Shown here: positions 1 through 64,000 of the stretch, piece by piece
Position numbering within the stretch: position 1 is the first letter of the stretch
Layout: each line of letters starts with the position of its first letter
Assembly (NCBI GenBank): GCA_030526355.1
Contig: JAUNDC010000014.1
Coordinates: forward strand, 1-64,000
Direction of reading: 5' to 3'
Source: Bacillota bacterium
GTDB taxonomy: Bacteria; Bacillota; Clostridia; Peptostreptococcales; Anaerovoracaceae
Length of the DNA: 64,000 nucleotides
Notes under the pieces: generated by a model
The model's database searches: none
What the model was told of the DNA's origin: nothing
Seen by the model: only the letters and a program-made list of their open reading frames with translations
Made by a program: the position numbers and the translations under genes

Positions 1-55
1 GAAATTCCGGTGAAAATGCTTTCGGACACGGGTTCGATTCCCGTCATCTCCACCA
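1..55 (+). ncRNA. ssrA: tmRNA (ssrA), 3' end, partial
   Basis: The first 55 bases hold the T-arm and acceptor end of a transfer-messenger RNA: GGTTCGATTCCCGTCATC is followed by CTCCACCA, ending in an encoded CCA at 53-55. The combination of this T-loop and a TCTCCACCA end is typical of bacterial tmRNA; the tRNA-like 5' part and tag reading frame would lie upstream of the window. The 3' end of ssrA is a well-known attachment site for integrative elements, so it probably forms the left boundary (attL) of the ICE that follows. The second copy of the core is not in the window, so the exact att core cannot be set. Confidence 0.82.
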
Positions 56-65
56 CTTTTCAGGA

Positions 66-92
66 CTCAGGCCAAAATGCCTGGGTTCTTTT
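66..92 (+). terminator. Rho-independent terminator of tmRNA
   Basis: A 7-bp stem (CTCAGGC / GCCTGGG, one G-U pair) closes a CAAAAT loop and is followed by TTCTTTT. It lies 10 bases after the tmRNA CCA end. Confidence 0.75.
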
Positions 93-195
93 ATTTCCAG
101 CGGTTTTGGGCGATAAAGCCAGCAGTATCAAGGCTTCAGCGCCTTTTTAAATATCATTTCAGACCTGTTTCAGATTATCTCAGACCACTGAAACC

Positions 196-244
196 GGGGA
201 TGAAACGGGAGGTTTTTTGACCGAATTGGGGATGAAACAGGAGG
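196..244 (+). repeat. Two 17-bp direct repeats near the presumed attL
   Basis: GGGGATGAAACGGGAGG at 196-212 recurs with one mismatch at 228-244, a 32-bp period (about three helical turns). The repeats lie about 140-190 bp inside the element from the tmRNA end. Direct repeats at this distance from an att core are typical of arm-type sites for an integrase or excisionase; that role is inference. The rest of 93-329 shows no gene: only short CAGA/TTTCAG-rich sequence. Confidence 0.55.
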
Positions 245-329
245 ACTTCGGCAACTTTGATACTAACCGTTGTCGGTACATTTGACTTTTCTTTCGCTTT
301 TGTTAATCTGAAACCGGGAGGTGAATAAC

Positions 330-494
330 ATGAGAAAACCTAAATTTGTACTTACCTTGGACAGTGACAGATACGACCTTATCATCTACAGCCTGATCGA
401 GATGAAGAACAGGCTTACAAGAGAAGGAAGATATACAGACGCTGTGGACGATGCTCTAATCGAGCTTCTGAGCGTCAAGCCAAAAAGAAAATAA
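330..494 (+). CDS. Small conserved ICE protein, function unknown
   Basis: A 54-residue reading frame starts at ATG 330 after the ribosome site GGGAGGTG and ends before a terminator at 515. It begins MRKPKFVLTLDSDRYDL and is charged, with no membrane segment. Small proteins of this pattern (K-F/Y-V-L-T-L-D near the N-terminus, then L-I-x-x-L-x-E) are common near the ends and transfer genes of Tn1549-like elements; no function is known to me. It resembles the 64-residue protein at 15286-15480 in this same window, suggesting two paralogues in one element. It appears to be a single-gene transcription unit. Confidence 0.7.
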   Translation: MRKPKFVLTLDSDRYDLIIYSLIEMKNRLTREGRYTDAVDDALIELLSVKPKRK

Positions 495-514
495 TCAAGA
501 CTTAATGTTACATG

Positions 515-541
515 CTGCATCAATAACGGTGCAGTTTTTTT
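515..541 (+). terminator. Rho-independent terminator
   Basis: Stem CTGCATC / GGTGCAG (7 bp, one T-G pair) around AATAAC, followed by a seven-T run. It separates the small gene at 330 from the partition genes. Confidence 0.75.
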
Positions 542-569
542 ATTACCAAAATTCAAGGAGGTACAAGAG

Positions 570-1163
570 ATGATTTTATTCAAGAAAAGAGAAAAGAACG
601 TTAACGTAGAGAGTGGAAAGGAGGAGAAGATGACGGAAACGGAAAGAAAGATGGCTGAGCTTGGAGCAGCTGCATATTTTGAGTATCTAGAGATGTGCTT
701 TGAGGATGAAGAGGCGGCAGAGGTTATGACAGGATATATCTACGCACTTAAAGCCGTAAGAGCATCCAGCGATGAGGACGCATTCATGTTTGTAACCAAT
801 CTGCTAAAGGATAAGGGAGTAACTGAGATCTCACCAATCCTTACAGAAATGTGCAGAGAAAGAGAGGACCTTCTTAAGGTATTCCTGGACAAGTTCGAGG
901 CTCTTGGCATCAGGCACATCGTAAACCTCGTATTCGAGGATGAGGATGAGGAAGACGGTGATGAAGACTGTAAGTGTGGAAACAGCTGCGAAGGCTGCAG
1001 TGAATGCAATGAAAGCAATGTCCGCGGCAGTGAGTATGAGTACCTGGAAGAAGGGGAACTCTGCTATCTGACATTCAACTTCGATATCGGCAATGTGAAC
1101 ATCAACGGAACAATCACAATGATTAAGGATGAGGAAGATGAGGAGGCTGAGGCAGGTGTCTAA
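570..1163 (+). CDS. Acidic hypothetical protein upstream of parA
   Basis: The 197-residue product is very acidic, with a run of Asp/Glu around residues 123-131 followed by a cysteine-rich stretch (CKCGNSCEGCSEC, about 134-146) that could bind a metal. The C-terminal part is predicted beta-rich and ends in another acidic tail. The start at 570 follows the strong ribosome site AAGGAGGTACAAGAG; an internal ATG at 630 also has a good site (AAAGGAGGAGAAG), so a shorter 177-residue form is possible. Its stop overlaps the GTG proposed for parA, so the two are probably translationally coupled. I do not recognise the family. Confidence 0.72.
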   Translation: MILFKKREKNVNVESGKEEKMTETERKMAELGAAAYFEYLEMCFEDEEAAEVMTGYIYALKAVRASSDEDAFMFVTNLLKDKGVTEISPILTEMCREREDLLKVFLDKFEALGIRHIVNLVFEDEDEEDGDEDCKCGNSCEGCSECNESNVRGSEYEYLEEGELCYLTFNFDIGNVNINGTITMIKDEEDEEAEAGV

Positions 1164-1974
1164 GGTAATAGCAATATGTAACCAGAAGGGCGGAGTCGGC
1201 AAGACCACAACGGCAGCTAATCTTGGCGCCGCCCTTGCTCTTGAGGGCAAAAGAGTCCTGGCAATAGACATGGATCCGCAGGCTGATCTTTCAACCTGCC
1301 TCGGCTTTAACAGAACCGATGTGCTTGATGTTACAGTGGCGGAGATGATGACAAGAGCCATAAACGAAGAGAAGTTCGACTGGAGAGACGGGCTTCTTGA
1401 AAGTAAGGATGGGATATATCTTCTTCCATCCAATCTGGATCTTTCGGCAATGGAGATGAACCTTGTGGGAACCATGAACAGAGAGCGGGTGCTCAAAGGC
1501 TATGTGGACAAGGTGAAGAACAACTTCGATTTTGTCATCATAGACTGTATGCCGTCACTTGGAATGATTACCGTAAATGCGCTATCTGCAGCAGATTCGG
1601 TCATAATCCCGGTTCAGGCACACTATCTTCCTGCAAAAGGAATGGATCAGCTTCTGAGGACCGTATCAAAGGTTCAGAAATTCGTTAACCCTGACCTTAA
1701 GGTTGATGGAGTTCTCATGACACTTGTGGATGCCAGGACGACCTTCGCTGCTGAGGTTCCCGAAATGATTCACCAGATGTATCCGAAGATGAGGATATTC
1801 GAGAATCAGATACCCATGAGAATCAAGGCGGCAGAGACACCTGCTGTCGGGGTAAGCATTTTCGGATATGAGCCGAGAAGCGATGTGGCAGCTGCATACA
1901 GAGGACTTGCAAAGGAGGTGATAAGAGATGCCGCAAGAGAAAAAGCCAAGGTTCACTCTTGGGAGTGCAGATGA
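1156..1974 (+). CDS. parA: ParA/Soj-family partition ATPase
   Basis: This 272-residue protein has the deviant Walker A box KGGVGKTT at residues 11-18, the MDPQADLS segment (Walker A') near residue 38, and the IIDCMPS segment of ParA proteins (Walker B region). ParA ATPases bind DNA non-specifically and move ParB-centromere complexes; in ICEs they stabilise the excised circular form. I chose GTG 1156 because AGGAGG lies nine bases upstream and the product then begins at the canonical SKVIAICNQKGG; an in-frame ATG at 1129 has no ribosome site. The 3' end runs 47 bases into parB, giving tight coupling. Confidence 0.92.
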   Translation: MSKVIAICNQKGGVGKTTTAANLGAALALEGKRVLAIDMDPQADLSTCLGFNRTDVLDVTVAEMMTRAINEEKFDWRDGLLESKDGIYLLPSNLDLSAMEMNLVGTMNRERVLKGYVDKVKNNFDFVIIDCMPSLGMITVNALSAADSVIIPVQAHYLPAKGMDQLLRTVSKVQKFVNPDLKVDGVLMTLVDARTTFAAEVPEMIHQMYPKMRIFENQIPMRIKAAETPAVGVSIFGYEPRSDVAAAYRGLAKEVIRDAAREKAKVHSWECR

Positions 1975-2860
1975 TTTATTCACAACTCAGGAGATGAGAG
2001 ACGATGCAAAGCTCGCAAGGATTCACGAGATTCCGCTTGATGAGATTGATGAGTTCCCGGACCATCCGTACAAGGTGAAGGATGATGAGGATATGCTGAA
2101 TCTGATGGAAAGCATCAAAGAGAACGGAGTTCTCACCCCCGCAACTGTAAGGAAAAAGGACGACGGAAGGTATGAGATGCTTTCGGGTCACAGACGATGT
2201 AGAGCATGTCAGCTTCTAGGGCTTGATACCCTAAGATGTGAGATTGTAGAGCTTGACAGGGATGCAGCGACAATATTCATGTGCGACAGCAATCTTCAGA
2301 GAACTGTGATACTGCCAAGCGAGAAGGCATTTGCGTACAAGATGAGGCTGGAGGCTATGAACAGACAGGGAAAGAGGACTGATTTAACTTCTGGACCAGT
2401 GGGCCAGAAGTTCTCAAGGGACGAATTGGCAGATTCTGTAGGAGAAAGCGGACGCCAAGTCAGCCGATATATCCGCCTCACCGAGCTTATCCCTGAGATT
2501 CTCGACATGGTGGATGAAGGTCAGATTGCCATGAGGCCTGCAGTTGAGATTTCATACCTCCCAAAGGAATTGCAGGAGGAGTTACTCGAAAACATGGAGA
2601 TTGAGGCCTGTACTCCGTCTCACGACCAGGCAATGCGCATGAAGGGCCTGTTTAAGCAGGGCAAGCTGACACCTGAGGTGATATCGGCCATCATGCAGGA
2701 GGAGAAGCCTAACCAGAGGGAGAAGGTAATCCTGCGGGATGAAAGAACAATAAAGCTTCTTCCAAGAGATCTTCCAGTTAGCGAGAGGGAGGAATATATC
2801 TTAAAGGCTCTTGAGCACTACGGAAGATATCTGAGAAAACAGAGAGACCTTGAAAGATGA
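1928..2860 (+). CDS. parB: ParB/Spo0J-family partition protein
   Basis: A 310-residue centromere-binding protein. The N-terminal ParB/Srx nuclease-like domain (about residues 28-125) contains IKENGVLTPATVRK and the signature SGHRRCRACQLLG. A central helix-turn-helix (about 160-190, DELADSVGESGRQVSRY) follows and the C-terminal third would dimerise. It starts at ATG 1928 after AAAGGAGGTGATAAGAG, inside the end of parA. Together with ParA it should partition or stabilise the circular ICE. The repeat cluster immediately downstream (2900-2954) is a candidate binding site. Confidence 0.92.
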   Translation: MPQEKKPRFTLGSADDLFTTQEMRDDAKLARIHEIPLDEIDEFPDHPYKVKDDEDMLNLMESIKENGVLTPATVRKKDDGRYEMLSGHRRCRACQLLGLDTLRCEIVELDRDAATIFMCDSNLQRTVILPSEKAFAYKMRLEAMNRQGKRTDLTSGPVGQKFSRDELADSVGESGRQVSRYIRLTELIPEILDMVDEGQIAMRPAVEISYLPKELQEELLENMEIEACTPSHDQAMRMKGLFKQGKLTPEVISAIMQEEKPNQREKVILRDERTIKLLPRDLPVSEREEYILKALEHYGRYLRKQRDLER

Positions 2861-2899
2861 CAATTACCTTCGGAGGAAGAGAATATATGATATTACCTT

Positions 2900-2954
2900 T
2901 CTCTTCCGTAGGTATTAATACTTCCGTAGGTTATCTCTCTTCCGTAGGTATTAA
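2900..2954 (+). repeat. Iterated CTTCCGTAGG repeats, candidate partition centromere
   Basis: TCTCTTCCGTAGGTATTAA occurs at 2900-2918 and again at 2936-2954, exactly 36 bp apart, with a third, imperfect copy (ACTTCCGTAGGTTAT) centred between them, giving an 18-bp period. An inverted GGAAGAG lies just upstream (about 2875-2881). The repeats sit directly after parB, where ParB or ParA-regulated centromere iterons are often found. Nothing else accounts for them; a centromere or regulatory role is inference. Confidence 0.6.
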
Positions 2955-3044
2955 AGCAAAGTATTTCATGTGGCGGCTTTTGCACGGGGAATTATCAGCC
3001 CCTTGCGAGAGCCGTCTTTTGCATGGAAAGGAGGAATTAATTTC

Positions 3045-5570
3045 ATGACAAAGGACAAAGTAACAGCAAACGGCAGAAGGAAGGCCGTCGCGATTCTGAT
3101 GCTTGTCGCCATGATGTTTTCGGTGTTTGGCGCGGCACTTCCCGAGAGAGCTTTTGCGGCAGACGGAACCATCACGCTTAAGGTGGGAAGAGTGATAGAT
3201 TATTCATCTCACTTCACCCATTACTTCTACGCAGGTGATAAGGACAATCCGGTGTTCTGTGCGCAGCCTCAGCTTTCGGCACCTTCTGCAGGAACCTATT
3301 CGTACAACTTCATCGAATTCGATTCGATGCTTGCCAAGTGTCTGTACTACGGTCTCGGCGGCCCGGGCTTTGAAGAATACACGGACAAGAAGCTGAGCGG
3401 TCAGTGGGATGGTGAGGATGATGCGTATGCACTGACTCACATTATCATCTCGATTGCCTATGACAAGACAACAAGTGCAGAGTCAGATCCGTTTAAGGGA
3501 CTCAGTGATTCGTGGAAGAACAAGGCAAAAAGCCTTTATGAATATATCAAGACTCTTCCGGATCCCCCTGCCAACTACAGAGCGTTTCGAATCAGAAACG
3601 ATGGCAAGCAGGATATCCTTGGCTCCTTTAATGATGTCGGAACAATTAAGCTTAAGAAAGCATCCTCAAACAACGAGATATCAGGGGGCTCGGAAAGCTA
3701 CTCGCTTCAGGGTGCAAAATACGGAGTGTACTGCAAAGGCAAGCTCTGCTACACCATGACAACCGATGCTAACGGAAGCTGCACACTTGACAATGCACTG
3801 GTATCCGACTATGTGATTAAGGAAATGGATGCATCAAAGGGCTTTGCGGTTGATGCTGAGAGCCATAACTGCACGGTAAAGAATGAACAGATTACAAATG
3901 TCAGCGTATCTGAGGTGCCAAAGAACAATCCTGTAAGCCTCATGCTTCAGAAGGGTGATTCCGAGACAGGAAAGGCAGAGCCTCAGGGAGGAGGAAAGCT
4001 TTCCGGTGCTGTATACGAGATTAAGTATTACAAGCACAAGGATGGAGGTAAGAACTTAGACAGAACCTGGAGAGTCATTACCGATTCAGAGGGAAAGGCA
4101 GAGCTTTCGGATGCTTACCTTGACAAGGACTTTGATAATTCAGCTTTCTATACGGACAGCAAGGGCAGCATATGCCTTCCGCTTGGAACAGTAACCATTC
4201 AGGAGGTTAAGGCACCTGAAGGCTACCTTCTTAACAGCAAAATCTGTACAGCTGAAATCAAAGAGGGAAGTGAAACAGTAGAGACTGTAAACACCTTTAA
4301 TGCTCCTGTAATCGGAACAAACGATGAAGTTGCAGAGCAGATAAAGCGAGGAGATATCCAGCTTGTAAAGGTAAAGGACGGAACCATGACAAGACTTCCG
4401 GGTGTACAGTTTAAGATAACCTCAAAGACAACAGGCGAGAGTCATATTGTCTGCACAGACGAGAACGGAATGATCGACACATCGTCGGGCTTCAATTCCC
4501 ACAAGGAGGATACTAACGGAGGAACAGCCGAAAGCGGACTCTGGTTTGGCGAGATTGATGCAATAGATGACGAGAAGGGAGCACTCCTCTACGACTACTA
4601 CACTCTTGATGAGATAAGAGGAGAGGGTAACAAGGGTCTTAAGCTTGCAGAAAACGTCGAGTTTAGAATCTACAGAGACAATATGACAGTAAACCTTGGA
4701 ACAGTGACAGATGATGTAATAAGCATCGGTACTACCGCAAAGGACAGCGATACAGGTAATCACATCTCCCTTGCAGATAACAGGGTTACAATCATTGATA
4801 CTGTAAAATACAGAGGCCTCACACCGGGCAAGACATACAGACTTGCGGGAACCCTTATGGACAAATCTACAGGAGAGCCTGTAATGGTAAACGGCAAGGC
4901 TGTAACCTCAGAGAAGGTTTTCACTCCGTCAAAGGGGAAGGGAACAATTGATGTTACCTTCATATTCGATGGAAGCAGCCTTTCCGGAAGTGAGATAGTC
5001 GTATTTGAAAAGGCATATGATGTTAAGACTGATACAGAGGTAGCAGGCCATGAGGACATTGACGATGAAGGCCAGAGCGTTGTAATCCCTAAGATGAGAA
5101 CAAAGGCATCGAATGCTTCGGGCAAAACCAATATCATCAAGGCCGAGAAGGACCAGAAGATAACAGACGAAGTCTCATACGAGAAGCTTCTTGCGGGCAA
5201 AAAGTATACCCTTACCACATGGCTCACAAGGGACGGAAAGAAGATTCGCGGAACCGAGGTTACAAAGGAGTTTACCGCAGCAGATGAAAACGGCACTGTA
5301 AAGGCAGAGCTTACCTTCGATGCTTCCATGTATGGAGGAGATAACATCACTGTATTTGAAGAGCTCAGACTTGACGGAAAGACAGTTGCCGAGCATAAGG
5401 ACAAGGACGATAAGGACCAGATGATAAAGGTAACAGCACCTAAGGCTGATGTACCTAAGACAGGCGACAGCTCTCACATGCTGCTTTGGATTATCCTTGC
5501 GGCATCAATGACTGTTATCGGATCGGGCATCCTTGTAAACGAATATGTACAGAAGAGAAAGAAGAAATAG
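3045..5570 (+). CDS. VaFE-repeat / Cna-B surface adhesin with sortase signal
   Basis: An 841-residue cell-wall-anchored protein. It has a signal peptide (basic start, hydrophobic core about 14-30, cut near residue 38), an N-terminal thioester-like domain with FCAQP at Cys72 (the usual partner Gln is not obvious; a His sits in ALTHIII), several SpaA/Cna-B-type beta domains (residues about 290-560), and two VaFE-type repeats containing IVVFEKAYD and TVFEELRL. It ends with the sortase motif VPKTGD, a hydrophobic helix and RKKK. I chose ATG 3045 because of AAAGGAGGAATTAATTTC. Such proteins form isopeptide-stiffened stalks for attachment; in an ICE it may aid mating contact. No sortase is encoded here, so a host sortase is needed. 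Confidence 0.88.
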   Translation: MTKDKVTANGRRKAVAILMLVAMMFSVFGAALPERAFAADGTITLKVGRVIDYSSHFTHYFYAGDKDNPVFCAQPQLSAPSAGTYSYNFIEFDSMLAKCLYYGLGGPGFEEYTDKKLSGQWDGEDDAYALTHIIISIAYDKTTSAESDPFKGLSDSWKNKAKSLYEYIKTLPDPPANYRAFRIRNDGKQDILGSFNDVGTIKLKKASSNNEISGGSESYSLQGAKYGVYCKGKLCYTMTTDANGSCTLDNALVSDYVIKEMDASKGFAVDAESHNCTVKNEQITNVSVSEVPKNNPVSLMLQKGDSETGKAEPQGGGKLSGAVYEIKYYKHKDGGKNLDRTWRVITDSEGKAELSDAYLDKDFDNSAFYTDSKGSICLPLGTVTIQEVKAPEGYLLNSKICTAEIKEGSETVETVNTFNAPVIGTNDEVAEQIKRGDIQLVKVKDGTMTRLPGVQFKITSKTTGESHIVCTDENGMIDTSSGFNSHKEDTNGGTAESGLWFGEIDAIDDEKGALLYDYYTLDEIRGEGNKGLKLAENVEFRIYRDNMTVNLGTVTDDVISIGTTAKDSDTGNHISLADNRVTIIDTVKYRGLTPGKTYRLAGTLMDKSTGEPVMVNGKAVTSEKVFTPSKGKGTIDVTFIFDGSSLSGSEIVVFEKAYDVKTDTEVAGHEDIDDEGQSVVIPKMRTKASNASGKTNIIKAEKDQKITDEVSYEKLLAGKKYTLTTWLTRDGKKIRGTEVTKEFTAADENGTVKAELTFDASMYGGDNITVFEELRLDGKTVAEHKDKDDKDQMIKVTAPKADVPKTGDSSHMLLWIILAASMTVIGSGILVNEYVQKRKKK

Positions 5571-5587
5571 AGATTGTGGATTAGCAT

Positions 5588-5609
5588 AAGGGGGCTTCGG
5601 CTCCCTTTT
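5588..5609 (+). terminator. Terminator after the surface adhesin gene
   Basis: An 8-bp stem (AAGGGGGC / GCTCCCTT, one G-T pair) with a TTCG tetraloop runs directly into TTTT. It lies just after the adhesin stop codon and before the ribosome site of the next gene. Confidence 0.75.
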
Positions 5610-5634
5610 GTAATACACGGAAAGGATGGATTAA

Positions 5635-5964
5635 ATGGCAATATGCAATGACGGAGTGGCAATGAAAGCCGGAACAAATGCAGGAATCATAGCGAATCTG
5701 CTGATGGGATTGATGGAGGAAGGAGATGCTGTAGAGAAGTTTGGAAGGACCTGGTGCAGATGCTCATTCAAAAGCATTACAGTAATCTATCCTTTCCTAA
5801 GCATGGCGCAGGTTGAGTATGCGATAGGGCAGCTTAGAGACAAGGAAATCATCATAAGCAGAAAGCTGAGTGCGGGAGGCTTTGATCACACCAACTGGTA
5901 TGCCTTTACAGAATACGGGCAAAAGATAATGAAATGGGGTGATGAGCATGAGGGATACTGTTAA
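5635..5964 (+). CDS. Winged-helix-like small protein
   Basis: A 109-residue protein starting at ATG 5635 after GGAAAGGATGGATTAA. The central part, with SMAQVEYAIGQLRDKEII followed by a beta-hairpin ending NWYAFTEYG, looks like the winged-helix found at the N-terminus of phage and plasmid replication or DnaD-like proteins (helix, recognition helix, wing with a W-Y-x-x-T motif). That is a pattern match by eye only. It overlaps the next small gene by 23 bases and leads a group of four accessory genes (5635-6645). A regulatory or replication role is inference. Confidence 0.62.
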   Translation: MAICNDGVAMKAGTNAGIIANLLMGLMEEGDAVEKFGRTWCRCSFKSITVIYPFLSMAQVEYAIGQLRDKEIIISRKLSAGGFDHTNWYAFTEYGQKIMKWGDEHEGYC

Positions 5965-6115
5965 ATGCCCCGACAACTGTCACTACAGAAACAGATATGC
6001 TCCTTTCTGCAGCTTCTGCATGATGAAGGTTCTGGGAAAGCTGAAAGATGAAAAGAAAGAAGGTGAGAAAAGTGGACAGGAAACTGAAGATGAAGGTCAT
6101 CACGAAGCTCCTTGA
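5942..6115 (+). CDS. Small cysteine-rich protein
   Basis: A 57-residue frame starts at ATG 5942 (or 5948) inside the end of the previous gene. It contains VKCPDNCHYRNRYAPFCSFC, that is C-x3-C-H near residue 9 and C-x2-C near residue 23, a plausible zinc-binding knuckle, and ends in an acidic/His tail. It overlaps the next gene in another frame. The dense overlap and the ordered Cys pattern support it as real, but no family is recognised. Confidence 0.5.
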   Translation: MSMRDTVKCPDNCHYRNRYAPFCSFCMMKVLGKLKDEKKEGEKSGQETEDEGHHEAP

Positions 6116-6392
6116 TGCGGGCTTTGATGATGAGAAGAAGGTGATGAACTTCGGAATGAAGGACATGCTTCTCTGCGAGGTAAGAGGAGAGGAAATCGGT
6201 GCGGTAATCGAGCTTCAGGAGGCGGTAAGGACCCACAAGGTCATATCATTTCTTGCAGACGAAAAGGAGGAGTCTGAAGAGACCGAGGAAGCTGAATCAG
6301 GCAAAACTGTAACCGAAGAAGCGTTAGATGAGGCTGAAGACAAGGATGACAGATCATCAGAAGTATATGAAGGAGGAAAGTACTATGGCTAG
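6072..6392 (+). CDS. Hypothetical protein with acidic tail
   Basis: About 106 residues from GTG 6072, which has AAGGTGAG five to six bases upstream; an ATG at 6048 gives a 114-residue alternative with a weaker site. The N-terminal half is basic and compact (KVITKLLDAGFDDEKKV, then a beta-rich stretch ending HKVISFLAD). The C-terminal third is a disordered Glu-rich tail. It overlaps its upstream neighbour and ends eight bases past the next gene's ATG. Family not recognised. Confidence 0.6.
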   Translation: MDRKLKMKVITKLLDAGFDDEKKVMNFGMKDMLLCEVRGEEIGAVIELQEAVRTHKVISFLADEKEESEETEEAESGKTVTEEALDEAEDKDDRSSEVYEGGKYYG

Positions 6393-6645
6393 CGAATTCA
6401 CATTTGAGATTACTAAACATATCGGAGTTATCAAAGCATACGAGACAGGCTGGAGCAAGGAGATTAACATCGTATCCTGGAACGGTGGTCAGCCAAAAGT
6501 TGATATAAGGGATTGGGATGAGAATCACGAGAGGATGTCAAGAGGCGTAACACTCACCAAGGACGAGTTCAGAAAGATGGTGGAACTCACGAAAGAGAGA
6601 ATACCTAATCTAACAGAGCCTTCCCGTGAATGGGATGCGAGATAA
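6385..6645 (+). CDS. YdbC-like PC4/p15 single-stranded DNA-binding protein
   Basis: An 86-residue protein matching the bacterial PC4-like (YdbC) family over its whole length: FEITKHIGVI, then GWSKEINIVSWNGGQPKVDI, then DWDENHERMSRGVTLTKDE and a C-terminal helix. Proteins of this family dimerise and bind single-stranded DNA; they are frequent in conjugative transposons, where they may protect single-stranded intermediates. ATG 6385 follows GAAGGAGGAAAGTACT. It is the last gene before a clear terminator at 6650. Confidence 0.85.
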   Translation: MASEFTFEITKHIGVIKAYETGWSKEINIVSWNGGQPKVDIRDWDENHERMSRGVTLTKDEFRKMVELTKERIPNLTEPSREWDAR

Positions 6646-6649
6646 CATC

Positions 6650-6670
6650 GGGAGCGAAAGCTCCCTTTTT
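6650..6670 (+). terminator. Rho-independent terminator
   Basis: GGGAGC-GAAA-GCTCCC (6-bp GC-rich stem with a GNRA tetraloop) followed by five T, five bases after the stop of the PC4-like gene. Confidence 0.85.
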
Positions 6671-6674
6671 ACAT

Positions 6675-6744
6675 GAGATGTTTAACAAGCATCTCTATTT
6701 TAATGCCCTGAGCCGGGCGGAAAGGAGTGTAAGCAGGGGCTCAA
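6675..6744 (+). other. Structured leader before the TasA-like operon
   Basis: Two hairpins precede the operon: GAGATG/CATCTC (6675-6695, followed by TATTTT, terminator-like) and TGAGCC/GGCTCA (about 6709-6744) enclosing a purine-rich loop that contains GGAAAGGAG. The ribosome site of the first gene is further downstream (AAAAGGAGAGAGAAA). No convincing promoter was seen. A regulatory role is inference. Confidence 0.4.
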
Positions 6745-6788
6745 AGCAAATTGTAACAGCACAGGATGTGCGGAAAAGGAGAGAGAAA

Positions 6789-7415
6789 ATGACAAACATC
6801 AAAGAGAAGATTTCAGAAAGAAAGAACCTTATTATCGCAGGAGCACTCATTGCCCTGATGGCAATCGGCTCAACCTTCGCCTACTTTGTGGACAGAGATC
6901 AGGTGACTAACCACTTCACTGTAGGCGATATCGAAATCAGTGTATCGGAGCCGAACTGGAATCCGAGCGATGGAGCGGACATTACGCCTAACAAGGTAGT
7001 GAAGAAGGATCCGAAGATTACAAACGACGGAGCAAACGATGCTTTTGTGTTCATGTCGGTAAAGGTTCCTAAGGCCAATGTTAAGACAGCAAATGCAGAC
7101 GGAACACTTAACGCTACAGCAAACCAGGACCTTTTCACATATTCGGTGAATACAGGCTGGAAGCTCATCAAGACAAATGCTTCTACTGACAGCACCGAAT
7201 ATATCTATGCGTATGCAGGTGATAAGATGACTGCTCTTAAGCCGGGCGAGACAACAGCTACCATCTTCGATACGGTGAAGTTCATCAATATCGTAGAGGA
7301 GCAGCTTGATGGACAGAGTCTTGATATCCAGGTCGATACAATGGGAATCCAGACAGCAGACCTTGGAACAGAGAGTCCTCTTGAAATCTATAACATCATC
7401 ATGAATCAGCAGTAG
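6789..7415 (+). CDS. TasA/CalY-like secreted protein (SipW-dependent)
   Basis: A 208-residue protein with the SipW-dependent signal of the TasA/camelysin family: basic start, hydrophobic core LIIAGALIALMAIGS, then TFAYFVDRDQVTNHFTVGDIEI, the hallmark T-x-A-(Y/F)-F segment. The rest is a beta-sandwich-like domain with KITNDGANDAFVFMSVKVP. TasA-type proteins are cut by SipW and assemble into extracellular fibres. ATG 6789 follows AAAAGGAGAGAGAAA. It leads a five-gene operon ending with its likely processing peptidase at 10270. In this ICE a role in surface attachment or mating aggregation is inference. Confidence 0.85.
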   Translation: MTNIKEKISERKNLIIAGALIALMAIGSTFAYFVDRDQVTNHFTVGDIEISVSEPNWNPSDGADITPNKVVKKDPKITNDGANDAFVFMSVKVPKANVKTANADGTLNATANQDLFTYSVNTGWKLIKTNASTDSTEYIYAYAGDKMTALKPGETTATIFDTVKFINIVEEQLDGQSLDIQVDTMGIQTADLGTESPLEIYNIIMNQQ

Positions 7416-7438
7416 GCTGAAACAGGAGGAAGAAGCAT

Positions 7439-7966
7439 ATGAGAAGAATGTCAGAAAGGACCATAAGGCGAGCGGCTGTAAGGCTGATTCGCATTCAGCT
7501 TCCGGTGCTCTTCCTCCTTTGCACTATGTTAATCGGAATAACGGCAGGCTTCCTCATTTCTTCCGACAGCGTCACAAACAGACTGTCATGCGGGTATAAC
7601 AGCGCGGTAATAAGAGAGAATTATGAAGCACCGGAAACTTTTGCAAAGGGGGAAAGCTATACCAAGGAAGTAAGTGTAAGAAACGAAGGAAGCGTTCCCT
7701 GCTATGTGAGAGTCTTCGCGGAGATAAGCAGACCCGAGGCAAGAGAAGCAATTGATGTCGATTTTAGCACATCAGACTGGAGCAAAATGAGTGATGGCTA
7801 TTACTACTACAGCCGCGTGCTGAATGCAGGAGAAGAAAGCAGTCCGCTTTTTACAACACTTACGGCTAAGGAAAACATAAGCGATTTTGAAATGATATGT
7901 TACAGCGAGAGCGTTCAGGCATACGGCTTTGCCGGAGCGAAGGAAGCCTTCGAGGCAATAAGATAG
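7439..7966 (+). CDS. Second TasA-like/minor fibre subunit
   Basis: A 175-residue protein with a strong N-terminal membrane/signal segment (about residues 17-42, QLPVLFLLCTMLIGITAGF) followed by SSDSVTNRLSCGYN, which parallels the DRDQVTNHFTVGD segment of the preceding gene. The mature part has KEVSVRNEGSVPCYVRVF and a Tyr-rich stretch, consistent with the same beta fold. Start follows CAGGAGGAAGAAGCAT. It is probably a minor subunit or anchor of the same fibre and a SipW substrate (inference). Confidence 0.72.
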   Translation: MRRMSERTIRRAAVRLIRIQLPVLFLLCTMLIGITAGFLISSDSVTNRLSCGYNSAVIRENYEAPETFAKGESYTKEVSVRNEGSVPCYVRVFAEISRPEAREAIDVDFSTSDWSKMSDGYYYYSRVLNAGEESSPLFTTLTAKENISDFEMICYSESVQAYGFAGAKEAFEAIR

Positions 7967-7975
7967 GAGGGGAAG

Positions 7976-9661
7976 ATGCAATACTATGTTACAAAAAGAA
8001 TCGGAAGCATGATGCTAATTACCCTAATGCTTATCGCAATTATGTTTTCTGCAGCAGCTCCATCCTATGCTGCGACAGTCAAAACGATACCGAGCACAAG
8101 CACGATAGTTGCCAAAGCTAACAAGCTTAAGCTCTCAAAAGATAATTATTCACTAACCTGGAACATCACAAATCACAAGGTGAAGACGGGCAAAAATGCA
8201 GAGAAGCTTCTCTGCATTCCCATCAAGAACAAGACAGCAGCATGGACAGTAACAAACTTCTGCAAGGTGAAATTCACAAACGCAGGTGTGATAAACGGAA
8301 GACAGATTGACTGCACGGTTAATTTCGACTCCATGACAGTGACCGCACGTAAGGGCTCAAGCACGGGTGAAACCTCGGATGGATATATGGGTTTTGCATC
8401 AATCTGGGGAATAGATGACGGTTTGCAGGTGGGTGTCACAATAGATGACGGCTGCGGCTACAGAGCATCAAAGAAGGTGAAGTACACAGCAACTATCACC
8501 TATCACGACACCGGAGAGGTGGTGAACCTTCCGTTCTTTCAGGCGGTAAGAGATCTTGATGCTGCAAATGATTACTACAGAGAAGCCTGGGAAAGCATCA
8601 GCGGATATACAGGCACCTACTACAAATACAGCACCAACTACAACACCTTTAGCGGAAACAAGGTGCTTGCTCCGAATTCAAACGACAAGCTGGTTACGGG
8701 AAACAACGAACTTCTGAAGGCGGGAATATATGCACCTACAACAGGTGGTAAGTTCTCGGCCTACTTTTACGAGGGAAATAGCGGAACACTGATGACACTT
8801 TATTCCCAGTATTCAACAAATCCGTCAGTCTTTGTTAATCCGGTAAAGACCGTAGACAAGACGGCGGCAAGGGTAGGCGATACGGTAACCTACACCGTAA
8901 AGCACACTATGGGTACCTTTTACAAGACGGCGATGACCATATACGGAAAGCTTGAGATAACAGACATAATTCCGGAGAATCTCGAATATGTAAGTGCTGT
9001 TCTCACAAACGGCAGCGGAACTGACATCACTGACAAAGGAACACTCAACTACGATGAGAGCACGAGGACTCTGAAATTCGTAATGGGAGATACCTGGAGA
9101 AACAATATTGCAAACTATAACGGGCAGGTTCTGAAGTTTACGGTGACAACTAAGGTAAAGGAATTCGAGGGCTATGAGGCTGCTTCCGAAAACAAGGCGA
9201 CGCTTTCATATGAGAACAATCTTTCTGTAGATACAAATCTTGTGACGACTTCACTTACCAAGCCCTATATGGTCCAGATAGTAAAGAGCATTCCGGACAG
9301 CGGAGATCAGTTAGAAGGCGGTCACGGAAAGCCGACATTTGTCTTTAAGATTTCGGGCAAAAATACAGGCTATGTGCGATACGCTTCCGTCACCTTCGGA
9401 GACGAGAATGCATCGGCGGGCTGGACTTTCTCAAAGGAAAACGGAAGGTGGATTGCAAGAAGCCAGGTGCTTGAACTTGCCGATGATGAGTATTCTGTAA
9501 CAGAACTTGATGTAAGCAGGTTCAAAATGACGGGAAGCTCGGTATACGCCTCAGGGAACTACAGAAGGTTTACCTTTGAGAATGAAAAGGATAACTGGCA
9601 GTATTTCAGCCACAAGTCGGTTGTCATAAACAGGCTGAGAGGAGGTGCTGCAGGTGAATAG
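7976..9661 (+). CDS. Large secreted adhesin with isopeptide (D2-type) domain
   Basis: A 561-residue protein with a signal peptide (IGSMMLITLMLIAIMFSAAA, cut near PSYAA). Residues about 285-425 resemble the fimbrial isopeptide-forming D2 domain: NPVKTVDKTAARVGDTVTYT starts it and LSYENNLSVDTN closes it, with candidate Lys and Asn partners. A C-terminal beta domain follows. There is no LPXTG motif or C-terminal membrane helix, so it is released or held by partners, perhaps by the anchored protein encoded next. ATG 7976 follows AGGAGGGGAAG; the 3' end overlaps the next start by eight bases. Confidence 0.76.
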   Translation: MQYYVTKRIGSMMLITLMLIAIMFSAAAPSYAATVKTIPSTSTIVAKANKLKLSKDNYSLTWNITNHKVKTGKNAEKLLCIPIKNKTAAWTVTNFCKVKFTNAGVINGRQIDCTVNFDSMTVTARKGSSTGETSDGYMGFASIWGIDDGLQVGVTIDDGCGYRASKKVKYTATITYHDTGEVVNLPFFQAVRDLDAANDYYREAWESISGYTGTYYKYSTNYNTFSGNKVLAPNSNDKLVTGNNELLKAGIYAPTTGGKFSAYFYEGNSGTLMTLYSQYSTNPSVFVNPVKTVDKTAARVGDTVTYTVKHTMGTFYKTAMTIYGKLEITDIIPENLEYVSAVLTNGSGTDITDKGTLNYDESTRTLKFVMGDTWRNNIANYNGQVLKFTVTTKVKEFEGYEAASENKATLSYENNLSVDTNLVTTSLTKPYMVQIVKSIPDSGDQLEGGHGKPTFVFKISGKNTGYVRYASVTFGDENASAGWTFSKENGRWIARSQVLELADDEYSVTELDVSRFKMTGSSVYASGNYRRFTFENEKDNWQYFSHKSVVINRLRGGAAGE

Positions 9662-10289
9662 GGTTTGTAAATATGTAAGCAGACTGCCGGTGATACTGGC
9701 GGTTTTTTTGATGCTCTTTTGCTTGAATGCAGATTCTACACTTGCGGCAGCATCTGATTTTGAGAATCTAAGCGGAGCAGAAAGAAGCGGTAAGGTAAAC
9801 ATTTCCGTTGAAAGCTATCAGGAAAAGGACGGCGCTCTTTACAAAACTCCGGAGCTTGTCCTAATAAAGGCGGGGGACAAGACATCATATGTTCCTGTGA
9901 TAACAAACCTTGGATCGGAGTGCAGTCTGAGGCTTAGGGTTTATGCAAAGACAAAAAATCAGGACATAAATATTTTAAAGTACTGCTATGGCTGGGAGGA
10001 TAACTGGATAAAGAAGGATGGCTGGTTCTACTACAGGAAGCCTTTCGAGGAAAATGAAAGTGTGGCAATCTGCCGGGGCTTTGATTTCCCGAATGACTGG
10101 AAGTGGAGAGAAAGCAATGTGCTTGAGGTAACTGTCGAGGCTGAGGCGGTGGCTGATGAGACTGCGGCTGATGGCGTCGTAAGGACGGGCGATAATTCAA
10201 GGATGGGAGTTTGGATTGCCGCAGGAGTGATAAGTCTTGCAATTATTATTGCAGCAGGAAGGAGAAAAGATGGCACTAAGGATATATAA
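9654..10289 (+). CDS. Sortase-signal surface protein of the TasA-like operon
   Basis: About 211 residues from GTG 9654, chosen because GAGAGGAGG lies at the right distance; a GTG at 9645 overlaps that site and is less likely. It has a signal peptide (PVILAVFLMLFCLNADSTLA), a beta-rich domain with aromatic residues (WFYYRKPF), and a C-terminal VRTGDNS motif followed by a hydrophobic helix and RRKDG, a variant LPXTG-type sorting signal. It probably anchors the fibre or adhesin made by the upstream genes. No sortase gene is visible in the window. Confidence 0.72.
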   Translation: MNRVCKYVSRLPVILAVFLMLFCLNADSTLAAASDFENLSGAERSGKVNISVESYQEKDGALYKTPELVLIKAGDKTSYVPVITNLGSECSLRLRVYAKTKNQDINILKYCYGWEDNWIKKDGWFYYRKPFEENESVAICRGFDFPNDWKWRESNVLEVTVEAEAVADETAADGVVRTGDNSRMGVWIAAGVISLAIIIAAGRRKDGTKDI

Positions 10290-10737
10290 AGTGATTCAGA
10301 ATGTGCTCCTGATTGGAGTGCTTGCGGTTGTAACGGGACTGATATCAATGATTGTGATTCTCGATATGAATCCGTATGTTGTGATATCAGGATCGATGGA
10401 GCCTGCTCTTCCGGTGGGTTCGGTATGCATCGTGGACTGCCAGCAAAGGTCGCCAGATGAAGGGGATATCATCTCGTACAAGGCAGGCGACGGCATTGTA
10501 ACTCACAGAGTTATCGAAGTTACGGAGTCTGGATATGTCACAAAAGGTGATGCAAATGATACAAAGGATCCCGGGGTTGTGAAGGAGAAGCAGATATTCG
10601 GAACCTGCGTTGCATCCGTTCCGAAGGTGGGATACGCAGTGATGTTTCTAAGATCTGCGGTGGGGATCCTCACCGTAATCATGTCTGTGATATGCTTCGG
10701 ATTCATAGGAAGGCTCCTTGAAAGCAGAAGAGAATAG
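10270..10737 (+). CDS. sipW: SipW-type signal peptidase I
   Basis: A 155-residue membrane peptidase of the ER/archaeal subtype. The catalytic Ser lies in SGSMEPALPVGS (about residue 43) and the His that replaces the usual Lys is in GIVTHRVIE (about residue 80); GDANDTKDPG forms the third conserved box. Membrane helices flank the domain (residues about 9-33 and 125-147). ATG 10270 follows GGAAGGAGAAAAG and overlaps the preceding stop by 20 bases. SipW cleaves TasA-type precursors, and it is encoded at the end of the operon that makes two of them. Confidence 0.9.
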   Translation: MALRIYKVIQNVLLIGVLAVVTGLISMIVILDMNPYVVISGSMEPALPVGSVCIVDCQQRSPDEGDIISYKAGDGIVTHRVIEVTESGYVTKGDANDTKDPGVVKEKQIFGTCVASVPKVGYAVMFLRSAVGILTVIMSVICFGFIGRLLESRRE

Positions 10738-10740
10738 GAA

Positions 10741-10763
10741 ACGGAGCGGAAGGTCCGCTCCGT
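10741..10763 (+). other. Strong hairpin after sipW
   Basis: ACGGAGCGGA and TCCGCTCCGT form a perfect 10-bp stem around AGG. There is no T-run after it (GTACATCTG follows), so it may act as a processing or mRNA-stability element, or a weak terminator, rather than a classical one. Confidence 0.5.
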
Positions 10764-10791
10764 GTACATCTGAAAGAAAGGAGGTTTAATC

Positions 10792-10938
10792 ATGCAGAAA
10801 ATAAGTATAAGAGGATTCGATGAGATCTCAAGAACCATACTTGAGAACCTTAAGGACGGAACAGTTATCTCGATTAGTTTCAGTGAGAAAGGTGGTGATG
10901 AAGATGACAGAGAAGAAGATGGCAAGAGAGAAAAGTGA
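10792..10938 (+). CDS. Small hypothetical protein
   Basis: A 48-residue frame with a strong ribosome site (AAAGGAGGTTTAATC) at ATG 10792. It reads MQKISIRGFDEISRTILENL and then a beta-like VISISF and a charged tail. It overlaps the start of the RadC-like gene by 35 bases in another frame, which suggests translational coupling. Family not recognised. Confidence 0.55.
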   Translation: MQKISIRGFDEISRTILENLKDGTVISISFSEKGGDEDDREEDGKREK

Positions 10939-11470
10939 AATAAATGAACAGGATGACTGCAAAGCAGACGAGTACGGTGAGCTTAATGTTGTAAATATCA
11001 GACTCGTCAAGGAGCCTTCAATCATAAGCGATGAGCCTGTAAGGTGCTCGGATGATGCCTCAAGACTCATAAGAGAACTGTTGTCCGGCTTCGATAGAGA
11101 AGTGTTTGCAATACTTAATCTTGCAAGCGATGGGAAACCAATCAATATGAATGTTGTAAGTATCGGAACGCTGAATGCGTCACTTGTAAGCCCGAGGGAA
11201 GTATTCAAAAGCAGCATTCTTTCCAATGCAGCATGCTTTATCGCATACCATTGTCATCCGTCGGGCAACCCGAAGCCGTCGCTGGAAGATTTTGAGGCTA
11301 CGCAGAGATTAAGAGAAGCAGGAGCAATCCTTGATATTAAGATGGCGGATCATATCATAGTTGCCTGCGGAAGAGACAAAACCTTCAGCTTCGCATCAAA
11401 CAATTATCTTGAAGGGAACGGGAAAGACAACTATCAGAATTTCAAAAACAGAGAAAGCTGGGAGAGGTAG
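10904..11470 (+). CDS. radC: RadC-like JAB/MPN domain protein
   Basis: A 188-residue protein with the RadC/JAB metal-binding signature: IAYHCHPSGNPKPSLEDFEA (H-x-H-P-S-G, then S-x-x-D). The domain starts near residue 60 and fills the rest; the helix-hairpin-helix found in chromosomal RadC is missing, as usual for mobile-element versions. ATG 10904 follows AAAGGTGGTGATGAAG; an earlier ATG at 10820 has no good site. The biochemical role of RadC is unsettled (possible DNA or peptide hydrolase). These genes are frequent in ICEs near replication and antirestriction genes. Confidence 0.86.
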   Translation: MTEKKMAREKSEINEQDDCKADEYGELNVVNIRLVKEPSIISDEPVRCSDDASRLIRELLSGFDREVFAILNLASDGKPINMNVVSIGTLNASLVSPREVFKSSILSNAACFIAYHCHPSGNPKPSLEDFEATQRLREAGAILDIKMADHIIVACGRDKTFSFASNNYLEGNGKDNYQNFKNRESWER

Positions 11471-11473
11471 AAC

Positions 11474-12406
11474 ATGTGGGTAAGTAAAGAAAAATGCAAA
11501 AGGGCAAGAGAATACGATGTGCTTTCCTATCTCAGAATCGCAGACCCGGGGGAGCTTGTCAGAGTCTCAAGAAACGAATACTGCTTAAGATCTCATGACA
11601 GCTTCAGAATATCTAACGGCAAGTGGCACTGGTGGTCGAGAGGCAAGGCCGGCCACACTGCGGTTGATTATCTTGTTGAGGTTAAAGGATATTCATTTCC
11701 TTTTGCGGTAAATGAGGTGCTGCGGGCGATGGGAGGCATGGCTCTGAGGAAGACATCAGTTAAGGAAAAGTCTTTCACACTTCCTGCCGCGGCGGAGAAT
11801 AACGATGCTGCGAGAGAGTATCTTAAGAGCAGAGGCATAAACGAATGGCTGATAGATATGCTTGTGACAAGCGATTTGATCTACGAGGATAGGAGATATC
11901 ACGGCGTTGTTTTCGTCGGAAATGATTACGAGAACAGACCGAGGCATGCAGCATTCAGGGCGACTGATTCATCGGATTTTAAGCTGGATGTGTCGGGAAG
12001 CGACAAGAGATTTTGTTTCAGGTTGCCGTACAGAGAGTGCAGAGTGCTTAGAGTTTTCGAGGGGCCGGTGGATCTTCTTTCGTATGTGACGCTGTGCATT
12101 AATGAGGGAAAAGAGTGGCAGTATGACGACATGATTACTGTTTGTGGTGTTCACAAAATGAGCGGCACGGACACGGATGTGCCTCCGGCGCTTTCCGAAT
12201 ACCTCAGACAGAATCCGAAGGTCGAGCACATTTTCGTGCACTTTGATAACGACGAGGTGGGTGCTTCTGCAGCAAGAGGCATAATGAGAAGGCTTGCAGG
12301 CAGGTATGATGTGATAAACATGCCGCCTCCAGTCGGTAAGGATTACAACGAATATTTAAGAATATCGGGAAAGGAGAAGAGGCGTGAAAGAGAGAACAAC
12401 AATTGA
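11474..12406 (+). CDS. DUF3991/Toprim primase-like protein
   Basis: A 310-residue protein. Residues about 1-90 form a DUF3991-type zinc-finger-like module (HDSFRISNGKWHWWSRGKAG, then TAVDYLVEVKGYSF), as in CHC2-type primase N-termini but without a complete Cys set. Residues about 190-300 form a Toprim fold: RVFEGPVDLLSY carries the Glu and VHFDNDEVG the Asp-x-Asp. Such LtrC-like proteins may prime the transferred strand or support rolling-circle replication of the ICE. The start is four bases after the RadC-like stop with GGGAGAGG upstream. Confidence 0.82.
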   Translation: MWVSKEKCKRAREYDVLSYLRIADPGELVRVSRNEYCLRSHDSFRISNGKWHWWSRGKAGHTAVDYLVEVKGYSFPFAVNEVLRAMGGMALRKTSVKEKSFTLPAAAENNDAAREYLKSRGINEWLIDMLVTSDLIYEDRRYHGVVFVGNDYENRPRHAAFRATDSSDFKLDVSGSDKRFCFRLPYRECRVLRVFEGPVDLLSYVTLCINEGKEWQYDDMITVCGVHKMSGTDTDVPPALSEYLRQNPKVEHIFVHFDNDEVGASAARGIMRRLAGRYDVINMPPPVGKDYNEYLRISGKEKRRERENNN

Positions 12407-12806
12407 TGTAATCATGGTTGAGCCGGGCAAAGAAGCCAGGGTGATGACCATGAACGACAGCCTTGAGGCAATGCAGGAAGCAGTCGGCGGACTCATTGAA
12501 GAGTATATGCCCTTCGAGGATGAGGTTGCGCTGATATGCAATGACGAGGGCAAAATGCTTGGAATGCCGCCAAGCAGAGCAATACGAAGTGACGATGGAC
12601 AGGTGGTAGATGTTATCGCAGGTCCGTTTTTTATTGCCTACGCTCCCATTGAAAGTGAAAATTTCCTATCCATGCCTGATGAGCTTCGCGAGAAATATCT
12701 TGAGAAATTCAGGCAGCCTGAAAGATTTTTCAGAACGCCTGAGGGAATAAAGGTTGTGAAATTTGATCCGAATGCAGCAAGAGAACACGCACACGAACAG
12801 AGATAA
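12384..12806 (+). CDS. DUF3846 domain protein
   Basis: A 140-residue protein starting at GTG 12384 (AAGGAGAAGAGGC upstream) and overlapping the Toprim gene by 23 bases. The segment from VIMVEPGKEARVMTMNDSLE through MQEAVGGLIEEYMPF to VALICNDEGKMLGMPPSRAI and a final GPFFIAYAP matches the DUF3846 pattern common in ICEs and phages. The function is unknown. It is the last gene before the candidate oriT. Confidence 0.78.
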   Translation: MKERTTIDVIMVEPGKEARVMTMNDSLEAMQEAVGGLIEEYMPFEDEVALICNDEGKMLGMPPSRAIRSDDGQVVDVIAGPFFIAYAPIESENFLSMPDELREKYLEKFRQPERFFRTPEGIKVVKFDPNAAREHAHEQR

Positions 12807-12860
12807 ATCTCGCTGTCGTGCTGTAACAAGCAGTCCCTTTTTACTCCTACGGGCAAAAAC

Positions 12861-12900
12861 GGTGATTTTAGGGAGACCCCTAAGACCCCGTGCAGCCTGA
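12861..12900 (+). other. oriT: Candidate origin of transfer (oriT)
   Basis: The 168-bp gap 12807-12974 between the DUF3846 gene and mobC contains TTAGGG-AGAC-CCCTAA (12868-12883), a 6-bp inverted repeat followed by GACCCCGTGCAGCC. In MOBP-type elements oriT lies just upstream of the mobC/relaxase pair and consists of a short inverted repeat next to a C-rich nick region. Position and structure fit; the nick site cannot be fixed from sequence alone. Confidence 0.55.
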
Positions 12901-12974
12901 AGGCGTGTGGAAGATAAGCGGCTGCGGATAAAAGGAATATGTATTTGAAAAAGACGATGATTACGGAGGTAAAG

Positions 12975-13313
12975 ATGAAAAGAAGTATTAAGAAACAGAT
13001 CTGGCTGAGCAGAGACGAAGCAGAAATGCTGAAGAAGAAAGCCAAGAAGGCGTGCCTATCAGAGGCGGGACTGATGCGCTTCCTTCTCAAAGGGTATGAG
13101 CCAAAGGAGAAACCGGACGAGGAATTCTATTGTGAGATGAACAGGATGACGGAGCTGGCGGAAGCCATTGAAAGATTGTCCAGAAGAGCTGACCGTGATG
13201 ATGAAATCCAGATGGATCTTTTCAGAGAAGAGATTGACAGATGGCATCGCTTTCAGGCAGATATTGAAGCCAGGTTCCTCACGCCAGACGAGGCGGAGCT
13301 GAAATGGCGGTAA
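12975..13313 (+). CDS. mobC: MobC-family relaxosome accessory protein
   Basis: A 112-residue protein starting at ATG 12975 (TACGGAGGTAAAG). The N-terminal IKKQIWLSRDEAEMLKKKAK is a ribbon-helix-helix start typical of MobC; GLMRFLLKGYEP continues it. The C-terminal half is a charged helix. MobC proteins bind oriT and help open the DNA for the relaxase. It overlaps the relaxase gene by ten bases. Confidence 0.85.
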   Translation: MKRSIKKQIWLSRDEAEMLKKKAKKACLSEAGLMRFLLKGYEPKEKPDEEFYCEMNRMTELAEAIERLSRRADRDDEIQMDLFREEIDRWHRFQADIEARFLTPDEAELKWR

Positions 13314-14653
13314 CCAAGCTGTGGCCCATAAGAGGTCGTGTCGATTCGCCGCTTAATTATGCAGCCAATGAAGAGAAGACTGCCAACCCAAGATGGGACA
13401 AAAGCAGTCTTCAGAATCTTACTGATGTTATGCACTATGCGGCAGATGAAGACAAGACAGAGAAGCAGTTCTTCGTGTCGGGTGTCAATTGCAATCCTGC
13501 CATTGCCCGTGACCAGTTCGTAAACGTAAAGAAACAGTTCGACAAGGAGGATGGCATAGTTGCTTATCACGGATATCAGAGCTTTGCTGAGGGCGAGGTC
13601 ACACCCGAGCAGGCTCATGAGATTGGAATCGAGCTTGCCAGACGATTCTGGGGTGACGGATATCAGGTGATTGTCGCGACACATCTCAACACGGCACATC
13701 TTCATAATCATTTCATAGTGAACTCGATTTCCTTCAAGGACGGCAAGCGATGCAGGGCAAAACGCTGGTACGACTTCAACAAGGTGTCCGATGATATCTG
13801 CAGGGAACACGGGCTCAGCGTAATAGAGAATCCCAGGGGCAAAGGTGTGCCGGCCTGTGTCTATAATGCGGAAAAGGCAGGTGCGCCGACAAGACTTAAT
13901 CTTGCAAAGGCTGCAGTTGACGAAGCAATCGAAGCTTCACAGAATCTGCAGGAATTCAGGATGGCGCTAAAGGCGATGGGATACAGCTGCAATCTGGACC
14001 CGTCGAGGAAGTACTGGACGATTAAGCAGAAGGACTGGCAGCGGCCTATCAGGATGTACCGGATGGGAGCTGCTTATTCAAACGAGAGTATCATCTCAAG
14101 GCTTGAGAGAGAACCGGAAAGCAAAATGTTCAGTTCCTTTCAGAGAATTATCGTTGTGAGGAAGAGGCAATATGGACTACAGATAAGAGGCGACAGAATT
14201 AAGAAGATAGGAGGGCTCAAGGGTCTGTATCTCCATTATTGCTATCTTCTGGGCTATCTGCCTAAGTATACAAAGAGACCTGCCAAGGTGTCTCCTCTGC
14301 TTCGGGACGACCTCATCAAGATGGACAGGATAGCAGAGGAAACTCGGATGCTTTGCAGAGAGAATATCACAACGATTGATGAATTACGGGTGCGAATTTC
14401 AAGATGCAGCGAGGCTATTGAACAGAAATCGTCTGAGCGTGGCGAGCTATATACGAGATCAAGACGCAAAATCCCGGAGGACGAAAGGCAGAGCCTCCGA
14501 AAGCAGGCATCTGCAATCAGCAGTGAATTGAAAGACCTGAGGAAAGAACTGAGAATGCTTGAAAGCATAGAGAATAGGTCAGCAGTTATTGAAGAGAAGA
14601 TTAAAGAAGTTGAAAAAGAAAGAGAGGTGAAGAAGGATGAACGCAGGCGGTGA
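13304..14653 (+). CDS. MOBP-type relaxase (VirD2-like)
   Basis: A 449-residue transfer-initiating relaxase. The metal-binding histidine cluster THLNTAHLHNHFIVNS (His127, His132, His134, His136) is present, and a candidate catalytic Tyr lies in LNYAAN (Tyr19). The N-terminal relaxase domain covers about residues 1-200; the C-terminal part contains a long coiled coil (about 345-449). It would nick oriT and stay on the transferred strand. It overlaps mobC upstream and the PcfB-like gene downstream, as in Tn1549-like elements. Confidence 0.93.
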   Translation: MAVTKLWPIRGRVDSPLNYAANEEKTANPRWDKSSLQNLTDVMHYAADEDKTEKQFFVSGVNCNPAIARDQFVNVKKQFDKEDGIVAYHGYQSFAEGEVTPEQAHEIGIELARRFWGDGYQVIVATHLNTAHLHNHFIVNSISFKDGKRCRAKRWYDFNKVSDDICREHGLSVIENPRGKGVPACVYNAEKAGAPTRLNLAKAAVDEAIEASQNLQEFRMALKAMGYSCNLDPSRKYWTIKQKDWQRPIRMYRMGAAYSNESIISRLEREPESKMFSSFQRIIVVRKRQYGLQIRGDRIKKIGGLKGLYLHYCYLLGYLPKYTKRPAKVSPLLRDDLIKMDRIAEETRMLCRENITTIDELRVRISRCSEAIEQKSSERGELYTRSRRKIPEDERQSLRKQASAISSELKDLRKELRMLESIENRSAVIEEKIKEVEKEREVKKDERRR

Positions 14654-15284
14654 TGCAGCAGAACAGGTAGTAAGGATGTCGCTTGAGGGAGTTGAGGTTG
14701 CAGCCAGAATATCAGGCGAGGGAGCCAAGCAGCTTGCAATCCTTATCGCTGCGGTTCTTAGAGAAGAGCAGAAGACACACGGCAAGGCCAGACTGTCAAA
14801 CATGATCAAGTCAGGCAACGAACTGAAGGTTTTCACGGTGCAGCAGAAAGATCTTAAGACTTTTGCAAAAGAAGCCAAAAGATACGGAGTGCTGTACAGC
14901 ATTCTTCGTGAGAAGGGAAACAAGGATCCTGATGCAGCGATAGATATTATTGCAAGAGCAGCAGACGCTCCTAAGATAAACAGGATAGTCGAGAGATTCA
15001 ATCTCAGTACAGTAGACAAGGCTTCTGTTGTAAGAGACATGGAGGCAGAGAGAAACCCCGCCGCAGCAAAGACGGAAAAAGACCCTCAGTCTTTGCGCAG
15101 CTTGAACGGGGCAAAAGATTCCCATACGGGTAAGAATGAGAAGCCATCCGTCAAAGCAGAGCTCGATAAGTACAGAGAAGATATAAAGAAGGAGCAGAGA
15201 GGTGCTGTCCCTAGAAGAGATTCTCAGAGCAGAGCAAATGTACGGAAGCTTACTCCGAAAAAGAAACCAGTAAAGGAGAGATAG
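14637..15284 (+). CDS. PcfB-family (DUF3801) conjugation protein
   Basis: A 215-residue protein. Residues 1-135 match the PcfB/DUF3801 pattern: SLEGVEVAARISGEGAKQLA, then SNMIKSGNELKVFTVQQKDL, then YGVLYSILREKG. The C-terminal 80 residues are charged and disordered. PcfB of pCF10 is a relaxosome accessory factor that links the processed DNA to the coupling protein. The gene sits between the relaxase and virD4, the usual order. Start overlaps the relaxase by 17 bases. Confidence 0.85.
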   Translation: MNAGGDAAEQVVRMSLEGVEVAARISGEGAKQLAILIAAVLREEQKTHGKARLSNMIKSGNELKVFTVQQKDLKTFAKEAKRYGVLYSILREKGNKDPDAAIDIIARAADAPKINRIVERFNLSTVDKASVVRDMEAERNPAAAKTEKDPQSLRSLNGAKDSHTGKNEKPSVKAELDKYREDIKKEQRGAVPRRDSQSRANVRKLTPKKKPVKER

Positions 15285-15285
15285 G

Positions 15286-15480
15286 ATGATAGGTGAAGAT
15301 AAATATGTTCTAACAGTAGACGAGGCAACGCAGGGCCTCATCATTAATGCTCTTCTCGAGCTCAGGGAATCGAAGCTTAAGGAGGGCATGGACGTAGGGT
15401 GGATTGGCGAAGTTATAATTGATGTCTGCAATGCTCCGAAGCGCAAAAGCAGAATTGCAGGTGAACGCCATGAAAGATAA
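15286..15480 (+). CDS. Small conserved ICE protein, paralogue-like
   Basis: A 64-residue protein after AAAGGAGAGATAGG. It begins with KYVLTVDEATQGLIINALLE, which parallels KFVLTLDSDRYDLIIYSLIE in the small gene at 330: the K-aromatic-V-L-T-x-D start, the L-I-I core and a following L/M-E are shared. Position between pcfB and virD4 is common for such small proteins in Tn1549-like elements. No function is known to me. It overlaps the start of virD4 by 11 bases. Confidence 0.68.
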   Translation: MIGEDKYVLTVDEATQGLIINALLELRESKLKEGMDVGWIGEVIIDVCNAPKRKSRIAGERHER

Positions 15481-15962
15481 GGACGTGATAATTTATGGAG
15501 CTTTTGGACTTGTGCCGGTCATATGGCTGGCACTTCTTGTGGCTCCCTGCATGGATGATGGACTTGTATCGGCGATGGAACTTATTCCCGAAGCCTTTGC
15601 AAGTCCTTTTGCCATTAAGCTGTGCAGCGATAGTCTGAAGTGGGTTGTGATTGCGATTGCCGCATATGGAATGGGCATCGGAATCTATTTCAGTACCAGA
15701 AGAAATTATCGCCGTGGAGAAGAGATGGGCTCAGCGAAGTGGGGCGATTCAGCAAAGCTAAACAAAAGGTATGCCGCTAAGGCTCCCGAGGAAAGCAAGC
15801 TCCTGACTCAGAATGTAAGGATTGGACTTGACGGAAGGGCGCACAGAAGAAACCTGAACGTGCTCGTATGCGGAGGCTCGGGCTCGGGCAAAACAAGGTT
15901 CTATGTGAAGCCGAATCTCATGCAGGCAAACACATCTTTTGTTTGCCTTGATCCGAAGGGCG
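15470..15962 (+). CDS. virD4: VirD4/TraG coupling protein, 5' exon
   Basis: This exon encodes residues 1-164 plus the first base of codon 165 of a coupling protein. Two membrane helices (about 8-26 and 56-73) are followed by the Walker A box GGSGSGKT (135-142) and FVCLDPKG. Reading then runs into a group II intron and stops at 16012 if not spliced. Joining base 15962 to 18634 gives LDPKG-E-N-C-R-A-V-G-T-L-L-K, the expected VirD4 sequence, and a 611-residue product. The start at ATG 15470 overlaps the preceding gene and has only a weak ribosome site (GCAGGTGAACGCC), so it is probably coupled. Confidence 0.88.
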
Positions 15963-16739
15963 GTGCGATACGTTCGTGCATGAAAAGTGCACGCGCACAA
16001 TTAAATAATTAACGTTTAATGTGTAGAACTGAATACACGATAAGTCAAATGATAAGGTAACGCTTTGAAGGGCTACCCTAATACTCCGATTGGCGCAGAT
16101 TTGAGCAAACAATGACGCGTCAAAAGCTCGGTGAAGTCGGCAGAGAGGTATCGAAACATTGAGTTGTCGAAAACTGCTTAGAGGTAAGTGGCATACCCTA
16201 TATGCCGGGGGTCTATAAAATATCTATGGTTAGAATGTGGAAACTGACAAGTTCACTGACGAAATTTCGAATGTACGGGTCTATATCGGGACTCGGTAGA
16301 AATGCCGAGTAGCACAATAGGTGCTGTTGCTTGTGGTTGAGTAAGACTCCGCCTTTATGAAAGACCATTCATTATTACAGGTAATGACAAAGTAACAGGC
16401 TCATAGAAATGACCTAAGGATATATGCAACAGATAGTGTATTTGGAACGTAGTAAGCTAACAACGTGGAGAATTTGCTTTCGATGAAGCGTCACTGGCGA
16501 AAATGAAATGCTCATATAAGTCAGTCTTATGTTAGTGAAAGTGGTGGCACAGTACCAGTGAAGTTATGGAAACATAATGGAGGGATAGCCACTAGTCAAA
16601 TTAAGGAATCAGTTAGTAAGTAGTATGGGTTCGAGTAAGACTAAGAGATGTATTACTCTAGCCATTAGGAAGGAGGATACAGACCATACAAGAGAAAGCA
16701 AAGAAGAAAAACAAACTAAGAAACAATGAATATTATGAT

Positions 16740-18512
16740 ATGCAGAAAGTCTTTGATGAATTGTATGCAAGCAGTAAGAACGGCAACAATTTCTATAAAC
16801 TCTATGAACTAATCATCTCAAAAGAGAATATACTGCTGGCTTATCGCAATATCAAAACCAACAACGGCAGCCATACAGCTGGTGTGGACGGGAAGACAAT
16901 TGACGATATAAGCAGACTCACAGATGATGAAGTAATAAATAGAGTGAGAAACAAGCTGATGGACTACAAGCCACAGGCGGTCAGGAGAGTATATATTCCA
17001 AAACGTGGTAGCGACAAGAAGCGACCATTAAGAATACCGATCATATGGGACAGGCTCATTCAGCAATGTATTTTACAAGTGCTAGAGCCAATATGTGAAC
17101 CGAAATTTCATAATCACTCATATGGATTCAGAGCCAACCGCTCTTGCGAACACGCCATATCCAGAGCTATTACACTGGCAAACCTAGCGAATCACCATTA
17201 CTGCGTTGATGTGGACATCAAAGGTTTCTTTGATAATGTAAACCACGGAAAACTGCTGAAACAGATGTGGACGTTGGGAATAAGAGATAAGAGAGTGATA
17301 TCAATTATCTCCAAGTTGTTGAAGGCTGAAATTGCAGGAGAGGGTATTCCGTCCAAAGGAACACCACAAGGTGGACTCATCAGCCCATTACTATCGCTGA
17401 TAGTACTCAATGAATTGGATTGGTGGGTTAGCAGTCAATGGGAAACCTTTAAGCCAGAAAGATTTGACCCTAAAAATCGCTCGGGCTGGTTCTCATATGC
17501 CAGGAAATATACAAGGCTAAAAGATGGGTTTATCGTGCGATATGCTGACGACTTCAAAATTATGTGTCGGACATATGCAGAAGCCAAGAGATACTACTAT
17601 GCAACAATAGATTATCTCAAATGTCGTTTGGGTCTTGAGATAAGTGAAGAAAAATCAAAGGTAGTAAACCTTAAGAAAAATTCTTCAAACTTTCTAGGTT
17701 TCAAAATGAAATCAGTAAAGAAAGGTAAAACGAAGTATGGCTATGTTGTTAAAACTGATATGAGCAACAAAGCAATCGAAGCATCAAAGCAGACTCTTAA
17801 ACATTGTATCTTAGATATCAAGAAGGATATTCCAGATAAGGGTATAAACAAATTCAATGCCACGGTGATGGGAATCCAAAACTATTACTGTATTGCAACC
17901 AATATTTACAACAATTTAACTGAAATAAGTTATGCAATCTTACCTTCGTTAAAAATCCTAACCAAAGGATATGGAAAGAAGATAGAATTCCGTAATACTC
18001 CAAGCGAGTTCAAGGATAAAACTTATGGAATAAGACCTGATACTAAAATATTCTGCATTGGGAACAAACCCTTGCTCCCAGTTACAGGTGTAAAAAGGTT
18101 CAACCCGATGAATTTCTCCCAGACAGTCTGTGACTTTACAGAAGAAGGACGGAAGAAAGTTCACGAAAACCTCAAGCACCTGCATAGCCGTGATTTTGAA
18201 ATGCTGTACAGAGTGAGAGATAGTCAGAAAACCATCGATTTTAATGACAACCTCATTTCCGCATATGCAATGCAAGATGGTCTATGCTATTTCACACATA
18301 AGAGATTAAACCTTGATAACAGTATAGCAATTTACAAAAATCCAAAAGCTATTGAACTGAATGCACACACAAATATTTGTATCATCGATAAATCATTCCA
18401 TAAAACACTATCTTTTACCAAGGAAAAATTAACAGAATGGATTGCAGAGCATCAGTTAAATACTAAAACACAGCTAAGTTTATGGCGAATATACAATCTA
18501 TACAACTCTTAA
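16740..18512 (+). CDS. ltrA: Group II intron reverse transcriptase/maturase
   Basis: A 590-residue intron-encoded protein. RT blocks run from AGVDGKTIDD through RVYIPKRG, LRIPIIWDRLIQQ, SYGFRANRSCEHA, GTPQGGLISPLLS to the catalytic RYADDF (Y268-A-D-D). A maturase X domain follows (about 330-440). The C-terminal region keeps CYFTHKRL, the start of an HNH-type endonuclease domain, but the His-His core and second Cys pair are missing, so DNA cleavage activity is doubtful. No ribosome site precedes ATG 16740; AGGAGG at 16671 sits nine bases before an in-frame ATA at 16686, which would add 18 basic residues (begins IQEKAKKKNKLRNNEYYD). Confidence 0.92.
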   Translation: MQKVFDELYASSKNGNNFYKLYELIISKENILLAYRNIKTNNGSHTAGVDGKTIDDISRLTDDEVINRVRNKLMDYKPQAVRRVYIPKRGSDKKRPLRIPIIWDRLIQQCILQVLEPICEPKFHNHSYGFRANRSCEHAISRAITLANLANHHYCVDVDIKGFFDNVNHGKLLKQMWTLGIRDKRVISIISKLLKAEIAGEGIPSKGTPQGGLISPLLSLIVLNELDWWVSSQWETFKPERFDPKNRSGWFSYARKYTRLKDGFIVRYADDFKIMCRTYAEAKRYYYATIDYLKCRLGLEISEEKSKVVNLKKNSSNFLGFKMKSVKKGKTKYGYVVKTDMSNKAIEASKQTLKHCILDIKKDIPDKGINKFNATVMGIQNYYCIATNIYNNLTEISYAILPSLKILTKGYGKKIEFRNTPSEFKDKTYGIRPDTKIFCIGNKPLLPVTGVKRFNPMNFSQTVCDFTEEGRKKVHENLKHLHSRDFEMLYRVRDSQKTIDFNDNLISAYAMQDGLCYFTHKRLNLDNSIAIYKNPKAIELNAHTNICIIDKSFHKTLSFTKEKLTEWIAEHQLNTKTQLSLWRIYNLYNS

Positions 18513-18549
18513 AATACTAACTTAACAAACTGATTTACTAATTTGATGG

Positions 18550-18633
18550 AACGCCGTATGAAGCGAAAGTTTCACGTACGGTGTGAAGTGGGGGAAAAGG
18601 TGGAGATAACATCAAAGCCTTACCTATCACTAT
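18550..18633 (+). ncRNA. Group II intron domains V and VI
   Basis: Domain V: ACGCCGTA (18551-18558) pairs with TACGGTGT (18577-18584) around GAAGCGAAAGTTTCACG, giving the conserved hairpin with its CGAAAG tip. Domain VI: AGTGG and GGG pair with the 3' strand ending CTATCACTAT, leaving A18626 bulged seven bases from the intron end, the expected branch point. Confidence 0.85.
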
Positions 18634-19976
18634 AGAACTGCAGAGCAGTGGGAACGCTTCTCAAAGCAAAGGGATATGAGGTCAGAGTGCTCGACCTTAT
18701 CAATATGGACAGAAGTCACTGTTATAATCCGTTCGTATATCTTAAGGATGATAACGACATTCAGAGACTCGCCACCAATCTTTTTAAAAGCACAACTCCG
18801 AAGGGCTCATCGAGCACGGATCCATTTTGGGATGCCGCCGCTCAAATGCTATTTCTTGCGCTGGTGTTCTATCTTAAGTATGAAGCTCCGGAAGAGGAGC
18901 AAAACTTCTCCATGGTAATGGAGATGATAAGAGCGGGCGAGATTCAGGATGAGGACGGAGGAGACTACAGCCCGCTGGACAGACTGTTCAATAATCTTAA
19001 TCAGAAGAAGCCGAACCATATTGCGTACAAGTATTACAAGGCCTATCACTCAGGCTCGGCAAAGACGCTTAAGTCAATACAGATTACGCTTGTATCAAGA
19101 CTTGAGAAGTTCAATCTTGAGTCGCTGGCTTCTCTGACAATGACTGATGAACTTGAGCTGGACAAAATGGGCGAACGGAAGACCGCTCTTTTTGCCATAA
19201 TCCCGGATAATGACACTTCCTTTAACTTCCTGGTGTCCATCCTTTACACTCAGCTTTTCCAGCAGCTGTTCTATGTTGCGGACCACAAACACGGCGGAAG
19301 ACTGCCGGTGCATGTCCACTTTGCAATGGATGAGTTCGCAAATCTGTCCTTGCCTGAGGATTTTGACAAGATTCTGGCGGTGATGAGATCACGAGAGGTA
19401 TCGGTATCGATTATCCTGCAGAACATGGCGCAGCTCAAAGCACTATTCGAGAAGCAATGGGAGAGCATTGTCGGCAACTGCGATGAATTTCTCTACCTTG
19501 GCGGGAACGAACAGAGCACGCATAAGTATGTGTCAGAACTCCTCGGCAAAGAGACAATTGACATGAACAATTACAACAGGTCCTACGGACATAACGGCAG
19601 CTACTCAACAAGTTATCAGATGAATGGGCGAGAGCTTCTTGATGCATCAGAGGTCAGGATGCTCGACAATGCGAATGCAATTCTTTTCATCAGGGGCGAG
19701 AAGGCAGTTAAGGATTTGAAGTACGACATCATGAAGCATCCGAATATCGCACTTACAGAGGACGGCGGTGCGGAGCCTTTCATTCACGGAACAACACCTG
19801 AGGCTGTAGCTGATATCGTGGTAGAGGAATGGTTTGAAGAGTCCGAAGAGAAAGCAGAAGTGCAGGCTGAAACGGGATATGAGCTTCTGTCTGATACGGA
19901 TCTTCTAAAGGAAATAGAGAAGGAGGAAAACGAGAATGAACAAGGAAATACAGACACCGGAAATGGTGAAGCTTAA
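18634..19976 (+). CDS. virD4: VirD4/TraG coupling protein, 3' exon
   Basis: This exon completes the coupling protein (residues 165-611). It has KGYEVRVLDLINM, NPFVYL, DPFWDAAAQMLF, the motor motifs TALFAIIPDNDTSFNFLVS and FAMDEFANLSLPEDFDK (Walker B, DEF), and SIILQNMAQLKALFEKQWE with NCDEFLYLGGNE, all standard for VirD4/TraG. The C-terminus (about 560-611) is acidic and disordered. Coupling proteins are hexameric ATPases that feed the relaxase-DNA complex into the mating channel. A GTG at 18648 could start this part alone but the product would lack Walker A. The 3' end overlaps the next gene by 41 bases. Confidence 0.93.
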
Positions 19977-20271
19977 GCGGAGAGCAGAGATTGCTTTCGC
20001 TTTTTATATTGCAGCAGTACTTATGGCGACGCTTGCGACAACAACCTGCCTTGCGGCTAACGATCCGCTTGCTGTGGTTAACAACCTGTCCAATTTTATA
20101 TTCAGCTTGATAAGAGCAATCGGTCTTATCCTTCTGGGCTTCGGAATCATGCAGGTTGGACTGTCGCTTAAGAGCCACGACCCGTCGCAGCGGGCCAACG
20201 GCTTTCTGACGCTGGCAGGCGGAATTATTATCACTTTTACGAAAGAAATTCTAAATATGATTACAGGTTAG
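19936..20271 (+). CDS. VirB2/TrbC-like small membrane protein
   Basis: A 111-residue protein with an N-terminal signal-like helix (IAFAFYIAAVLMATLATTTC) and two further hydrophobic helices (about 45-67 and 85-105) separated by SLKSHDPSQRANG. This size and two-helix layout match the VirB2/TrbC-like pilin family; homologues in Tn1549-type elements are sometimes mislabelled glutamyl-tRNA amidotransferase. It would form part of the conjugation channel. A decayed second copy lies at 20850-21030. Confidence 0.75.
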   Translation: MNKEIQTPEMVKLKRRAEIAFAFYIAAVLMATLATTTCLAANDPLAVVNNLSNFIFSLIRAIGLILLGFGIMQVGLSLKSHDPSQRANGFLTLAGGIIITFTKEILNMITG

Positions 20272-20281
20272 GTGAGAAGAT

Positions 20282-20464
20282 ATGAAAAGTATTGATGGAC
20301 TGTTAGGGAACCTTAGCAGAATGTGCGGATGCATGGTAATTTCTGATTTACGGTTTGAGCCGTACAAGACAAGAGCAAAGGAAGTGCTTGAACATGACAG
20401 CAGCTTTTCTCTCAGGTATTCCCCGGAACAGCTGATGGAAGCTAAAGAATATGTTTGCAGTTAA
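20282..20464 (+). CDS. Small hypothetical protein
   Basis: A 60-residue frame at ATG 20282 after GGTGAGAAGAT. It begins MKSIDGLLGNLSRMCGCMVI and ends RYSPEQLMEAKEYVCS. Two cysteines and a helical C-terminal half are visible; no membrane segment is clear. It lies in a run of conjugation genes with consistent spacing, which supports it, but I do not recognise it. Confidence 0.52.
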   Translation: MKSIDGLLGNLSRMCGCMVISDLRFEPYKTRAKEVLEHDSSFSLRYSPEQLMEAKEYVCS

Positions 20465-20487
20465 TATGAAATGGAGGTGTGCGTCAA

Positions 20488-20829
20488 ATGAGCAGAGAAG
20501 ATATAGAGAAAGACCTGAACCGGATAATGCTTGAGAAAATGTCCAAAGAATATGATGATTTCTTAGAAAAACTCTCGCTGCAAAGCCCTGATGAAATAAT
20601 CAGAGCTTCATACGAAAAAGTGTTCAAGGAAGACATCTTAGCAGTAGTTGAAAGTGGAGCGCTGGAACCGAAATATGTGAAGGCACTTCTCAGAGAGAAC
20701 TATCCGCTTGAAGGGTGTTATCAGAGGTGGCTTGAAGAAGATGTAACCTATATGGAGGACCTGAGAATCTGTATTGAGGATCATGCAAAAGGCTTTCTGA
20801 GGTATAAGGACATGGAAAGAGAACGTTAA
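20488..20829 (+). CDS. DUF3848-like protein
   Basis: A 113-residue all-helical acidic protein. ATG 20488 is preceded by GGAGGTG; a GTG at 20479 overlaps this site. The layout, with LSLQSPDEIIRASYEKVFKE followed by ILAVVESGALEPKYVKALL and a final YMEDLRICIEDHAKG, matches the DUF3848 pattern found in Tn1549-like elements. The function is unknown. It is the last conjugation-type gene before the foreign cassette. Confidence 0.68.
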   Translation: MSREDIEKDLNRIMLEKMSKEYDDFLEKLSLQSPDEIIRASYEKVFKEDILAVVESGALEPKYVKALLRENYPLEGCYQRWLEEDVTYMEDLRICIEDHAKGFLRYKDMERER

Positions 20830-20849
20830 CTATCATTTGCGGCAGCTGA

Positions 20850-21030
20850 TATGCTGCCAGTACATATAGCGACTCTTGTGACAACATTTTACCTTGCTGC
20901 TAACTATTCGCTTGTTGTTGCGAACAACCTGTTGAAATAACAGTTAGTCTGATAAGAGAAAACGGTCTTATCATTTAGCAAGAGGAATCATTATTACACT
21001 TATGAAGGAAACACGGAGTTTGATTGTAAG
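20850..21030 (+). pseudogene. Decayed, internally deleted copy of the VirB2-like gene
   Basis: The non-coding stretch 20850-21030 aligns by eye with 20008-20270. Shared blocks include ACCTTGCTGCTAACTATTCG versus the original CCTTGCGGCTAACGATCCG, then GCGAACAACCTGT, then CTGATAAGAG-AA-CGGTCTTATC, and GGAATCATTATTACACTTAT versus the original GGAATTATTATCACTTTTAC. About 80 bases of the middle are missing and stop codons interrupt the frame (GTTGAAATAA). It is a remnant of duplicated virB2-like sequence, located exactly where the foreign cassette begins. Confidence 0.78.
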
Positions 21031-21133
21031 ATAAAAATCTTAATTCTAGTGGCACAAACTATATTGCGATTATTTTCTCGATAGTGAATCTTCTTGCGAG
21101 CAAAAAAATATTTCTGGAAATTTCAAAAAAGTA

Positions 21134-21163
21134 TTGACCGTTCGTTTAGAACGGAATTATAGT
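21134..21163 (+). promoter_or_regulatory. Promoter with dyad operator for the NERD/HNH cassette
   Basis: TTGACC (21134-21139) and TATAGT (21158-21163) are separated by 18 bases. Between them lies the perfect palindrome CCGTTC-GTTTA-GAACGG (21138-21154). An operator placed between -35 and -10 in a long spacer is typical of MerR-family control, and the first gene downstream encodes a MerR-like protein, so autoregulation is likely (inference). 21031-21133 holds no gene. Confidence 0.72.
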
Positions 21164-21213
21164 GGTGCCAACAAGAGATGATTCACATAATAAGCGAACA
21201 AGGGAGGTTCATT

Positions 21214-22293
21214 GTGAGAATATATGAAGTAAAAGATATTTGCCGAATGACAGGTTTAACAAGAAGAGAAATATTTGAGTACCAGAAATATATCAAACCA
21301 GTAGCATATAAAAATGCTGCAAAATACAAATTATTTGATGACACAGCACTTGAACAATTTCGTCAAGTTTCAATATATTTAGAACTCGATTTTTCTCCAT
21401 CTCAGATAAAAGAGTTGTTGATAAATGGTGAACTTGATAAAGAAGAATCTTTGCTTAAGCAAATTGAATTGCTTAAGGAGAAACAGAAGAAAATTGCAGA
21501 TATGTTATATGTGTCTGAACACATATATGAGATGGGGCTTCCGTATATAAATGTGCTTTCATACATATCAAATGACTTCTCTGAAATGGTAGATATTATA
21601 CGAAAAAGGGAGGAAAGAATAATAGCTAGTGACGTAATGAAAAGAATCGAGGGGGTGAGTGAATCTACAGAAAGGCGAATAGATCAAATCTTGCACAGCA
21701 TTTTAAACCTTGAAAAGCATTCTGAGGATGAATACAAATCAAATATTGAGGCACTTATAGAAGAGTTAGAAACGATCTTCAAACGTGAGCTAGGTATAAA
21801 TAAGTACATGATGAATAATATTTTCTCGCATTATGCAATTGGCGGTAATATAGGACATGTTTTCGATGAGTATTTTGGTAAGAATGCTGGTGAAACAATT
21901 GGAATAGCAGTAACCGAATACTATGCCGAGAAATATTTCCCGATATTAGAAAAATTCTTTGATTTAATGTGTGATGTAATTGAAGAAAACGGCATTACTG
22001 AACCAGAAGATGATCGGGTACAAAAGCTTGCAAGGGAAATGCACGAGAATGTAATCATGTGCCTTGATGAGTTTCCTGCAGTTGAAATAATCACATTAGC
22101 ATCAATTCTTGAAGAAACCTGCTTAGGCGAGTCTAATCTCAAAGATGAATTATTAGCAAAGTATGGCAATTTGGGAGCAAGAAACTTGCTGGAAATAGAA
22201 CAATGTGAACGCATTGCTGTTGATGCATTGTTGAGATATGCAAAGAGTGCAATTGAAGAAGAGAATAAGGAGGAGCATGATGAACAAGATTAA
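21214..22293 (+). CDS. MerR-like transcriptional regulator, long form
   Basis: About 359 residues from GTG 21214, chosen because AAGGGAGGTTC lies just upstream and the product then starts MRIYEVKDICRMTGLTRREI, a MerR-type winged-helix N-terminus; an ATG at 21178 would add 12 residues. A helical dimerisation region follows (SLLKQIELLKEKQKKIADML), and then a long helical C-terminal domain of unknown type instead of the usual short effector domain. It heads a cassette with nuclease-like genes and its own operator-promoter. Confidence 0.72.
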   Translation: MRIYEVKDICRMTGLTRREIFEYQKYIKPVAYKNAAKYKLFDDTALEQFRQVSIYLELDFSPSQIKELLINGELDKEESLLKQIELLKEKQKKIADMLYVSEHIYEMGLPYINVLSYISNDFSEMVDIIRKREERIIASDVMKRIEGVSESTERRIDQILHSILNLEKHSEDEYKSNIEALIEELETIFKRELGINKYMMNNIFSHYAIGGNIGHVFDEYFGKNAGETIGIAVTEYYAEKYFPILEKFFDLMCDVIEENGITEPEDDRVQKLAREMHENVIMCLDEFPAVEIITLASILEETCLGESNLKDELLAKYGNLGARNLLEIEQCERIAVDALLRYAKSAIEEENKEEHDEQD

Positions 22294-23320
22294 AACTAAA
22301 AGGGAACATGAGATTATTAATAGCTTTAAAGCATTTCAGAAGGATGAGTATAATAAGGATGAGGTGCTTTCGGAACTAATAAAACTTGAGGAGGAAGCGG
22401 TTAAACTGATTTACAATGGCGAACATTCAGATTTCTGCAATCTTAAATTGCACGATGTATATAAACATATGGAACAAATGAGTATTGAAAGATATGGTAC
22501 CGTAATTGAAGAAGTTTCTGCGTTTAGAAGGGACTGCTTTTCGTTACACAACATGATTAAAGCAGAAATCTCTGGGCGAAAGGGGGAAATGAAGTCGTTT
22601 AGAAGTTTGAACAATCTCAAGTGTAGGAATATTCTTCTTAAGAATGTCGAACTGTCAAAGGGGAGAAAGAGAACAGAGATAGATGCAGTGGTAGTTACAT
22701 CAAAAGCAATTTTCATTATTGAGGTTAAAAACACAGGTAAAGACATTTTTATCAGTGAAGAGGGAATCTACTACAGAGTTAGTGAATATATGAGGAAGGA
22801 TTGCAATATTAAGGAAAAACTGGAGACAAAAGAAAATCTACTTAGTAGCGTTTTTGAAAATGCAGGGATTACAGATGTAAATGTTGAGAAAATTGTAGTT
22901 TTTACCAATGACAACATCGAAGTTCAGAATAAGTGTAGTTCTATCAATGTGGCATTCCTAGATTTCCTACCTATTCTCATAGAGGACTATGCGGGAGATA
23001 ATCTGTATTCTGAGGAGTCAATGACAGCATTTGCTCAGGCAATTGATACTGGTAGGTGTCATGAGACATACCCTGTTGATGAAAGCATTAAAAATTTTAA
23101 AAAATCATTTTCAATAGCAATGTCAACTCTTGAGATGGCAGAATTCGACGAAACATCTGATAAAAGCGAATCGATGGAGGTGCAAAGGAGGGAAAAGAAT
23201 ATCTGGTCAATTATTGGTCAAGTTGCTTCTTCCCCGTACGTTAGAGAAATCGGCTATGTTGTAGCAGAAATAGTATTTGCTGCAATATCGAATAAGTTAA
23301 GTAATAAGCATGTTGCATAA
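22280..23320 (+). CDS. NERD-domain nuclease-like protein
   Basis: About 346 residues from ATG 22280 (AAGGAGG six bases upstream; ATG 22277 is also possible). A NERD domain lies near residues 105-230: RTEIDAVVVTSKAIFIIEVK carries Asp135 and Glu148-x-Lys150, the PD-(D/E)XK-type catalytic set. The N-terminal third is helical; the C-terminus has a hydrophobic stretch (IGYVVAEIVFAAISN) that may touch the membrane. NERD proteins are predicted nucleases in plasmid and defence contexts. It overlaps the regulator by 14 bases and is followed by an HNH gene. Its target is unknown. Confidence 0.77.
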   Translation: MNKIKTKREHEIINSFKAFQKDEYNKDEVLSELIKLEEEAVKLIYNGEHSDFCNLKLHDVYKHMEQMSIERYGTVIEEVSAFRRDCFSLHNMIKAEISGRKGEMKSFRSLNNLKCRNILLKNVELSKGRKRTEIDAVVVTSKAIFIIEVKNTGKDIFISEEGIYYRVSEYMRKDCNIKEKLETKENLLSSVFENAGITDVNVEKIVVFTNDNIEVQNKCSSINVAFLDFLPILIEDYAGDNLYSEESMTAFAQAIDTGRCHETYPVDESIKNFKKSFSIAMSTLEMAEFDETSDKSESMEVQRREKNIWSIIGQVASSPYVREIGYVVAEIVFAAISNKLSNKHVA

Positions 23321-23335
23321 AGAAAGGAGAAATCT

Positions 23336-23551
23336 GTGAAGAGAGAATATAAACATATTTGTGCACAGAAAGAAGGAAAGGTAAGAGATTTATTCACTTG
23401 TCAAATCTGCGGTAGTAAAGAGAATGTAGAAGGTCATCATATATTTGATTTTGCTTTTGGTGGAGCTGCCGACAAAGAGAATATTATTTCATTATGTCAT
23501 GATTGTCACAAAGGAGTACACAAAGGCAAAATTGAACTGTTTAAGTTTTAG
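23336..23551 (+). CDS. Small HNH endonuclease-like protein
   Basis: A 71-residue protein from GTG 23336 (AAAGGAGAAATCT). Zinc-binding pairs Cys22-x2-Cys25 and Cys54-x2-Cys57 frame the core GHHI (His34-His35), Asn49 and a final His62, the full HNH/McrA-like layout in minimal form. It lies between the NERD gene and two small genes and could be a nuclease partner or a zinc-binding accessory. Nuclease activity is inferred from motif only. Confidence 0.78.
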   Translation: MKREYKHICAQKEGKVRDLFTCQICGSKENVEGHHIFDFAFGGAADKENIISLCHDCHKGVHKGKIELFKF

Positions 23552-23564
23552 AGGAGGTAAAAAG

Positions 23565-23789
23565 GTGATTACCATAGATGTTTTAAAAAAGGGAGACGAA
23601 GTACTAAATATTAATGAACGATTTCTTGCTGTAAAGAGAGAAGATGGGACGGTAGACATTTATAATATGCTCTTTAATGATACAAACGAAATTTTTGTCG
23701 ATCCTGTCAAATGTGCAGTTATCGGATATGGCGAAGGTCTTGTGGGAAAACAACTAGATGATGGAGAAACAAAGGTTTATACATTTTAG
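23565..23789 (+). CDS. Small hypothetical protein of the NERD/HNH cassette
   Basis: A 74-residue beta-rich acidic protein starting at GTG 23565 after GAGGAGGTAAAAAG. It reads VITIDVLKKGDEVLNINERF and ends in KQLDDGETKVYTF. The KKGDEV-LxIxxRFLAVKREDG pattern suggests a small SH3-like barrel (inference). It could be an accessory or immunity-type partner of the nuclease-like neighbours. Family not recognised. Confidence 0.58.
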   Translation: MITIDVLKKGDEVLNINERFLAVKREDGTVDIYNMLFNDTNEIFVDPVKCAVIGYGEGLVGKQLDDGETKVYTF

Positions 23790-23807
23790 AAAGGATGGTG
23801 CAATTGT

Positions 23808-23999
23808 ATGTCAGGAAAAAAGGAATACTGCGTTGTAAACGTTACAACTTGCTTAACAAAATCACAAGCAAGCGACTTGATAAGTGCATTCAGTAAAGCA
23901 AAGAATAGCATTGCTCCTATGAGCAGATCTACTGCAGGTATTACAACAAAAGATGGAGTGGGATTATTGCTTCAAAAGGGCTTTAAGTTATTAAGATAA
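23808..23999 (+). CDS. Small hypothetical protein, last gene of the cassette
   Basis: A 63-residue basic protein starting at ATG 23808 after GAAAGGATGGTGCAATTGT. It contains VVNVTTCLTKSQASDLISAF and ends GVGLLLQKGFKLLR. It lies 21 bases upstream of a strong terminator. No family recognised. Confidence 0.52.
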   Translation: MSGKKEYCVVNVTTCLTKSQASDLISAFSKAKNSIAPMSRSTAGITTKDGVGLLLQKGFKLLR

Positions 24000-24020
24000 T
24001 CAGTTCTAATGCAATACATA

Positions 24021-24047
24021 CCCAGCACAAACACAGTGCTGGGTTTT
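24021..24047 (+). terminator. Strong terminator closing the NERD/HNH cassette
   Basis: CCCAGCAC-AAACACA-GTGCTGGG is a perfect 8-bp stem followed by TTTT. Its place in the middle of the transfer genes marks the cassette as an independent unit and raises the question of how the downstream channel genes are transcribed. Confidence 0.85.
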
Positions 24048-24076
24048 ATAATGCAAAGAATTGAGGAGGTGAGTTT

Positions 24077-24163
24077 ATGAAAAGAGCAATCGTGATTGCT
24101 GCAGCCTGCGTTGGCGTGCTGGCTGCGTGCAGGTGTTGCCTTAAAGTACGGAGAGGAGGTTAG
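24077..24163 (+). CDS. Very small membrane or lipoprotein-like peptide
   Basis: A 28-residue frame after TTGAGGAGGTGAGTTT: a Lys-Arg start, a hydrophobic helix (AIVIAAACVGVLAAC) and a Cys-Cys-Lys-Arg-Arg tail. The AAC could act as a lipobox-like end. Its good ribosome site and tight spacing to the VirB6-like gene (three bases) support translation. Similar short hydrophobic peptides occur at this place in related elements. Confidence 0.45.
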   Translation: MKRAIVIAAACVGVLAACRCCLKVRRGG

Positions 24164-24166
24164 TAA

Positions 24167-25003
24167 ATGAGTGATAACTGGGTTGTTCAGAACCTGCAGA
24201 ACACACTCGGTACCTGGAATGAGAAGCTGGCAGAGATATGGACACTGCTGACACAGTCGCCGAAGGAATTCAAGGGCGGCGCCATATGGAATGTAATAGT
24301 AAATATACACGGAGCACTGCAGGCAATCGGAATAGCCCTGCTGGTGCTCTTTTTTCTTGTAGGCGTTGTGAAGACCTGCGGCAGCTTTGCGGAGGTAAAG
24401 AAGCCGGAGATGGCTGTGAAGCTGTTTGTGAGATTTGCCATTGCCAAGGGAGTTGTGACCTATGGCCTTGAACTGATGATGGCTATTTTCGATATTGTCC
24501 AGGGAATGATTTCAACCATCATGAAATCTGCAGGTGTGTTCGGCAACAACAAAGCGACACTGCCAAAAGAAATGATTAACGCCATTGAGGATTGCGGATT
24601 TTTCGAGAGCATTCCGCTGTGGGCGGTCACACTCATCGGAAGTCTGGTGATAACAGTGCTTTCATTCATCATGATACTGACTGTTTACGGAAGGTTTTTT
24701 AAGCTGTATATCTACACCGCAATCGCGCCGATACCGCTTGCAACCTTTGCTGGTCAGCCGACAGAGAACATCGGCAAAAGCTTTCTCAAAAGCTACGCCG
24801 GAGTCTGCCTTGAAGGCGCGGTTATCATACTGGCATGCATCATTTTCAGCAAGTTTGCATCAACACCGCCGGTAATAGACAAGGATGCAGCAGTAGTGAC
24901 TATGGTGTGGTCATATATCGGTGAGCTGGCATTTAACATGCTGATTCTGGTGGGAACGGTTAAGATGGCAGATCGCATTGTTCATGAAGCAATGGGTATT
25001 TAA
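24167..25003 (+). CDS. VirB6/TrbL-like channel membrane protein
   Basis: A 278-residue polytopic membrane protein with about five to six hydrophobic segments, including IGIALLVLFFLVGVVK, LIGSLVITVLSFIMILTVYG and LEGAVIILACIIFSKFA, and the motif YTAIAPIPLATFAG. This layout is that of VirB6/TrbL-type inner-membrane channel proteins of Gram-positive conjugation systems. It leads the block virB6-DUF5688-prgI-virB4-hydrolase. Confidence 0.8.
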   Translation: MSDNWVVQNLQNTLGTWNEKLAEIWTLLTQSPKEFKGGAIWNVIVNIHGALQAIGIALLVLFFLVGVVKTCGSFAEVKKPEMAVKLFVRFAIAKGVVTYGLELMMAIFDIVQGMISTIMKSAGVFGNNKATLPKEMINAIEDCGFFESIPLWAVTLIGSLVITVLSFIMILTVYGRFFKLYIYTAIAPIPLATFAGQPTENIGKSFLKSYAGVCLEGAVIILACIIFSKFASTPPVIDKDAAVVTMVWSYIGELAFNMLILVGTVKMADRIVHEAMGI

Positions 25004-25020
25004 AGTTAGGAGGTAAGAGA

Positions 25021-25980
25021 ATGAATCAGAAAGAATTTTACGATGAAGTAATTGAGGCGGTAAAGAGAAACATTCCCGAGGAGCTTAGGGATGAACTGAG
25101 TGTTGAGCTTAAGGAGGTAATAAAGAACAATGACATTGTTCTGCATGGCGTGGTAATAAAGGCTCCTGAGCAGAATGTGGTGCCGACAATATATATCGAG
25201 GATTGTATAGAGAGTATGCCTGATAATGCGAGCCTTGATGATATTGCAGGTGCGATTATCGAAACTTATGCAAAAGGAATGATGGAGGCACCGGAAGTTG
25301 ACAACCTGTCTCTTAAATTCGAGGACATAAAAGATATGCTGCAGATTCAGGTGGTTGAGGCGAGCAGGAATATGGACAGGCTCAAGGAACTTGTATATAA
25401 GCCGCTTGAAGAGGGAATGGTGATGCTGGCATATGTTGTTGTAAGAGAGGATGATAACGGAAGTTATCGTTTCGCGCTTCCCAAATCCATAGCGGATTCA
25501 TATAGCTATGACATTGACAAGGTGTTTGATGCTGCAATTGCTAACTCTATGGAAAAGAATGCTCCCGTTCTTTCGGACATGATGAGCATGATAGTTAATA
25601 TGGGTGAGGCAGAATATACAAATCCACTGAAGGATGACTTCAGAATCAATGTCGGCGAGAATATGTATGTCCTCAGCAACAGCAGTGGAGTTATGGGAGC
25701 ATCGGCGCTCTATTACCCTGATGTTAAGGAGAGGATTGCGGATGCCTTTGGAGAGAATTATTATGTGCTCCCATCCAGCCTTCACGAAGTTATTCTTGTG
25801 CCGGAGAGCGCGGGTATTGAGATTGAGCACCTTAGGGCTATGGTGAAGGATGCTAACAGAAGTGTTGTTGACAGCAAGGATGTCCTGAGTGACAAGGTGC
25901 TCATGTATGACAGGGAAAACCACAGACTCATAGAGCCGAAGGCACCGGAGAGAAGCGGCAGCGAAAGGAGTGAGAGATAG
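25021..25980 (+). CDS. DUF5688 protein
   Basis: A 319-residue acidic soluble protein that matches the DUF5688 family common in Lachnospiraceae ICEs: MNQKEFYDEVIEAVKRNIP at the N-terminus, VLHGVVIKAPEQNVVPTIYI, and in the C-terminal half YVLSNSSGVMGASALYYPDV and YYVLPSSLHEVILVPE. The function is unknown. It lies between the VirB6-like and PrgI genes and its stop overlaps the next GTG start by one base. Confidence 0.78.
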   Translation: MNQKEFYDEVIEAVKRNIPEELRDELSVELKEVIKNNDIVLHGVVIKAPEQNVVPTIYIEDCIESMPDNASLDDIAGAIIETYAKGMMEAPEVDNLSLKFEDIKDMLQIQVVEASRNMDRLKELVYKPLEEGMVMLAYVVVREDDNGSYRFALPKSIADSYSYDIDKVFDAAIANSMEKNAPVLSDMMSMIVNMGEAEYTNPLKDDFRINVGENMYVLSNSSGVMGASALYYPDVKERIADAFGENYYVLPSSLHEVILVPESAGIEIEHLRAMVKDANRSVVDSKDVLSDKVLMYDRENHRLIEPKAPERSGSERSER

Positions 25981-26426
25981 TGGAGGTCAGAGTCAACAAA
26001 GATATTAAGGAATACAAAGAGAATATGTTTTTCGGACTGACACTTCGTCAGTTCATTTTTTCTGTCCTTGGATGCATTGTTGCTGTGATTCTGTATTTTG
26101 CACTGAAAGATAAGCTGGGTCTTGAGGTTGCCACCTGGGTATGCGTACTCGGAGTGGCTCCTTTTGCCGCTCTGGGCTTTCTTAGGTATAACGGGATGCC
26201 TGCGGAGCAGGTGTTTATCGCATGGCTCAGGACCAAATGGATTAATCCGAGGAAATACTTGTCGCAGCCGGCAAGCTACTACTATGAAGCGATGGAGGAG
26301 AGCATAGCAATGAGACAGGGGAGCCTGACAAGAAAGGAACTTAGATCGATACGCAGAAGAGACAGAAGGCAGACAAAGGCCGAGGCAAAAGCAAAGCGTA
26401 AGTCCGGAAAGAGAAGGAGGCGATAG
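25980..26426 (+). CDS. prgI: PrgI-family conjugation membrane protein
   Basis: A 148-residue protein from GTG 25980. The start VRVNKDIKEYKENMFFGLTL is the PrgI signature; two membrane helices follow (about 25-42 and 48-66), then RYNGMPAEQVFIAWLRTKW and a basic tail. PrgI proteins (VirB3-like) pair with the VirB4 ATPase encoded directly after it. Its tail is rich in Lys/Arg. Confidence 0.88.
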   Translation: MEVRVNKDIKEYKENMFFGLTLRQFIFSVLGCIVAVILYFALKDKLGLEVATWVCVLGVAPFAALGFLRYNGMPAEQVFIAWLRTKWINPRKYLSQPASYYYEAMEESIAMRQGSLTRKELRSIRRRDRRQTKAEAKAKRKSGKRRRR

Positions 26427-26428
26427 TA

Positions 26429-28768
26429 TTGATAAAGACACTAAAGAATATTGATAAGCAGGAGCACCAGAGATATAAGGTGCCGAAAACGGTGCAGGAC
26501 CTCATTCCTGTGCAGACAGTATATGACGATGGGATATTTCAGGTGATGCCGAACATGTTCAGCAAAACATTCAGGTTCGAGGATATCAACTATGCTGTTG
26601 CATCGGGAGAGGACAAGGCATCAATGTTTCTGAAGTACAGTGAGATTCTTAACTCCCTTGACAGTGGAGCGACTACGAAGATTACAATCAATAATCGCCG
26701 TATGGACAAGAGGGAGATAGCGAGAGATATCCTGATTCCGTCAAGAAAAGACAGGCTTGACCTTTACAGAAAGGAATATAACAAAATTCTTCTTGAGAAG
26801 GCTACAGGCACGACGGCCATGGTTCAGGATAAGTATCTTACCATCTCGGTATATAAGCAGAGCATAGAAGATGCGAGATCGTATTTTGCCAGAGTAGGTG
26901 CAGAGCTGGGGCAGCACTTCTCGAGGCTTGGCTCAAGACTTATTGAGATAAGCGGTGAGGAGAGACTTAAGATGCTGTTTAACTTCTATCGTATTGGCGA
27001 GGAGTCTTCATTTAACTTCGATATCAGCCAGTGGGCAAGGCGCGGTCACAGCTTCAAAGACTATATCTCACCTGACAGCATTGAAGTGTTTGATGACTAC
27101 TTCAAGCTTGGCGAGAAATACGGAAGAGTGATGTTCCTGAAGGATTATGCCAACTATATCAAGGACGACATCATAACAGAGCTTACTGATATTTCACGCA
27201 ACCTGATGCTGAGCATAGATGTTGTTCCCATTCCTACCGATGAGGCGGTAAGGCAGGTCGAGAATCTTATGCTTGGTGTTGAGACGAATGCCGCCAACTG
27301 GCAGCGCCGCCAGAACGCCAACAATAATTTCTCTGCCATGCTTCCGTATGACCTGGAGCTTCAGAGAAAGGAAACAAAGGAGTTCCTGGAGGATCTGACC
27401 ACGAGAGACCAGAGGATGATGTTCGCTGTCCTCACGCTTGTTCACATGGCAGATACCAAGAAGCAGCTTGACGATGATACTGAAGCCATTATGACTGCAG
27501 CAAGAAAGAAGCTCTGCCAGCTTTCAATCCTTAAGTGGCAGCAGATGGACGGTCTCAATACTGCACTTCCTATCGGAGTGAGAAAGATAAAGGTGATGAG
27601 AACGCTGACTACAGAGAGCCTTGCTGTGCTGATGCCCTTCAGAGTGCAGGAGATAGCACACAAGCACGGTATTTATTACGGACAGAATGCGATATCCAAG
27701 AATATGATTGTCGCAGACAGACGGCAGCTTATGAACGGCAACTCATTCATTCTCGGTGTATCGGGCTCGGGCAAGTCTTTTGCGGGCAAAAATGAAATCG
27801 TCAATCTGATGCTTTCTGCGGATGTTGATATTATTCTTGTAGATCCGGAGCGAGAATACTCGGCTCTTGTGAGAGCAATGGGCGGAGAAGTCATTCATAT
27901 TTCGGCAACATCTCCTAACCATATCAATGCAATGGATCTTAACCGTGAATACGGCGACGGAGCAAACCCTGTAATTCTGAAATCTGAATTCGTGCTGTCA
28001 CTGTGCGAGCAGCTGATAGGAAACGGCAGCCTCGGAGCCAAACAGAAGTCCATTATTGACAGATGCACGGCGAGGGTCTACTGGAACTATCAGGAGAATG
28101 GATATACGGGGCTTCCGCCGACACTTCAGGACTTCCATGCCGAGCTTATGATGCAGCCGGAACCTGAAGCCAAAGAGCTTGCACTTGCCATCGAGCTTTT
28201 CACTAAGGGCTCCCTTAACACCTTTGCAAAGCATACAAATGTTGATAACAACAACAGGCTCATATGCTTCGATATCCTTGACCTTGGCAAGCAGCTTATG
28301 CCGATCGGAATGCTTGTGGTTCTCGACAGTATCCTTAACAGAATCACCAGAAACAGAGCGCAGGGAAGACAGACCTTCATATTCATTGATGAGATCTACG
28401 TTCTCTTTCAACATGAGTATTCGGCAAACTTCCTTTTCACGCTCTGGAAAAGAGTTCGTAAGTACGGAGCATTCTGCACAGGTCTTACCCAGAACGTGGA
28501 GGATCTGCTTCAGTCGCATACAGCCAGAGCAATGCTGGCTAACTCGGAGTTCCTGATTATGCTCAACCAGGCACCAACCGATAAGCACGAGCTGGCCAAG
28601 CTCATCAATATTTCAAATGAGCAGATGAACTATATCACAGATGTGAATCCGGGCTGCGGACTCATTAAGGTCGGCAGCTCGCTTGTGCCGTTTGAGAACA
28701 AATTCCCGAGAAACACCAGCCTGTACAAGCTTATGACCAGTAAGCCGGGAGAGGCAATCTACGGATAA
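26429..28768 (+). CDS. virB4: VirB4-family conjugation ATPase
   Basis: A 779-residue ATPase powering the mating channel. Walker A is GVSGSGKS (443-450) and Walker B is in TFIFIDEIYVLFQ; RVRKYGAFCTGLTQNVEDLL and the final FENKFPRNTSLYKLMTSKP are typical of this family. The N-terminal half is the VirB4/TraE-type membrane-interacting domain. It starts at TTG 26429 after AAGGAGGCGATAGTA, two bases beyond prgI. Confidence 0.94.
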   Translation: MIKTLKNIDKQEHQRYKVPKTVQDLIPVQTVYDDGIFQVMPNMFSKTFRFEDINYAVASGEDKASMFLKYSEILNSLDSGATTKITINNRRMDKREIARDILIPSRKDRLDLYRKEYNKILLEKATGTTAMVQDKYLTISVYKQSIEDARSYFARVGAELGQHFSRLGSRLIEISGEERLKMLFNFYRIGEESSFNFDISQWARRGHSFKDYISPDSIEVFDDYFKLGEKYGRVMFLKDYANYIKDDIITELTDISRNLMLSIDVVPIPTDEAVRQVENLMLGVETNAANWQRRQNANNNFSAMLPYDLELQRKETKEFLEDLTTRDQRMMFAVLTLVHMADTKKQLDDDTEAIMTAARKKLCQLSILKWQQMDGLNTALPIGVRKIKVMRTLTTESLAVLMPFRVQEIAHKHGIYYGQNAISKNMIVADRRQLMNGNSFILGVSGSGKSFAGKNEIVNLMLSADVDIILVDPEREYSALVRAMGGEVIHISATSPNHINAMDLNREYGDGANPVILKSEFVLSLCEQLIGNGSLGAKQKSIIDRCTARVYWNYQENGYTGLPPTLQDFHAELMMQPEPEAKELALAIELFTKGSLNTFAKHTNVDNNNRLICFDILDLGKQLMPIGMLVVLDSILNRITRNRAQGRQTFIFIDEIYVLFQHEYSANFLFTLWKRVRKYGAFCTGLTQNVEDLLQSHTARAMLANSEFLIMLNQAPTDKHELAKLINISNEQMNYITDVNPGCGLIKVGSSLVPFENKFPRNTSLYKLMTSKPGEAIYG

Positions 28769-28775
28769 TAACGAT

Positions 28776-28880
28776 GGGATGCTGGAGCATCCCTGATACA
28801 TGCTCCATCACAAACCTGCGGGCCGCGGGACTACATGGGACTTGGGATGAATCATAGTCCTTTTATTTTGCATGAAATAC
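28776..28880 (+). promoter_or_regulatory. Candidate attenuator between virB4 and the wall hydrolase
   Basis: Two mutually exclusive hairpins can form: GGGATGCT-GG-AGCATCCC (28776-28793) and GGAGCAT...ATGCTCC (28784-28790 with 28800-28806). A third, GGACTA...TAGTCC, ends in TTTTATTTT near 28857-28870. Competing hairpins ahead of a T-rich one suggest attenuation of the hydrolase gene; this is inference. Confidence 0.45.
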
Positions 28881-28896
28881 GGAAAGGAGGAATCAT

Positions 28897-30447
28897 ATGG
28901 CTGATATAAAGGTTCGGGAAGTCAGCAAAGGAACCATAAAAACCATCGACCGCAGCATTGCCTCTTCGAGGAGAAGCAGAAATGCTGCATCAGAGATAAA
29001 GACACAGACAGGAAATCATCTTAGAAATGATGATAACAGCCCGGCAGAATACGCAGCGGGCCAAATGGAATACGGAATCCGCGAGGCAGGATATCTATCA
29101 AGAAAAACTGCCGCAGGTGCTGCGCCTTATGTCGCACGGGGCACACGAAAGGCAGTTGAGTCCTACAGAATAAAGCAGGCTTCGAAGCAGCTTAAAAGTC
29201 AGAGAATCAAAACAAAACCGGAAGCTGCTGCCGGTCATAATCAGATTAAGCTGAGGCCATCTTCAGGGAACAGCTCCATGCAAAAAAGCAGCCTCGTCAA
29301 AGCCCGTAAGCAAATGCAGCAGTCCTCTCAATTATCCAGACAAGCTGCAAAGGCATCGGTGAAGTCTGCAAAACAGATTGCTAAAGGCATCGCAAAAGCC
29401 GCCAGAGCCATTGCGGAAAGCACAAAAGCTCTGATTACTGCCATAGCTGCAGGAGGGTGGATTGCAATCACAGTAATATTCTGCTGCGTTATCTTCGGCG
29501 CGGCCTTTTACTTTTTTGGCGACGAGACGTCTTCCTATATTCCTGTAAGTCCTGAGGTAGAAGCCTATACTCCGGTCATCCAGAAATACGCTGATGAGTA
29601 TGGAATTCCTCAGTACACGGAACTCATCAAAGCTGTCATGATGCAGGAATCGGGCGGCAGAGGCAAAGACCCGATGCAGGCATCAGAATGCGGCTACAAC
29701 AAGAAGTATCCAAGAAAACCGAATGGCATTAAGGATCCCGAGTATTCCATAGACTGCGGAGTTCATTATCTCAGCGACAACCTTGCTGCTGCAAAGGCCA
29801 AAAGCCCTGTGGACATGGACAGAATAAAGCTGGCACTTCAGGGATACAACTTCGGTTCAGGCTATATCTCATGGGCTGTGAAAAAGTACGGCGGCTACAG
29901 CTACGCAGGTGCGATTGAATTCTCAGAGCAGCAGGCAAAGAAAAACGGATGGGATTCATACGGAGATCCGGACTATGTAGAGCATGTTCTCAGGTACTAT
30001 CCTTACGGCAATTATTCATACGACGTTGTCAATACCGGCCCAGGAAAGCTCGGTCTGCCAATCAAAGGAATGAAGCGAGGAAACATCTCATCGCATTTCG
30101 GTCCGAGAAGCTCACCGGGAGGATTCGGCTCGAGCTATCATCAGGGTCTTGATATTGCTTTCCCAATGGGAACCAAGATCCTCGCATGTGAAACTGGAAC
30201 GGTGACAAGTGCAGGATGGAATGGCGGCCTTGGCAAATGCGTTATTATAAAGCACAACGACAGCCTGCAGACCGTATACGGACACATGAGTCAGATTTCT
30301 GTCAAAAGAGGGCAGAAGGTAGTGCGCGGACAGTATATAGGAAATGTGGGAAGCACAGGCAATTCCACAGGACCGCATCTGCATCTTGGGGTAAAGCTGA
30401 ATGGAAAGTATGTGAATCCTGAGAAGGGATGGTTGAGCATACCTTGA
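28897..30447 (+). CDS. Bifunctional wall hydrolase (lysozyme-like plus M23 peptidase)
   Basis: A 516-residue conjugation hydrolase. Residues 1-175 are basic and helical and face the cytoplasm; a membrane helix covers about 183-207. Then comes a lysozyme-like domain (about 224-370) with catalytic Glu251 in MMQESGG and ALQGYNFGSGYI, and an M23 metallopeptidase domain (about 385-510) with HQGLD (His415, Asp419) and HLHLG (His494, His496). It would open peptidoglycan for the mating pore, like Tn916 Orf14, but with M23 in place of an NlpC/P60 domain. AAAGGAGGAATCAT precedes the start. It is the last transfer gene before the defence operon. Confidence 0.9.
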   Translation: MADIKVREVSKGTIKTIDRSIASSRRSRNAASEIKTQTGNHLRNDDNSPAEYAAGQMEYGIREAGYLSRKTAAGAAPYVARGTRKAVESYRIKQASKQLKSQRIKTKPEAAAGHNQIKLRPSSGNSSMQKSSLVKARKQMQQSSQLSRQAAKASVKSAKQIAKGIAKAARAIAESTKALITAIAAGGWIAITVIFCCVIFGAAFYFFGDETSSYIPVSPEVEAYTPVIQKYADEYGIPQYTELIKAVMMQESGGRGKDPMQASECGYNKKYPRKPNGIKDPEYSIDCGVHYLSDNLAAAKAKSPVDMDRIKLALQGYNFGSGYISWAVKKYGGYSYAGAIEFSEQQAKKNGWDSYGDPDYVEHVLRYYPYGNYSYDVVNTGPGKLGLPIKGMKRGNISSHFGPRSSPGGFGSSYHQGLDIAFPMGTKILACETGTVTSAGWNGGLGKCVIIKHNDSLQTVYGHMSQISVKRGQKVVRGQYIGNVGSTGNSTGPHLHLGVKLNGKYVNPEKGWLSIP

Positions 30448-30453
30448 TACAAG

Positions 30454-30477
30454 AGGTGGGTAACTATATACCCACCT
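30454..30477 (+). promoter_or_regulatory. Hairpin/dyad upstream of the BREX operon
   Basis: AGGTGGGTA-ACTATA-TACCCACCT is a perfect 9-bp inverted repeat located seven bases after the hydrolase stop and about 15 bases upstream of the -35 of the BREX promoter. It lacks a T-run. It could be a weak terminator for the transfer genes or an operator for the WYL regulator (BrxR proteins bind inverted repeats upstream of their own gene); both are inference. Confidence 0.6.
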
Positions 30478-30491
30478 ACTATCTATACATA

Positions 30492-30520
30492 TTGAATTGT
30501 TTAATTTTTTATGCTATCAT
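30492..30520 (+). promoter_or_regulatory. Promoter of the BREX operon
   Basis: TTGAAT (30492-30497), a 17-base spacer and TATCAT (30515-30520) with an extended TGC just before the -10. It is the only good promoter seen ahead of the 19 genes that follow. The leader to ATG 30605 is about 75-80 bases. Confidence 0.65.
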
Positions 30521-30604
30521 ATAAACTGTATAGGTGCAACTAATTATATTTTTTAAGTAGGAGAATACTGAAACTTTAGAAGCAATATAAGTAGAGGAAT
30601 TGAT

Positions 30605-31585
30605 ATGGTAAATAATTATACGAAGAAAAGATTGCTTTTAATTTTGGAACTTTTATATAAAACGACAGATGAGGAAAATCCAATAAGTACTGTAGGAATC
30701 ATGAAATATCTTGAGAAGAAAGGCCTTTCTATTGACCGAAAGACTTTGGCCAGTGACATTAAGACCCTTACAGAAATGGACTATGATATCGTGACTATAA
30801 AGAGTTCACCTAACAAATACTTCTGGGGTAACAGAACTTTTGAAATTCCAGAATTAAAGATGCTGATAGATGCGGTTTCTTCCGCAAGGTTTATTACCAA
30901 GAAAAAAAGCAAAGAACTTATTGAGAAGATAGCTACTTTAGCTGGTGATGCACAGTATGAAAACATGAATAGACATATTGTTGCAACAGGTAGGGCAAAG
31001 TCTGATAACAAGAAACTTTATTACATAGTGGATACGATATCAGAAGCTATCAATAAAAAGAAGAAAATACAGTTCAAATATACAGAATATAATGCTGATA
31101 AAGAAAAAGTCTTTAGACATGACGGTGAAGTGTACACAGTGAGTCCGTATGTTCTTTACTGGAATGAGGATTATTACTATGTTGTTGGATACTATGATAA
31201 ACGAGAAATGGTGGCAGCGTTCCGGGTGGATAGATTACATACCCCAAAAGTAATTGATGAACAGGCAGTGCCGAAACCTAAAGATTTTAATATAGATGAT
31301 TATGCCAATAAGATTTTTAAGATGTTCGATGGCGAAGAGGCAATTGTGGAGCTTGAATGTGAAAATCATTTGATGAAATATATCATAGACCATTATGGCG
31401 GGAACATCGAAACAAATAGAAATAGTCAGAATACATTTATTGCAAAAGTCCCTGCAACATTAACACCGACATTTTATGCATGGGTGTTCCAGTTCAGCGG
31501 AGGCATAAGAATTATCAGCCCACCGAAAGCAATAGAATGTTTTAATAAAATGTTAGAAGCAAATAAAGGGGATTTTAATGAATAG
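30605..31585 (+). CDS. brxR: WYL-domain regulator (BrxR-like)
   Basis: A 326-residue regulator. An N-terminal winged helix (about 5-75) includes KGLSIDRKTLASDIKTLTEM. A central WYL-type domain (about 125-225) has IQFKYTEYN and SPYVLYWNEDYYYVVGYYD followed by AAFRVDRLH, the WYL signature region, and a C-terminal beta-alpha domain. BrxR proteins repress BREX operons and may sense foreign nucleic acid. ATG 30605 leads the operon and overlaps brxA by eight bases. Confidence 0.85.
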   Translation: MVNNYTKKRLLLILELLYKTTDEENPISTVGIMKYLEKKGLSIDRKTLASDIKTLTEMDYDIVTIKSSPNKYFWGNRTFEIPELKMLIDAVSSARFITKKKSKELIEKIATLAGDAQYENMNRHIVATGRAKSDNKKLYYIVDTISEAINKKKKIQFKYTEYNADKEKVFRHDGEVYTVSPYVLYWNEDYYYVVGYYDKREMVAAFRVDRLHTPKVIDEQAVPKPKDFNIDDYANKIFKMFDGEEAIVELECENHLMKYIIDHYGGNIETNRNSQNTFIAKVPATLTPTFYAWVFQFSGGIRIISPPKAIECFNKMLEANKGDFNE

Positions 31586-32180
31586 TTTAAAATACAGTTC
31601 CGGATTGATGTCCCATTCATTCTGGTTTCATGAATTTAGAACAGTAGTGAAACTAAGAGAAAAGGGCATGGATTACGAGCAAATAAAGAAAAAATGCATA
31701 GAAGAAAACCTTGTTGGAGCAGTAAAGGAGTATAGAGCATTAAGAATAACAAACTATATTATCGCTAGAGTAAAGAACATGGATGATAGACTTGTTGAAC
31801 TATTTTGTGAGTCTGATATGCCTACACAGAAATTAATTAATCTAATTACTGTTATAAGGACCGATAGACTGTTCTTTGAATTTCTATATGAAGTGTATAG
31901 AGAAAAATCTATTATTGGTACAGGCGTTCTGGAGAAAGAAGATGTAAATGTTTTCTTCACTAGGAAGGAATCGCAAAGTGAAGACATAGCGAAGTGGAAA
32001 GACACCACTAAAAAGAGATTAGGTTCTTTGTATCTTAATTTTATGGTAGATGCAAATCTGCTTACAGTGATAGACAAGAAAAGAGCAATAACACCACCAA
32101 TACTGGATGTTGAACTAGAAAGATATTTGCTGGCAAATGGTGAAGATGCAATAGTTAAAGCTTTGACTGGAGAGAATTAG
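31578..32180 (+). CDS. brxA: BREX protein BrxA (DUF1819)
   Basis: A 200-residue protein with the DUF1819 layout: YSSGLMSHSFWFHEFRTVVK at the start, LITVIRTDRLFFEFLYEVYR in the middle, VNVFFTRKESQSEDIAKW and a C-terminal winged-helix-like segment. BrxA binds DNA in characterised type 1 BREX systems, where it is needed for defence. Its start overlaps brxR and brxB follows two bases after the stop. Confidence 0.9.
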   Translation: MNSLKYSSGLMSHSFWFHEFRTVVKLREKGMDYEQIKKKCIEENLVGAVKEYRALRITNYIIARVKNMDDRLVELFCESDMPTQKLINLITVIRTDRLFFEFLYEVYREKSIIGTGVLEKEDVNVFFTRKESQSEDIAKWKDTTKKRLGSLYLNFMVDANLLTVIDKKRAITPPILDVELERYLLANGEDAIVKALTGEN

Positions 32181-32182
32181 AT

Positions 32183-32761
32183 ATGCTTACTTTAGATGAA
32201 AAATTAAATAGAGCCGAGGCTATGATACAAAAGCCGGCGTTTCGTAAGAATAAAGGCTTAGGAAATGAAGTCGGGTATTACATTTTCGACTATCCGGCAG
32301 AGCAGGAACTATATGTTAGGGAAAGGATTGAATACATAAGAAAGAAAAATGAGAATTCTTCTGATGATTATAAAATCGTTGTATTTGACCTGTATGAAAT
32401 TGTAATTGATATTTTAAAGCAAAAGGGATATCTGGAAAAATGCTATGAGTTTGAAAAGAAAAAAGGTTTCGAGAGAATAACAAAATCAGTAGGAAATATG
32501 CTTCGAATAACATCATCAGATAGTCTTATTGTGAAGCATATTAAAGAAAACACGCCAGAGAAAGCGGTCGTGTTTATTGTGGGCATAGGAAAATGTTACC
32601 CAATACTGCGTTCTCATACAGTACTGAATAATTTACATCAGGTAATCGATCATGTACCTGTCGTGATGTTTTATCCAGGCAAGTACGATGGCCAAGAATT
32701 AATATTATTCGGAGAAATTAAAGATGATAACTACTACCGTGCATTTAAGCTAGTGGAGTAA
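32183..32761 (+). CDS. brxB: BREX protein BrxB (DUF1788)
   Basis: A 192-residue protein of the DUF1788 family. FDYPAEQELYVRERIEYIRK, IVVFDLYEIVIDILKQKGY, VVFIVGIGKCYPILRSHTVL and VVMFYPGKYDGQELILFGEI are the conserved blocks. BrxB is an essential small component of type 1 BREX. It lies in the canonical position between brxA and brxC. Confidence 0.92.
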   Translation: MLTLDEKLNRAEAMIQKPAFRKNKGLGNEVGYYIFDYPAEQELYVRERIEYIRKKNENSSDDYKIVVFDLYEIVIDILKQKGYLEKCYEFEKKKGFERITKSVGNMLRITSSDSLIVKHIKENTPEKAVVFIVGIGKCYPILRSHTVLNNLHQVIDHVPVVMFYPGKYDGQELILFGEIKDDNYYRAFKLVE

Positions 32762-32773
32762 GGAGAGCAAGTG

Positions 32774-35700
32774 ATGATGAATATAGCACAGATGTTTGCA
32801 AAACCAATAGATCGTGATTTAAAAGGCGTTATTAAAGTTGGGCAGGATGACGACCTGAATATTAAACAAGAGCTTGAGGAATATGTTGTGACACGTGAAC
32901 TGCAGAGACATTTCCGTGATTTCTTTGACAGCTATAAGCGTGGCATTACTGGAAATACAGATAAAATGGGCGTTTGGATTTCCGGTTTCTTTGGAAGCGG
33001 TAAATCTCATTTTCTGAAGATATTATCTTATCTTTTGGAAAACAAGGAAATTGATGGAAAGACAGCCTTAGAATATTTCGAAGAAGATGACAAGATTAAA
33101 GATCCGACAGTTCTTGCAGATATGCGTTTAGCAGCATCAACAAGTGCTGATGTTATATTATTCAATATTGATTCTAAAGGTGAGCAGAACGGAAAATCTG
33201 ATGAAAAGGCGATACTTTCCGTATTCTTAAAAGTATTCAATGAAATGCAGGGCTTCTGTGGTGCAATTCCATTTCTTGCTGATTTAGAACGTAAACTGTC
33301 AGAAGACGGTAGATATGAAGAGTTTAAGAATGCATTTGAAGAATCGTTTGGCTCCAAGTGGGTTGAAGCTAGAAATGACTTTGACTTTATCCAGGATGAT
33401 ATCGTTGAAGTGCTTTCTGATATAGGTTACATGAGTGAAGAGGCTGCTCGTAACTGGTGTGAACGTTCCACTATGGAGTATAAATTGAGCATTGAAGACT
33501 TTGCCAAGATGGTAAAGAAATATATCGATGCAAAAGACAACAACCATCATGTGGTTTTCTTAGTAGACGAAATTGGACAGTACATTGGCGAAGATGGAAA
33601 GCTAATGTTAAATTTGCAGACTGTTACTGAAGACTTAGGGACAGCATGTCAGGGAAAAGCATGGATAGTTGTAACAAGTCAGCAGGACATTGACTCTATT
33701 GTAAAAACTAAAGGAAATGACTTCTCTAAAATTCAAGGAAGATTTGATACTAGATTATCTTTATCCTCCGCAAACGTTGATGAAGTAATTCGGGAGAGAA
33801 TCTTAAAGAAGACAGAAACTGCAAATCAGACTCTTAATTTATATTACGAAGACAAAGCAACAATAATCAAAAACTTGATTTTATTTAATGATGGTATAGA
33901 GAAGAAACTGTATTCTGATGCGAATAATTTTGCACAGGTTTATCCGTTTATCCCGTACCAGTTTAATATCTTGGGAAATGTTCTGACTTCTATTCGTGAA
34001 CACGGAGCTTCCGGAAAACATTTGGCAGAAGGGGAACGTTCCATGTTGGCAATGTTCAAAGAGTCAGCAATGACTGTGATGAACCAGACGACAGGAACCG
34101 TTGTACCATTCCATATGTTTTACGATGCATTAGAACAGTTCTTGGATCATTCTCACAAAGGCGTGATTTCACGTGCGTTGGAAAATGATTATTTGAATCC
34201 AAACCATGAAGATAGCTGCTTCGACGTTAATGTATTAAAAACTCTCTTCATGATTAAGTATGTAAAGGAAATTAAGGCTAACCTTGAGAATATAGCGACA
34301 CTGATGGTATCCCACGTTGATGAGGACAGAATGGAGCTGGTTCAGAAGGTAGACGACGCATTAAAGCGTCTTATCAGACAGACATTAGTTCAGAAAAACG
34401 GTGATATCTACATATTCTTGACTAATGAAGAACAAGAAATCAATCGTGCAATCGAGGCACAGTCCATAGATATGGGTGAAGTAACGGCAAAGGTATCAGA
34501 AATGATCTTTGACGGTATTTTTGATGAGAAAAAATATCGTTACCCAGCGATGAATGGAAGATATGCTTTTGGATTCAATCAGGTAGTTGATGATAAGCCA
34601 TACAAAAACAATCAGAACTTTGAGATCACATTAAAGATATTAACTCCTAATAGTGATGAAATTGCAGATGATATGACTATGAGAATGCTGTCATCTCAAG
34701 GTAATTATGTATTAGTTGTATTGCCTGATGATAGAACTTTCCTGGATGAAATACGTGCTTCTAAACAGATTGAAAAGTTTATTAAATTTGATTCATTGAA
34801 TTCTGTTACAAAGTATGAACAGATTAAAGAAGCAAAAAGAATTGAACTTCGTGAACGTTCTGCTGCAGCGAAGTTATTCCTTCAAGAAGCTTTGAAAAAC
34901 GCAACGATTTATGTGAATGGTGATATAGTTCAGACATCTTCAAAGGATGTAAATGCACGTATCAATGAAGCTTTGGGCAAACAGGTATCGTCTGTATATC
35001 ACAAGTTAACTTACATTGATACGGCAACTAATGAAGCGGATATTCGCAAGTTATTTAAAGATGATGGACAGCAAATAACTATTGATGGAACAAAGACAAC
35101 TCCAAACATTTTGGCTATCAATGATATCAGAGATTACATAACAATTAATACAGAAAGACATATGAAGACTTCAATGAAGACATTATTGGACCGCTTTACA
35201 AAAGCACCATACGGATTCATAGAAGCCGATGTTCAGTGGGTTGTAGCAAAGCTGTTTAAAGATGGAGATATTTCTTTATATATAAATAGTGATGCTGTAA
35301 CAACATTAAATAAGAGCGTTGATGAAATCGTCAAGCTGATTACTCGAAAAGAGTTCAATGAACGCTTAATGACAGAGAAACGTGAACGTGCAACGGAAAA
35401 ACAGAAAAAGGCCGTAAAGGCAGTCATGAAAGAATTGTTCAATTCTGCATATCCGACAGACGATGATGATGCAGTAATGGGAGAATTTTTAAGATGTGCA
35501 GGTAATCTGAAAAATGATCTTGAAAAATTAGAAATTCATTATAGTAATCAGCCTAAATACCCGGGAAAAGCTATCATCAATGAAGGAAAAACGGTATTAA
35601 ATGATGTTCTTCAGATAAAGAATGCTAACGAATTCTTTGCCAATGTAGATCGTCATATGGATGATTATCTTGATTTTGCAGAAGATTACGAGCCAGTAAA

Positions 35701-36385
35701 GAAATTCTTTACTGGTGAGCAACTTAATATTTTTAATGAAGCTATTCGTCAGATGAAGATATTTGATGAAAGTAAAAACTTTATTGTTGATAAGCAGGTT
35801 GAAACAGCTGCACATACTATAAAAGAAATTTTAGATAAGAAAGTTCCATTTAATGATATCTATAAATTACCTAAGTTAATCGAAGATTTCAGATTGGCAT
35901 ATGTTGATTTAATGGTTGGAATGGAACCACCAATTGCAGATGCAATCGAAGATGCAAAAACTAGAGTCTTTGATGAATTAGAGGGAAAAGCATGTAAGGA
36001 TGCATTAAAACCTAAGTACATCAAGGCCTTTGCTGATATAAAAGAAAAACTTGATACATGTAACAATGTTGCAACTTTACAGAACATCAAAGTTGAAGCT
36101 GATGCGATGAAGGTTCGTTACTTGAATGAAATATCAGTCGAGGAAGCGAAATTTATATATGTGCCTGATCCAGTTAGTCCTGAAGGTCAGAGTGACGTTG
36201 ATATTCCACCTGCACCACCGGTACCACAACCAAAGAAACATAAAATTATCAGTATAAAATCAGTGAATTCAGAGTCAACTTGGCAGATTAAAAACGAAGA
36301 AGATATTAAACGCTATCTTGATGAACTCAAAACTAAATTGATGGCTACACTTGAAGAAGACACGATTATCAATATCGAGTTCTAA
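32774..36385 (+). CDS. brxC: BREX ATPase BrxC (PglY-like)
   Basis: A 1203-residue P-loop ATPase. Walker A is GFFGSGKS (71-78), Walker B is in HVVFLVDEIGQYIG, and VVTSQQDIDSIV is a sensor-like segment. The long C-terminal part is helical and includes coiled coils. Length fits BrxC. It is the motor/scaffold of BREX. The start is ATG 32774 or 32777 with AGGAGAG upstream. Confidence 0.95.
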   Translation: MMNIAQMFAKPIDRDLKGVIKVGQDDDLNIKQELEEYVVTRELQRHFRDFFDSYKRGITGNTDKMGVWISGFFGSGKSHFLKILSYLLENKEIDGKTALEYFEEDDKIKDPTVLADMRLAASTSADVILFNIDSKGEQNGKSDEKAILSVFLKVFNEMQGFCGAIPFLADLERKLSEDGRYEEFKNAFEESFGSKWVEARNDFDFIQDDIVEVLSDIGYMSEEAARNWCERSTMEYKLSIEDFAKMVKKYIDAKDNNHHVVFLVDEIGQYIGEDGKLMLNLQTVTEDLGTACQGKAWIVVTSQQDIDSIVKTKGNDFSKIQGRFDTRLSLSSANVDEVIRERILKKTETANQTLNLYYEDKATIIKNLILFNDGIEKKLYSDANNFAQVYPFIPYQFNILGNVLTSIREHGASGKHLAEGERSMLAMFKESAMTVMNQTTGTVVPFHMFYDALEQFLDHSHKGVISRALENDYLNPNHEDSCFDVNVLKTLFMIKYVKEIKANLENIATLMVSHVDEDRMELVQKVDDALKRLIRQTLVQKNGDIYIFLTNEEQEINRAIEAQSIDMGEVTAKVSEMIFDGIFDEKKYRYPAMNGRYAFGFNQVVDDKPYKNNQNFEITLKILTPNSDEIADDMTMRMLSSQGNYVLVVLPDDRTFLDEIRASKQIEKFIKFDSLNSVTKYEQIKEAKRIELRERSAAAKLFLQEALKNATIYVNGDIVQTSSKDVNARINEALGKQVSSVYHKLTYIDTATNEADIRKLFKDDGQQITIDGTKTTPNILAINDIRDYITINTERHMKTSMKTLLDRFTKAPYGFIEADVQWVVAKLFKDGDISLYINSDAVTTLNKSVDEIVKLITRKEFNERLMTEKRERATEKQKKAVKAVMKELFNSAYPTDDDDAVMGEFLRCAGNLKNDLEKLEIHYSNQPKYPGKAIINEGKTVLNDVLQIKNANEFFANVDRHMDDYLDFAEDYEPVKKFFTGEQLNIFNEAIRQMKIFDESKNFIVDKQVETAAHTIKEILDKKVPFNDIYKLPKLIEDFRLAYVDLMVGMEPPIADAIEDAKTRVFDELEGKACKDALKPKYIKAFADIKEKLDTCNNVATLQNIKVEADAMKVRYLNEISVEEAKFIYVPDPVSPEGQSDVDIPPAPPVPQPKKHKIISIKSVNSESTWQIKNEEDIKRYLDELKTKLMATLEEDTIINIEF

Positions 36386-36397
36386 GGAGGAATGACT

Positions 36398-37507
36398 TTG
36401 AACGACAACCCAAAGGTTTTTATATCATACAGCCACCAAGACGCTGTTTATGAAAATAAAGTATTAGAGTTTACCAACAAGCTACGCTCAGAGGGTATCG
36501 ACGCAAATGTTGACTTATATGAAGAAGCGCCCTCTGAGGGGTGGCCTCGTTGGATGGAAAACCAAATTAGAGAATCGGATTATGTTTTAGTACTGTGCAG
36601 CAAATCATATTATGATAAGTTTTATTCTGACACTAAAGGAAAAGGTGTTACTTGGGAAGTAAGCATTATATACCAGTGTTTATATGACACTAATGCGGAG
36701 ACCAAGAAGTTTATTCCTGCTTTCTTTGAAGCGGGAGAAGAACAATATATTCCTACTCCAATAAAGTCTTTTACATACTATAATGTCGGTACATCAGAGG
36801 GTTACAATAAACTTTACTGGAGGTTAAGAGGAGTAAATAAAACAGAAAAACCGCCACTTGGGAAATTAAGACCATTGCCGGAAAAACAACGAAAGACAAT
36901 GTTCTTTTCAACACCTATTGACTATGATAAGTGGAATGCTGCTCAGTGGCGAGGAATGTTGTACCTCTTTTTCCCCAATAATGAATATCCTCCGATTTTA
37001 GGGTTTTTATTTCACAATTATGAAGCAGGTAAAGCAATATTTGAGGAATGGAAGAAAACTGCTAACGGAGGTTATGCAGACGATTTCCTAAAAATTGACT
37101 TTATTGAACCTCCTTTCTCAAAAGACTGTTGGGTCAATAAAGAAAAAGACAGGAATTACGGTAATGGATATTTCGTTCATTTGGGGGCAAATATTGACGC
37201 ATCGGCTAAACGTGGAATAGAAAGCGGCATTACTCAAGACGAAATGTTACTTGCTACAATAAGCAGATACCAGTGGATGGATGAAAGCAAGAACAGAAAT
37301 ATTTTCAAGCAACTTGTTAAGAACGGCTGCGGCTATGAAATAATGCCGGTAGGCATCAAAAATAAGAGCAAACCAATCTCGCAGGAGAACTTAATTCTTG
37401 ACGATAAACTAACCATCAAAATGAAGGAAGTATGTTTTACACCTGCGATGAGTTTGACCGAGAACGATATTTGCGGTTGTGTACTGAACAATCCATATAT
37501 CGGTTAG
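36398..37507 (+). CDS. SEFIR-domain (TIR-like) protein embedded in BREX
   Basis: About 369 residues. The N-terminal 140 residues form a SEFIR/TIR-like fold: KVFISYSHQDAVYENKVLEF, EGIDANVDLYEEAPSEGWPR, SDYVLVLCSKSYYDKF, GVTWEVSIIYQCLYD and FIPAFFEAG. The C-terminal domain (about 165-369) is not recognised and may sense or execute. Bacterial SEFIR and TIR proteins can act as NAD-depleting abortive-infection effectors (known for some families). I chose TTG 36398 because AAGGAGG ends eight bases upstream; ATG 36392 lies too close to it. It sits between brxC and pglX, which is unusual for type 1 BREX. Confidence 0.8.
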   Translation: MNDNPKVFISYSHQDAVYENKVLEFTNKLRSEGIDANVDLYEEAPSEGWPRWMENQIRESDYVLVLCSKSYYDKFYSDTKGKGVTWEVSIIYQCLYDTNAETKKFIPAFFEAGEEQYIPTPIKSFTYYNVGTSEGYNKLYWRLRGVNKTEKPPLGKLRPLPEKQRKTMFFSTPIDYDKWNAAQWRGMLYLFFPNNEYPPILGFLFHNYEAGKAIFEEWKKTANGGYADDFLKIDFIEPPFSKDCWVNKEKDRNYGNGYFVHLGANIDASAKRGIESGITQDEMLLATISRYQWMDESKNRNIFKQLVKNGCGYEIMPVGIKNKSKPISQENLILDDKLTIKMKEVCFTPAMSLTENDICGCVLNNPYIG

Positions 37508-37517
37508 GAGGTGCAAT

Positions 37518-40500
37518 ATGAATAAAACAGCGATAAAAAACTTCGCAGTATGGGCGAGGCAGAAGTTAATCGATGATATTAAATATAAAGCCGGTATGCT
37601 CGGTATTACCGAAAACGGAATTGCCGAGAAGTTACCGCAGTCAACTAAAGACTTGCAATTTTTCGATATTGGAACAAAGAATTACGCAGAGGTTTCCGGA
37701 AAAGAAATCTCTCAGCGTAATGCTCTAATTTATGCAATTAAACATAAAGAGACCGAAGGTAATAAATTCAAAGAAGCATTTAAGTATGTCGTTGAAGAAG
37801 TTGCATATACTTGGTTCAATCGCCTTATCGCAATTCGCTTTATGGAGGTAAATGATTATTTACCTTCAGGAATTCGTGTGCTTTCATCCGAAAACAAAGC
37901 AAAGAACGAACCCGACTTTGTTACTTCTCCGTTTGACACCGATTTAGAGTTTACACCTTATGAAGAGGACAGAGTTGTTCAACTTAAAGATGAAAACAAG
38001 CTGGACGAGTTGTTCCGTATGCTCTTTATTAAGCAATGCAATAAACTCCACGATATTCTTCCTGAATTGTTTGAGCGTACAGATGACTATACTGAACTGC
38101 TCCTTACAATGTCCTTCACTGATAAGGATGGGGTGATTTATCACCTTACTCACGACATTCCTGAAAGTAACTTCAATGTTGAACAGGAAGGTCAGGTCGA
38201 GATTATTGGATGGTTATATCAGTATTATAATTCTGAGTTAAAAGACGAAACTTTTGCACAACTAAAGAAAAATGTAAAGATCACTAAAGAGCGTATTCCT
38301 GCCGCAACGCAATTGTTTACGCCAGATTGGATTGTCCGTTATATGGTTGAGAACTCTCTCGGTCGCTTGTGGATTGAGGGACACCCCAATAATAGCCTAA
38401 AAAATGAATGGAAATACTATCTTGACGAAGCGGAGCAAGAAGAAAGCGTTATTGCTGAACTTGAAAAGATTCGCAATCAGTATGGAAAAATAAATCCCGA
38501 AGAAATCAAAGTTATTGATCCTTGTATGGGAAGTGGACATATTCTCGTTTATGCCTTTGATGTCTTGATGCAGATTTATGAAAGTTGCGGCTATACACAG
38601 AGGGATGCTGCCAAGTCGATTATCATGAACAATATATTTGGCTTAGATATTGACAAACGAGCATATCAGCTTTCTTACTTTGCTTTAATGATGAAGGCTC
38701 GTCAGTATAGCAGAAGAATATTTAATGAAGATGTTAAGCCAAATGTGTTTGTTATTGAAGATAATACTGTTTTGACTTCTGATGCCATTGACTACATTTC
38801 AAATGGAAATCAAAAAATCAAAGCTGACTTAAAATCAATTTCGGATGATTTATATAATGCAAAGGAATACGGAAGTATCATTGAAGTGACTCCCGTTGAC
38901 TTTAATGCCATTTATTGCAGAATAGATGAAGTGAAACAAGGTGAACTTGATATATTTAGTGCCTATATTCCTGAACAAGTAACGCCTATAATTCGTCAAG
39001 CCGAAGTTATGGCACAGAAATACGATGTTGTTGTCACTAATCCTCCATATATGGGAAATAAAGGTTTTTCGACAAAGTTACTTGACTACATCACAAATTG
39101 GTATTACGAATGTAAAATCGACCTTTTTGCTGTATTTATTCAAAAATGTAGTTCTATGGTCAACAAAAATGGCATTTATAGTTTGATAACGCCAGACTCT
39201 TGGATGTTTTTGAGCCGATTTGAAAAATTGCGCGTTCCATATTTATCAACAAACACATTTTGTACGATAGCACACATGGGTTTTGGAGCTTTTGATAGTG
39301 GATTTGGTACGGTGGCTTTTACTGCCATCCGTAAAGATATCCCAATGTACAAGTCCACTTGTTTGAGACTCGTCGATATGCCGACTTCCAGCGAAAAAGA
39401 AGAAGCCTATTTCACTTCACCTCGCATCATTTCAAATAAAATGAATTACAGTAAAGTGATTGGTAATCCTATTTGCTATTGGGCTTCTCAGAGGCTAATT
39501 GATAGTTTTAAGCACAAAACTATTAAAGACCTCGGATCGAGTTGCGTTGGCCTTGTAACCGGGAATAATGAAAATTTTATCCGAGGCTGGTATGAAATAA
39601 ATTATTCGCTTTTTGGAAGGAATATGTCCAGAGAAGAAGCTATATCATCGGAGTCGCTTAAATGGTTTCCAATAAATCAATCTGGCGATTACCGAAAATG
39701 GTATGGAAACAATGTAAATGTTTTTGATTGGTGGCATAATGGCTTTAACATCAAGAAGTTCAAACTTGATCGTTATCTCAGAGGCGAGGCAGAAAAGAAA
39801 AATAGTAAATGTTGGAACGAGGAATCTTATTTCCACGAAGGGTTAACATGGAGCAGAATAAGTACCGATAGATTTTCAGCAAGATATTCACAGCTCGGAT
39901 GTACCGCAGGTACAACATGCCCGATATATTTCCCTAATGTTGATAAGGAATATATTCTTGGTTTGCTAAACACAAAGGTTATCGGAACAATTGTTGCTTT
40001 TCTAAATCCGACAGTGAGTTTTCAAGCTGCCGATATAGACAGAATACCGGTAATTGTTGACCAAGGTTATTTACAGAGAGTTAAAGAGATTGTTGCGCAA
40101 AATATCTATGAAAGCAAAAAAGATTGGGACTCTTTTGAAACCTCTTGGGATTTCACAGAGCACCCGCTTGTAAGACTGTCAAAAGACTTGTGGGACGCAA
40201 CAACCGTGGGTGCTTCTATGTCTTATTACTACGGCGGTCACCCGAAAGTTGGTTCTCCTGTGGAACTCTGCTATATGCTTTGGCAGGGCGAATGTAACGA
40301 ACGCTTCAATCAATTAAAGGCTAATGAAGAAGAACTGAACCGTATCTTTATTGATATTTACGGATTGCAAGATGAATTGACACCGGAAGTTGAAGATAAA
40401 GATGTTACCGTTCGCAAAGCGGATTTGCAGAGAGACATCAAGAGCCTGATTTCCTATGCGGTTGGTTGTATGCTCGGTCGTTATTCTCTTGATACAGAAG

Positions 40501-41162
40501 GCATTGCCTATGCAGGCGGTTATTGGGATACCGGCAAGTATGAAAGATTTATTCCGGACGCAGATAACTGTATTCCGATTACCGACGAAGAATACTTTGA
40601 GGACGATATTGTAGGCTTGTTCTGTGCTTGGCTTAAAAAGGTTTATGGAGAGGATAGTCTTGAGCAGAACCTTGATTTTATTGCAAAGGCACTTGGCAAC
40701 AAAGGTGCTACAAGCCGTGAAGTTATCAGAAACTACTTCCTGAATGACTATATAAAAGACCATATCAAGACTTATCAGAAGCGTCCTATTTATTGGCTTT
40801 TCGACAGCGGCAAGCAGAACGGCTTTAAGGCTCTTTGCTATATGCACCGCTGGAATGCCGATACAACCGGCAATATGCGTGTGGAATATCTCCACCGTAT
40901 GCAGCGTGTGTATGAAAAAGAGATTAACCGTATGCAGGAAATCATCGACAACAGCCGAGATAACAAGGAAATCTCAAACGCTACAAAACGCAAAGAGAAA
41001 CTTCAAAAACAAATCAAGGAAACAAAAGATTACGACGCAAAGGTTGCTCATTTGGCTCTTTCTCGTATTGACATTGACCTTGATGACGGCGTAAAGGTCA
41101 ACTATGAAAAAGTGCAAACTGCATCTGACGGAAAGAAAATGCAGATTTTAGCGAAGATTTGA
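37518..41162 (+). CDS. pglX: BREX adenine methyltransferase PglX
   Basis: A 1214-residue N6-adenine methyltransferase. S-adenosylmethionine motif I is DPCMGSGH (334-341) and the catalytic motif IV is NPPY (508-511). The C-terminal half contains the target-recognition region and ends in a helical coiled segment. Length is standard for type 1 PglX. It marks host DNA at a short asymmetric motif and takes part in exclusion of unmarked phage DNA. GGAGGTGCAATATG leads the start, ten bases after the SEFIR gene. Confidence 0.95.
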   Translation: MNKTAIKNFAVWARQKLIDDIKYKAGMLGITENGIAEKLPQSTKDLQFFDIGTKNYAEVSGKEISQRNALIYAIKHKETEGNKFKEAFKYVVEEVAYTWFNRLIAIRFMEVNDYLPSGIRVLSSENKAKNEPDFVTSPFDTDLEFTPYEEDRVVQLKDENKLDELFRMLFIKQCNKLHDILPELFERTDDYTELLLTMSFTDKDGVIYHLTHDIPESNFNVEQEGQVEIIGWLYQYYNSELKDETFAQLKKNVKITKERIPAATQLFTPDWIVRYMVENSLGRLWIEGHPNNSLKNEWKYYLDEAEQEESVIAELEKIRNQYGKINPEEIKVIDPCMGSGHILVYAFDVLMQIYESCGYTQRDAAKSIIMNNIFGLDIDKRAYQLSYFALMMKARQYSRRIFNEDVKPNVFVIEDNTVLTSDAIDYISNGNQKIKADLKSISDDLYNAKEYGSIIEVTPVDFNAIYCRIDEVKQGELDIFSAYIPEQVTPIIRQAEVMAQKYDVVVTNPPYMGNKGFSTKLLDYITNWYYECKIDLFAVFIQKCSSMVNKNGIYSLITPDSWMFLSRFEKLRVPYLSTNTFCTIAHMGFGAFDSGFGTVAFTAIRKDIPMYKSTCLRLVDMPTSSEKEEAYFTSPRIISNKMNYSKVIGNPICYWASQRLIDSFKHKTIKDLGSSCVGLVTGNNENFIRGWYEINYSLFGRNMSREEAISSESLKWFPINQSGDYRKWYGNNVNVFDWWHNGFNIKKFKLDRYLRGEAEKKNSKCWNEESYFHEGLTWSRISTDRFSARYSQLGCTAGTTCPIYFPNVDKEYILGLLNTKVIGTIVAFLNPTVSFQAADIDRIPVIVDQGYLQRVKEIVAQNIYESKKDWDSFETSWDFTEHPLVRLSKDLWDATTVGASMSYYYGGHPKVGSPVELCYMLWQGECNERFNQLKANEEELNRIFIDIYGLQDELTPEVEDKDVTVRKADLQRDIKSLISYAVGCMLGRYSLDTEGIAYAGGYWDTGKYERFIPDADNCIPITDEEYFEDDIVGLFCAWLKKVYGEDSLEQNLDFIAKALGNKGATSREVIRNYFLNDYIKDHIKTYQKRPIYWLFDSGKQNGFKALCYMHRWNADTTGNMRVEYLHRMQRVYEKEINRMQEIIDNSRDNKEISNATKRKEKLQKQIKETKDYDAKVAHLALSRIDIDLDDGVKVNYEKVQTASDGKKMQILAKI

Positions 41163-41173
41163 GGTGTATAGTA

Positions 41174-41707
41174 ATGGGAAATAGTGAAGAAAACAAAACT
41201 GCTAATGAACTATACGCTTATGTAAAAGAGTTTGCACTTCTTAAATTGGAGAACGAAACCAAACGAGAAGATTCTTTAATCCAACAATCTGCTAATATGC
41301 AGACAGCGTTTTCTTTCACAACAGCTGCTCTACTTATGGTAGCTACAATTGCCGCTGAGTATCGTGGAGCAATGTCGCTTGAGTTTTTGCTGTTAGCTTT
41401 TTCAACAATTACAACATTGATGTTAGTTAGTCTTGTGTTCGCTTCGATGGCTCAAAATAGACAATTAAACACTACGTTTCCCGATATCGAAGTTTTTACA
41501 CAGCAAATTGAAGATAAGTATACAGACTATTTGACATCTGCACAAAGAGATAAAGCTATTGCAGAGTTGATTGGAAAAGTTCAAAAAAGTAAAGATGAAA
41601 TAAACGATAAAAGAGTAAAAAGAATTAGATGGTCTATGCGATTTTTTTATTCAGCGTTGGCATTAACGGTTTTTTGGTTTTTTGTTGCTCTTTGCATAAT
41701 GTTTTAA
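41174..41707 (+). CDS. Three-helix membrane protein between pglX and pglZ
   Basis: A 177-residue protein from ATG 41174 (GAGGTG seven bases upstream). Hydrophobic helices cover about residues 41-62 (TAALLMVATIAAEY), 67-92 (LEFLLLAFSTITTLMLVSLV) and 150-175 (YSALALTVFWFFVALCIMF). A soluble helical linker separates the second and third. The layout resembles small effector or SLATT-like membrane proteins that accompany nucleotide-signalling defence systems, but no family could be assigned. It may be an effector partner of the SEFIR protein (inference). Confidence 0.65.
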   Translation: MGNSEENKTANELYAYVKEFALLKLENETKREDSLIQQSANMQTAFSFTTAALLMVATIAAEYRGAMSLEFLLLAFSTITTLMLVSLVFASMAQNRQLNTTFPDIEVFTQQIEDKYTDYLTSAQRDKAIAELIGKVQKSKDEINDKRVKRIRWSMRFFYSALALTVFWFFVALCIMF

Positions 41708-41724
41708 TTTGGAGGAAAAGAAAG

Positions 41725-41880
41725 ATGGCAGAAAAAGATAATAATACACAAAATAGCGGTGGCAATGACTCTCAGGCAAACCCAATGAAAGCTGTAAAAA
41801 CAACTTCGTTGCCTACTAAGCATGAGTTTTCTTCTGATAATTCTCATAATAATTCTGAAAAGCGAAATGGAAACAACTAA
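41725..41880 (+). CDS. Small polar, disordered protein
   Basis: A 51-residue protein after TTGGAGGAAAAGAAAG. It is rich in Asn, Ser, Lys and Asp (begins MAEKDNNTQNSGGNDSQANP) with no hydrophobic core, so it is probably disordered. It lies between the membrane protein and pglZ. Good ribosome site and spacing support translation; the function is unknown. Confidence 0.5.
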   Translation: MAEKDNNTQNSGGNDSQANPMKAVKTTSLPTKHEFSSDNSHNNSEKRNGNN

Positions 41881-41913
41881 GATTTCCGATATAAAATTAG
41901 GAGCGTGAGAATT

Positions 41914-44511
41914 ATGGCAGAACTAAACTTAAAACAGATTACGGACAAATTGAATAGTGAATTTGCAAGCGATGTTCGTAAGCTCGTGTTTTGGTATGAC
42001 GCCAATGCCGAGTTTCAAGAGGATATTGATACCATAGAACTTGAAAATGCGAAGGTTCTGCACCTTGAACCGGATAATCAATTCTACATCAAATACTTCT
42101 TGGAGTGCGGAGATACCACTACAAACTACCTTGTATATGCGCCCTTTCAAAAGCCTGCCATTCGTGAGAATCATCTGGCGGATACAATTAAGTATTCAAA
42201 AGAGTTCTTTGCTGACAAGACTTCTTTAATTGTAGCAAAATTAGGATTTGGAGAACAGTTTAAGCCAGTAATTCATGAGTACATAGATTTCTTTAAAAAG
42301 GCTGATTTGTTAGCTAAATTCAATAATTTACAATTGGATGTTTTGAGTAGAGAAAATATTGAGATTGCAGCAATGTGCGTACTCTGTAAATGTAAAGCGG
42401 TGTCTTTTGAGGAAGTGCTAAGAATTGTGCTCACAAAAATGGACTGCGAAGCAGAAAAGAACAGTTTCCTAAAACTTTTTGAAAAGTATAACTTGCTTGA
42501 TGCATTTTGGAGAATTGTATTTGAGACTTTTGGATATAAGGAAGAATCCACATCTTTAGAAAGCCTGATGTACTCAATGTTTACACTTTACACAGATAGC
42601 TTTATAGGAATTCCTGTTGCATGGGATAATTTCGCTAAAAATATTGTTGCTAGATATACTCGTGATGATGAGGAACTTAAGGCACATCCAGAAAAAGAAA
42701 AAGAAAGCAGAGTATACAAAACTGGAAACTCAATTGCATTCATTGATAATATTATGAATAGTAGTGTATATGGCAAGTGTTTCGATGTAATATCAGACAA
42801 AGTTTGTAGAGTCTTAAGTGTGAATGATCATATACATGGGGAGAATTTAGATAACTGGGTAACATGCGAAGTATATGAACAAATAGATGAAAGAATTATT
42901 TCATTCATTACAGAAAGATTGAGTCTGGAAGACGTATCTATTAAGCTTGCAGATATTAGTATTCCAGAGCTGATTGAGCTCAGAAAGAAGACCCACTTCG
43001 GTAAACGCAAGAATATAGAGTATAACATGTTGGATGCAGCATGGAACATCATATCAAATAGCAAGTACATCAATGATTCCAGCTTGAAAGAAATAATAAA
43101 AAATTACACCGATAGTACATACAAGATGGATATGTGGTATCGCCAATTCTATTATAATTTGGACAAAGTTCAAGATGACTCTGATTTCTATGGGCTTGCA
43201 ACACTAATAGAAAACATTTACACAAACAATTATCTTTCAAAAATCTGTGTTAATTGGAATCAGTATTTTGATGAGGAAATCGACTCAATAGACATTTTAA
43301 AACAGAAAGATTTTTATAACAAACATGTGCGGAATGAAAAGAACCAATTGGTTGTAATCATTTCGGATGCATTAAGATATGAAGTGGGAGTTGCTCTTTA
43401 TGAGAAATTACTTGCAGACAAAAGATGTACAACAAAAATAATGCCTATGGTAAGTACACTGCCGTCGATTACTGAATACGGTATGGCAGCGTTATTACCA
43501 CATAGAAACCTCGAGTTGACAGATGACTATAAGGTTTTAGTAGATGGCGTTGCTGCGAAATCAACAAAACAGCGACAGGAAATTTTACAATCAGTAAAAG
43601 TAAATAGTAAGTGCTTCAATTTCGATGAAATTGCATCATTAAACGTATCTGACATTAAAGCATTGTTCAAAGATCAGGATGTTGTGTACATATATCATAA
43701 TCAGATTGATGCAAGAGGAGATAAACTGTCCACTGAAAATGAAGTCTTTGAAGCATGTGAAGAAGCCATTAACGAAATATCCAAGTTGATTGATAAGAAA
43801 CTGATTAGTGCGAGCAAAAAGCACATTATTATAACAGCGGATCATGGATTCTTGTATAAGAGGGAACGACTTGCAGAAAGCGATAAAATCAGCGCACTAG
43901 CAAATACAAATGCTTCTGTAGCAAGAAGATACGCTTTAGATAATGATGATCTGGTACTGGATGGCGTAAAAAGTGTGGGACTTAGCCATGTAATGAAGAT
44001 AAATGATGCCCGTAAAGTGTCTTATCCTGTAGGTTCAGACATATTTAAGGCACCAGGCTCTGGACAGAACTATGTACATGGTGGATCATCACCACAGGAA
44101 ATGATAATTCCGGTAATAGATGTCATTACCGAAAGAGGTGCAATAAAAACAACGAATGCAGAGCTTGCGTTGGTAAGCTTATCTACTAGAATAACAAACC
44201 TGATTACATCACTAGATTTTGTGCAGACAGAACCTGTAAGCGATATTGTCAAGGAAACTTCTTATCGTATTTGCTTCATCTCTGAAAATGGAGTACCAAT
44301 TTCAAATGAGCAGATTTGTGTTGTAGATAAAAAGGATGCAGATTCAACTAAGCGAATGTATAGATTGAGATTCAACTTCAAGAATCAGCAATATAACAAA
44401 TCTCAGAAATATTATTTGGTCGCTTATGATGAAAAGACTTCACTGGAAGTTATGCGCCATGAAGTAATAATGGATATAGCATTTGCAGATGATTTTGGGT
44501 TTGGATTTTAA
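41914..44511 (+). CDS. pglZ: BREX phosphatase-like protein PglZ
   Basis: An 865-residue protein of the alkaline-phosphatase superfamily. The N-terminal domain starts DVRKLVFWYDANAEFQEDID, typical of type 1 PglZ. Metal-site motifs are VVIISDALRYEVG (Asp485), STLPSITEYGMAALLPH and IITADHGFLYKRE (Asp643-His-Gly). A C-terminal beta domain follows. ATG 41914 is preceded by TAGGAGCGTGAGAATT. PglZ is the signature gene of BREX. Confidence 0.95.
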   Translation: MAELNLKQITDKLNSEFASDVRKLVFWYDANAEFQEDIDTIELENAKVLHLEPDNQFYIKYFLECGDTTTNYLVYAPFQKPAIRENHLADTIKYSKEFFADKTSLIVAKLGFGEQFKPVIHEYIDFFKKADLLAKFNNLQLDVLSRENIEIAAMCVLCKCKAVSFEEVLRIVLTKMDCEAEKNSFLKLFEKYNLLDAFWRIVFETFGYKEESTSLESLMYSMFTLYTDSFIGIPVAWDNFAKNIVARYTRDDEELKAHPEKEKESRVYKTGNSIAFIDNIMNSSVYGKCFDVISDKVCRVLSVNDHIHGENLDNWVTCEVYEQIDERIISFITERLSLEDVSIKLADISIPELIELRKKTHFGKRKNIEYNMLDAAWNIISNSKYINDSSLKEIIKNYTDSTYKMDMWYRQFYYNLDKVQDDSDFYGLATLIENIYTNNYLSKICVNWNQYFDEEIDSIDILKQKDFYNKHVRNEKNQLVVIISDALRYEVGVALYEKLLADKRCTTKIMPMVSTLPSITEYGMAALLPHRNLELTDDYKVLVDGVAAKSTKQRQEILQSVKVNSKCFNFDEIASLNVSDIKALFKDQDVVYIYHNQIDARGDKLSTENEVFEACEEAINEISKLIDKKLISASKKHIIITADHGFLYKRERLAESDKISALANTNASVARRYALDNDDLVLDGVKSVGLSHVMKINDARKVSYPVGSDIFKAPGSGQNYVHGGSSPQEMIIPVIDVITERGAIKTTNAELALVSLSTRITNLITSLDFVQTEPVSDIVKETSYRICFISENGVPISNEQICVVDKKDADSTKRMYRLRFNFKNQQYNKSQKYYLVAYDEKTSLEVMRHEVIMDIAFADDFGFGF

Positions 44512-44528
44512 GTGAGTTAGGAGAAAAA

Positions 44529-46586
44529 ATGGACGAGTTCAAGGAAATGGAAAATACCCGTGAGGTAATTAAAAATAAATTGCGCCAGCATTTTGATGGG
44601 CGTATTGTTCGTAAGGATTTGACTAAACACATTAAAGAAGGTGCAAATGTACCAGTATATGTTTTGGAATTTCTTCTTGGTCAGTATTGCAGCTCTGATG
44701 ATGAAGATATAATTAATGATGGTGTAGATAATGTAAAGCGGATCTTAGCAGATAACTTTGTAAGACCTGATGAGGCACAGAAGGTACTTGCTATGCTTAG
44801 AGAAAGAGGCTCATATACTGTAATTGACAGGCTTACTGTAACATTAAACATTAAGCAGGATAGATATGAAGCGGAATTTGCCAATTTAGGATTAAAAGGT
44901 ATCCCTATTCATCCGGATTATCCATCTCAGTTTGACAGATTATTATGTGGCGGTATTTGGTGCATACTGCAGTTGGAATATGAGTTCATTGAAGAAGATA
45001 AAAAAGCCAGCCCAATTCGTATCAATAAACTGACTCCTATTCAGATGCCTAATATTGACATGGATGAAATAAAAACAGGCCGAAAAGAATTCAGTAAAGA
45101 TGAGTGGATTGACATCTTACTTCGTTCTACAGGGATGGAACCTGACCGCCTGACAGAACGTCAGAAATGGCTGTTAATCGCAAGAATGATTCCTCTCGTA
45201 GAGAACAACTTTAACCTTTGTGAATTGGGCCCTAGAAGTACAGGCAAATCTCATATTTACAAAGAAATTTCCCCAAACAGTATCTTGGTCTCCGGTGGAC
45301 AAACTACAGTTGCTAATCTGTTCTACAATATGGCAAGCAAGACAGTAGGTCTTGTAGGTATGTGGGACTGTGTTGCTTTCGATGAAGTAGCCGGCATTAC
45401 ATTTAAAGACAAAGATGGTGTGCAGATAATGAAAGACTATATGGCATCCGGTTCTTTTGCGAGAGGAAAGACAGAAGTTGCTGCATCTGCATCAATGGTA
45501 TTTGTAGGTAATATAAATCAGAGTGTCGATGTCCTGCTGAAGAACTCACACCTATTTGATCCATTCCCATATGTAATGGCATATGATACTGCTTTTTTAG
45601 ACCGAATGCATTGCTATATTCCAGGATGGGAAGTACCTAAATATAGACCGGACTTCTTTACTGATGACTATGGATTCATTACAGACTACATAGCCGAATT
45701 CATGAGAGAAATGAGGAAAGAATCCTTCAGTGATGCTTTCGATAAGTTTTTCAAATTGGGCTCCAACTTGAATCAGAGAGATACTATCGCTGTCAGAAAG
45801 ATGGTATCAGGATTTACAAAGCTTATTTATCCAGATGGAGATTATACAAAAGAAGATATTGAAGAAATCTTGAAAATCTCTTTGGAAATGAGACGTAGGG
45901 TTAAGGAACAGCTGAAGAAAATTGGTGGAATGGAATTCTACGATATTAATTTCTCGTACATAGATGGAGAAACTTTTGAGGAACATTTTGTTTCTGTTCC
46001 CGAACAGAATAGCGACAGCTTAATCCCACAGGGAATGGCAAAACCTGGCGAGGTATATACTATTTCAAGAGGTAAATCTGGAATGGTTGGAGTATATAAG
46101 CTGGATGCACAGATGATGGCCGGTAATGGTAAGTTTAAAACTGTTGGTCTAGTGAATCCAGATGTGAAAAACGCTGCAGGCTTAGCACTTACATATTTAA
46201 AAGCTAACGGCAATTCTATAAGCCAGCAGATAAGCACAACTCTGAAGGATTATGTTGTAGACTATAGAGATTTAAACGGAATAGGCATGACAGAAAAGCT
46301 TACATTACCTACACTGATATCTCTATGTTCTGAGGCATTAGGAAAACCAGTCGTAAGCAGCTTAGCTGTATTAGGTGAAATTACTATTGCTGGTACTATT
46401 CTTCAAGTAGATGAGCTTGCAAATGTACTTCAGGTATGTCTGGACAGCGGGGCTAAGAAAGTACTGATGCCTATTACTTCTGCTCAAGATTTTGGCAAAT
46501 TGCCAAGTGATTTATTAGGAAGTCTGGATATTATTTTCTATCAGACTCCGCAGGATGCAGTATTTAAAGCTCTCGGTGTAGAGTAA
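44529..46586 (+). CDS. brxL: BREX Lon-like protein BrxL
   Basis: A 685-residue AAA+ protein. An N-terminal domain (LRQHFDGRIVRKDLTKHIKE, GANVPVYVLEFLLGQYC) precedes Walker A GPRSTGKS (234-241) and Walker B CVAFDEVAGITF. The C-terminal Lon-like domain ends with IAGTILQVDELANVLQVCLD and IIFYQTPQDAVFKALGV. In studied systems BrxL forms a DNA-binding barrel. It completes the canonical type 1 set (A, B, C, X, Z, L), but the operon continues. Confidence 0.94.
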   Translation: MDEFKEMENTREVIKNKLRQHFDGRIVRKDLTKHIKEGANVPVYVLEFLLGQYCSSDDEDIINDGVDNVKRILADNFVRPDEAQKVLAMLRERGSYTVIDRLTVTLNIKQDRYEAEFANLGLKGIPIHPDYPSQFDRLLCGGIWCILQLEYEFIEEDKKASPIRINKLTPIQMPNIDMDEIKTGRKEFSKDEWIDILLRSTGMEPDRLTERQKWLLIARMIPLVENNFNLCELGPRSTGKSHIYKEISPNSILVSGGQTTVANLFYNMASKTVGLVGMWDCVAFDEVAGITFKDKDGVQIMKDYMASGSFARGKTEVAASASMVFVGNINQSVDVLLKNSHLFDPFPYVMAYDTAFLDRMHCYIPGWEVPKYRPDFFTDDYGFITDYIAEFMREMRKESFSDAFDKFFKLGSNLNQRDTIAVRKMVSGFTKLIYPDGDYTKEDIEEILKISLEMRRRVKEQLKKIGGMEFYDINFSYIDGETFEEHFVSVPEQNSDSLIPQGMAKPGEVYTISRGKSGMVGVYKLDAQMMAGNGKFKTVGLVNPDVKNAAGLALTYLKANGNSISQQISTTLKDYVVDYRDLNGIGMTEKLTLPTLISLCSEALGKPVVSSLAVLGEITIAGTILQVDELANVLQVCLDSGAKKVLMPITSAQDFGKLPSDLLGSLDIIFYQTPQDAVFKALGVE

Positions 46587-46601
46587 TTACGGAGACTTGA
46601 T

Positions 46602-47675
46602 ATGTTCAAGACTAAGTTTACAAACATGCTAAGGCAGTATCCAAAGTGTTTGGAGAATAAAACGGTCTTTGCATCATATATGAAGGATCTGTTTCCGGAA
46701 GAGAAGCTGATGACACATATTCTTACATCACTAATTGAAGTTGGGATAATCGATGAGATTAGATCTTCAGCAGATTTGGATATGGCCTTTTCATTCAGAT
46801 ATACGAAGAACTTAGTCGAGAACTTTGGCTATAACGAGGAAAAGGCAAATGATGCCGTATATATCTGGTGTGACTGTTACGGTAGAGAAATTTTAGGAAA
46901 ACAGTGTAGTTTCAAACCTGCAAAGCCTAAAGAAAATAGCAGTGGGGAAAAAGGAAAACTGTATCAAGACTTGTTTCAGTATCGCGTATTTGGCGAAAAG
47001 GGTATTGTAACCGGGTGTTCGGATCAAGCTGCAAAGACTTTGGTAATACCAAATAAAGTAAGTATAGCAAGGTTAAATGTAATTGACGAAGCAGCTTTTC
47101 GTGGAATGAATTCTCTTGAGCAGGTGGTTATTACTAATGGATATACTGAAATAGGGAAGTCTGCTTTTGCAGAATGTTCAAACCTAAAACAGATTATATT
47201 ACCTTATAGTATTAATTCGATTGGTGAAGAAGCATTTAGTAATTGCAAATGCTTAGACACATTGAATATACCAGAGAGTACTTTTTCTATTGGACGTTAT
47301 GCTTTATCCTCAACAGCAATCAAGGAATTTAAATTCCCTGTATCTGTTGTTACTGCAGGAAAGGGATTGTTCAAAGATTGCAGAAAATTATCAAAGGTAG
47401 TTTTTAATAACTCTCAAACGGAAATACCTGACGAAATGTTTTGGGGCTGTGAGAACTTAAAACATATAAAAATTCCGGAGAATATTAAAATGATTGGGAA
47501 CATGGCATTTGCGGAGTGCAAAAGCCTAATACAATTATCAATTCCGGATAGTGTTATAGAGATAGCCGATCAAGCTTTTGCAGATGCTTCTGAAGATTTG
47601 GTTATCATCTGCAGCATGGGAAGTGAAGCAGAGAGATTTGCAAGAAGCAAGCGAATAAAGTATCAGCTTATGTAG
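46602..47675 (+). CDS. Leucine-rich-repeat (BspA-like) cytoplasmic protein
   Basis: A 357-residue protein with no signal peptide. Residues 1-100 form a helical domain (MLRQYPKCLENKTVFASYMK, VENFGYNEEKANDAVYIWCD) seen by analogy in phosphosignalling neighbourhoods. Residues about 150-345 hold eight or so BspA-type LRR_5 repeats: EAAFRGMNSLEQVVI, KSAFAECSNLKQIIL, EEAFSNCKCLDTLNI and similar, each with A-F-x-x-C-x-x-L. These repeats are usually on secreted proteins, so use inside a defence operon is odd; a recognition or scaffold role is inference. Confidence 0.78.
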   Translation: MFKTKFTNMLRQYPKCLENKTVFASYMKDLFPEEKLMTHILTSLIEVGIIDEIRSSADLDMAFSFRYTKNLVENFGYNEEKANDAVYIWCDCYGREILGKQCSFKPAKPKENSSGEKGKLYQDLFQYRVFGEKGIVTGCSDQAAKTLVIPNKVSIARLNVIDEAAFRGMNSLEQVVITNGYTEIGKSAFAECSNLKQIILPYSINSIGEEAFSNCKCLDTLNIPESTFSIGRYALSSTAIKEFKFPVSVVTAGKGLFKDCRKLSKVVFNNSQTEIPDEMFWGCENLKHIKIPENIKMIGNMAFAECKSLIQLSIPDSVIEIADQAFADASEDLVIICSMGSEAERFARSKRIKYQLM

Positions 47676-47687
47676 GAGGTGACTTGT

Positions 47688-48197
47688 ATGGGATTTTTAG
47701 ATTGGCTGTTTGGCCAACCAAAACCTAATTATCCAGTAATTCCATCTAAAATGGCACAAGTGGATAAAGATATGATTTTTAAGGGAAAGCTGCCTTCTAT
47801 AGATACTGATGAAATATATCTCCAGAAAGGTGAAGTTTGTTACTATGCAGACAATGCCCGTTTGATGAGTGAGAAAATTGTTAAAGACTATATTAACAGA
47901 TACTGGGGTAGTTCTGTACCAGGACTATTTCAGGGATCTAGATGGGGTGGAGGCGTTAGTGATAGAAAGCAAGTAGGCCAACACGTAGAACAGGACTACT
48001 TTGATGGAACATTGTTTGTAACAAATAAAAGAACGATTTTCATCGAAAAATTTGCAGGGTTTGATAAAAGACATACTTCAATATCTGCAATCGAGTCATA
48101 TTCAAATGCGATACAGATACAGTATGGTTCTAAATCCTACTGCATATTTGTGCCGGATGGATATTTACTCAATGATTTATATGAGATGTTGCATTGA
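47688..48197 (+). CDS. Bacterial PH-domain protein
   Basis: A 169-residue protein from ATG 47688 (TAGGAGGTGACTTGT). It begins MGFLDWLFGQPKPNYPV, a short amphipathic lead. Residues about 100-169 form a PH-like fold: GTLFVTNKRTIFIEKFAGFD, then HTSISAIESYSNAIQIQYGS and a C-terminal capping helix (LLNDLYEMLH), matching the bacterial PH_3-type pattern. Such domains bind lipids or partner proteins. It sits directly before the kinase, suggesting an adapter. Confidence 0.7.
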   Translation: MGFLDWLFGQPKPNYPVIPSKMAQVDKDMIFKGKLPSIDTDEIYLQKGEVCYYADNARLMSEKIVKDYINRYWGSSVPGLFQGSRWGGGVSDRKQVGQHVEQDYFDGTLFVTNKRTIFIEKFAGFDKRHTSISAIESYSNAIQIQYGSKSYCIFVPDGYLLNDLYEMLH

Positions 48198-48209
48198 TGA
48201 GGACTGAAC

Positions 48210-49520
48210 ATGAAAGAAGAATTATCTATAGGAAGACAATTTAAATCGGTTAGTGGAAATACATATAAGGTCTTAGAGTTGCTAGGAGAAGGTGGACAAG
48301 GATTTGTTTATGAAGTTGAACTTTATGGTCAGAAATATGCCTTGAAATGGTATAAGAGGAATACTGCTAGAAAAGAACAGAAACAAATCATAGAGAATTT
48401 ACTACAAAAGCCAAAGCCATCAGAAGCATTTCTATGGCCATTAGATATGATTGAAGCAAATGGCTCATTTGGCTATATTATGCCCCTTAGACCAAAGAGA
48501 TTTAAGGATATTCCAGCGTTGTTAAGTAGACGTGTAGAACCTTCATTTAGAACTTTATGTATGATAGGTTTTAACCTAGTAACAGCGTATAGAAAGCTTC
48601 ATGCAAGTGGATATAGCTACTGTGATATAAATTTTGGCAATGTATTCTTTGATCCTGATACAGGAGAGGTTTTGATATGCGATAACGATAATGTGACGGT
48701 AGACGGCATGGAGCAAAGCCAAGTTATGGGAACATTAGGATTTATGGCACCAGAGCTTGTGATGGCAAATGTAAACGGAACTGATGAGAGGCCGGCAACA
48801 TCAACAGATTTGTTCTCGTTAGCCGTATTACTGTTCTACTTATTTATGATGCATCATCCTTTACATGGAGCAAAAGAAGATGCTATCCGATGCTTTGATT
48901 ATAATGCACAGGTTAAACTGTACGGAAAAGAGCCCGTGTTCATCTTTGATCCAAATGATAAGTCAAACAAGGCTTTAAGAGGTGTGCATGACAATGCAAT
49001 TATTTTCTGGAGCTTATATCCGGATTATTTGAAGAAGTTATTCGTAAAAGCATTTACAGAGGGAATGACAAATCCAAATCGAAGAGTGCAAGAAGTAGAA
49101 TGGCAAAACGCATTTACCCAAATGCTAAACAGTATTATTATCTGTCCTGATTGTGGAGCTGAAAATTTCTACATAGAAAAGAAGAAAGAACAGATGGTTA
49201 GCCATATATGCTGGGGATGTGATAAAACATTAAGTCTTCCGGTCAGCATCGTAATCGACAATAAACGAATACTTCTTAATTCAGATACTGTAATTTCAGA
49301 GCACAATCTCAAAGGTAACTATAATATTTTAACGCAGGTAGCCTCAGTTGTGCAGAACCCAAAGAATCCAAACATTTGGGGATTAAGAAATGAAAGTAAT
49401 GATATATGGGTGTATGTCAAACCGGATAATACACAGATAAATGTACCAAGCGGTAAGTCTGCAACGATTGCAAAAGGTTGCAAAATAAAATTTGGACAAG
49501 TTGAAGGATACTTTGAGTAG
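48210..49520 (+). CDS. Ser/Thr protein kinase of a TerY-P-type triad
   Basis: A 436-residue kinase. The glycine loop is LGEGGQGFVYEV, Lys46 is the ATP-binding Lys, the catalytic loop is YCDINFGN (Asp139, Asn144) and the metal-binding Asp lies in ICDNDN (Asp158, in place of DFG); GTLGFMAPE is the APE motif. After the kinase domain comes a zinc ribbon (ICPDCGAEN ... ICWGCDKT, about 310-345) and a C-terminal beta domain, possibly FHA-like. It is followed by vWA and PP2C genes, the known TerY-P triad. It is far shorter than PglW and has no NERD domain, so it is not PglW. Confidence 0.9.
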   Translation: MKEELSIGRQFKSVSGNTYKVLELLGEGGQGFVYEVELYGQKYALKWYKRNTARKEQKQIIENLLQKPKPSEAFLWPLDMIEANGSFGYIMPLRPKRFKDIPALLSRRVEPSFRTLCMIGFNLVTAYRKLHASGYSYCDINFGNVFFDPDTGEVLICDNDNVTVDGMEQSQVMGTLGFMAPELVMANVNGTDERPATSTDLFSLAVLLFYLFMMHHPLHGAKEDAIRCFDYNAQVKLYGKEPVFIFDPNDKSNKALRGVHDNAIIFWSLYPDYLKKLFVKAFTEGMTNPNRRVQEVEWQNAFTQMLNSIIICPDCGAENFYIEKKKEQMVSHICWGCDKTLSLPVSIVIDNKRILLNSDTVISEHNLKGNYNILTQVASVVQNPKNPNIWGLRNESNDIWVYVKPDNTQINVPSGKSATIAKGCKIKFGQVEGYFE

Positions 49521-49538
49521 TAAGAGGAGGATGAAATC

Positions 49539-50252
49539 ATGACAGAAAGAAAAAGACCGGGTGGAGCAGTAGCTAGTAGACCGTTACATTTCTTTTGGGT
49601 AGTAGACTGTTCAGGATCAATGATGGGAGATAAAATCGCTACTGCAAACTTTGCAATTAAAGATGCAATTCCAGGAATGCGTTCTGCAGCAGAAGAAAAT
49701 CCAAATGCGCAGTTGCTAATTCGAACTTTACGTTTTGAAACTGGAGCACAGTGGATTACACCAGAACCTATTCCTGTTGATGAATTTGAATGGGAACCAT
49801 TAGAAATTGGTGGATTGACTTCAATGGGAATGGCCTTTGATATGATAGCAGATCAATTAGAAATGCCACCGATGTCAGAAAAAGCATTACCTCCTGTTAT
49901 TGTACTGTTATCAGACGGAAATCCTACTGACGATTATAAAGAAGGATTAGTTAGACTTTTAAACCTGCCTTGGGGTAGAAAAGCAGTACGTATTGCCATT
50001 GCTATTGGTCAGGATGTTGATACAAATATTTTAGAAGAATTCACTAGAAATAAAGAATTGGTGCTGCAGGCTAATAATGCAGATCAGCTTGCTAAAATGA
50101 TAAAATGGGCATCTACTGTGGCAAAGCAGGTTTCTTCTCCAGTAAGTAGAGCAACAAAAGTAGAAGATACTGAAGATGGCAGTGCAGCTGTTCCACAGAT
50201 TGTTGATGTGGATAATATTCCGGATGTAGATGATTCGGATGATGTTTGGTAA
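49539..50252 (+). CDS. terY: TerY-type von Willebrand A protein
   Basis: A 237-residue vWA protein. The MIDAS site is complete: WVVDCSGSMMG (Asp23, Ser25, Ser27), GGLTSMG for the Thr, and LSDGNPTDD for the second Asp. The fold covers residues about 15-195; the C-terminus is acidic. TerY-like proteins act with a kinase and PP2C phosphatase in Ter-linked stress and defence modules. GAGGAGG precedes the start. Confidence 0.88.
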   Translation: MTERKRPGGAVASRPLHFFWVVDCSGSMMGDKIATANFAIKDAIPGMRSAAEENPNAQLLIRTLRFETGAQWITPEPIPVDEFEWEPLEIGGLTSMGMAFDMIADQLEMPPMSEKALPPVIVLLSDGNPTDDYKEGLVRLLNLPWGRKAVRIAIAIGQDVDTNILEEFTRNKELVLQANNADQLAKMIKWASTVAKQVSSPVSRATKVEDTEDGSAAVPQIVDVDNIPDVDDSDDVW

Positions 50253-50263
50253 AGGTGTATAAA

Positions 50264-51115
50264 ATGACAAGTAAGGTTTTTGCCAAAAGCGTGCAAGGTG
50301 CTTCTCATATTAGGCAGAATAAAATTTGTCAGGATAGTAATTATTGGTGCAAGAACTTAGAAAATGCAGTTGTACTGGCTGTTGCAGACGGGCATGGATC
50401 AGAAAGTTGTATTTTCAGTCATGAAGGGGCGTATAGAGCTGTACATGTTTTCTGCGACATAATGCAGGAAATAATTACTCAAGAAGGGTTTGAAGAAGCT
50501 ACATTAAAGTCATTGGTGGACGACAATAAATTGCTAGCTAAGAGAATAACATCACTATGGCGAAAGAGAGTTGCACGTAAGCATAGAATAGAACATAGAG
50601 GAAAAGCTGATTCGGATTTAGCACCTAAAAAAAGGACATCTATAAGCAATGTAATTAAAAAAGCTAACAAATCGAATGTTGATTACATGTTATATGGAAC
50701 AACTTTGCTGGGAGTTGCATTGGTTGACAAGCTAGCACTAGTATATCAACTGGGTGACGGTGATATACAGTTGATTACTAAAGATAGAGTTCAGCCATTA
50801 GTTGCTGCAGATAAGTTTTTAGGAGTAGAAACATATTCATTATCCAACGATATGTCCTGGAACTATGCAAAGGTTTCAGTGATTGATTTAACAGACTTAA
50901 ATGAACCTTTTTTGATTATGCTTTCAACTGATGGGCTGTCAAATAGTTATATCAATACTACAGAGTTCACCAAATGCTGTAAAGATTATTTGGCAATAAT
51001 TCAAGAAGAAGGTTTTGATTACATAAAAGCGAATCTGGCAGAATGGCTTAGAGATACGAGTGATAACGGTTGTGGAGACGACGTAACCATTGCGTTAGCG
51101 TATTTTGAGGGTTAA
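50264..51115 (+). CDS. PP2C-type Ser/Thr phosphatase
   Basis: A 283-residue PP2C-family phosphatase. HIRQNKICQDSNYW and AVADGHGSES (Asp42-Gly-His-Gly) form the first metal site, LVYQLGDGDI the central motif, IMLSTDGLSNS the third and GCGDDVTIALAYF the last Asp pair. It would reverse the neighbouring kinase. I chose ATG 50264 with AAAGGTG upstream; a TTG at 50246 overlaps the vWA gene. A basic insertion (about 95-120) is specific to this protein. Confidence 0.88.
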   Translation: MTSKVFAKSVQGASHIRQNKICQDSNYWCKNLENAVVLAVADGHGSESCIFSHEGAYRAVHVFCDIMQEIITQEGFEEATLKSLVDDNKLLAKRITSLWRKRVARKHRIEHRGKADSDLAPKKRTSISNVIKKANKSNVDYMLYGTTLLGVALVDKLALVYQLGDGDIQLITKDRVQPLVAADKFLGVETYSLSNDMSWNYAKVSVIDLTDLNEPFLIMLSTDGLSNSYINTTEFTKCCKDYLAIIQEEGFDYIKANLAEWLRDTSDNGCGDDVTIALAYFEG

Positions 51116-51129
51116 TAGGATAAGTAGGA

Positions 51130-52170
51130 ATGATTGCAGACAGATATTATTACAACAAGCTTTCAACTAAGGAAAAGCAGATATATAAAGATTTTTATAC
51201 GGGCTTGAAAAATTGTGCATCTGTGATTAAGACTGCAACTGTTTTAAATCCGGAAAAAGCTATGGATAGAATATTCAAGGCTATCATTAATGACAACCCA
51301 CATATCTATTATGTGGATCAGACAAAAATGGCGTATCAATATTCTGTTCATGAGATTGAGATACATCCTGCATATATATTTCCTAAATCTCAGATAGCAT
51401 CATTAAATCAGCGATTTGAAGATAAGGCCAATGATATCCTAAGCACAGTAATTACAACATCAAAGAACAATGAACTGAGCAAGGAAACTGCTTTGTATGA
51501 GTATTTTGCTCGCAATTTTTCATATGATGCGACTGCATTGAAAGCCACTGACCCGATTGAATTATGTAGAGCACATTCTTTATTAGGTGTTTTTCTGGAT
51601 GGAAGCGCTGTTTGTGAAGGTTTTGCAAAGGCATTTAAGTTCCTGATGAATGCAATGGATATGAAATGCATAGTTATTTCTGGGTATGCTGATTGGGATT
51701 ACGAAAGCAAACATGCATGGAATATAGTAAAAATTAACGATAAATCTTATCATGTAGATGTTACTTGGGCTATAAGTGACAGACGAAAAGATTTGGTTTG
51801 GTACGATTATTTGAATGTGTCTGATAAGACTATTTCTATAGATCACAGCGGATTTTCCGGTGTGCCTAAATGTAATAATGATGATCTTGATTATTTTTTA
51901 AATGTTGCACCGCAAATTGACAATATGATTTATTTGAAAAATCATATTAGAGAATGTATTAAAAACAGAGAGCCTTCAACAACTTTTAAATTGTTGAAAG
52001 GAAAAGAGAAACATGGAATCAAAGATTTATCTCAAGGTTTATATTTGATTCAGGAGGCCGCTCAGAAAGCACAACTTGAAGCTGCTGGAGTAGGTTTCAA
52101 AATGGATATGTATGAGCGAAAACAGAGACATAACTATGTAGTATTTTTTGAGTATAACCAGGAGAGCTAG
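51130..52170 (+). CDS. Transglutaminase-like cysteine peptidase-fold protein
   Basis: A 346-residue protein without a signal peptide. The catalytic triad of the transglutaminase-like fold is intact: SAVCEGFAKAF (Cys162), KHAWNIVKI (His195) and YHVDVTWAIS (Asp210). N-terminal (1-110) and C-terminal (260-346) parts are helical. Cytoplasmic members may act as proteases or deamidases/cross-linkers. It lies between the PP2C phosphatase and the TerB-like protein; a role as an activated effector is inference. Confidence 0.82.
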   Translation: MIADRYYYNKLSTKEKQIYKDFYTGLKNCASVIKTATVLNPEKAMDRIFKAIINDNPHIYYVDQTKMAYQYSVHEIEIHPAYIFPKSQIASLNQRFEDKANDILSTVITTSKNNELSKETALYEYFARNFSYDATALKATDPIELCRAHSLLGVFLDGSAVCEGFAKAFKFLMNAMDMKCIVISGYADWDYESKHAWNIVKINDKSYHVDVTWAISDRRKDLVWYDYLNVSDKTISIDHSGFSGVPKCNNDDLDYFLNVAPQIDNMIYLKNHIRECIKNREPSTTFKLLKGKEKHGIKDLSQGLYLIQEAAQKAQLEAAGVGFKMDMYERKQRHNYVVFFEYNQES

Positions 52171-52173
52171 ATT

Positions 52174-55100
52174 ATGCTGAAATCATGGCAGGAAGTAGAA
52201 AAACGATATAGTGAATTAAAGCCTACATCTAGAGCAGCAAAGAACCTGAAGGTTTGGGGAGAAATTTTTGCATCTGCATATAAATTAGATCCAAATAGGG
52301 CGAATGAACTATGGCAAAACTTAATTGAACTAAATATAGAAAACGATAAAACCTATGCAAAATACTTTGTGGCACAAATTTTTAATAAAATAATAGATCA
52401 CCTAAATGTTCCGGATTCCGTGGACTTCATATTCATGAATCGTAAGCGAGTAACTCTACTATTTTTATATGGGTATAGTGGAGGTGCTCACTATTTTTTT
52501 GAAAAGTACATTTTAGCTAGGCTTTTTATTGATAATAGACTAGATTTGATTTTAGACGTGTTCCAATTAATTTGTGCAAAAAATACTGGTGAAAAGGATA
52601 AGAACTTTTGTGATAATGTCAGCGTATGCAGTAGTTTCCTTTCTGCAATAGACGATTTGCTGCCGCCTAAAGAAATAACGTGTTTTAGAAATAATAAGGA
52701 ATTTGAAAGTTTTAAGGATAATTATTTAATAAATTTTAATCATGTATATGGTTATTTTGAGCGTTGTTATCCTGAATCTCTAATAACAAAATTGACATAT
52801 ATAAAAAAATTGATTATTTCAGGAAACGTCGAAGAAGATCAAGACTTGGCAGAAGAATTGCTTTTATTATGCAAGAATTATAATCGCGATTTGTTTGAGG
52901 ACTTTCTGTTCCATGAACGTAGTACTATTTCCAGAGATAAAATAAAAAAGTATTTATTAGAATACTGTGAGGAAACAGGATCATTGTCAGTGGAATCTTC
53001 TGAAAATGATTCTTATTTTGATAGAAAAAAGAAGAAATGGTATAGAAAATTGTTATATGAAAATGAGGAAATCAGACAAAGCCTTTTATTGAGACCATAT
53101 GGTTGGTTGCATGATGATGAAATCGACTATTTAGATTCATTGATACTTAACAATAAATTACAAGAATGGATTTCTCTCTTGACTTCAATGATTTTGAATG
53201 GTGATCATAGTTATAGTTCTTCTTGTATAAGATATGTTGAAAGTTGCTTTAAGGAAGTACGAACTCCTAAAAGAATTAATCATGGTTGGTTTACGATTAC
53301 CACAAGCTATGGAAGAGATAGTAAGTTAACTAAATTAACAGATAAGGAAAAAGAAGATTTTGCAATTGTAGCAGCAATTCTAAGCTATGCTACGCAACAA
53401 ACTGATGAACATAATCGTATTTGCAATTCGGCAATAGAATTTATAGATGAAATAGAGAGTATAAACGCATTACTAAATAAAGCCGGTGAAGTTTATGAAC
53501 TAGAAAGTAGTAAAGATAGATTAAACAAAGTCGGAGAGTTGTTTTTAAATCAGTTACCAGACCTTAAAGAAGACATTAATAAAAAAAGATATGCAAAGGA
53601 ACAATCTTTAGAAAAAGAGGAAGCAGAAAGGCAACAAGAATTTGAAGAGTGGTCTAGTGATTTATATGAGTGTTTGAAATATAGTTCTCCATACAAAATT
53701 AATACGAGCTCTTTCTTAAAACAAAAAAATGTGTTAGTGCATTATGAAGCAATTATAAATAATGTAATTAAAGAAACACAACAATATCTTGAAGGGAAAG
53801 GCATTGATATAAAAGATTATATTTGTAATAAAACAGGCGTAAGACCTGTTCATCTTACAGATGAAATTGGAGAAATAATCCGAGATACAAATATGATCGT
53901 GCCACTGAATGATGAAGATTTTGCAAAATTTGTAATCAAACGCACAGAAGGTTTGTTGCGTAAGAAAATGAAGTACAATAGTATCAAACTGCCAGAAATA
54001 CCGCATGAGAATGTAGTAGCGAAGTATTTTTCTTTTCCAAGCGGCAGCAAAGGATATTATAGATGCATAAATGAAACTGATCAACCGGCTTTAATTAAAT
54101 ATGGACGTACAGTTTATGAAGATATTCAAGATATTATAATTAAGAATGTAGATAACTATTGTAAGATACATAATCTTGAGGTTGTTGATATTCCTGAGGA
54201 CAAAATGGCTCCGAAGAAGACTATTATAGATGACATTATGGATATTATTAAAGCTGGGTTATCTGCGGAAATAACGTTTAATAAGATTATTTCAATATAC
54301 AATAATACAACTGCTTCAAACAAAAAACAGAGATGCAAAACTGTTGCTTCAATTGCATGGAACTACTGGGTGTTACATAGTGATAGTATTCAAGGCGTTA
54401 ATTATAAATACTTTGTTGAAACTTTTGAGAATAAAAAGTGGGATTTGCATGAAAAGTATGCTGTTATAGTAGGAGATTATCAAAATGCAATTGATTATTT
54501 TACAGAATATCAAAGCATATATTCTAACGAATTTACAAAAGAAGATTATATAAGAATTAAAAACTGTGTAGTAGTGACATTACATGCCATAGCATTGTTA
54601 TGTGAAAAGCAGGGAATCAATTTCTTAGAATTGTTTTTAGGAAAATGGGAACCTCAACCGTGGGATATCCTTTCTTTTACACATGAGTCTTTGACAATTG
54701 AGATTCCTAAAATTAGAACAAATATAGGAGATGTTGTAATTTATGACACAAAAGAAAAACCAAGAATTGAAACTTACATAACTTCCGATGCACAGATCGA
54801 AATGATTAAATATGTGTTGAAGACAATAACTAATACGTATTGTGAAGTACATGAGTTGTCCATAAAACATAAAAGCATTGATTCGATTGAAAATTTGTTC
54901 ACATTTGAAGGATATCATGAGTTGGTTAAATCTTTGCCAGATTTAATACATTTTGCAACAACTTATGCAGCAACAAGCGATGATATGATTTGTTATGGAG
55001 ATTGTATAGAATCAGTTAAAGTTTGCGATTCAGAGTATCACTTAGAGTTAGTAAAATCAGTTGATAAAAAAGTTGATATTCAGGAAATTGTAAAACTGGC

Positions 55101-56793
55101 ATATTATAAGTCTTTTGGAAAAGAATTTGCAAATGTAATGCCGGTACAAAAGAGATACGAGTATTTTACAATAGATTATAATACTGCAAATCTAACTGAT
55201 TATTTTGAAGAAAAAATGGTATCAGAGGAAGTCTTTGTTCAAGAGCAATATAAGCAACTTGTAAACTACTTTTATGATTCATATGACACATATTGTGATT
55301 ATATGGAGAAGATTCTTGAGCATCCGATAGTGTATGATCCAAGCTTTTCATACGTTGGCTCAAAACTAAATAAAGATGGAAAAGGATTTGTGGGGAAGGA
55401 TTTATATCAGTTACCATTAATTGCAGATGATGGGAGAGATTTTATTCAATGGGTAGCTCGAATTCAGGAAGGCACAATTATATTCCCGAAATTCAAACCA
55501 TATATTCCAATTCTCTTTTATTACATTATTAATGGAGGCCTTTTCTCGGATAGAAGAGAAATGGGTTTAGTTGTAATGTGTAAAATGTGGAATTATTATT
55601 TCGAAAAGTTTCAAAAAAATGATCGCAATTTACTGTTAGGATGGATTAAGGATTACTGGATGATATATTGTCCAGAGATACAATTAAATGATTTTAAAAA
55701 ATTGTTTAATAGAAAGATTGCATTTGTTAATGAACCTACAATAGATGTGGTAAATGCTCCAAATGCATTAGATTACTATAATGAGGCATGTTTTTATAAA
55801 GTTTTACATGGGAAACTTATAAAAGAAGGGCACAGGGAAATCTTTGAAACTGCGATGAAGATAATAAATTCAAAGATTTCAGAGTTATGGGAAGCCAAAG
55901 GTTTATCTTATTATGATATGTTATATAAAGCCGCAGGACGCAATACGTATACGTTTATGAGGGCCGTTATAACGAAAGATAATTTATATAGAATTTATTC
56001 TAATACGGGAGAGCGTATAATCTCTAATATAGAGAGCTATGCGCTTGCAGAAAATGAAACTACCTTAAGATTACAGTGGGAATTTAAAGATCAGTATTAT
56101 GATGCAGAGTTTATTAAAGCATTTATGGAATATACTCTTAAATTGACCGAATACTGGTTTAGAAAGTGGTTGGGATATAGTGTAAGCAATAGCTTTAACG
56201 TGGACGCAAGTAGTATCTATAGGTTAAAGCAAAAAAATCATATTGTGCAGGAAATCATTGAGGATAATAAAAAGAACAATCAAATTGAAAGAATTATATA
56301 TGACACGGTAGTGGATGTTTGTACAAACTATAATATCCCTAGAAATGGTGATATTGAGGAGTTCACAGTATTCTTAAATAAAGACATACTTATTATAGAG
56401 GATGAGCTAGACTATGAAGGAATAGATCCAGCACAGAAAGTTACAAGAAGTGCACTTGAAGAAGCGAGAAAAACACTATTGAAGAATCAAAGCAAACTCG
56501 TTATAGAAGATGAATTTGTAGACGAAACTATTGACTCAAAAGAAGATGATGATTCTACATTTAATGAAATAGAAAAGGCTCTTTTATGTATTTTGCTTTA
56601 TAGTGATGATGTTCAGATAGAATTGCAAAATCTTATTTTGCAAAAAATAATACCTTCTGTAATCATTAATAAGATTAATGAAAAAGCTATGGACGTTTTA
56701 GGAGACGTTGTGATTGATGAGAGTCAAAATCCGCCAGAAATATTTGAGGATTATATTGACTTTTGTAAAGAGGTGACAGAAATTGATGAATGA
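52174..56793 (+). CDS. Giant TerB-N/TerB-C-like protein
   Basis: A 1539-residue, largely helical, AT-rich gene product. The N-terminal 1000 residues show no family I can name; a charged coiled coil lies near 460-500. The segment with GRDFIQWVARIQEGTIIFPK, then KPYIPILFYYIINGGLFSDR and LLGWIKDYWMIYC (about residues 1085-1175) resembles the TerB-N domain. The C-terminus, KVTRSALEEARKTLLKNQSK through QKIIPSVIINKINEKAMDVL and IFEDYIDFCKEV, resembles TerB-C. In known Ter-associated DNA-processing loci such proteins sit next to a DUF2791 ATPase, exactly as here. The TerB assignments are by pattern only. Confidence 0.66.
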   Translation: MLKSWQEVEKRYSELKPTSRAAKNLKVWGEIFASAYKLDPNRANELWQNLIELNIENDKTYAKYFVAQIFNKIIDHLNVPDSVDFIFMNRKRVTLLFLYGYSGGAHYFFEKYILARLFIDNRLDLILDVFQLICAKNTGEKDKNFCDNVSVCSSFLSAIDDLLPPKEITCFRNNKEFESFKDNYLINFNHVYGYFERCYPESLITKLTYIKKLIISGNVEEDQDLAEELLLLCKNYNRDLFEDFLFHERSTISRDKIKKYLLEYCEETGSLSVESSENDSYFDRKKKKWYRKLLYENEEIRQSLLLRPYGWLHDDEIDYLDSLILNNKLQEWISLLTSMILNGDHSYSSSCIRYVESCFKEVRTPKRINHGWFTITTSYGRDSKLTKLTDKEKEDFAIVAAILSYATQQTDEHNRICNSAIEFIDEIESINALLNKAGEVYELESSKDRLNKVGELFLNQLPDLKEDINKKRYAKEQSLEKEEAERQQEFEEWSSDLYECLKYSSPYKINTSSFLKQKNVLVHYEAIINNVIKETQQYLEGKGIDIKDYICNKTGVRPVHLTDEIGEIIRDTNMIVPLNDEDFAKFVIKRTEGLLRKKMKYNSIKLPEIPHENVVAKYFSFPSGSKGYYRCINETDQPALIKYGRTVYEDIQDIIIKNVDNYCKIHNLEVVDIPEDKMAPKKTIIDDIMDIIKAGLSAEITFNKIISIYNNTTASNKKQRCKTVASIAWNYWVLHSDSIQGVNYKYFVETFENKKWDLHEKYAVIVGDYQNAIDYFTEYQSIYSNEFTKEDYIRIKNCVVVTLHAIALLCEKQGINFLELFLGKWEPQPWDILSFTHESLTIEIPKIRTNIGDVVIYDTKEKPRIETYITSDAQIEMIKYVLKTITNTYCEVHELSIKHKSIDSIENLFTFEGYHELVKSLPDLIHFATTYAATSDDMICYGDCIESVKVCDSEYHLELVKSVDKKVDIQEIVKLAYYKSFGKEFANVMPVQKRYEYFTIDYNTANLTDYFEEKMVSEEVFVQEQYKQLVNYFYDSYDTYCDYMEKILEHPIVYDPSFSYVGSKLNKDGKGFVGKDLYQLPLIADDGRDFIQWVARIQEGTIIFPKFKPYIPILFYYIINGGLFSDRREMGLVVMCKMWNYYFEKFQKNDRNLLLGWIKDYWMIYCPEIQLNDFKKLFNRKIAFVNEPTIDVVNAPNALDYYNEACFYKVLHGKLIKEGHREIFETAMKIINSKISELWEAKGLSYYDMLYKAAGRNTYTFMRAVITKDNLYRIYSNTGERIISNIESYALAENETTLRLQWEFKDQYYDAEFIKAFMEYTLKLTEYWFRKWLGYSVSNSFNVDASSIYRLKQKNHIVQEIIEDNKKNNQIERIIYDTVVDVCTNYNIPRNGDIEEFTVFLNKDILIIEDELDYEGIDPAQKVTRSALEEARKTLLKNQSKLVIEDEFVDETIDSKEDDDSTFNEIEKALLCILLYSDDVQIELQNLILQKIIPSVIINKINEKAMDVLGDVVIDESQNPPEIFEDYIDFCKEVTEIDE

Positions 56794-58093
56794 TATGAAA
56801 GTGCCAAAAAGAATAGCAACGACAATAATCAATTCGTTACAAGGCGGTGTTGTTCCTCCCAATGGGTTAGGGTATATCGCAGTTGGTAGAGAGCAGGAAA
56901 TCGATGCGTTATTAAAAGATCTAGAAATTATTGAAGATGGCGGATCTACTTTTAGATTAGTAACAGGACACTATGGAAGTGGAAAGACATTTTTACTTCA
57001 AACAATTAAAGAACATGCCATTGCAAAAGGTTATGTTGTTGCTTTTGCTGATTTATCGCCAGTTAGAAGTTTGATTGGCTCCCACATTAATAAGAAAGGT
57101 CTTGCTACTTATAGGGAGCTCATGTGTAATTTATGTATAAAATCTAGCCCTACTGGTGCTGCATTAGATAAGATTTTGGACGGCTGGTTAAATCAAGTCT
57201 GGATGGATATTGCAATGTCCGTTCCTAGTGGTGCAATCGCCGGTGATATGCTCGAAGAACAAGTTAATTCTAAAATTAGTGAAGTTATACGAGGAATGCA
57301 TGAAATGGTTCGTGGCTTCGACTTCGCAAATGTATTAACAATGTATTGGAAGGCGTCCAGAAGTAATGACGAAGTAATGAAAGCTAGGGCACTACAATGG
57401 TTAAGAGGAGAATACATAACCAAAAAAGATGCGAAGGCTGATCTTGGTGTACCGAATATAATAAATGATGATGACTGGTTTGATTATATCAAATTATTCT
57501 CGGTTCTTTTTAAACGCATTGGCTATAAGGGGTTTATTATCGCGATTGACGAGCTAATTAACATATATAAATGTGCTAATACTGTTACGCGCCAGAGGAA
57601 TTATGAGAAGATGTTGTCTATGTATAATGACGCATTACAGGGACGTGCTAAGCATTTAGGCATAATAATGGGAGGAACACCCCAGAGTGTAGAAAGCAAA
57701 ACGAGGGGAGTATTCAGTTACGAGGCGCTTAGGTCACGTTTAGAGTCCGGAAGTTTTGATGATCCGGATATTATAAACCTAATGGCTCCAATTATTAGAA
57801 TAAAACAATTAACTAAAAGCGAACTGATTGTTTTGTTGGAAAAATTGACTAGTATTCATGCTGATTTATATAAATATGATGTAATGGTTAGCTTAGAGGA
57901 TATTGTGTATTTTGTAGATCAGGTGTTTGAAAAGAATACTGATAGATATATAACGCCTAGAAGCATAATTAGAGATTATATTGATATCATGAATATAATG
58001 ATGCAGAATCGAACATTTAGTATTAGACACATTGTTGACAGCTATAAATGGAATGATGATAAAGAGGAAGACATTGTAGATATCATGGATTAA
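56786..58093 (+). CDS. brxD: BrxD-like (DUF2791) ATP-binding protein
   Basis: A 435-residue P-loop ATPase. Walker A is GHYGSGKT (61-68), Walker B is GFIIAIDELINIY, and GIIMGGTPQSVES is a sensor segment; the N-terminal RIATTIINSLQGGVVPPNGL and VGREQEIDALL are typical of BrxD/DUF2791. In type 2 and type 6 BREX it works with the helicase BrxHI, which is absent here. The start overlaps the giant gene by eight bases (ATG 56786, GAGGTGA upstream; TTG 56783 is an alternative). Confidence 0.88.
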   Translation: MNDMKVPKRIATTIINSLQGGVVPPNGLGYIAVGREQEIDALLKDLEIIEDGGSTFRLVTGHYGSGKTFLLQTIKEHAIAKGYVVAFADLSPVRSLIGSHINKKGLATYRELMCNLCIKSSPTGAALDKILDGWLNQVWMDIAMSVPSGAIAGDMLEEQVNSKISEVIRGMHEMVRGFDFANVLTMYWKASRSNDEVMKARALQWLRGEYITKKDAKADLGVPNIINDDDWFDYIKLFSVLFKRIGYKGFIIAIDELINIYKCANTVTRQRNYEKMLSMYNDALQGRAKHLGIIMGGTPQSVESKTRGVFSYEALRSRLESGSFDDPDIINLMAPIIRIKQLTKSELIVLLEKLTSIHADLYKYDVMVSLEDIVYFVDQVFEKNTDRYITPRSIIRDYIDIMNIMMQNRTFSIRHIVDSYKWNDDKEEDIVDIMD

Positions 58094-58130
58094 TGGTGTT
58101 GTATAATCGCTAGAAAATGAGGAGGAGAAT

Positions 58131-61100
58131 ATGTCTTCAGAAATGAGAATAGAGCAGCTGAATTTATCAGTACGGACATACTGTTGGCTAAAAGCTGCAG
58201 ATATTAATACAGTTGAAGAAATAGTATATAGATTGGAAGAACGAGGCATACAAGCTCTTTATGATATTTCGAAGGCAAATGAATCTTCTGTTTACGAAGT
58301 TATATTGGCTTTGCATGATCAAAACATCCCTGTAGAAGCCGATTTAAAAGACATCAGAGAAGCAAAGGCTGAAAATCAAGACGATGATAAAATTGAATTA
58401 CTTGAGGAAATTGAAAGCCTTGCCTTAGCTTTTAAAGGTGATATTTGTGATGCGGACGATGAAGATGATATACCGATGATTGATGATAGGAATTTATTGA
58501 ATCCTATATACAATTCATCTGTACTTGAAATGACAATAGAAGAATTAGAGCTTTCCGCTCGATCTTACATCTGCTTAAAGCGTGCAGGCATCATCACTGT
58601 AGAGGATATTTGTAATAGAACAATTGATGATATGATGAAAGTTCGCAACATAGGAAAGAAGAGTTTAGATGAGATTAGTCATAAACTTGAAGAACTGGGA
58701 TTGTCCTTAAAATCAGATGAGCAAGAAAAAGAGGAAAGGAAAAGCTACAATCAAAATATCATTGGAAGTACACTGGATGAAATTGACAGAATTGTAGATG
58801 TAATAGATGATTATAATATAGCTGTTGCGAAAGCGACAATAGAAAAAGAAGGAGACTATTCCGAAGTATTTAAAAACTTTATGGCATATATAACAATAGG
58901 TAAGACTGAAAGAGCATTTGACTATTTCTGTAAAGCTGTAGAGGATGGATACAGAGGAAATTACTGTATGATTCCGGCATATTATTTGTATGGTTTTAAT
59001 GGGGTTGGTGGTAATGAGATTGAAAAAGCATTAGTATGGCTTGAGAGATTTTATAAAGATTATGTTTCTGGTAATATTGTTTGTGATTCGGATTTTGAAG
59101 CTTTCCAACAGTCATACGAGTTTGAACAGTATATAGAAGAGTATAACATAGGGATTCTTAACTTACTATTAAAAGATAGCACAGGTAGCGAGGAAGATGG
59201 TCTTGAATATTTGGAAAAGTGCATTGATCATGTAAGTATAATTTCTGACCATTTACCAAGTCTTTCAATGACTGCATTAGGCATGGATTTAATAAGATTC
59301 GGGAGGACGCTTAATATAGGCTATAATGATAATCTATTTACAAAGTCTCTTATGAAAGACGTAGAACTTGGAAATAGTACTGCAATTAGGGTTTTGAATC
59401 ATATTAAAAGAGATGGCTATGATATCTATAATTTACCAATAGATATCAACTGCCCAATGTACCTTCTTGCGATATGCTTATTATATGCATATGGTATGGA
59501 AGATAATGATATAACCCATGTATGGAGATTGTTTGAAGAAGCCTTTGATTATGGACCATATAGTCGCGAAGAATACTTATTAAAGCATGAACTCCTTGAA
59601 AGCTATATTGAAAGTAAGGTAGTATCTAATAATATTTGCAAAGAAATTATTAATAAGAATGGGGTGTATGTTTACTTATGCAATTATGAATATGACAATG
59701 TTGCAGAAGAAGTTTCGCTATACTTCTGGGTTTGGAATAGACAGGAAGATTTTGAAATAAAGGTGCAACCTTATAATATTAGAGTGAATGGAATTGGATA
59801 TGCTAATCCTGGTTTTATTAATAAAGTAGACTTTAATGATGATGTAAGTTTTGTTCATAAGATTAAATTAAAGAAGAACGATAATAACCCTGATGTGGAT
59901 AAAATAGAACTCTTTATAAAGGTGGATGTTGAAGAAACAGGCGAGAGATATTCATCAAATTGCATTAGCATCGAAATTAATACTTTATTAGATACTATAA
60001 ATGTTGAACTAACAGATAATTGGTATATTGCGGACGATGAAGATGATATGCCGATGATTGATGATAGGAATTTATTGAATCCTATAAACAATTCATTTGT
60101 ACTTAAAATGACAATAGAAGAATTAGAGCTTTCCGTTCGATCTTACAACTGCTTAAAGCGTGCAGGCATCATCACTGTAGAAGATATTTGTAATAGAACA
60201 ATTGATGACATGATGAAAGTTCGCAACATAGGAAAGAAGAGTTTAGATGAGATTTGTCATAAACTTGAAGAACTGGGACTTTCATTAAAGCAATCGGAAG
60301 AGGTCGTAGATGATGTTAACGAGGCGAAAAAAGCACAAGATTATGTTAATCAATTAGAAGAATTAAAAGAACAGCTTGAAAATTGTGCAATGTCATTATT
60401 TAGAGCCGCAGCAAACGAAAATAAAGATTACTCAGAAGTATATACTGACTTTATGGCGTATATTGCTGTTGGCAATATAGAAAAGGCCTTTGAATACTTC
60501 TGTACTGAAGTTGAAAATGGAAATTATAAAGGAGACTATTCTATTATACCATCGTATTTTTTAATTGGATATGAAGGTGTTGGTGGGGGTGATTATGAAA
60601 ATGCCCTCGTATGGTCTACTAGATTCTATGAAGATTATATGTCTGGCAATTTAGAGCTAGAAGAGGACTATGATTTTAATCAGGCAACGGAAGAATACAA
60701 TCTAGGTGTGTTAAACTTTATGCTTAAGGACACTATAGGTGATGAGGAAAAGGGAAAAGCGTATTGGAAAAAATGTATAGAGCATACAGAAAGCATAGAT
60801 AATAATCTCTCAACAATTGCAATTGGCAACTTAGGAGTAAATATGGATTTATATAATAACAATACCAATGTACATGTTGAGTGTGATATGCAGATGGTAA
60901 TAGATTCAGTTCAAAAGGATGCTGTATTAGGGAATCGCACAGCAATCGAAATAATTAATCATGTCAAGCGAGACGGATATGACATTCAAGATACTGAAGC
61001 TTTTGCTGCAACACTTAACGATAATGAGAGTGTGTACATGTTGGCAGTATATATCTTGTATGGATATGGAAAAATACAAGGAAGTGAAGATGAGGCTCAA

Positions 61101-61184
61101 GAGTGGTTTGAAGAAGCTTTTGATTTTGATGGTTCATTTGACTATGAAGAATATATGAAAAAGCATCATGAACGTAACTATTAA
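58131..61184 (+). CDS. Protein with duplicated RNA polymerase alpha-CTD modules
   Basis: A 1017-residue protein. Residues 131-194 and 657-720 are near-perfect RNA polymerase alpha C-terminal domains: MTIEELELS, then [13 protein letters not shown] and [11 protein letters not shown]. Copy 2 keeps VRSYNC, so the DNA-contact residues equivalent to E. coli Arg265, Asn268, Cys269, Gly296, Lys298, Ser299 and Glu302 are present; copy 1 has Ile for Asn268. A divergent third copy starts the protein ([20 protein letters not shown]). After each full copy comes a Sel1/TPR-like helical region ([40 protein letters not shown]). There is no polymerase assembly domain. It may bind DNA or RNA polymerase; last gene of the operon. 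Confidence 0.85.
58452..58712 (+). repeat. Alpha-CTD coding repeat, copy 1
   Basis: This 261-bp segment recurs 1578 bp downstream (60030-60290) in the same frame with only about a dozen differences by eye, roughly 95% identity. The flanking helical regions are much more divergent, so the alpha-CTD block was recently duplicated or homogenised by gene conversion. Confidence 0.85.
60030..60290 (+). repeat. Alpha-CTD coding repeat, copy 2
   Basis: Second copy of the repeat at 58452-58712. Most differences change the amino acid (for example Ala to Val and Ile to Asn within VRSYNC), making copy 2 closer to a genuine alpha-CTD consensus. Confidence 0.85.
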
Positions 61185-61232
61185 CCATTAGACAAGAACG
61201 ATTTAACGCTGTACAAGATTAAAACATCAACC

Positions 61233-61263
61233 AAGCTGGGGAAATACTTCCTCAGCTTCTTTT
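61233..61263 (+). terminator. Strong terminator ending the defence operon
   Basis: AAGCTGGGGAA pairs with TTCCTCAGCTT (11 bp, one G-T pair) around ATAC and is followed by CTTTT. It is the only strong terminator seen between 30480 and 61300. Confidence 0.85.
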
Positions 61264-61280
61264 GTTGGACAAAAAGCGGA

Positions 61281-61308
61281 TTGACCTCGTGGCAGAATAG
61301 GCTATAAT
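61281..61308 (+). promoter_or_regulatory. Promoter of the lexA-dinB unit
   Basis: TTGACC (61281-61286), 16-base spacer, perfect TATAAT (61303-61308). It lies 47 bases upstream of the LexA-like start. No standard Gram-positive SOS box (GAAC-N4-GTTC) was seen nearby. Confidence 0.75.
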
Positions 61309-61354
61309 ATAACTATCGAAAGCAAAGTGATTCCAATAGAAACGGAGAATAGAT

Positions 61355-61957
61355 ATGAGAAGCAAAAATAAAGAGCTGATGAGAGAAATAAAAGAATTTG
61401 TTGAGAATTATTATATGGTTGAATATCGATCTCCGTCTACTACTGAGATTGCAAGGAATGTTGGAATTGCAAGAGGTACTGCATACAAATACCTTGTGGA
61501 AATGAGGGAAAGAGGAATGCTCTCATATGACGGAAAGGAAATCCGTACAGAATTAACTGAAAAAGTTATGCCGAACACGAATAATGCTGCAATACTTGGA
61601 AGCGTTTCCTGTGGGGTGCCGAAATTTGCAGAAGAAAATATTGAAGAGTATATTCCACTACCTGAAACATTGTTTGGCAAAGGTGATTTCTTTATTCTGA
61701 AAGCAAATGGAACTTCAATGATAGATGCAGGAATCGATGATGGTGACTTGGTAGTTATAAGACAGCAATCTAGCGCTGAAGAAGGACAAATTGTAGTTGC
61801 TCTGATTGATGATGAAGCTACTTTAAAACGCTTCTATCGTGATGATAGGAATAAATGTATTAGGCTGCACCCGGAGAACAGCAATATGGATGACATTATC
61901 GTAGACGACTGCATCATACAGGGAATTGCGGTAAAAGTGATTAAAGATATTTTGTAG
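61355..61957 (+). CDS. lexA: LexA-like SOS repressor of the element
   Basis: A 200-residue protein with an N-terminal winged helix (SPSTTEIARNVGIARGTAYKYL) and a C-terminal S24 autoprotease domain. The cleavage site is Cys86-Gly87 in GSVSCGVPK (UmuD-like rather than Ala-Gly), the catalytic Ser121 is in NGTSMIDAG and Lys158 in DEATLKRF. RecA filaments would trigger self-cleavage and release the polymerase gene downstream. Its own promoter lies upstream. In ICEs such repressors can tie excision to DNA damage (inference here). Confidence 0.9.
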   Translation: MRSKNKELMREIKEFVENYYMVEYRSPSTTEIARNVGIARGTAYKYLVEMRERGMLSYDGKEIRTELTEKVMPNTNNAAILGSVSCGVPKFAEENIEEYIPLPETLFGKGDFFILKANGTSMIDAGIDDGDLVVIRQQSSAEEGQIVVALIDDEATLKRFYRDDRNKCIRLHPENSNMDDIIVDDCIIQGIAVKVIKDIL

Positions 61958-61983
61958 AATTTTGCAGTAAGGGGGCGGTTGAA

Positions 61984-63231
61984 TTGCTTGTATTTCATGT
62001 AGATGCCAACAGTGCATATCTCGGCTGGACAGCGGCTGCCCTTCTTGAAAGGGGATACAAGAAGGATATAAGGGAGATACCTTCTGCAATTGCAGGAGAC
62101 CCTGAAAGCAGGCATGGGATAATTCTCACCAAGTCCATTCCGGCCAAAAGCTATGGAATCAAAACAGGTGAAAGTCTCTTCGAAGCAAGGCGGAAGTGTC
62201 CGGAGCTTGAAGTGTATCCTCCGGACTATGATTTGTATCTACTGTGCAGCGAGGCGATGTACAAGGTGCTGTCGGAGTACACTCCGGTAATACAAAGATA
62301 CAGCGTTGACGAGTGCTTTTGCGATATGACCCTGTCAAGGGGAGCACGGGATAATCCTGTCAAAGTGGCAACAGAGATAAAGGAGAGAATAAAGAGAGAA
62401 CTGGGGTTTACAGTCAATATCGGCATCGGAAGAAACAAACTTTGCGCCAAGATGGCGGGAGAGCTTAAGAAGCCGGATATGGTTCACACCCTGTGGCCTG
62501 AGGAAATACCGGAGAAGCTGTGGCCTCTTCCTGTAAGAGAGCTCTTTATGGTAGGTCACGCATCAGAGAAAAAGCTCCATAATGTTGGCATAAACACAAT
62601 CGGAGATCTTGCAAAGGCAAACAGAATCTTTCTTAAAAGTATTCTCAAGAGTCACGGGCTGCTGATTCATGACTATGCCAACGGAATTGATGATTCGAAA
62701 GTTATATTAAATGACGATATCGTACAGAAGGGTATAGGCAATGGACTCACCTACGCATATGATCTTGAAACTAAAGAAGATATCTACCGCGAGCTGCTGG
62801 CTCTTTGCGAGAGAGTGTCAGGAAGGCTGAGGAGACTTGGAAGATATGCCGGGAGAATCAGCGTATATCTCAGGAGCAGCACACTCTGCGGCTACAGTCA
62901 CCAGGTTAAGCTGTATGGGAAGATAAACACAACAAGTGAAATTTTTAAGGCAGCAAGGCGCCTTGTTGATGAAATGTGGAAGAAGGAGCCTGTCAGAGCC
63001 ATGAGCATATCCTTATCGGATCTTTCGGGTGGTGACAGCCTGCAGCTTTCATTATTTGATGGCAAGGACAGAGAGAAAGAAGAAGCACTGGACCGGGCTG
63101 TTGATACAATCAGGGACAGGTACGGCACGAGAAGCATATTCAGAGGCATATTCGCAAACGGCAGTGTCGATCCGGTACAGGGCGGTGTAAATGATGGAAA
63201 CTATATTATGATGGGAGGCTACAAGCAGTGA
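61984..63231 (+). CDS. Y-family DNA polymerase (DinB/UmuC type)
   Basis: A 415-residue translesion polymerase. Catalytic residues are Asp7 in FHVDANSAYLGW and Asp109-Glu110 in YSVDECFCD; SKSYGIKTGESL-type and NIGIGRNKLCAKMAGELKKP blocks are conserved. A beta-clamp binding motif QLSLFD lies near residue 354. It starts at TTG 61984 with AAGGGGGCGG upstream, 26 bases after lexA. Base composition is richer in GC than the BREX operon and similar to the transfer genes. It probably bypasses damage during single-stranded DNA entry. Confidence 0.92.
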   Translation: MLVFHVDANSAYLGWTAAALLERGYKKDIREIPSAIAGDPESRHGIILTKSIPAKSYGIKTGESLFEARRKCPELEVYPPDYDLYLLCSEAMYKVLSEYTPVIQRYSVDECFCDMTLSRGARDNPVKVATEIKERIKRELGFTVNIGIGRNKLCAKMAGELKKPDMVHTLWPEEIPEKLWPLPVRELFMVGHASEKKLHNVGINTIGDLAKANRIFLKSILKSHGLLIHDYANGIDDSKVILNDDIVQKGIGNGLTYAYDLETKEDIYRELLALCERVSGRLRRLGRYAGRISVYLRSSTLCGYSHQVKLYGKINTTSEIFKAARRLVDEMWKKEPVRAMSISLSDLSGGDSLQLSLFDGKDREKEEALDRAVDTIRDRYGTRSIFRGIFANGSVDPVQGGVNDGNYIMMGGYKQ

Positions 63232-63494
63232 AGATTGTGGCAAAGCCGATAAAGACTATGGTGGTATTTGAATACGAGGGGAAGATACCGATACCATATA
63301 AATTCAAGCTGCAGAACGATGACGGCTCGGAACAGCTTATCAGAATCGATAAGAGGATAGACAGTTACAGACAGAAGATAGCCGGAATCGATACAGTGAT
63401 ATATGAGTGCCAGAGTGTAATCGATGGGATTGAGAAGAGATATAAGCTTAAGTACATTCTGTCAGATTGCCGGTGGCAGTTATATGCAATATAG
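63228..63494 (+). CDS. Small protein coupled to the Y-family polymerase
   Basis: An 88-residue protein whose GTG overlaps the polymerase stop (GTGA). It is beta-rich: MVVFEYEGKIPIPYKFKL, then LIRIDKRIDSYRQKIAG and VIYECQSVIDGIEKRYKLKY. Proteins of this type often follow DinB/UmuC genes in ICEs, like YolD in Bacillus, but I cannot assign it to the YolD family. 63495-63674 after it holds no gene that I can see. Confidence 0.66.
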   Translation: MKIVAKPIKTMVVFEYEGKIPIPYKFKLQNDDGSEQLIRIDKRIDSYRQKIAGIDTVIYECQSVIDGIEKRYKLKYILSDCRWQLYAI

Positions 63495-63674
63495 TAATTA
63501 ATCTGATGATTTCCCGTTTTTCTGCATGACCAGCTGTGCGCGATCAGAGAATACGCCCTTGGCCTTTGGTATTGTCTGATGCAGCACGTTTCCCTAGAAA
63601 GCAGATGTCAGAGAGTCAATCGGATTAAGAAGGTTAGTAAATTGTTTTGGTAATAAGCAAGGGGAGAAACAGAA

Positions 63675-63869
63675 GTGAACAGGAAAACTGCTAGAAAAAT
63701 TAAGATGAGGTGTCTCGAGTGTGACACAGAGATAGGGAGGAGTATTGAATGCAGCGATACCATTCTGAGGTGTCCTAAGTGTGGAAAGGTTTTCTCGTAC
63801 ACATACAACATGAAACATAAGGCGCTGACCGTAAGAGAACAGGATAACTCTTACGAGGCGCAGGAATAA
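63675..63869 (+). CDS. Small zinc-ribbon protein
   Basis: A 64-residue basic protein from GTG 63675 (GGGGAGAAACAGAA). RCLECDTEIG and LRCPKCGKVFSY give two C-x2-C knuckles about 18 residues apart, a zinc-ribbon layout. Similar tiny zinc ribbons occur in mobile elements and may bind nucleic acid. 63870-64000 after it contains no gene; a 7-bp inverted repeat GGCATGT/ACATGCC (63902 and 63965) is its only visible structure. Confidence 0.6.
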   Translation: MNRKTARKIKMRCLECDTEIGRSIECSDTILRCPKCGKVFSYTYNMKHKALTVREQDNSYEAQE

Positions 63870-64000
63870 AACACATTTATATTTGACAACTGAATAATTG
63901 AGGCATGTCTTGAGCTCCATGTCGGTATGAACAACGGATTTCAGTAAAGCCGAGGATTTGACATGTACATGCCAAGAGTTTGACAAGGTACTGAACTTGA

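Follow-up and report, generated by a model that had tools for sequence, protein, structure and literature searches.

A group II intron at the Asp-Pro codons of a virD4 gene and its relatives in conjugation motor ATPases

Does a group II intron inside the coupling-protein gene (virD4) of an ICE make conjugation depend on splicing, and why does it lie exactly where it does? A first-pass annotation of the 64-kb stretch of DNA analysed here (the window) had placed such an intron at 15963–18633 on the grounds of frame restoration, IBS1-EBS1 pairing and domain V/VI structure, and each of these held up. The forward-strand intron is 2671 nt long by Rfam, reading frame, EBS/IBS pairing, homologue alignment and DV/DVI fold. 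It begins with GTGCG at 15963 and ends with CTAT at 18633, both consistent with the Rfam matches and with the GUGYG 5′ end and AY 3′ end of group II introns. The catalytic core is represented by part of domain I (16024–16219, + strand; group-II-D1D4-5, RF02004, 166.1 bits) and by domains V and VI (18549–18633, + strand; RF00029, 59.3 bits). Domains V and VI fold with a z of -4.65, equalled in stability by 0 of 200 shuffles, and A18626 is bulged at the position of the domain VI branch A, making it the likely branch point. An intron-encoded protein (IEP) of 590 aa (16740–18512, + strand) matches the group II intron RT/maturase model TIGR04416 at 324.7 bits (cut-off 300) and also PF00078; it carries YADD in its RT and, by our census of HNH residues, has lost those at its C-terminus. 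Two marks of group IIC introns, the lack of EBS2 and insertion after terminator hairpins, are not seen here: EBS2 is present and the site is a coding motif. Class B introns have been described as restricted to Firmicutes (PMC4424553). GC content in windows lying wholly inside the intron is 0.35–0.43, mostly below the 0.45–0.48 of the flanks. The intron is single-copy, with no second copy and no other group II RT elsewhere in the host genome assembly.

Both exons belong to one gene of the NF045973 VirD4-like CD1115 family. Exon 1 (15470–15962, + strand; 493 nt; NF045973 positions 3–61, PF02534, frame) comprises codons 1–164 and the first base of codon 165 and ends directly after DPKG; exon 2 (18634–19976, + strand; 1343 nt; NF045973 positions 65–440, 430.8 bits) runs from the rest of codon 165, split G|AG, to the stop. 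Joined at 15962/18634, they form a single open frame of 611 codons. Four uninterrupted same-genus homologues align across LDPKGE with no gap at the junction, three of them with 64% identity over about 600 aa. Intron removal thus gives back a VirD4 that aligns gap-free to uninterrupted homologues. The unspliced frame passes DPKG shortly into the intron and then stops; introns of this kind make intact conjugation genes resemble pseudogenes in annotation.

The virD4 gene lies in an ICE that also encodes a relaxase (13304–14653, + strand; PF03432), a peptidoglycan hydrolase and an uninterrupted VirB4 of the CD1110 family (26429–28768, + strand; NF045971, 1022 bits), whose DPER motif at 27842 is a site type used by relatives of the intron. 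A tmRNA 3′ end at the window start (1–55) is a likely ICE attachment site. Near one ICE end (2970–5570) lies a gene for a surface protein whose domains are of the thioester, SpaA and T-Q ester-bond types. The ICE also carries a BREX type 1 set (31578–46586; BrxA, BrxB, BrxC, PglX, PglZ and BrxL), with a gene for a SEFIR/TIR-domain protein (36392–37507) between brxC and pglX.

In the host assembly (2.70 Mb, 84 contigs), PF02534 is represented by six fragments; an uninterrupted coupling-protein gene of this family is absent, which is not proof because the assembly is fragmented. Since the unspliced frame stops in the intron and no uninterrupted PF02534 gene is assembled, it is reasonable to infer that conjugation depends on splicing. 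VirD4 function could also be supplied in trans, from other coupling-protein types or after excision of an IME from another virD4 gene. On contig C73 of the same genome, a 10.7-kb IME (locus L066, 1358–12040) interrupts virD4 at DPKG and brings with it a large serine recombinase, a Mob_Pre (MobV-type) relaxase and an NgoBV-like restriction-modification pair, and on contig C53 a virD4 5′ half adjoins the same IME end (locus L067, about 7929). Serine-integrase IMEs thus occupy, in other virD4 genes of this genome, the same DPKG codons as the window intron.

The position of the intron is probably accounted for by pairing of its RNA with the exon. EBS2 (CGGGUC, 16276–16281, + strand) pairs with IBS2 (GATCCG, 15950–15955, + strand; codons Asp-Pro), and EBS1 (CGCCUUU, 16350–16356, + strand) pairs at 7 of 7 positions with IBS1 (AAGGGCG, 15956–15962, + strand), which covers the Lys and Gly codons and the first base of Glu. 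EBS2 and EBS1 together pair with GATCCGAAGGGCG (15950–15962) at all 13 positions, two of them G-U, and no other 13/13 target site occurs on either strand of the 64-kb window.

To place the window intron among its relatives, 57 loci from an IEP scan of 84,980 species genomes were pooled with those found by searching genomes, viral sequences and plasmids, giving 75 loci with the window's included. In an IEP tree (FastTree, local supports; short or damaged IEPs left out), the introns inserted at Asp-Pro codons group together as a single clade (support 0.917), within which the window intron belongs to a nested clostridial branch (0.999). The clade has 36 members, counting L054 and L116, which were assigned outside the tree by IEP identity (55%) and junction. 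GAYCC stands at -13 in all 30 readable 5′ junctions of the clade, which include two identical-intron pairs (L005/L072 and L006/L086), versus 0 of 17 outside it. Among the six members with unreadable 5′ junctions, the same site is represented by its VirB4 side, from residue 477, in L012, L027 and L054 and by its VirD4 side in L009. In the outgroup introns L077, L078 and L051, the 5′ exon ends apparently lie within or close to KAPEGY/APKGY-like codons, which recall the repeats of SpaA-type surface proteins, and these introns may represent another motif-targeting lineage.

Seven target motifs are found in the clade: DPKG, DPKS, DPKN, DPKK, DPMN, DPER and DPFW. The hosts examined are VirD4 genes of the CD1115/T4SS-DNA_transf type (for example L013, L014, L022, L024, L009 and L004), VirB4 genes of the CD1110 family (L011, L017), TcpF genes (L007, L020, L113) and, by a weak match, an EccC/FtsK-like ATPase gene (L010). 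L026, L012, L054 and L027 flank virB4 at residues 475–477, L026 at DPER. Some genes are interrupted twice: the virD4 genes of L006 and L015 have one intron at DPKx and another at an FW motif near residue 235, the virD4 of L018 has one at DPKG and a second near residue 448, and the virB4 of L011 contains two group II introns. Close to the host, the lineage is rare, as the low counts indicate: DPK codons followed by GTGCGA were found by pattern search in 2 of 393 order-level genomes (the window's and G348), and IEP searches, with the window's own genome counted each time, matched 12 of the 296 genomes of the family (E 1e-60) and 2 of the 391 of the class (E 1e-165). Plasmid, phage and viral-contig homes for the window intron were each considered and rejected. 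The best plasmid match has 59.7% aa identity; of 55 phage records with a match, 5 span 80% or more of the query, and these 5 reach an identity of at most about 45%; and viral contigs yielded two loci, at 56% and 42%.

Among the relatives, EBS1 covaries with IBS1. Introns pair with their own IBS1 at 6.17 of 7 positions on average versus 4.53 when partners are shuffled (n=35; 0 of 20000 shuffles reach the observed value), and, when each EBS string is counted once (n=16), at 6.06 versus 3.86 (again 0 of 20000); 14 junctions that could not be scored are omitted from these pairing statistics. A DPMN target, ATGAATG, is matched by an EBS1 of CGTTCAT, for example, and a DPKN target, AAGAACG, by CGTTTTT. 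Covariation of EBS2 with IBS2 was not convincing (651 of 20000 shuffles reach the observed pairing) and is not demonstrable because EBS2 is nearly invariant. L014 and L113 pair poorly with their own hosts (9 of 13), and the first intron of L015 has no recognisable EBS1.

G-U pairs were then located relative to the codons in 26 non-redundant clade members, L072 and L086 having been dropped because they duplicate the introns of L005 and L006 (100% identity). They occupy 36 of 104 third-codon cells versus 2 of 234 other cells. The EBS base opposite GAY is G in 26/26 members, though T is the commoner exon base (19/26), and AAR is faced by U in 22/22. Mismatches occur at -2 (third base of the codon for the fourth motif residue) in 11 of 26 members and at -8 in 20 of 26, so any tolerance of synonymous change is incomplete. 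The excess of G-U pairs at third codon positions is the pattern expected from such tolerance, with a weight limited by shared descent: because EBS2 and much of EBS1 are inherited in common, there have been few independent EBS choices. A search of open-licence PMC articles, which is not proof of absence, found no paper combining these ideas on third-codon wobble.

Several relatives appear to have moved recently. Identity of 99.0–99.4% over about 2680 nt links the introns of L007 (TcpF, Extibacter muris), L113 (TcpF, on an Enterococcus faecium plasmid) and L014 (VirD4, from Clostridium citroniae). The VirD4 exons of L014 have no significant similarity to TcpF (no match with L113, E 0.22 with L007). 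Likewise, the introns of L003 and L004 are 96.6% identical in VirD4 exons that share 31% identity, and those of L005 and L006 are 99.3% identical in exons that share 59.8%. Near-identical introns in such dissimilar exons indicate that copies have recently landed at one and the same motif of different motor genes, and the roughly 99% identity of the L007, L014 and L113 introns indicates recent transfer between Firmicutes classes. The Enterococcus faecium plasmid of L113 also carries erm(B) and aph(3′)-IIIa. The IEP is, by its substitution pattern, under purifying selection: of the seven relative pairs whose dS could be measured, six have a dN/dS of 0.04–0.13 and L005/L006 has 0.30, after six comparisons with saturated dS and exon 1 of L021/L023 (frame) were dropped.

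Movement has evidently continued in spite of a change in the IEP. All 20 window-branch proteins whose C-terminus is complete lack the first and the last HNH histidine, and all 11 other DP clade members with a complete C-terminus have both, whereas YADD is intact in 31/31 (20/20 in the window's branch). The HNH residues of a C-terminal En domain, by which En-plus retrohoming introns are recognised, are therefore missing from the window IEP. In the alignment, HNH loss also affects the FW-site virD4 introns of L006 and L015 and, in part, the second virB4 intron of L011. Clear losses were seen only in introns of conjugation ATPases or, in L010, of an FtsK-like ATPase; introns with an intact HNH also occur in conjugation ATPases, for example L013 and L026. 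Several pairs still show constraint on what was the En region (dN/dS 0.07–0.31); in L005/L006, whose IEPs are near-identical, the C-terminal 90 codons are unconstrained (dN/dS 1.25, few changes). The window's branch has lost its HNH residues, kept the RT motif and evidently kept moving. Because recent jumps are evident despite the En loss, En-independent retrohoming of the RmInt1 kind is probably the likeliest route for this endonuclease-degenerate branch. With its En histidines lost, the window copy may itself be resident and no longer moving.

Taken together, these results very probably describe a splicing-competent, retromobile group II intron from a mainly Firmicutes lineage that has specialised on the DNA of a conserved Asp-Pro-x-x motif in conjugation motor ATPases. 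Excised intron RNA together with the RT would recognise GAYCC via EBS2, while EBS1 would read the next two codons plus one base; the RNA would then reverse-splice at the motif and be copied into DNA. Relatives occupy the same short motif in several motor genes apparently because the guide RNA reads that motif in DNA. The intron anatomy, exact junction, restored frame, EBS1/IBS1 covariation and repeated movement among ATPase genes are supported by the sequences themselves. Splicing in vivo would restore the host mRNA, so that the intron survives and the ICE keeps full-length VirD4; conjugation would then require it. On this reading the window copy would still be mobile, and its branch would probably prime reverse transcription without an endonuclease. 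The fate of the intron is in this way tied to horizontal transfer itself, and the lineage offers a natural system for studying RNA-guided motif targeting and endonuclease-free mobility.

The same pairing suggests a possible further effect, which we put forward tentatively: the intron may act mainly as a brake, with the spliced-out RNP re-targeting virD4 mRNA through EBS/IBS and lowering both VirD4 and transfer. Ll.LtrB is reported to lower relaxase mRNA and conjugation 3–4 fold via EBS-IBS pairing (PMC6003770), and the window intron pairs perfectly, 13/13, with its junction; the strength of such an effect may vary among introns, however, and it would be an effect of the same element rather than an alternative origin. 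A bolder extension of the motif-reading interpretation is doubtful. It holds that the lineage reads a protein motif at the DNA level with conjugation as its homing substrate, that wobble-capable EBS bases opposite third codon positions resist synonymous escape, and that small EBS1 changes re-aim it to other DNA-transfer ATPases. The clostridial branch would have given up its endonuclease because ssDNA entering conjugatively, via the very motors that it inhabits, supplies both target and primer.

A protective role as the reason why the intron persists is improbable: the split DPKG codons would no longer offer a target to serine-integrase IMEs, which cannot be spliced out of virD4, and the ICE would be spared. 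The virD4 genes on C73 and C53 do carry the same IME at the same codons, and of the 30 related integrase loci from the host family that were examined, 8 lie directly beside virD4 at DPKG/DPNG codons, but a few virD4 loci of one genome are an anecdote and relatives of the intron also occupy virB4 and tcpF. Least probable of all is a splicing-dead relic that has inactivated virD4 and leaves the ICE to transfer only with a coupling protein from another element: the En residues are lost and other VirD4-type loci are present in the genome, but the ribozyme core scores far above the Rfam cut-offs, the branch A, YADD and EBS/IBS are intact, and the exons are fully open and align to intact homologues.

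The motif-reading lineage can be compared with several known systems. The parallel with Ll.LtrB drawn by the first-pass annotation stands insofar as both are RT introns in a conjugation gene, and falls short in intron type (RF02004 here), in the gene occupied and in the degenerate endonuclease of the window copy. Ll.LtrB is of a different intron type from the window intron and has an intact En. As described in PMC6003770, it likewise encodes an RT and lies within a conjugation gene, ltrB of pRS01, whose transfer is expected to need splicing; its host is a relaxase gene, not a coupling-protein gene, and the effect on the host has been measured.

RmInt1 is a Sinorhizobium intron with an unrelated target. 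Its IEP is reported to be naturally without endonuclease activity and the intron to be still mobile (PMC5010178), and it resembles the window branch in this respect, with the activity missing there and the HNH residues lost here.

The first-pass annotation had further implied that virD4 was a new kind of target, which published precedents contradict; it had not noted the motif specificity of the lineage, the loss of endonuclease residues or the IMEs at the same codons. As reported in 2005, B.th.I2 of pAW63, like the window intron, is a group II intron interrupting the VirD4 homologue of a conjugative element, but it is ORF-less, about 935 bp long and on a Bacillus plasmid (PMC1196294). Introns of S. 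suis ICEs are likewise site-specific at conserved protein motifs, namely DEFAN in the coupling-protein gene and DPEXE in virB4, and their authors state that splicing is required for full-length VirB4 and CP, so that a dependence of conjugation on splicing has already been argued for those ICEs (PMC12479173, 2025). In the description given there, each motif goes with one intron family and DPKG of VirD4 is not among the motifs named, whereas the present clade spans seven DP motifs and four ATPase families, with EBS1 covariation. Tn6104 and IME_Sco1050_traG are also mobile elements within traG/virD4, of Tn5252-type ICEs, but are serine-integrase IMEs, not introns (PMC5704250). According to an earlier study, group II introns differ from inteins and group I introns in that they do not favour conserved protein sites (PMC2814812); the present lineage is a counter-case, one clade at one motif in at least three conjugation-ATPase families and one FtsK/EccC-like family. 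As a kind of finding, a virD4 intron has precedents; a motif-reading, re-aimed and endonuclease-degenerate lineage goes further.

Follow-up and report, generated by a model that had tools for sequence, protein, structure and literature searches.

The TerY-P triad, an already described module that is often found alone, comprises a kinase with a zinc ribbon, a TerY-like vWA protein and a PP2C phosphatase (PMC11090510). P. aeruginosa was protected by a stand-alone TerY-P system, with most cells surviving (PMC10889362), and restriction systems other than BREX are also tied to TerY-P (PMC11090510). In CoCoNuT type II/III-A superoperons, which are long gene arrays, TerY-P is joined with DNA restriction systems that include BREX (PMC11090510). 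According to the main text of a survey of BREX diversity, PglW holds a Ser/Thr kinase and an alpha-CTD in one protein, and kinases are of the PglW type (and the like in DndF) or occur as a histidine-kinase fusion; TerY, TerB, PP2C and Shango are absent from that main text (PMC12839542). Although CoCoNuT superoperons joining TerY-P to restriction systems such as BREX are already known, the coupling of TerY-P to type 1 BREX looks unreported in the searchable literature.

The window, a stretch of 64,000 nucleotides from a contig of a Bacillota bacterium of the family Anaerovoracaceae, carries such a coupling in a long run of genes, whose features are as follows.

30605-31585, + strand: WYL-domain transcriptional regulator, first gene of the operon (Pfam WYL, E 1.1e-11), overlapping BrxA by 8 bp
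31578-32180, + strand: BrxA (Pfam BrxA, E 1.6e-56)
32183-32761, + strand: BrxB (PADLOC BrxB, E 1.6e-74)
32771-36385, + strand: BrxC ATPase (PADLOC BrxC, E 0, 1478 bits)
36392-37507, + strand: bSEFIR/TIR-like effector between brxC and pglX (PADLOC bSEFIR, E 2e-57)
37518-41162, + strand: PglX methyltransferase (PADLOC PglX, E 0)
41159-41707, + strand: small, probably membrane, protein between pglX and pglZ (relative in L153)
41905-44511, + strand: PglZ (PADLOC PglZ, E 2.8e-266)
44529-46586, + strand: BrxL, last BREX core gene (Pfam BrxL_ATPase, E 5.2e-147; PADLOC BrxL, E 0)
46602-47675, + strand: LRR (BspA-type) protein, putative triad adaptor (LRR_5, E 8.6e-52; syntenic relatives in L006 and L067)
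47679-48197, + strand: PH/GRAM-like protein, putative triad adaptor (adjoins TerY-P kinases in five genomes, the window included)
48210-49520, + strand: TerY-P kinase with zinc ribbon and C-terminal beta domain (436 aa; Pfam Pkinase, E 2.7e-16; conserved motifs; model)
49539-50252, + strand: TerY-like vWA protein with complete MIDAS (237 aa; Pfam VWA, E 1.2e-6; alignment; match to plasmid TerY-C-type genes)
50246-51115, + strand: PP2C phosphatase (289 aa; Pfam PP2C_2, E 2.3e-33; alignment)
51130-52170, + strand: transglutaminase-like protein, recurrent TerY-P neighbour (Transglut_core, E 5.1e-10; relatives in L136, L140 and L143)
52174-56793, + strand: large TerB_C protein with SngA-like C-terminus (TerB_C, E 6.4e-7; PADLOC SngA, E 2.6e-16 over residues 1110-1533)
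56783-58093, + strand: SngB-type ATPase (Shango; BrxD-related; PADLOC SngB, E 6e-154, versus BrxD, 6e-46)
58131-61184, + strand: last gene, protein with RNA polymerase alpha-CTD domains and TPR/Sel1 repeats (RNA_pol_A_CTD, E 1.7e-55, three stretches)
61233-61258, + strand: terminator-like hairpin closing the operon (11-bp stem and T-rich tail)

Pfam and PADLOC analyses revealed a complete type 1 BREX locus, with the six core genes in the order brxA-B-C-pglX-pglZ-brxL. The genes from the WYL regulator to the alpha-CTD protein (30605-61184) are co-directional and separated by small gaps, the sole wide one (197 bp) preceding PglZ. From BrxL to the alpha-CTD gene the gaps range from -11 to 37 bp: 15 bp before the LRR gene, 3 bp before the PH-like gene, 12 bp before the kinase, 18 bp before the vWA gene, an overlap at PP2C (its start at 50246 versus the vWA end at 50252), 14 bp before the transglutaminase-like gene, 3 bp before the TerB_C gene, an overlap at SngB and 37 bp before the alpha-CTD gene. 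The run ends at the hairpin, and a promoter-like site follows at 61281, ahead of a LexA-like gene; since the scan gave 11 terminator-like sites versus 7.6 expected, the argument rests on position and not on count. Internal promoters may exist within the run. The triad had been placed within BREX by the preliminary description; it belongs to the same gene run, but lies 3' of the last BREX gene.

Compared with an ordinary type 1 BREX, this run adds the bSEFIR effector, the small membrane protein, the triad and a Shango-like tail. The bSEFIR effector, a stand-alone defence protein, is inserted between brxC and pglX, and the small protein at 41159-41707, whose relative in L153 (57% identity) occupies the same position in a BREX locus of another family, is perhaps an unrecognised BREX accessory. 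Conjugation-type genes were read from the translations upstream of the operon, which is therefore probably the cargo of an integrative element. Immediately 3' of the operon (61355-63231) are a LexA-like S24 regulator and a UmuC/DinB-type polymerase, which are probably also on the mobile element.

The three genes at 48210-51115 encode a zinc-ribbon kinase, a vWA protein and a PP2C phosphatase, as the preliminary description had observed, and the complete motifs it had read in them were confirmed by alignment. In the kinase (20 sequences), the glycine loop (G26/G28/G29/G31), K46, D139, D158, D160, N161 and the P-E of APE are invariant, and N144 is kept in 19. Y-C-D stands in place of HRD and D-N-D in place of DFG; because the Asp residues of both motifs are invariant in the 20 relatives, the alignment identifies these replacements as a family signature and not as decay. 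The zinc-ribbon cysteines C312/C315/C334/C337 are likewise conserved, one of them being replaced in one relative. The MIDAS residues of the vWA protein (D23-x-S25-x-S27, T94 and D126) are invariant in 15 sequences, as are D30, DGHG (48-51), GDGD (170-173), D229 and D278-D279 of PP2C in 10. The AlphaFold model of the kinase showed a kinase fold (VIA, Z about 18) followed by the zinc ribbon and a confidently predicted C-terminal beta domain. A PDB sequence search with this beta domain gave no match; an FHA identity, guessed from its pattern, was set aside, the structure comparison having covered mainly the kinase domain. PDB sequence searches with PP2C, its alignment and the TerB_C protein also gave no matches. 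The C-terminal tail of the vWA protein (mostly D-V-W) is conserved in the alignment of TerY-P relatives, and ends in W in the window protein as in most of them; it is likely to be a docking peptide.

This gene set is a canonical TerY-P triad: a kinase fused to a zinc ribbon, a TerY-like vWA protein with MIDAS and an adjacent PP2C. None of PADLOC, PHROGs and NCBIfam labelled the three genes as TerY-P, and the Pfam content of the kinase is Pkinase plus a sub-threshold FTA2 only; the name was therefore given on the basis of the domains present, the conserved motifs and the TerY matches, the vWA protein matching plasmid TerY-C-domain vWA genes at 28-30% (tblastn). The first scan of viral contigs with the vWA protein gave no matches. 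The locus shares with described TerY-P systems the three components in one operon, their conserved motifs and the association with restriction systems (PMC11090510, PMC4978471, PMC10889362), but differs in lacking TerY-C and ter genes, in having LRR, PH-like and transglutaminase partners and in lying directly 3' of type 1 BREX. In contrast to CoCoNuT superoperons, no McrBC/CnuB, CnuC, CnuE or CnuH-like gene was recognised in it.

Type 1 BREX has no PglW, and the earlier proposal that the short kinase takes the position of PglW did not hold. The locus is of type 1 (BrxA, BrxB and BrxL are present), and the kinase protein has neither the NERD domain and tandem kinase domains of PglW nor a PglW match in PADLOC or NCBIfam; a PglW replacement was rejected on these grounds. 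The locus resembles type 2 BREX in containing both a Ser/Thr kinase and an alpha-CTD domain, but the two are in separate genes, NERD and BrxHI are missing and BrxL is present. No helicase was found among the operon genes scanned, and the ATPase is a much stronger match to SngB than to BrxD. The one protein that matches PglW is that with the alpha-CTD, and the match is confined to this domain.

The preliminary description had also named PH and LRR adapters ahead of the kinase. The LRR assignment is firm, while that of PH is weak: the window protein scores below the Pfam threshold, five relatives gave bPH_3 (4/5) and GRAM (2/5) matches that were all sub-threshold, and its predicted structure has a pLDDT of 34. 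Similar genes also adjoin TerY-P triads outside BREX (LRR in L136, transglutaminase-like in L136, L140 and L143, PH in L125), and the LRR, PH-like and transglutaminase genes of the window therefore most likely belong to the triad and not to BREX. On plasmids, no relative of the PH-like or the TerB_C protein was found.

Downstream of these partners, the locus shares with Shango (SngABC; PMC10250203) a TerB_C protein and an SngB ATPase encoded by adjacent, overlapping genes. It differs in that SngA is enlarged (1539 aa, with the SngA match in the C-terminal third only) and the SngC DEAD/DEAH helicase is absent, SngB being followed by the alpha-CTD/TPR protein and the hairpin. SngB was not found in genomes G411, G373, G344 and G242, and this Shango-like tail is particular to the window. 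Thirteen close SngB relatives elsewhere are in neighbourhoods without the triad, mostly between genes of SngA size and helicase size, and look like members of three-gene sngABC loci. The best alpha-CTD domain of the last protein is about 64-67% identical to apparent RpoA CTDs of related genomes, and the protein may act as a decoy or tether for RNA polymerase-targeting factors of phages. The alpha-CTD matches in related genomes were rejected as its relatives, as they are frames of about 315 aa that look like RNA polymerase alpha subunits.

In four further genomes or contigs, comparative analysis showed BrxL followed by the triad or, where the contig is cut, by the kinase.

L006, Anaerotignum sp. 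RGIG4617 (G411), 4.9-kb contig: BrxL fragment-LRR-PH-kinase-vWA-PP2C, 51-83% identical
L067, another genus of the family (G373): BrxA-BrxC-PglX-PglZ-[three extra genes]-BrxL-LRR-PH-kinase-vWA-PP2C
L142 (G344), 3-kb contig: divergent BrxL-NifS-PH-kinase, the contig ending inside the kinase
L183/L184, a pair of IMG/VR contigs sharing one kinase: L183 reads BrxC-PglX-PglZ-BrxL(PLD)-TerY_C-kinase-vWA-PP2C

The genomes of L006 and L142 yielded no PglZ. The BrxL-NifS pair of L142 was considered as type 4 BREX but is assigned to no type here, since a similar divergent BrxL adjoins PglX and PglZ in L163, where a predicted 1199-aa fusion of two BrxL-type ATPases lies beside them (7352-10951). In L067 (6783-14299), the three genes between PglZ and BrxL were read from the sequence as encoding a 1377-aa protein, an ATPase of the Sacsin/NO VEIN type and a protein of 381 aa whose start resembles TerB; the 1377-aa protein shares the N-terminal 108 residues of the window TerB_C protein (38%).

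Triads without BREX were found in Butyrivibrio (L007), in other Bacillota (L010, L013 and L016), on a plasmid of Methylomonas (L021) and in numerous genomes of the order to which the window belongs (most of L126-L144), and a Prevotella plasmid (L020) carries a BREX-free triad closely related to that of L183. In the kinase trees, BREX-linked members fall into separate well-supported groups, each with BREX-free relatives: the window and L006 with L007, L067 and L142 with L125, and L183 with L020 and L182. On the branches with strong support, the BREX label must have changed at least three times, so that the triad would have joined behind BrxL at least three separate times if each change is a gain; alternatively, there could have been fewer gains and some losses, with the triad always 3' of BrxL. 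The independent recruitment of a phosphorylation module to BREX proposed in the preliminary description was thus borne out, as a recurrent event apart from type 2 BREX and PglW. No triad lay near any of about 34 other clostridial BrxL loci examined, some of which are truncated by contig ends; BREX therefore does not require the triad, and the coupling is optional and rare. Among 394 genomes drawn from the order, the kinase was present in 32 and a BrxL-like protein in 29. The chance of the observed kinase-BrxL neighbourhoods was about 1e-7 for 3/32 and about 4e-5 for 2, values that assume random placement, count the window and ignore the clustering of defence genes, and that show only that the proximity is far from random. 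General clustering of defence genes inflates this proximity. The recurrent pairing in these sequences suggests that the BREX and triad defences work together.

The best explanation, to which we assign a probability of roughly 0.6, is that a modular TerY-P phospho-switch, added 3' of a complete type 1 BREX operon, shares its transcript and provides a second, inducible layer of defence, not a substitute for PglW. The sequence shows three conserved enzymes or binders set close together in a co-directional gene run up to a terminator-like hairpin, and the comparison shows that the triad occurs without BREX and recurs behind BrxL. Anti-phage activity, which we presume here, is known for other TerY-P systems (PMC10889362).

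The triad might instead control BREX directly, with the kinase phosphorylating BrxL, PglZ or another BREX protein to switch between methylation and restriction and PP2C resetting it. Its position right behind BrxL in separate lineages, with no more than one to three small genes intervening, agrees with this, as does the L067 BrxL, which is 81% identical to that of the window when LRR and PH are only 36-40% identical. We nevertheless regard it as unlikely: L145, L146, L160, L200 and L201 have a 75-80% identical BrxL and no adjacent triad, and the coupled loci carry BrxL of different types (with Lon-C in the window, with a PLD C-terminus in L183, divergent in L142), which makes one shared phospho-site unlikely and direct control less likely than action on effectors of the triad's own cassette.

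A service limited to the Shango-like tail and the alpha-CTD protein, with BREX merely an upstream neighbour in a mobile-element defence island, would fit the TerB_C and SngB genes closely 3' of the triad and the conceptual network that unites TerY and TerB domains, a Ter link having been noted for Shango (PMC10250203). This appears improbable, however, as both L006 and L067 have the BrxL-LRR-PH-triad arrangement in genomes without a detected SngB, and the 13 close SngB relatives have no triad in their neighbourhoods. An ordinary stress or tellurite module without a phage-defence role, carried on a conjugative element, is very improbable; TerY and its kinase are found in ter clusters (L017 and L136), but no TerD was found anywhere in the window's genome, and the tight operon with defence genes and the recurrent BREX linkage argue against it.

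Under the phospho-switch explanation, PP2C would keep the system off in uninfected cells, and infection would tip the switch on through the LRR and PH-like proteins, which may help the kinase to detect infection or its site. The vWA protein would hold kinase and substrate together. If phage replication continued, the kinase would first phosphorylate partners from the same operon, namely the LRR/PH, transglutaminase-like and SngA/B-like proteins, and possibly BREX proteins too, so that phage replication would be blocked or the cell stopped.

The field still asks what sets BREX in motion and what holds it back. Tentatively, and with considerable doubt, TerY-P-gated BREX may be a recurrently evolved variant in which reversible phosphorylation and LRR/PH sensors decide when BREX or the attached effectors act, a convergent type 1 analogue of the supposed role of PglW. 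If a kinase-phosphatase pair has repeatedly been joined to type 1 BREX, the role of phosphorylation would become addressable by single catalytic mutants.
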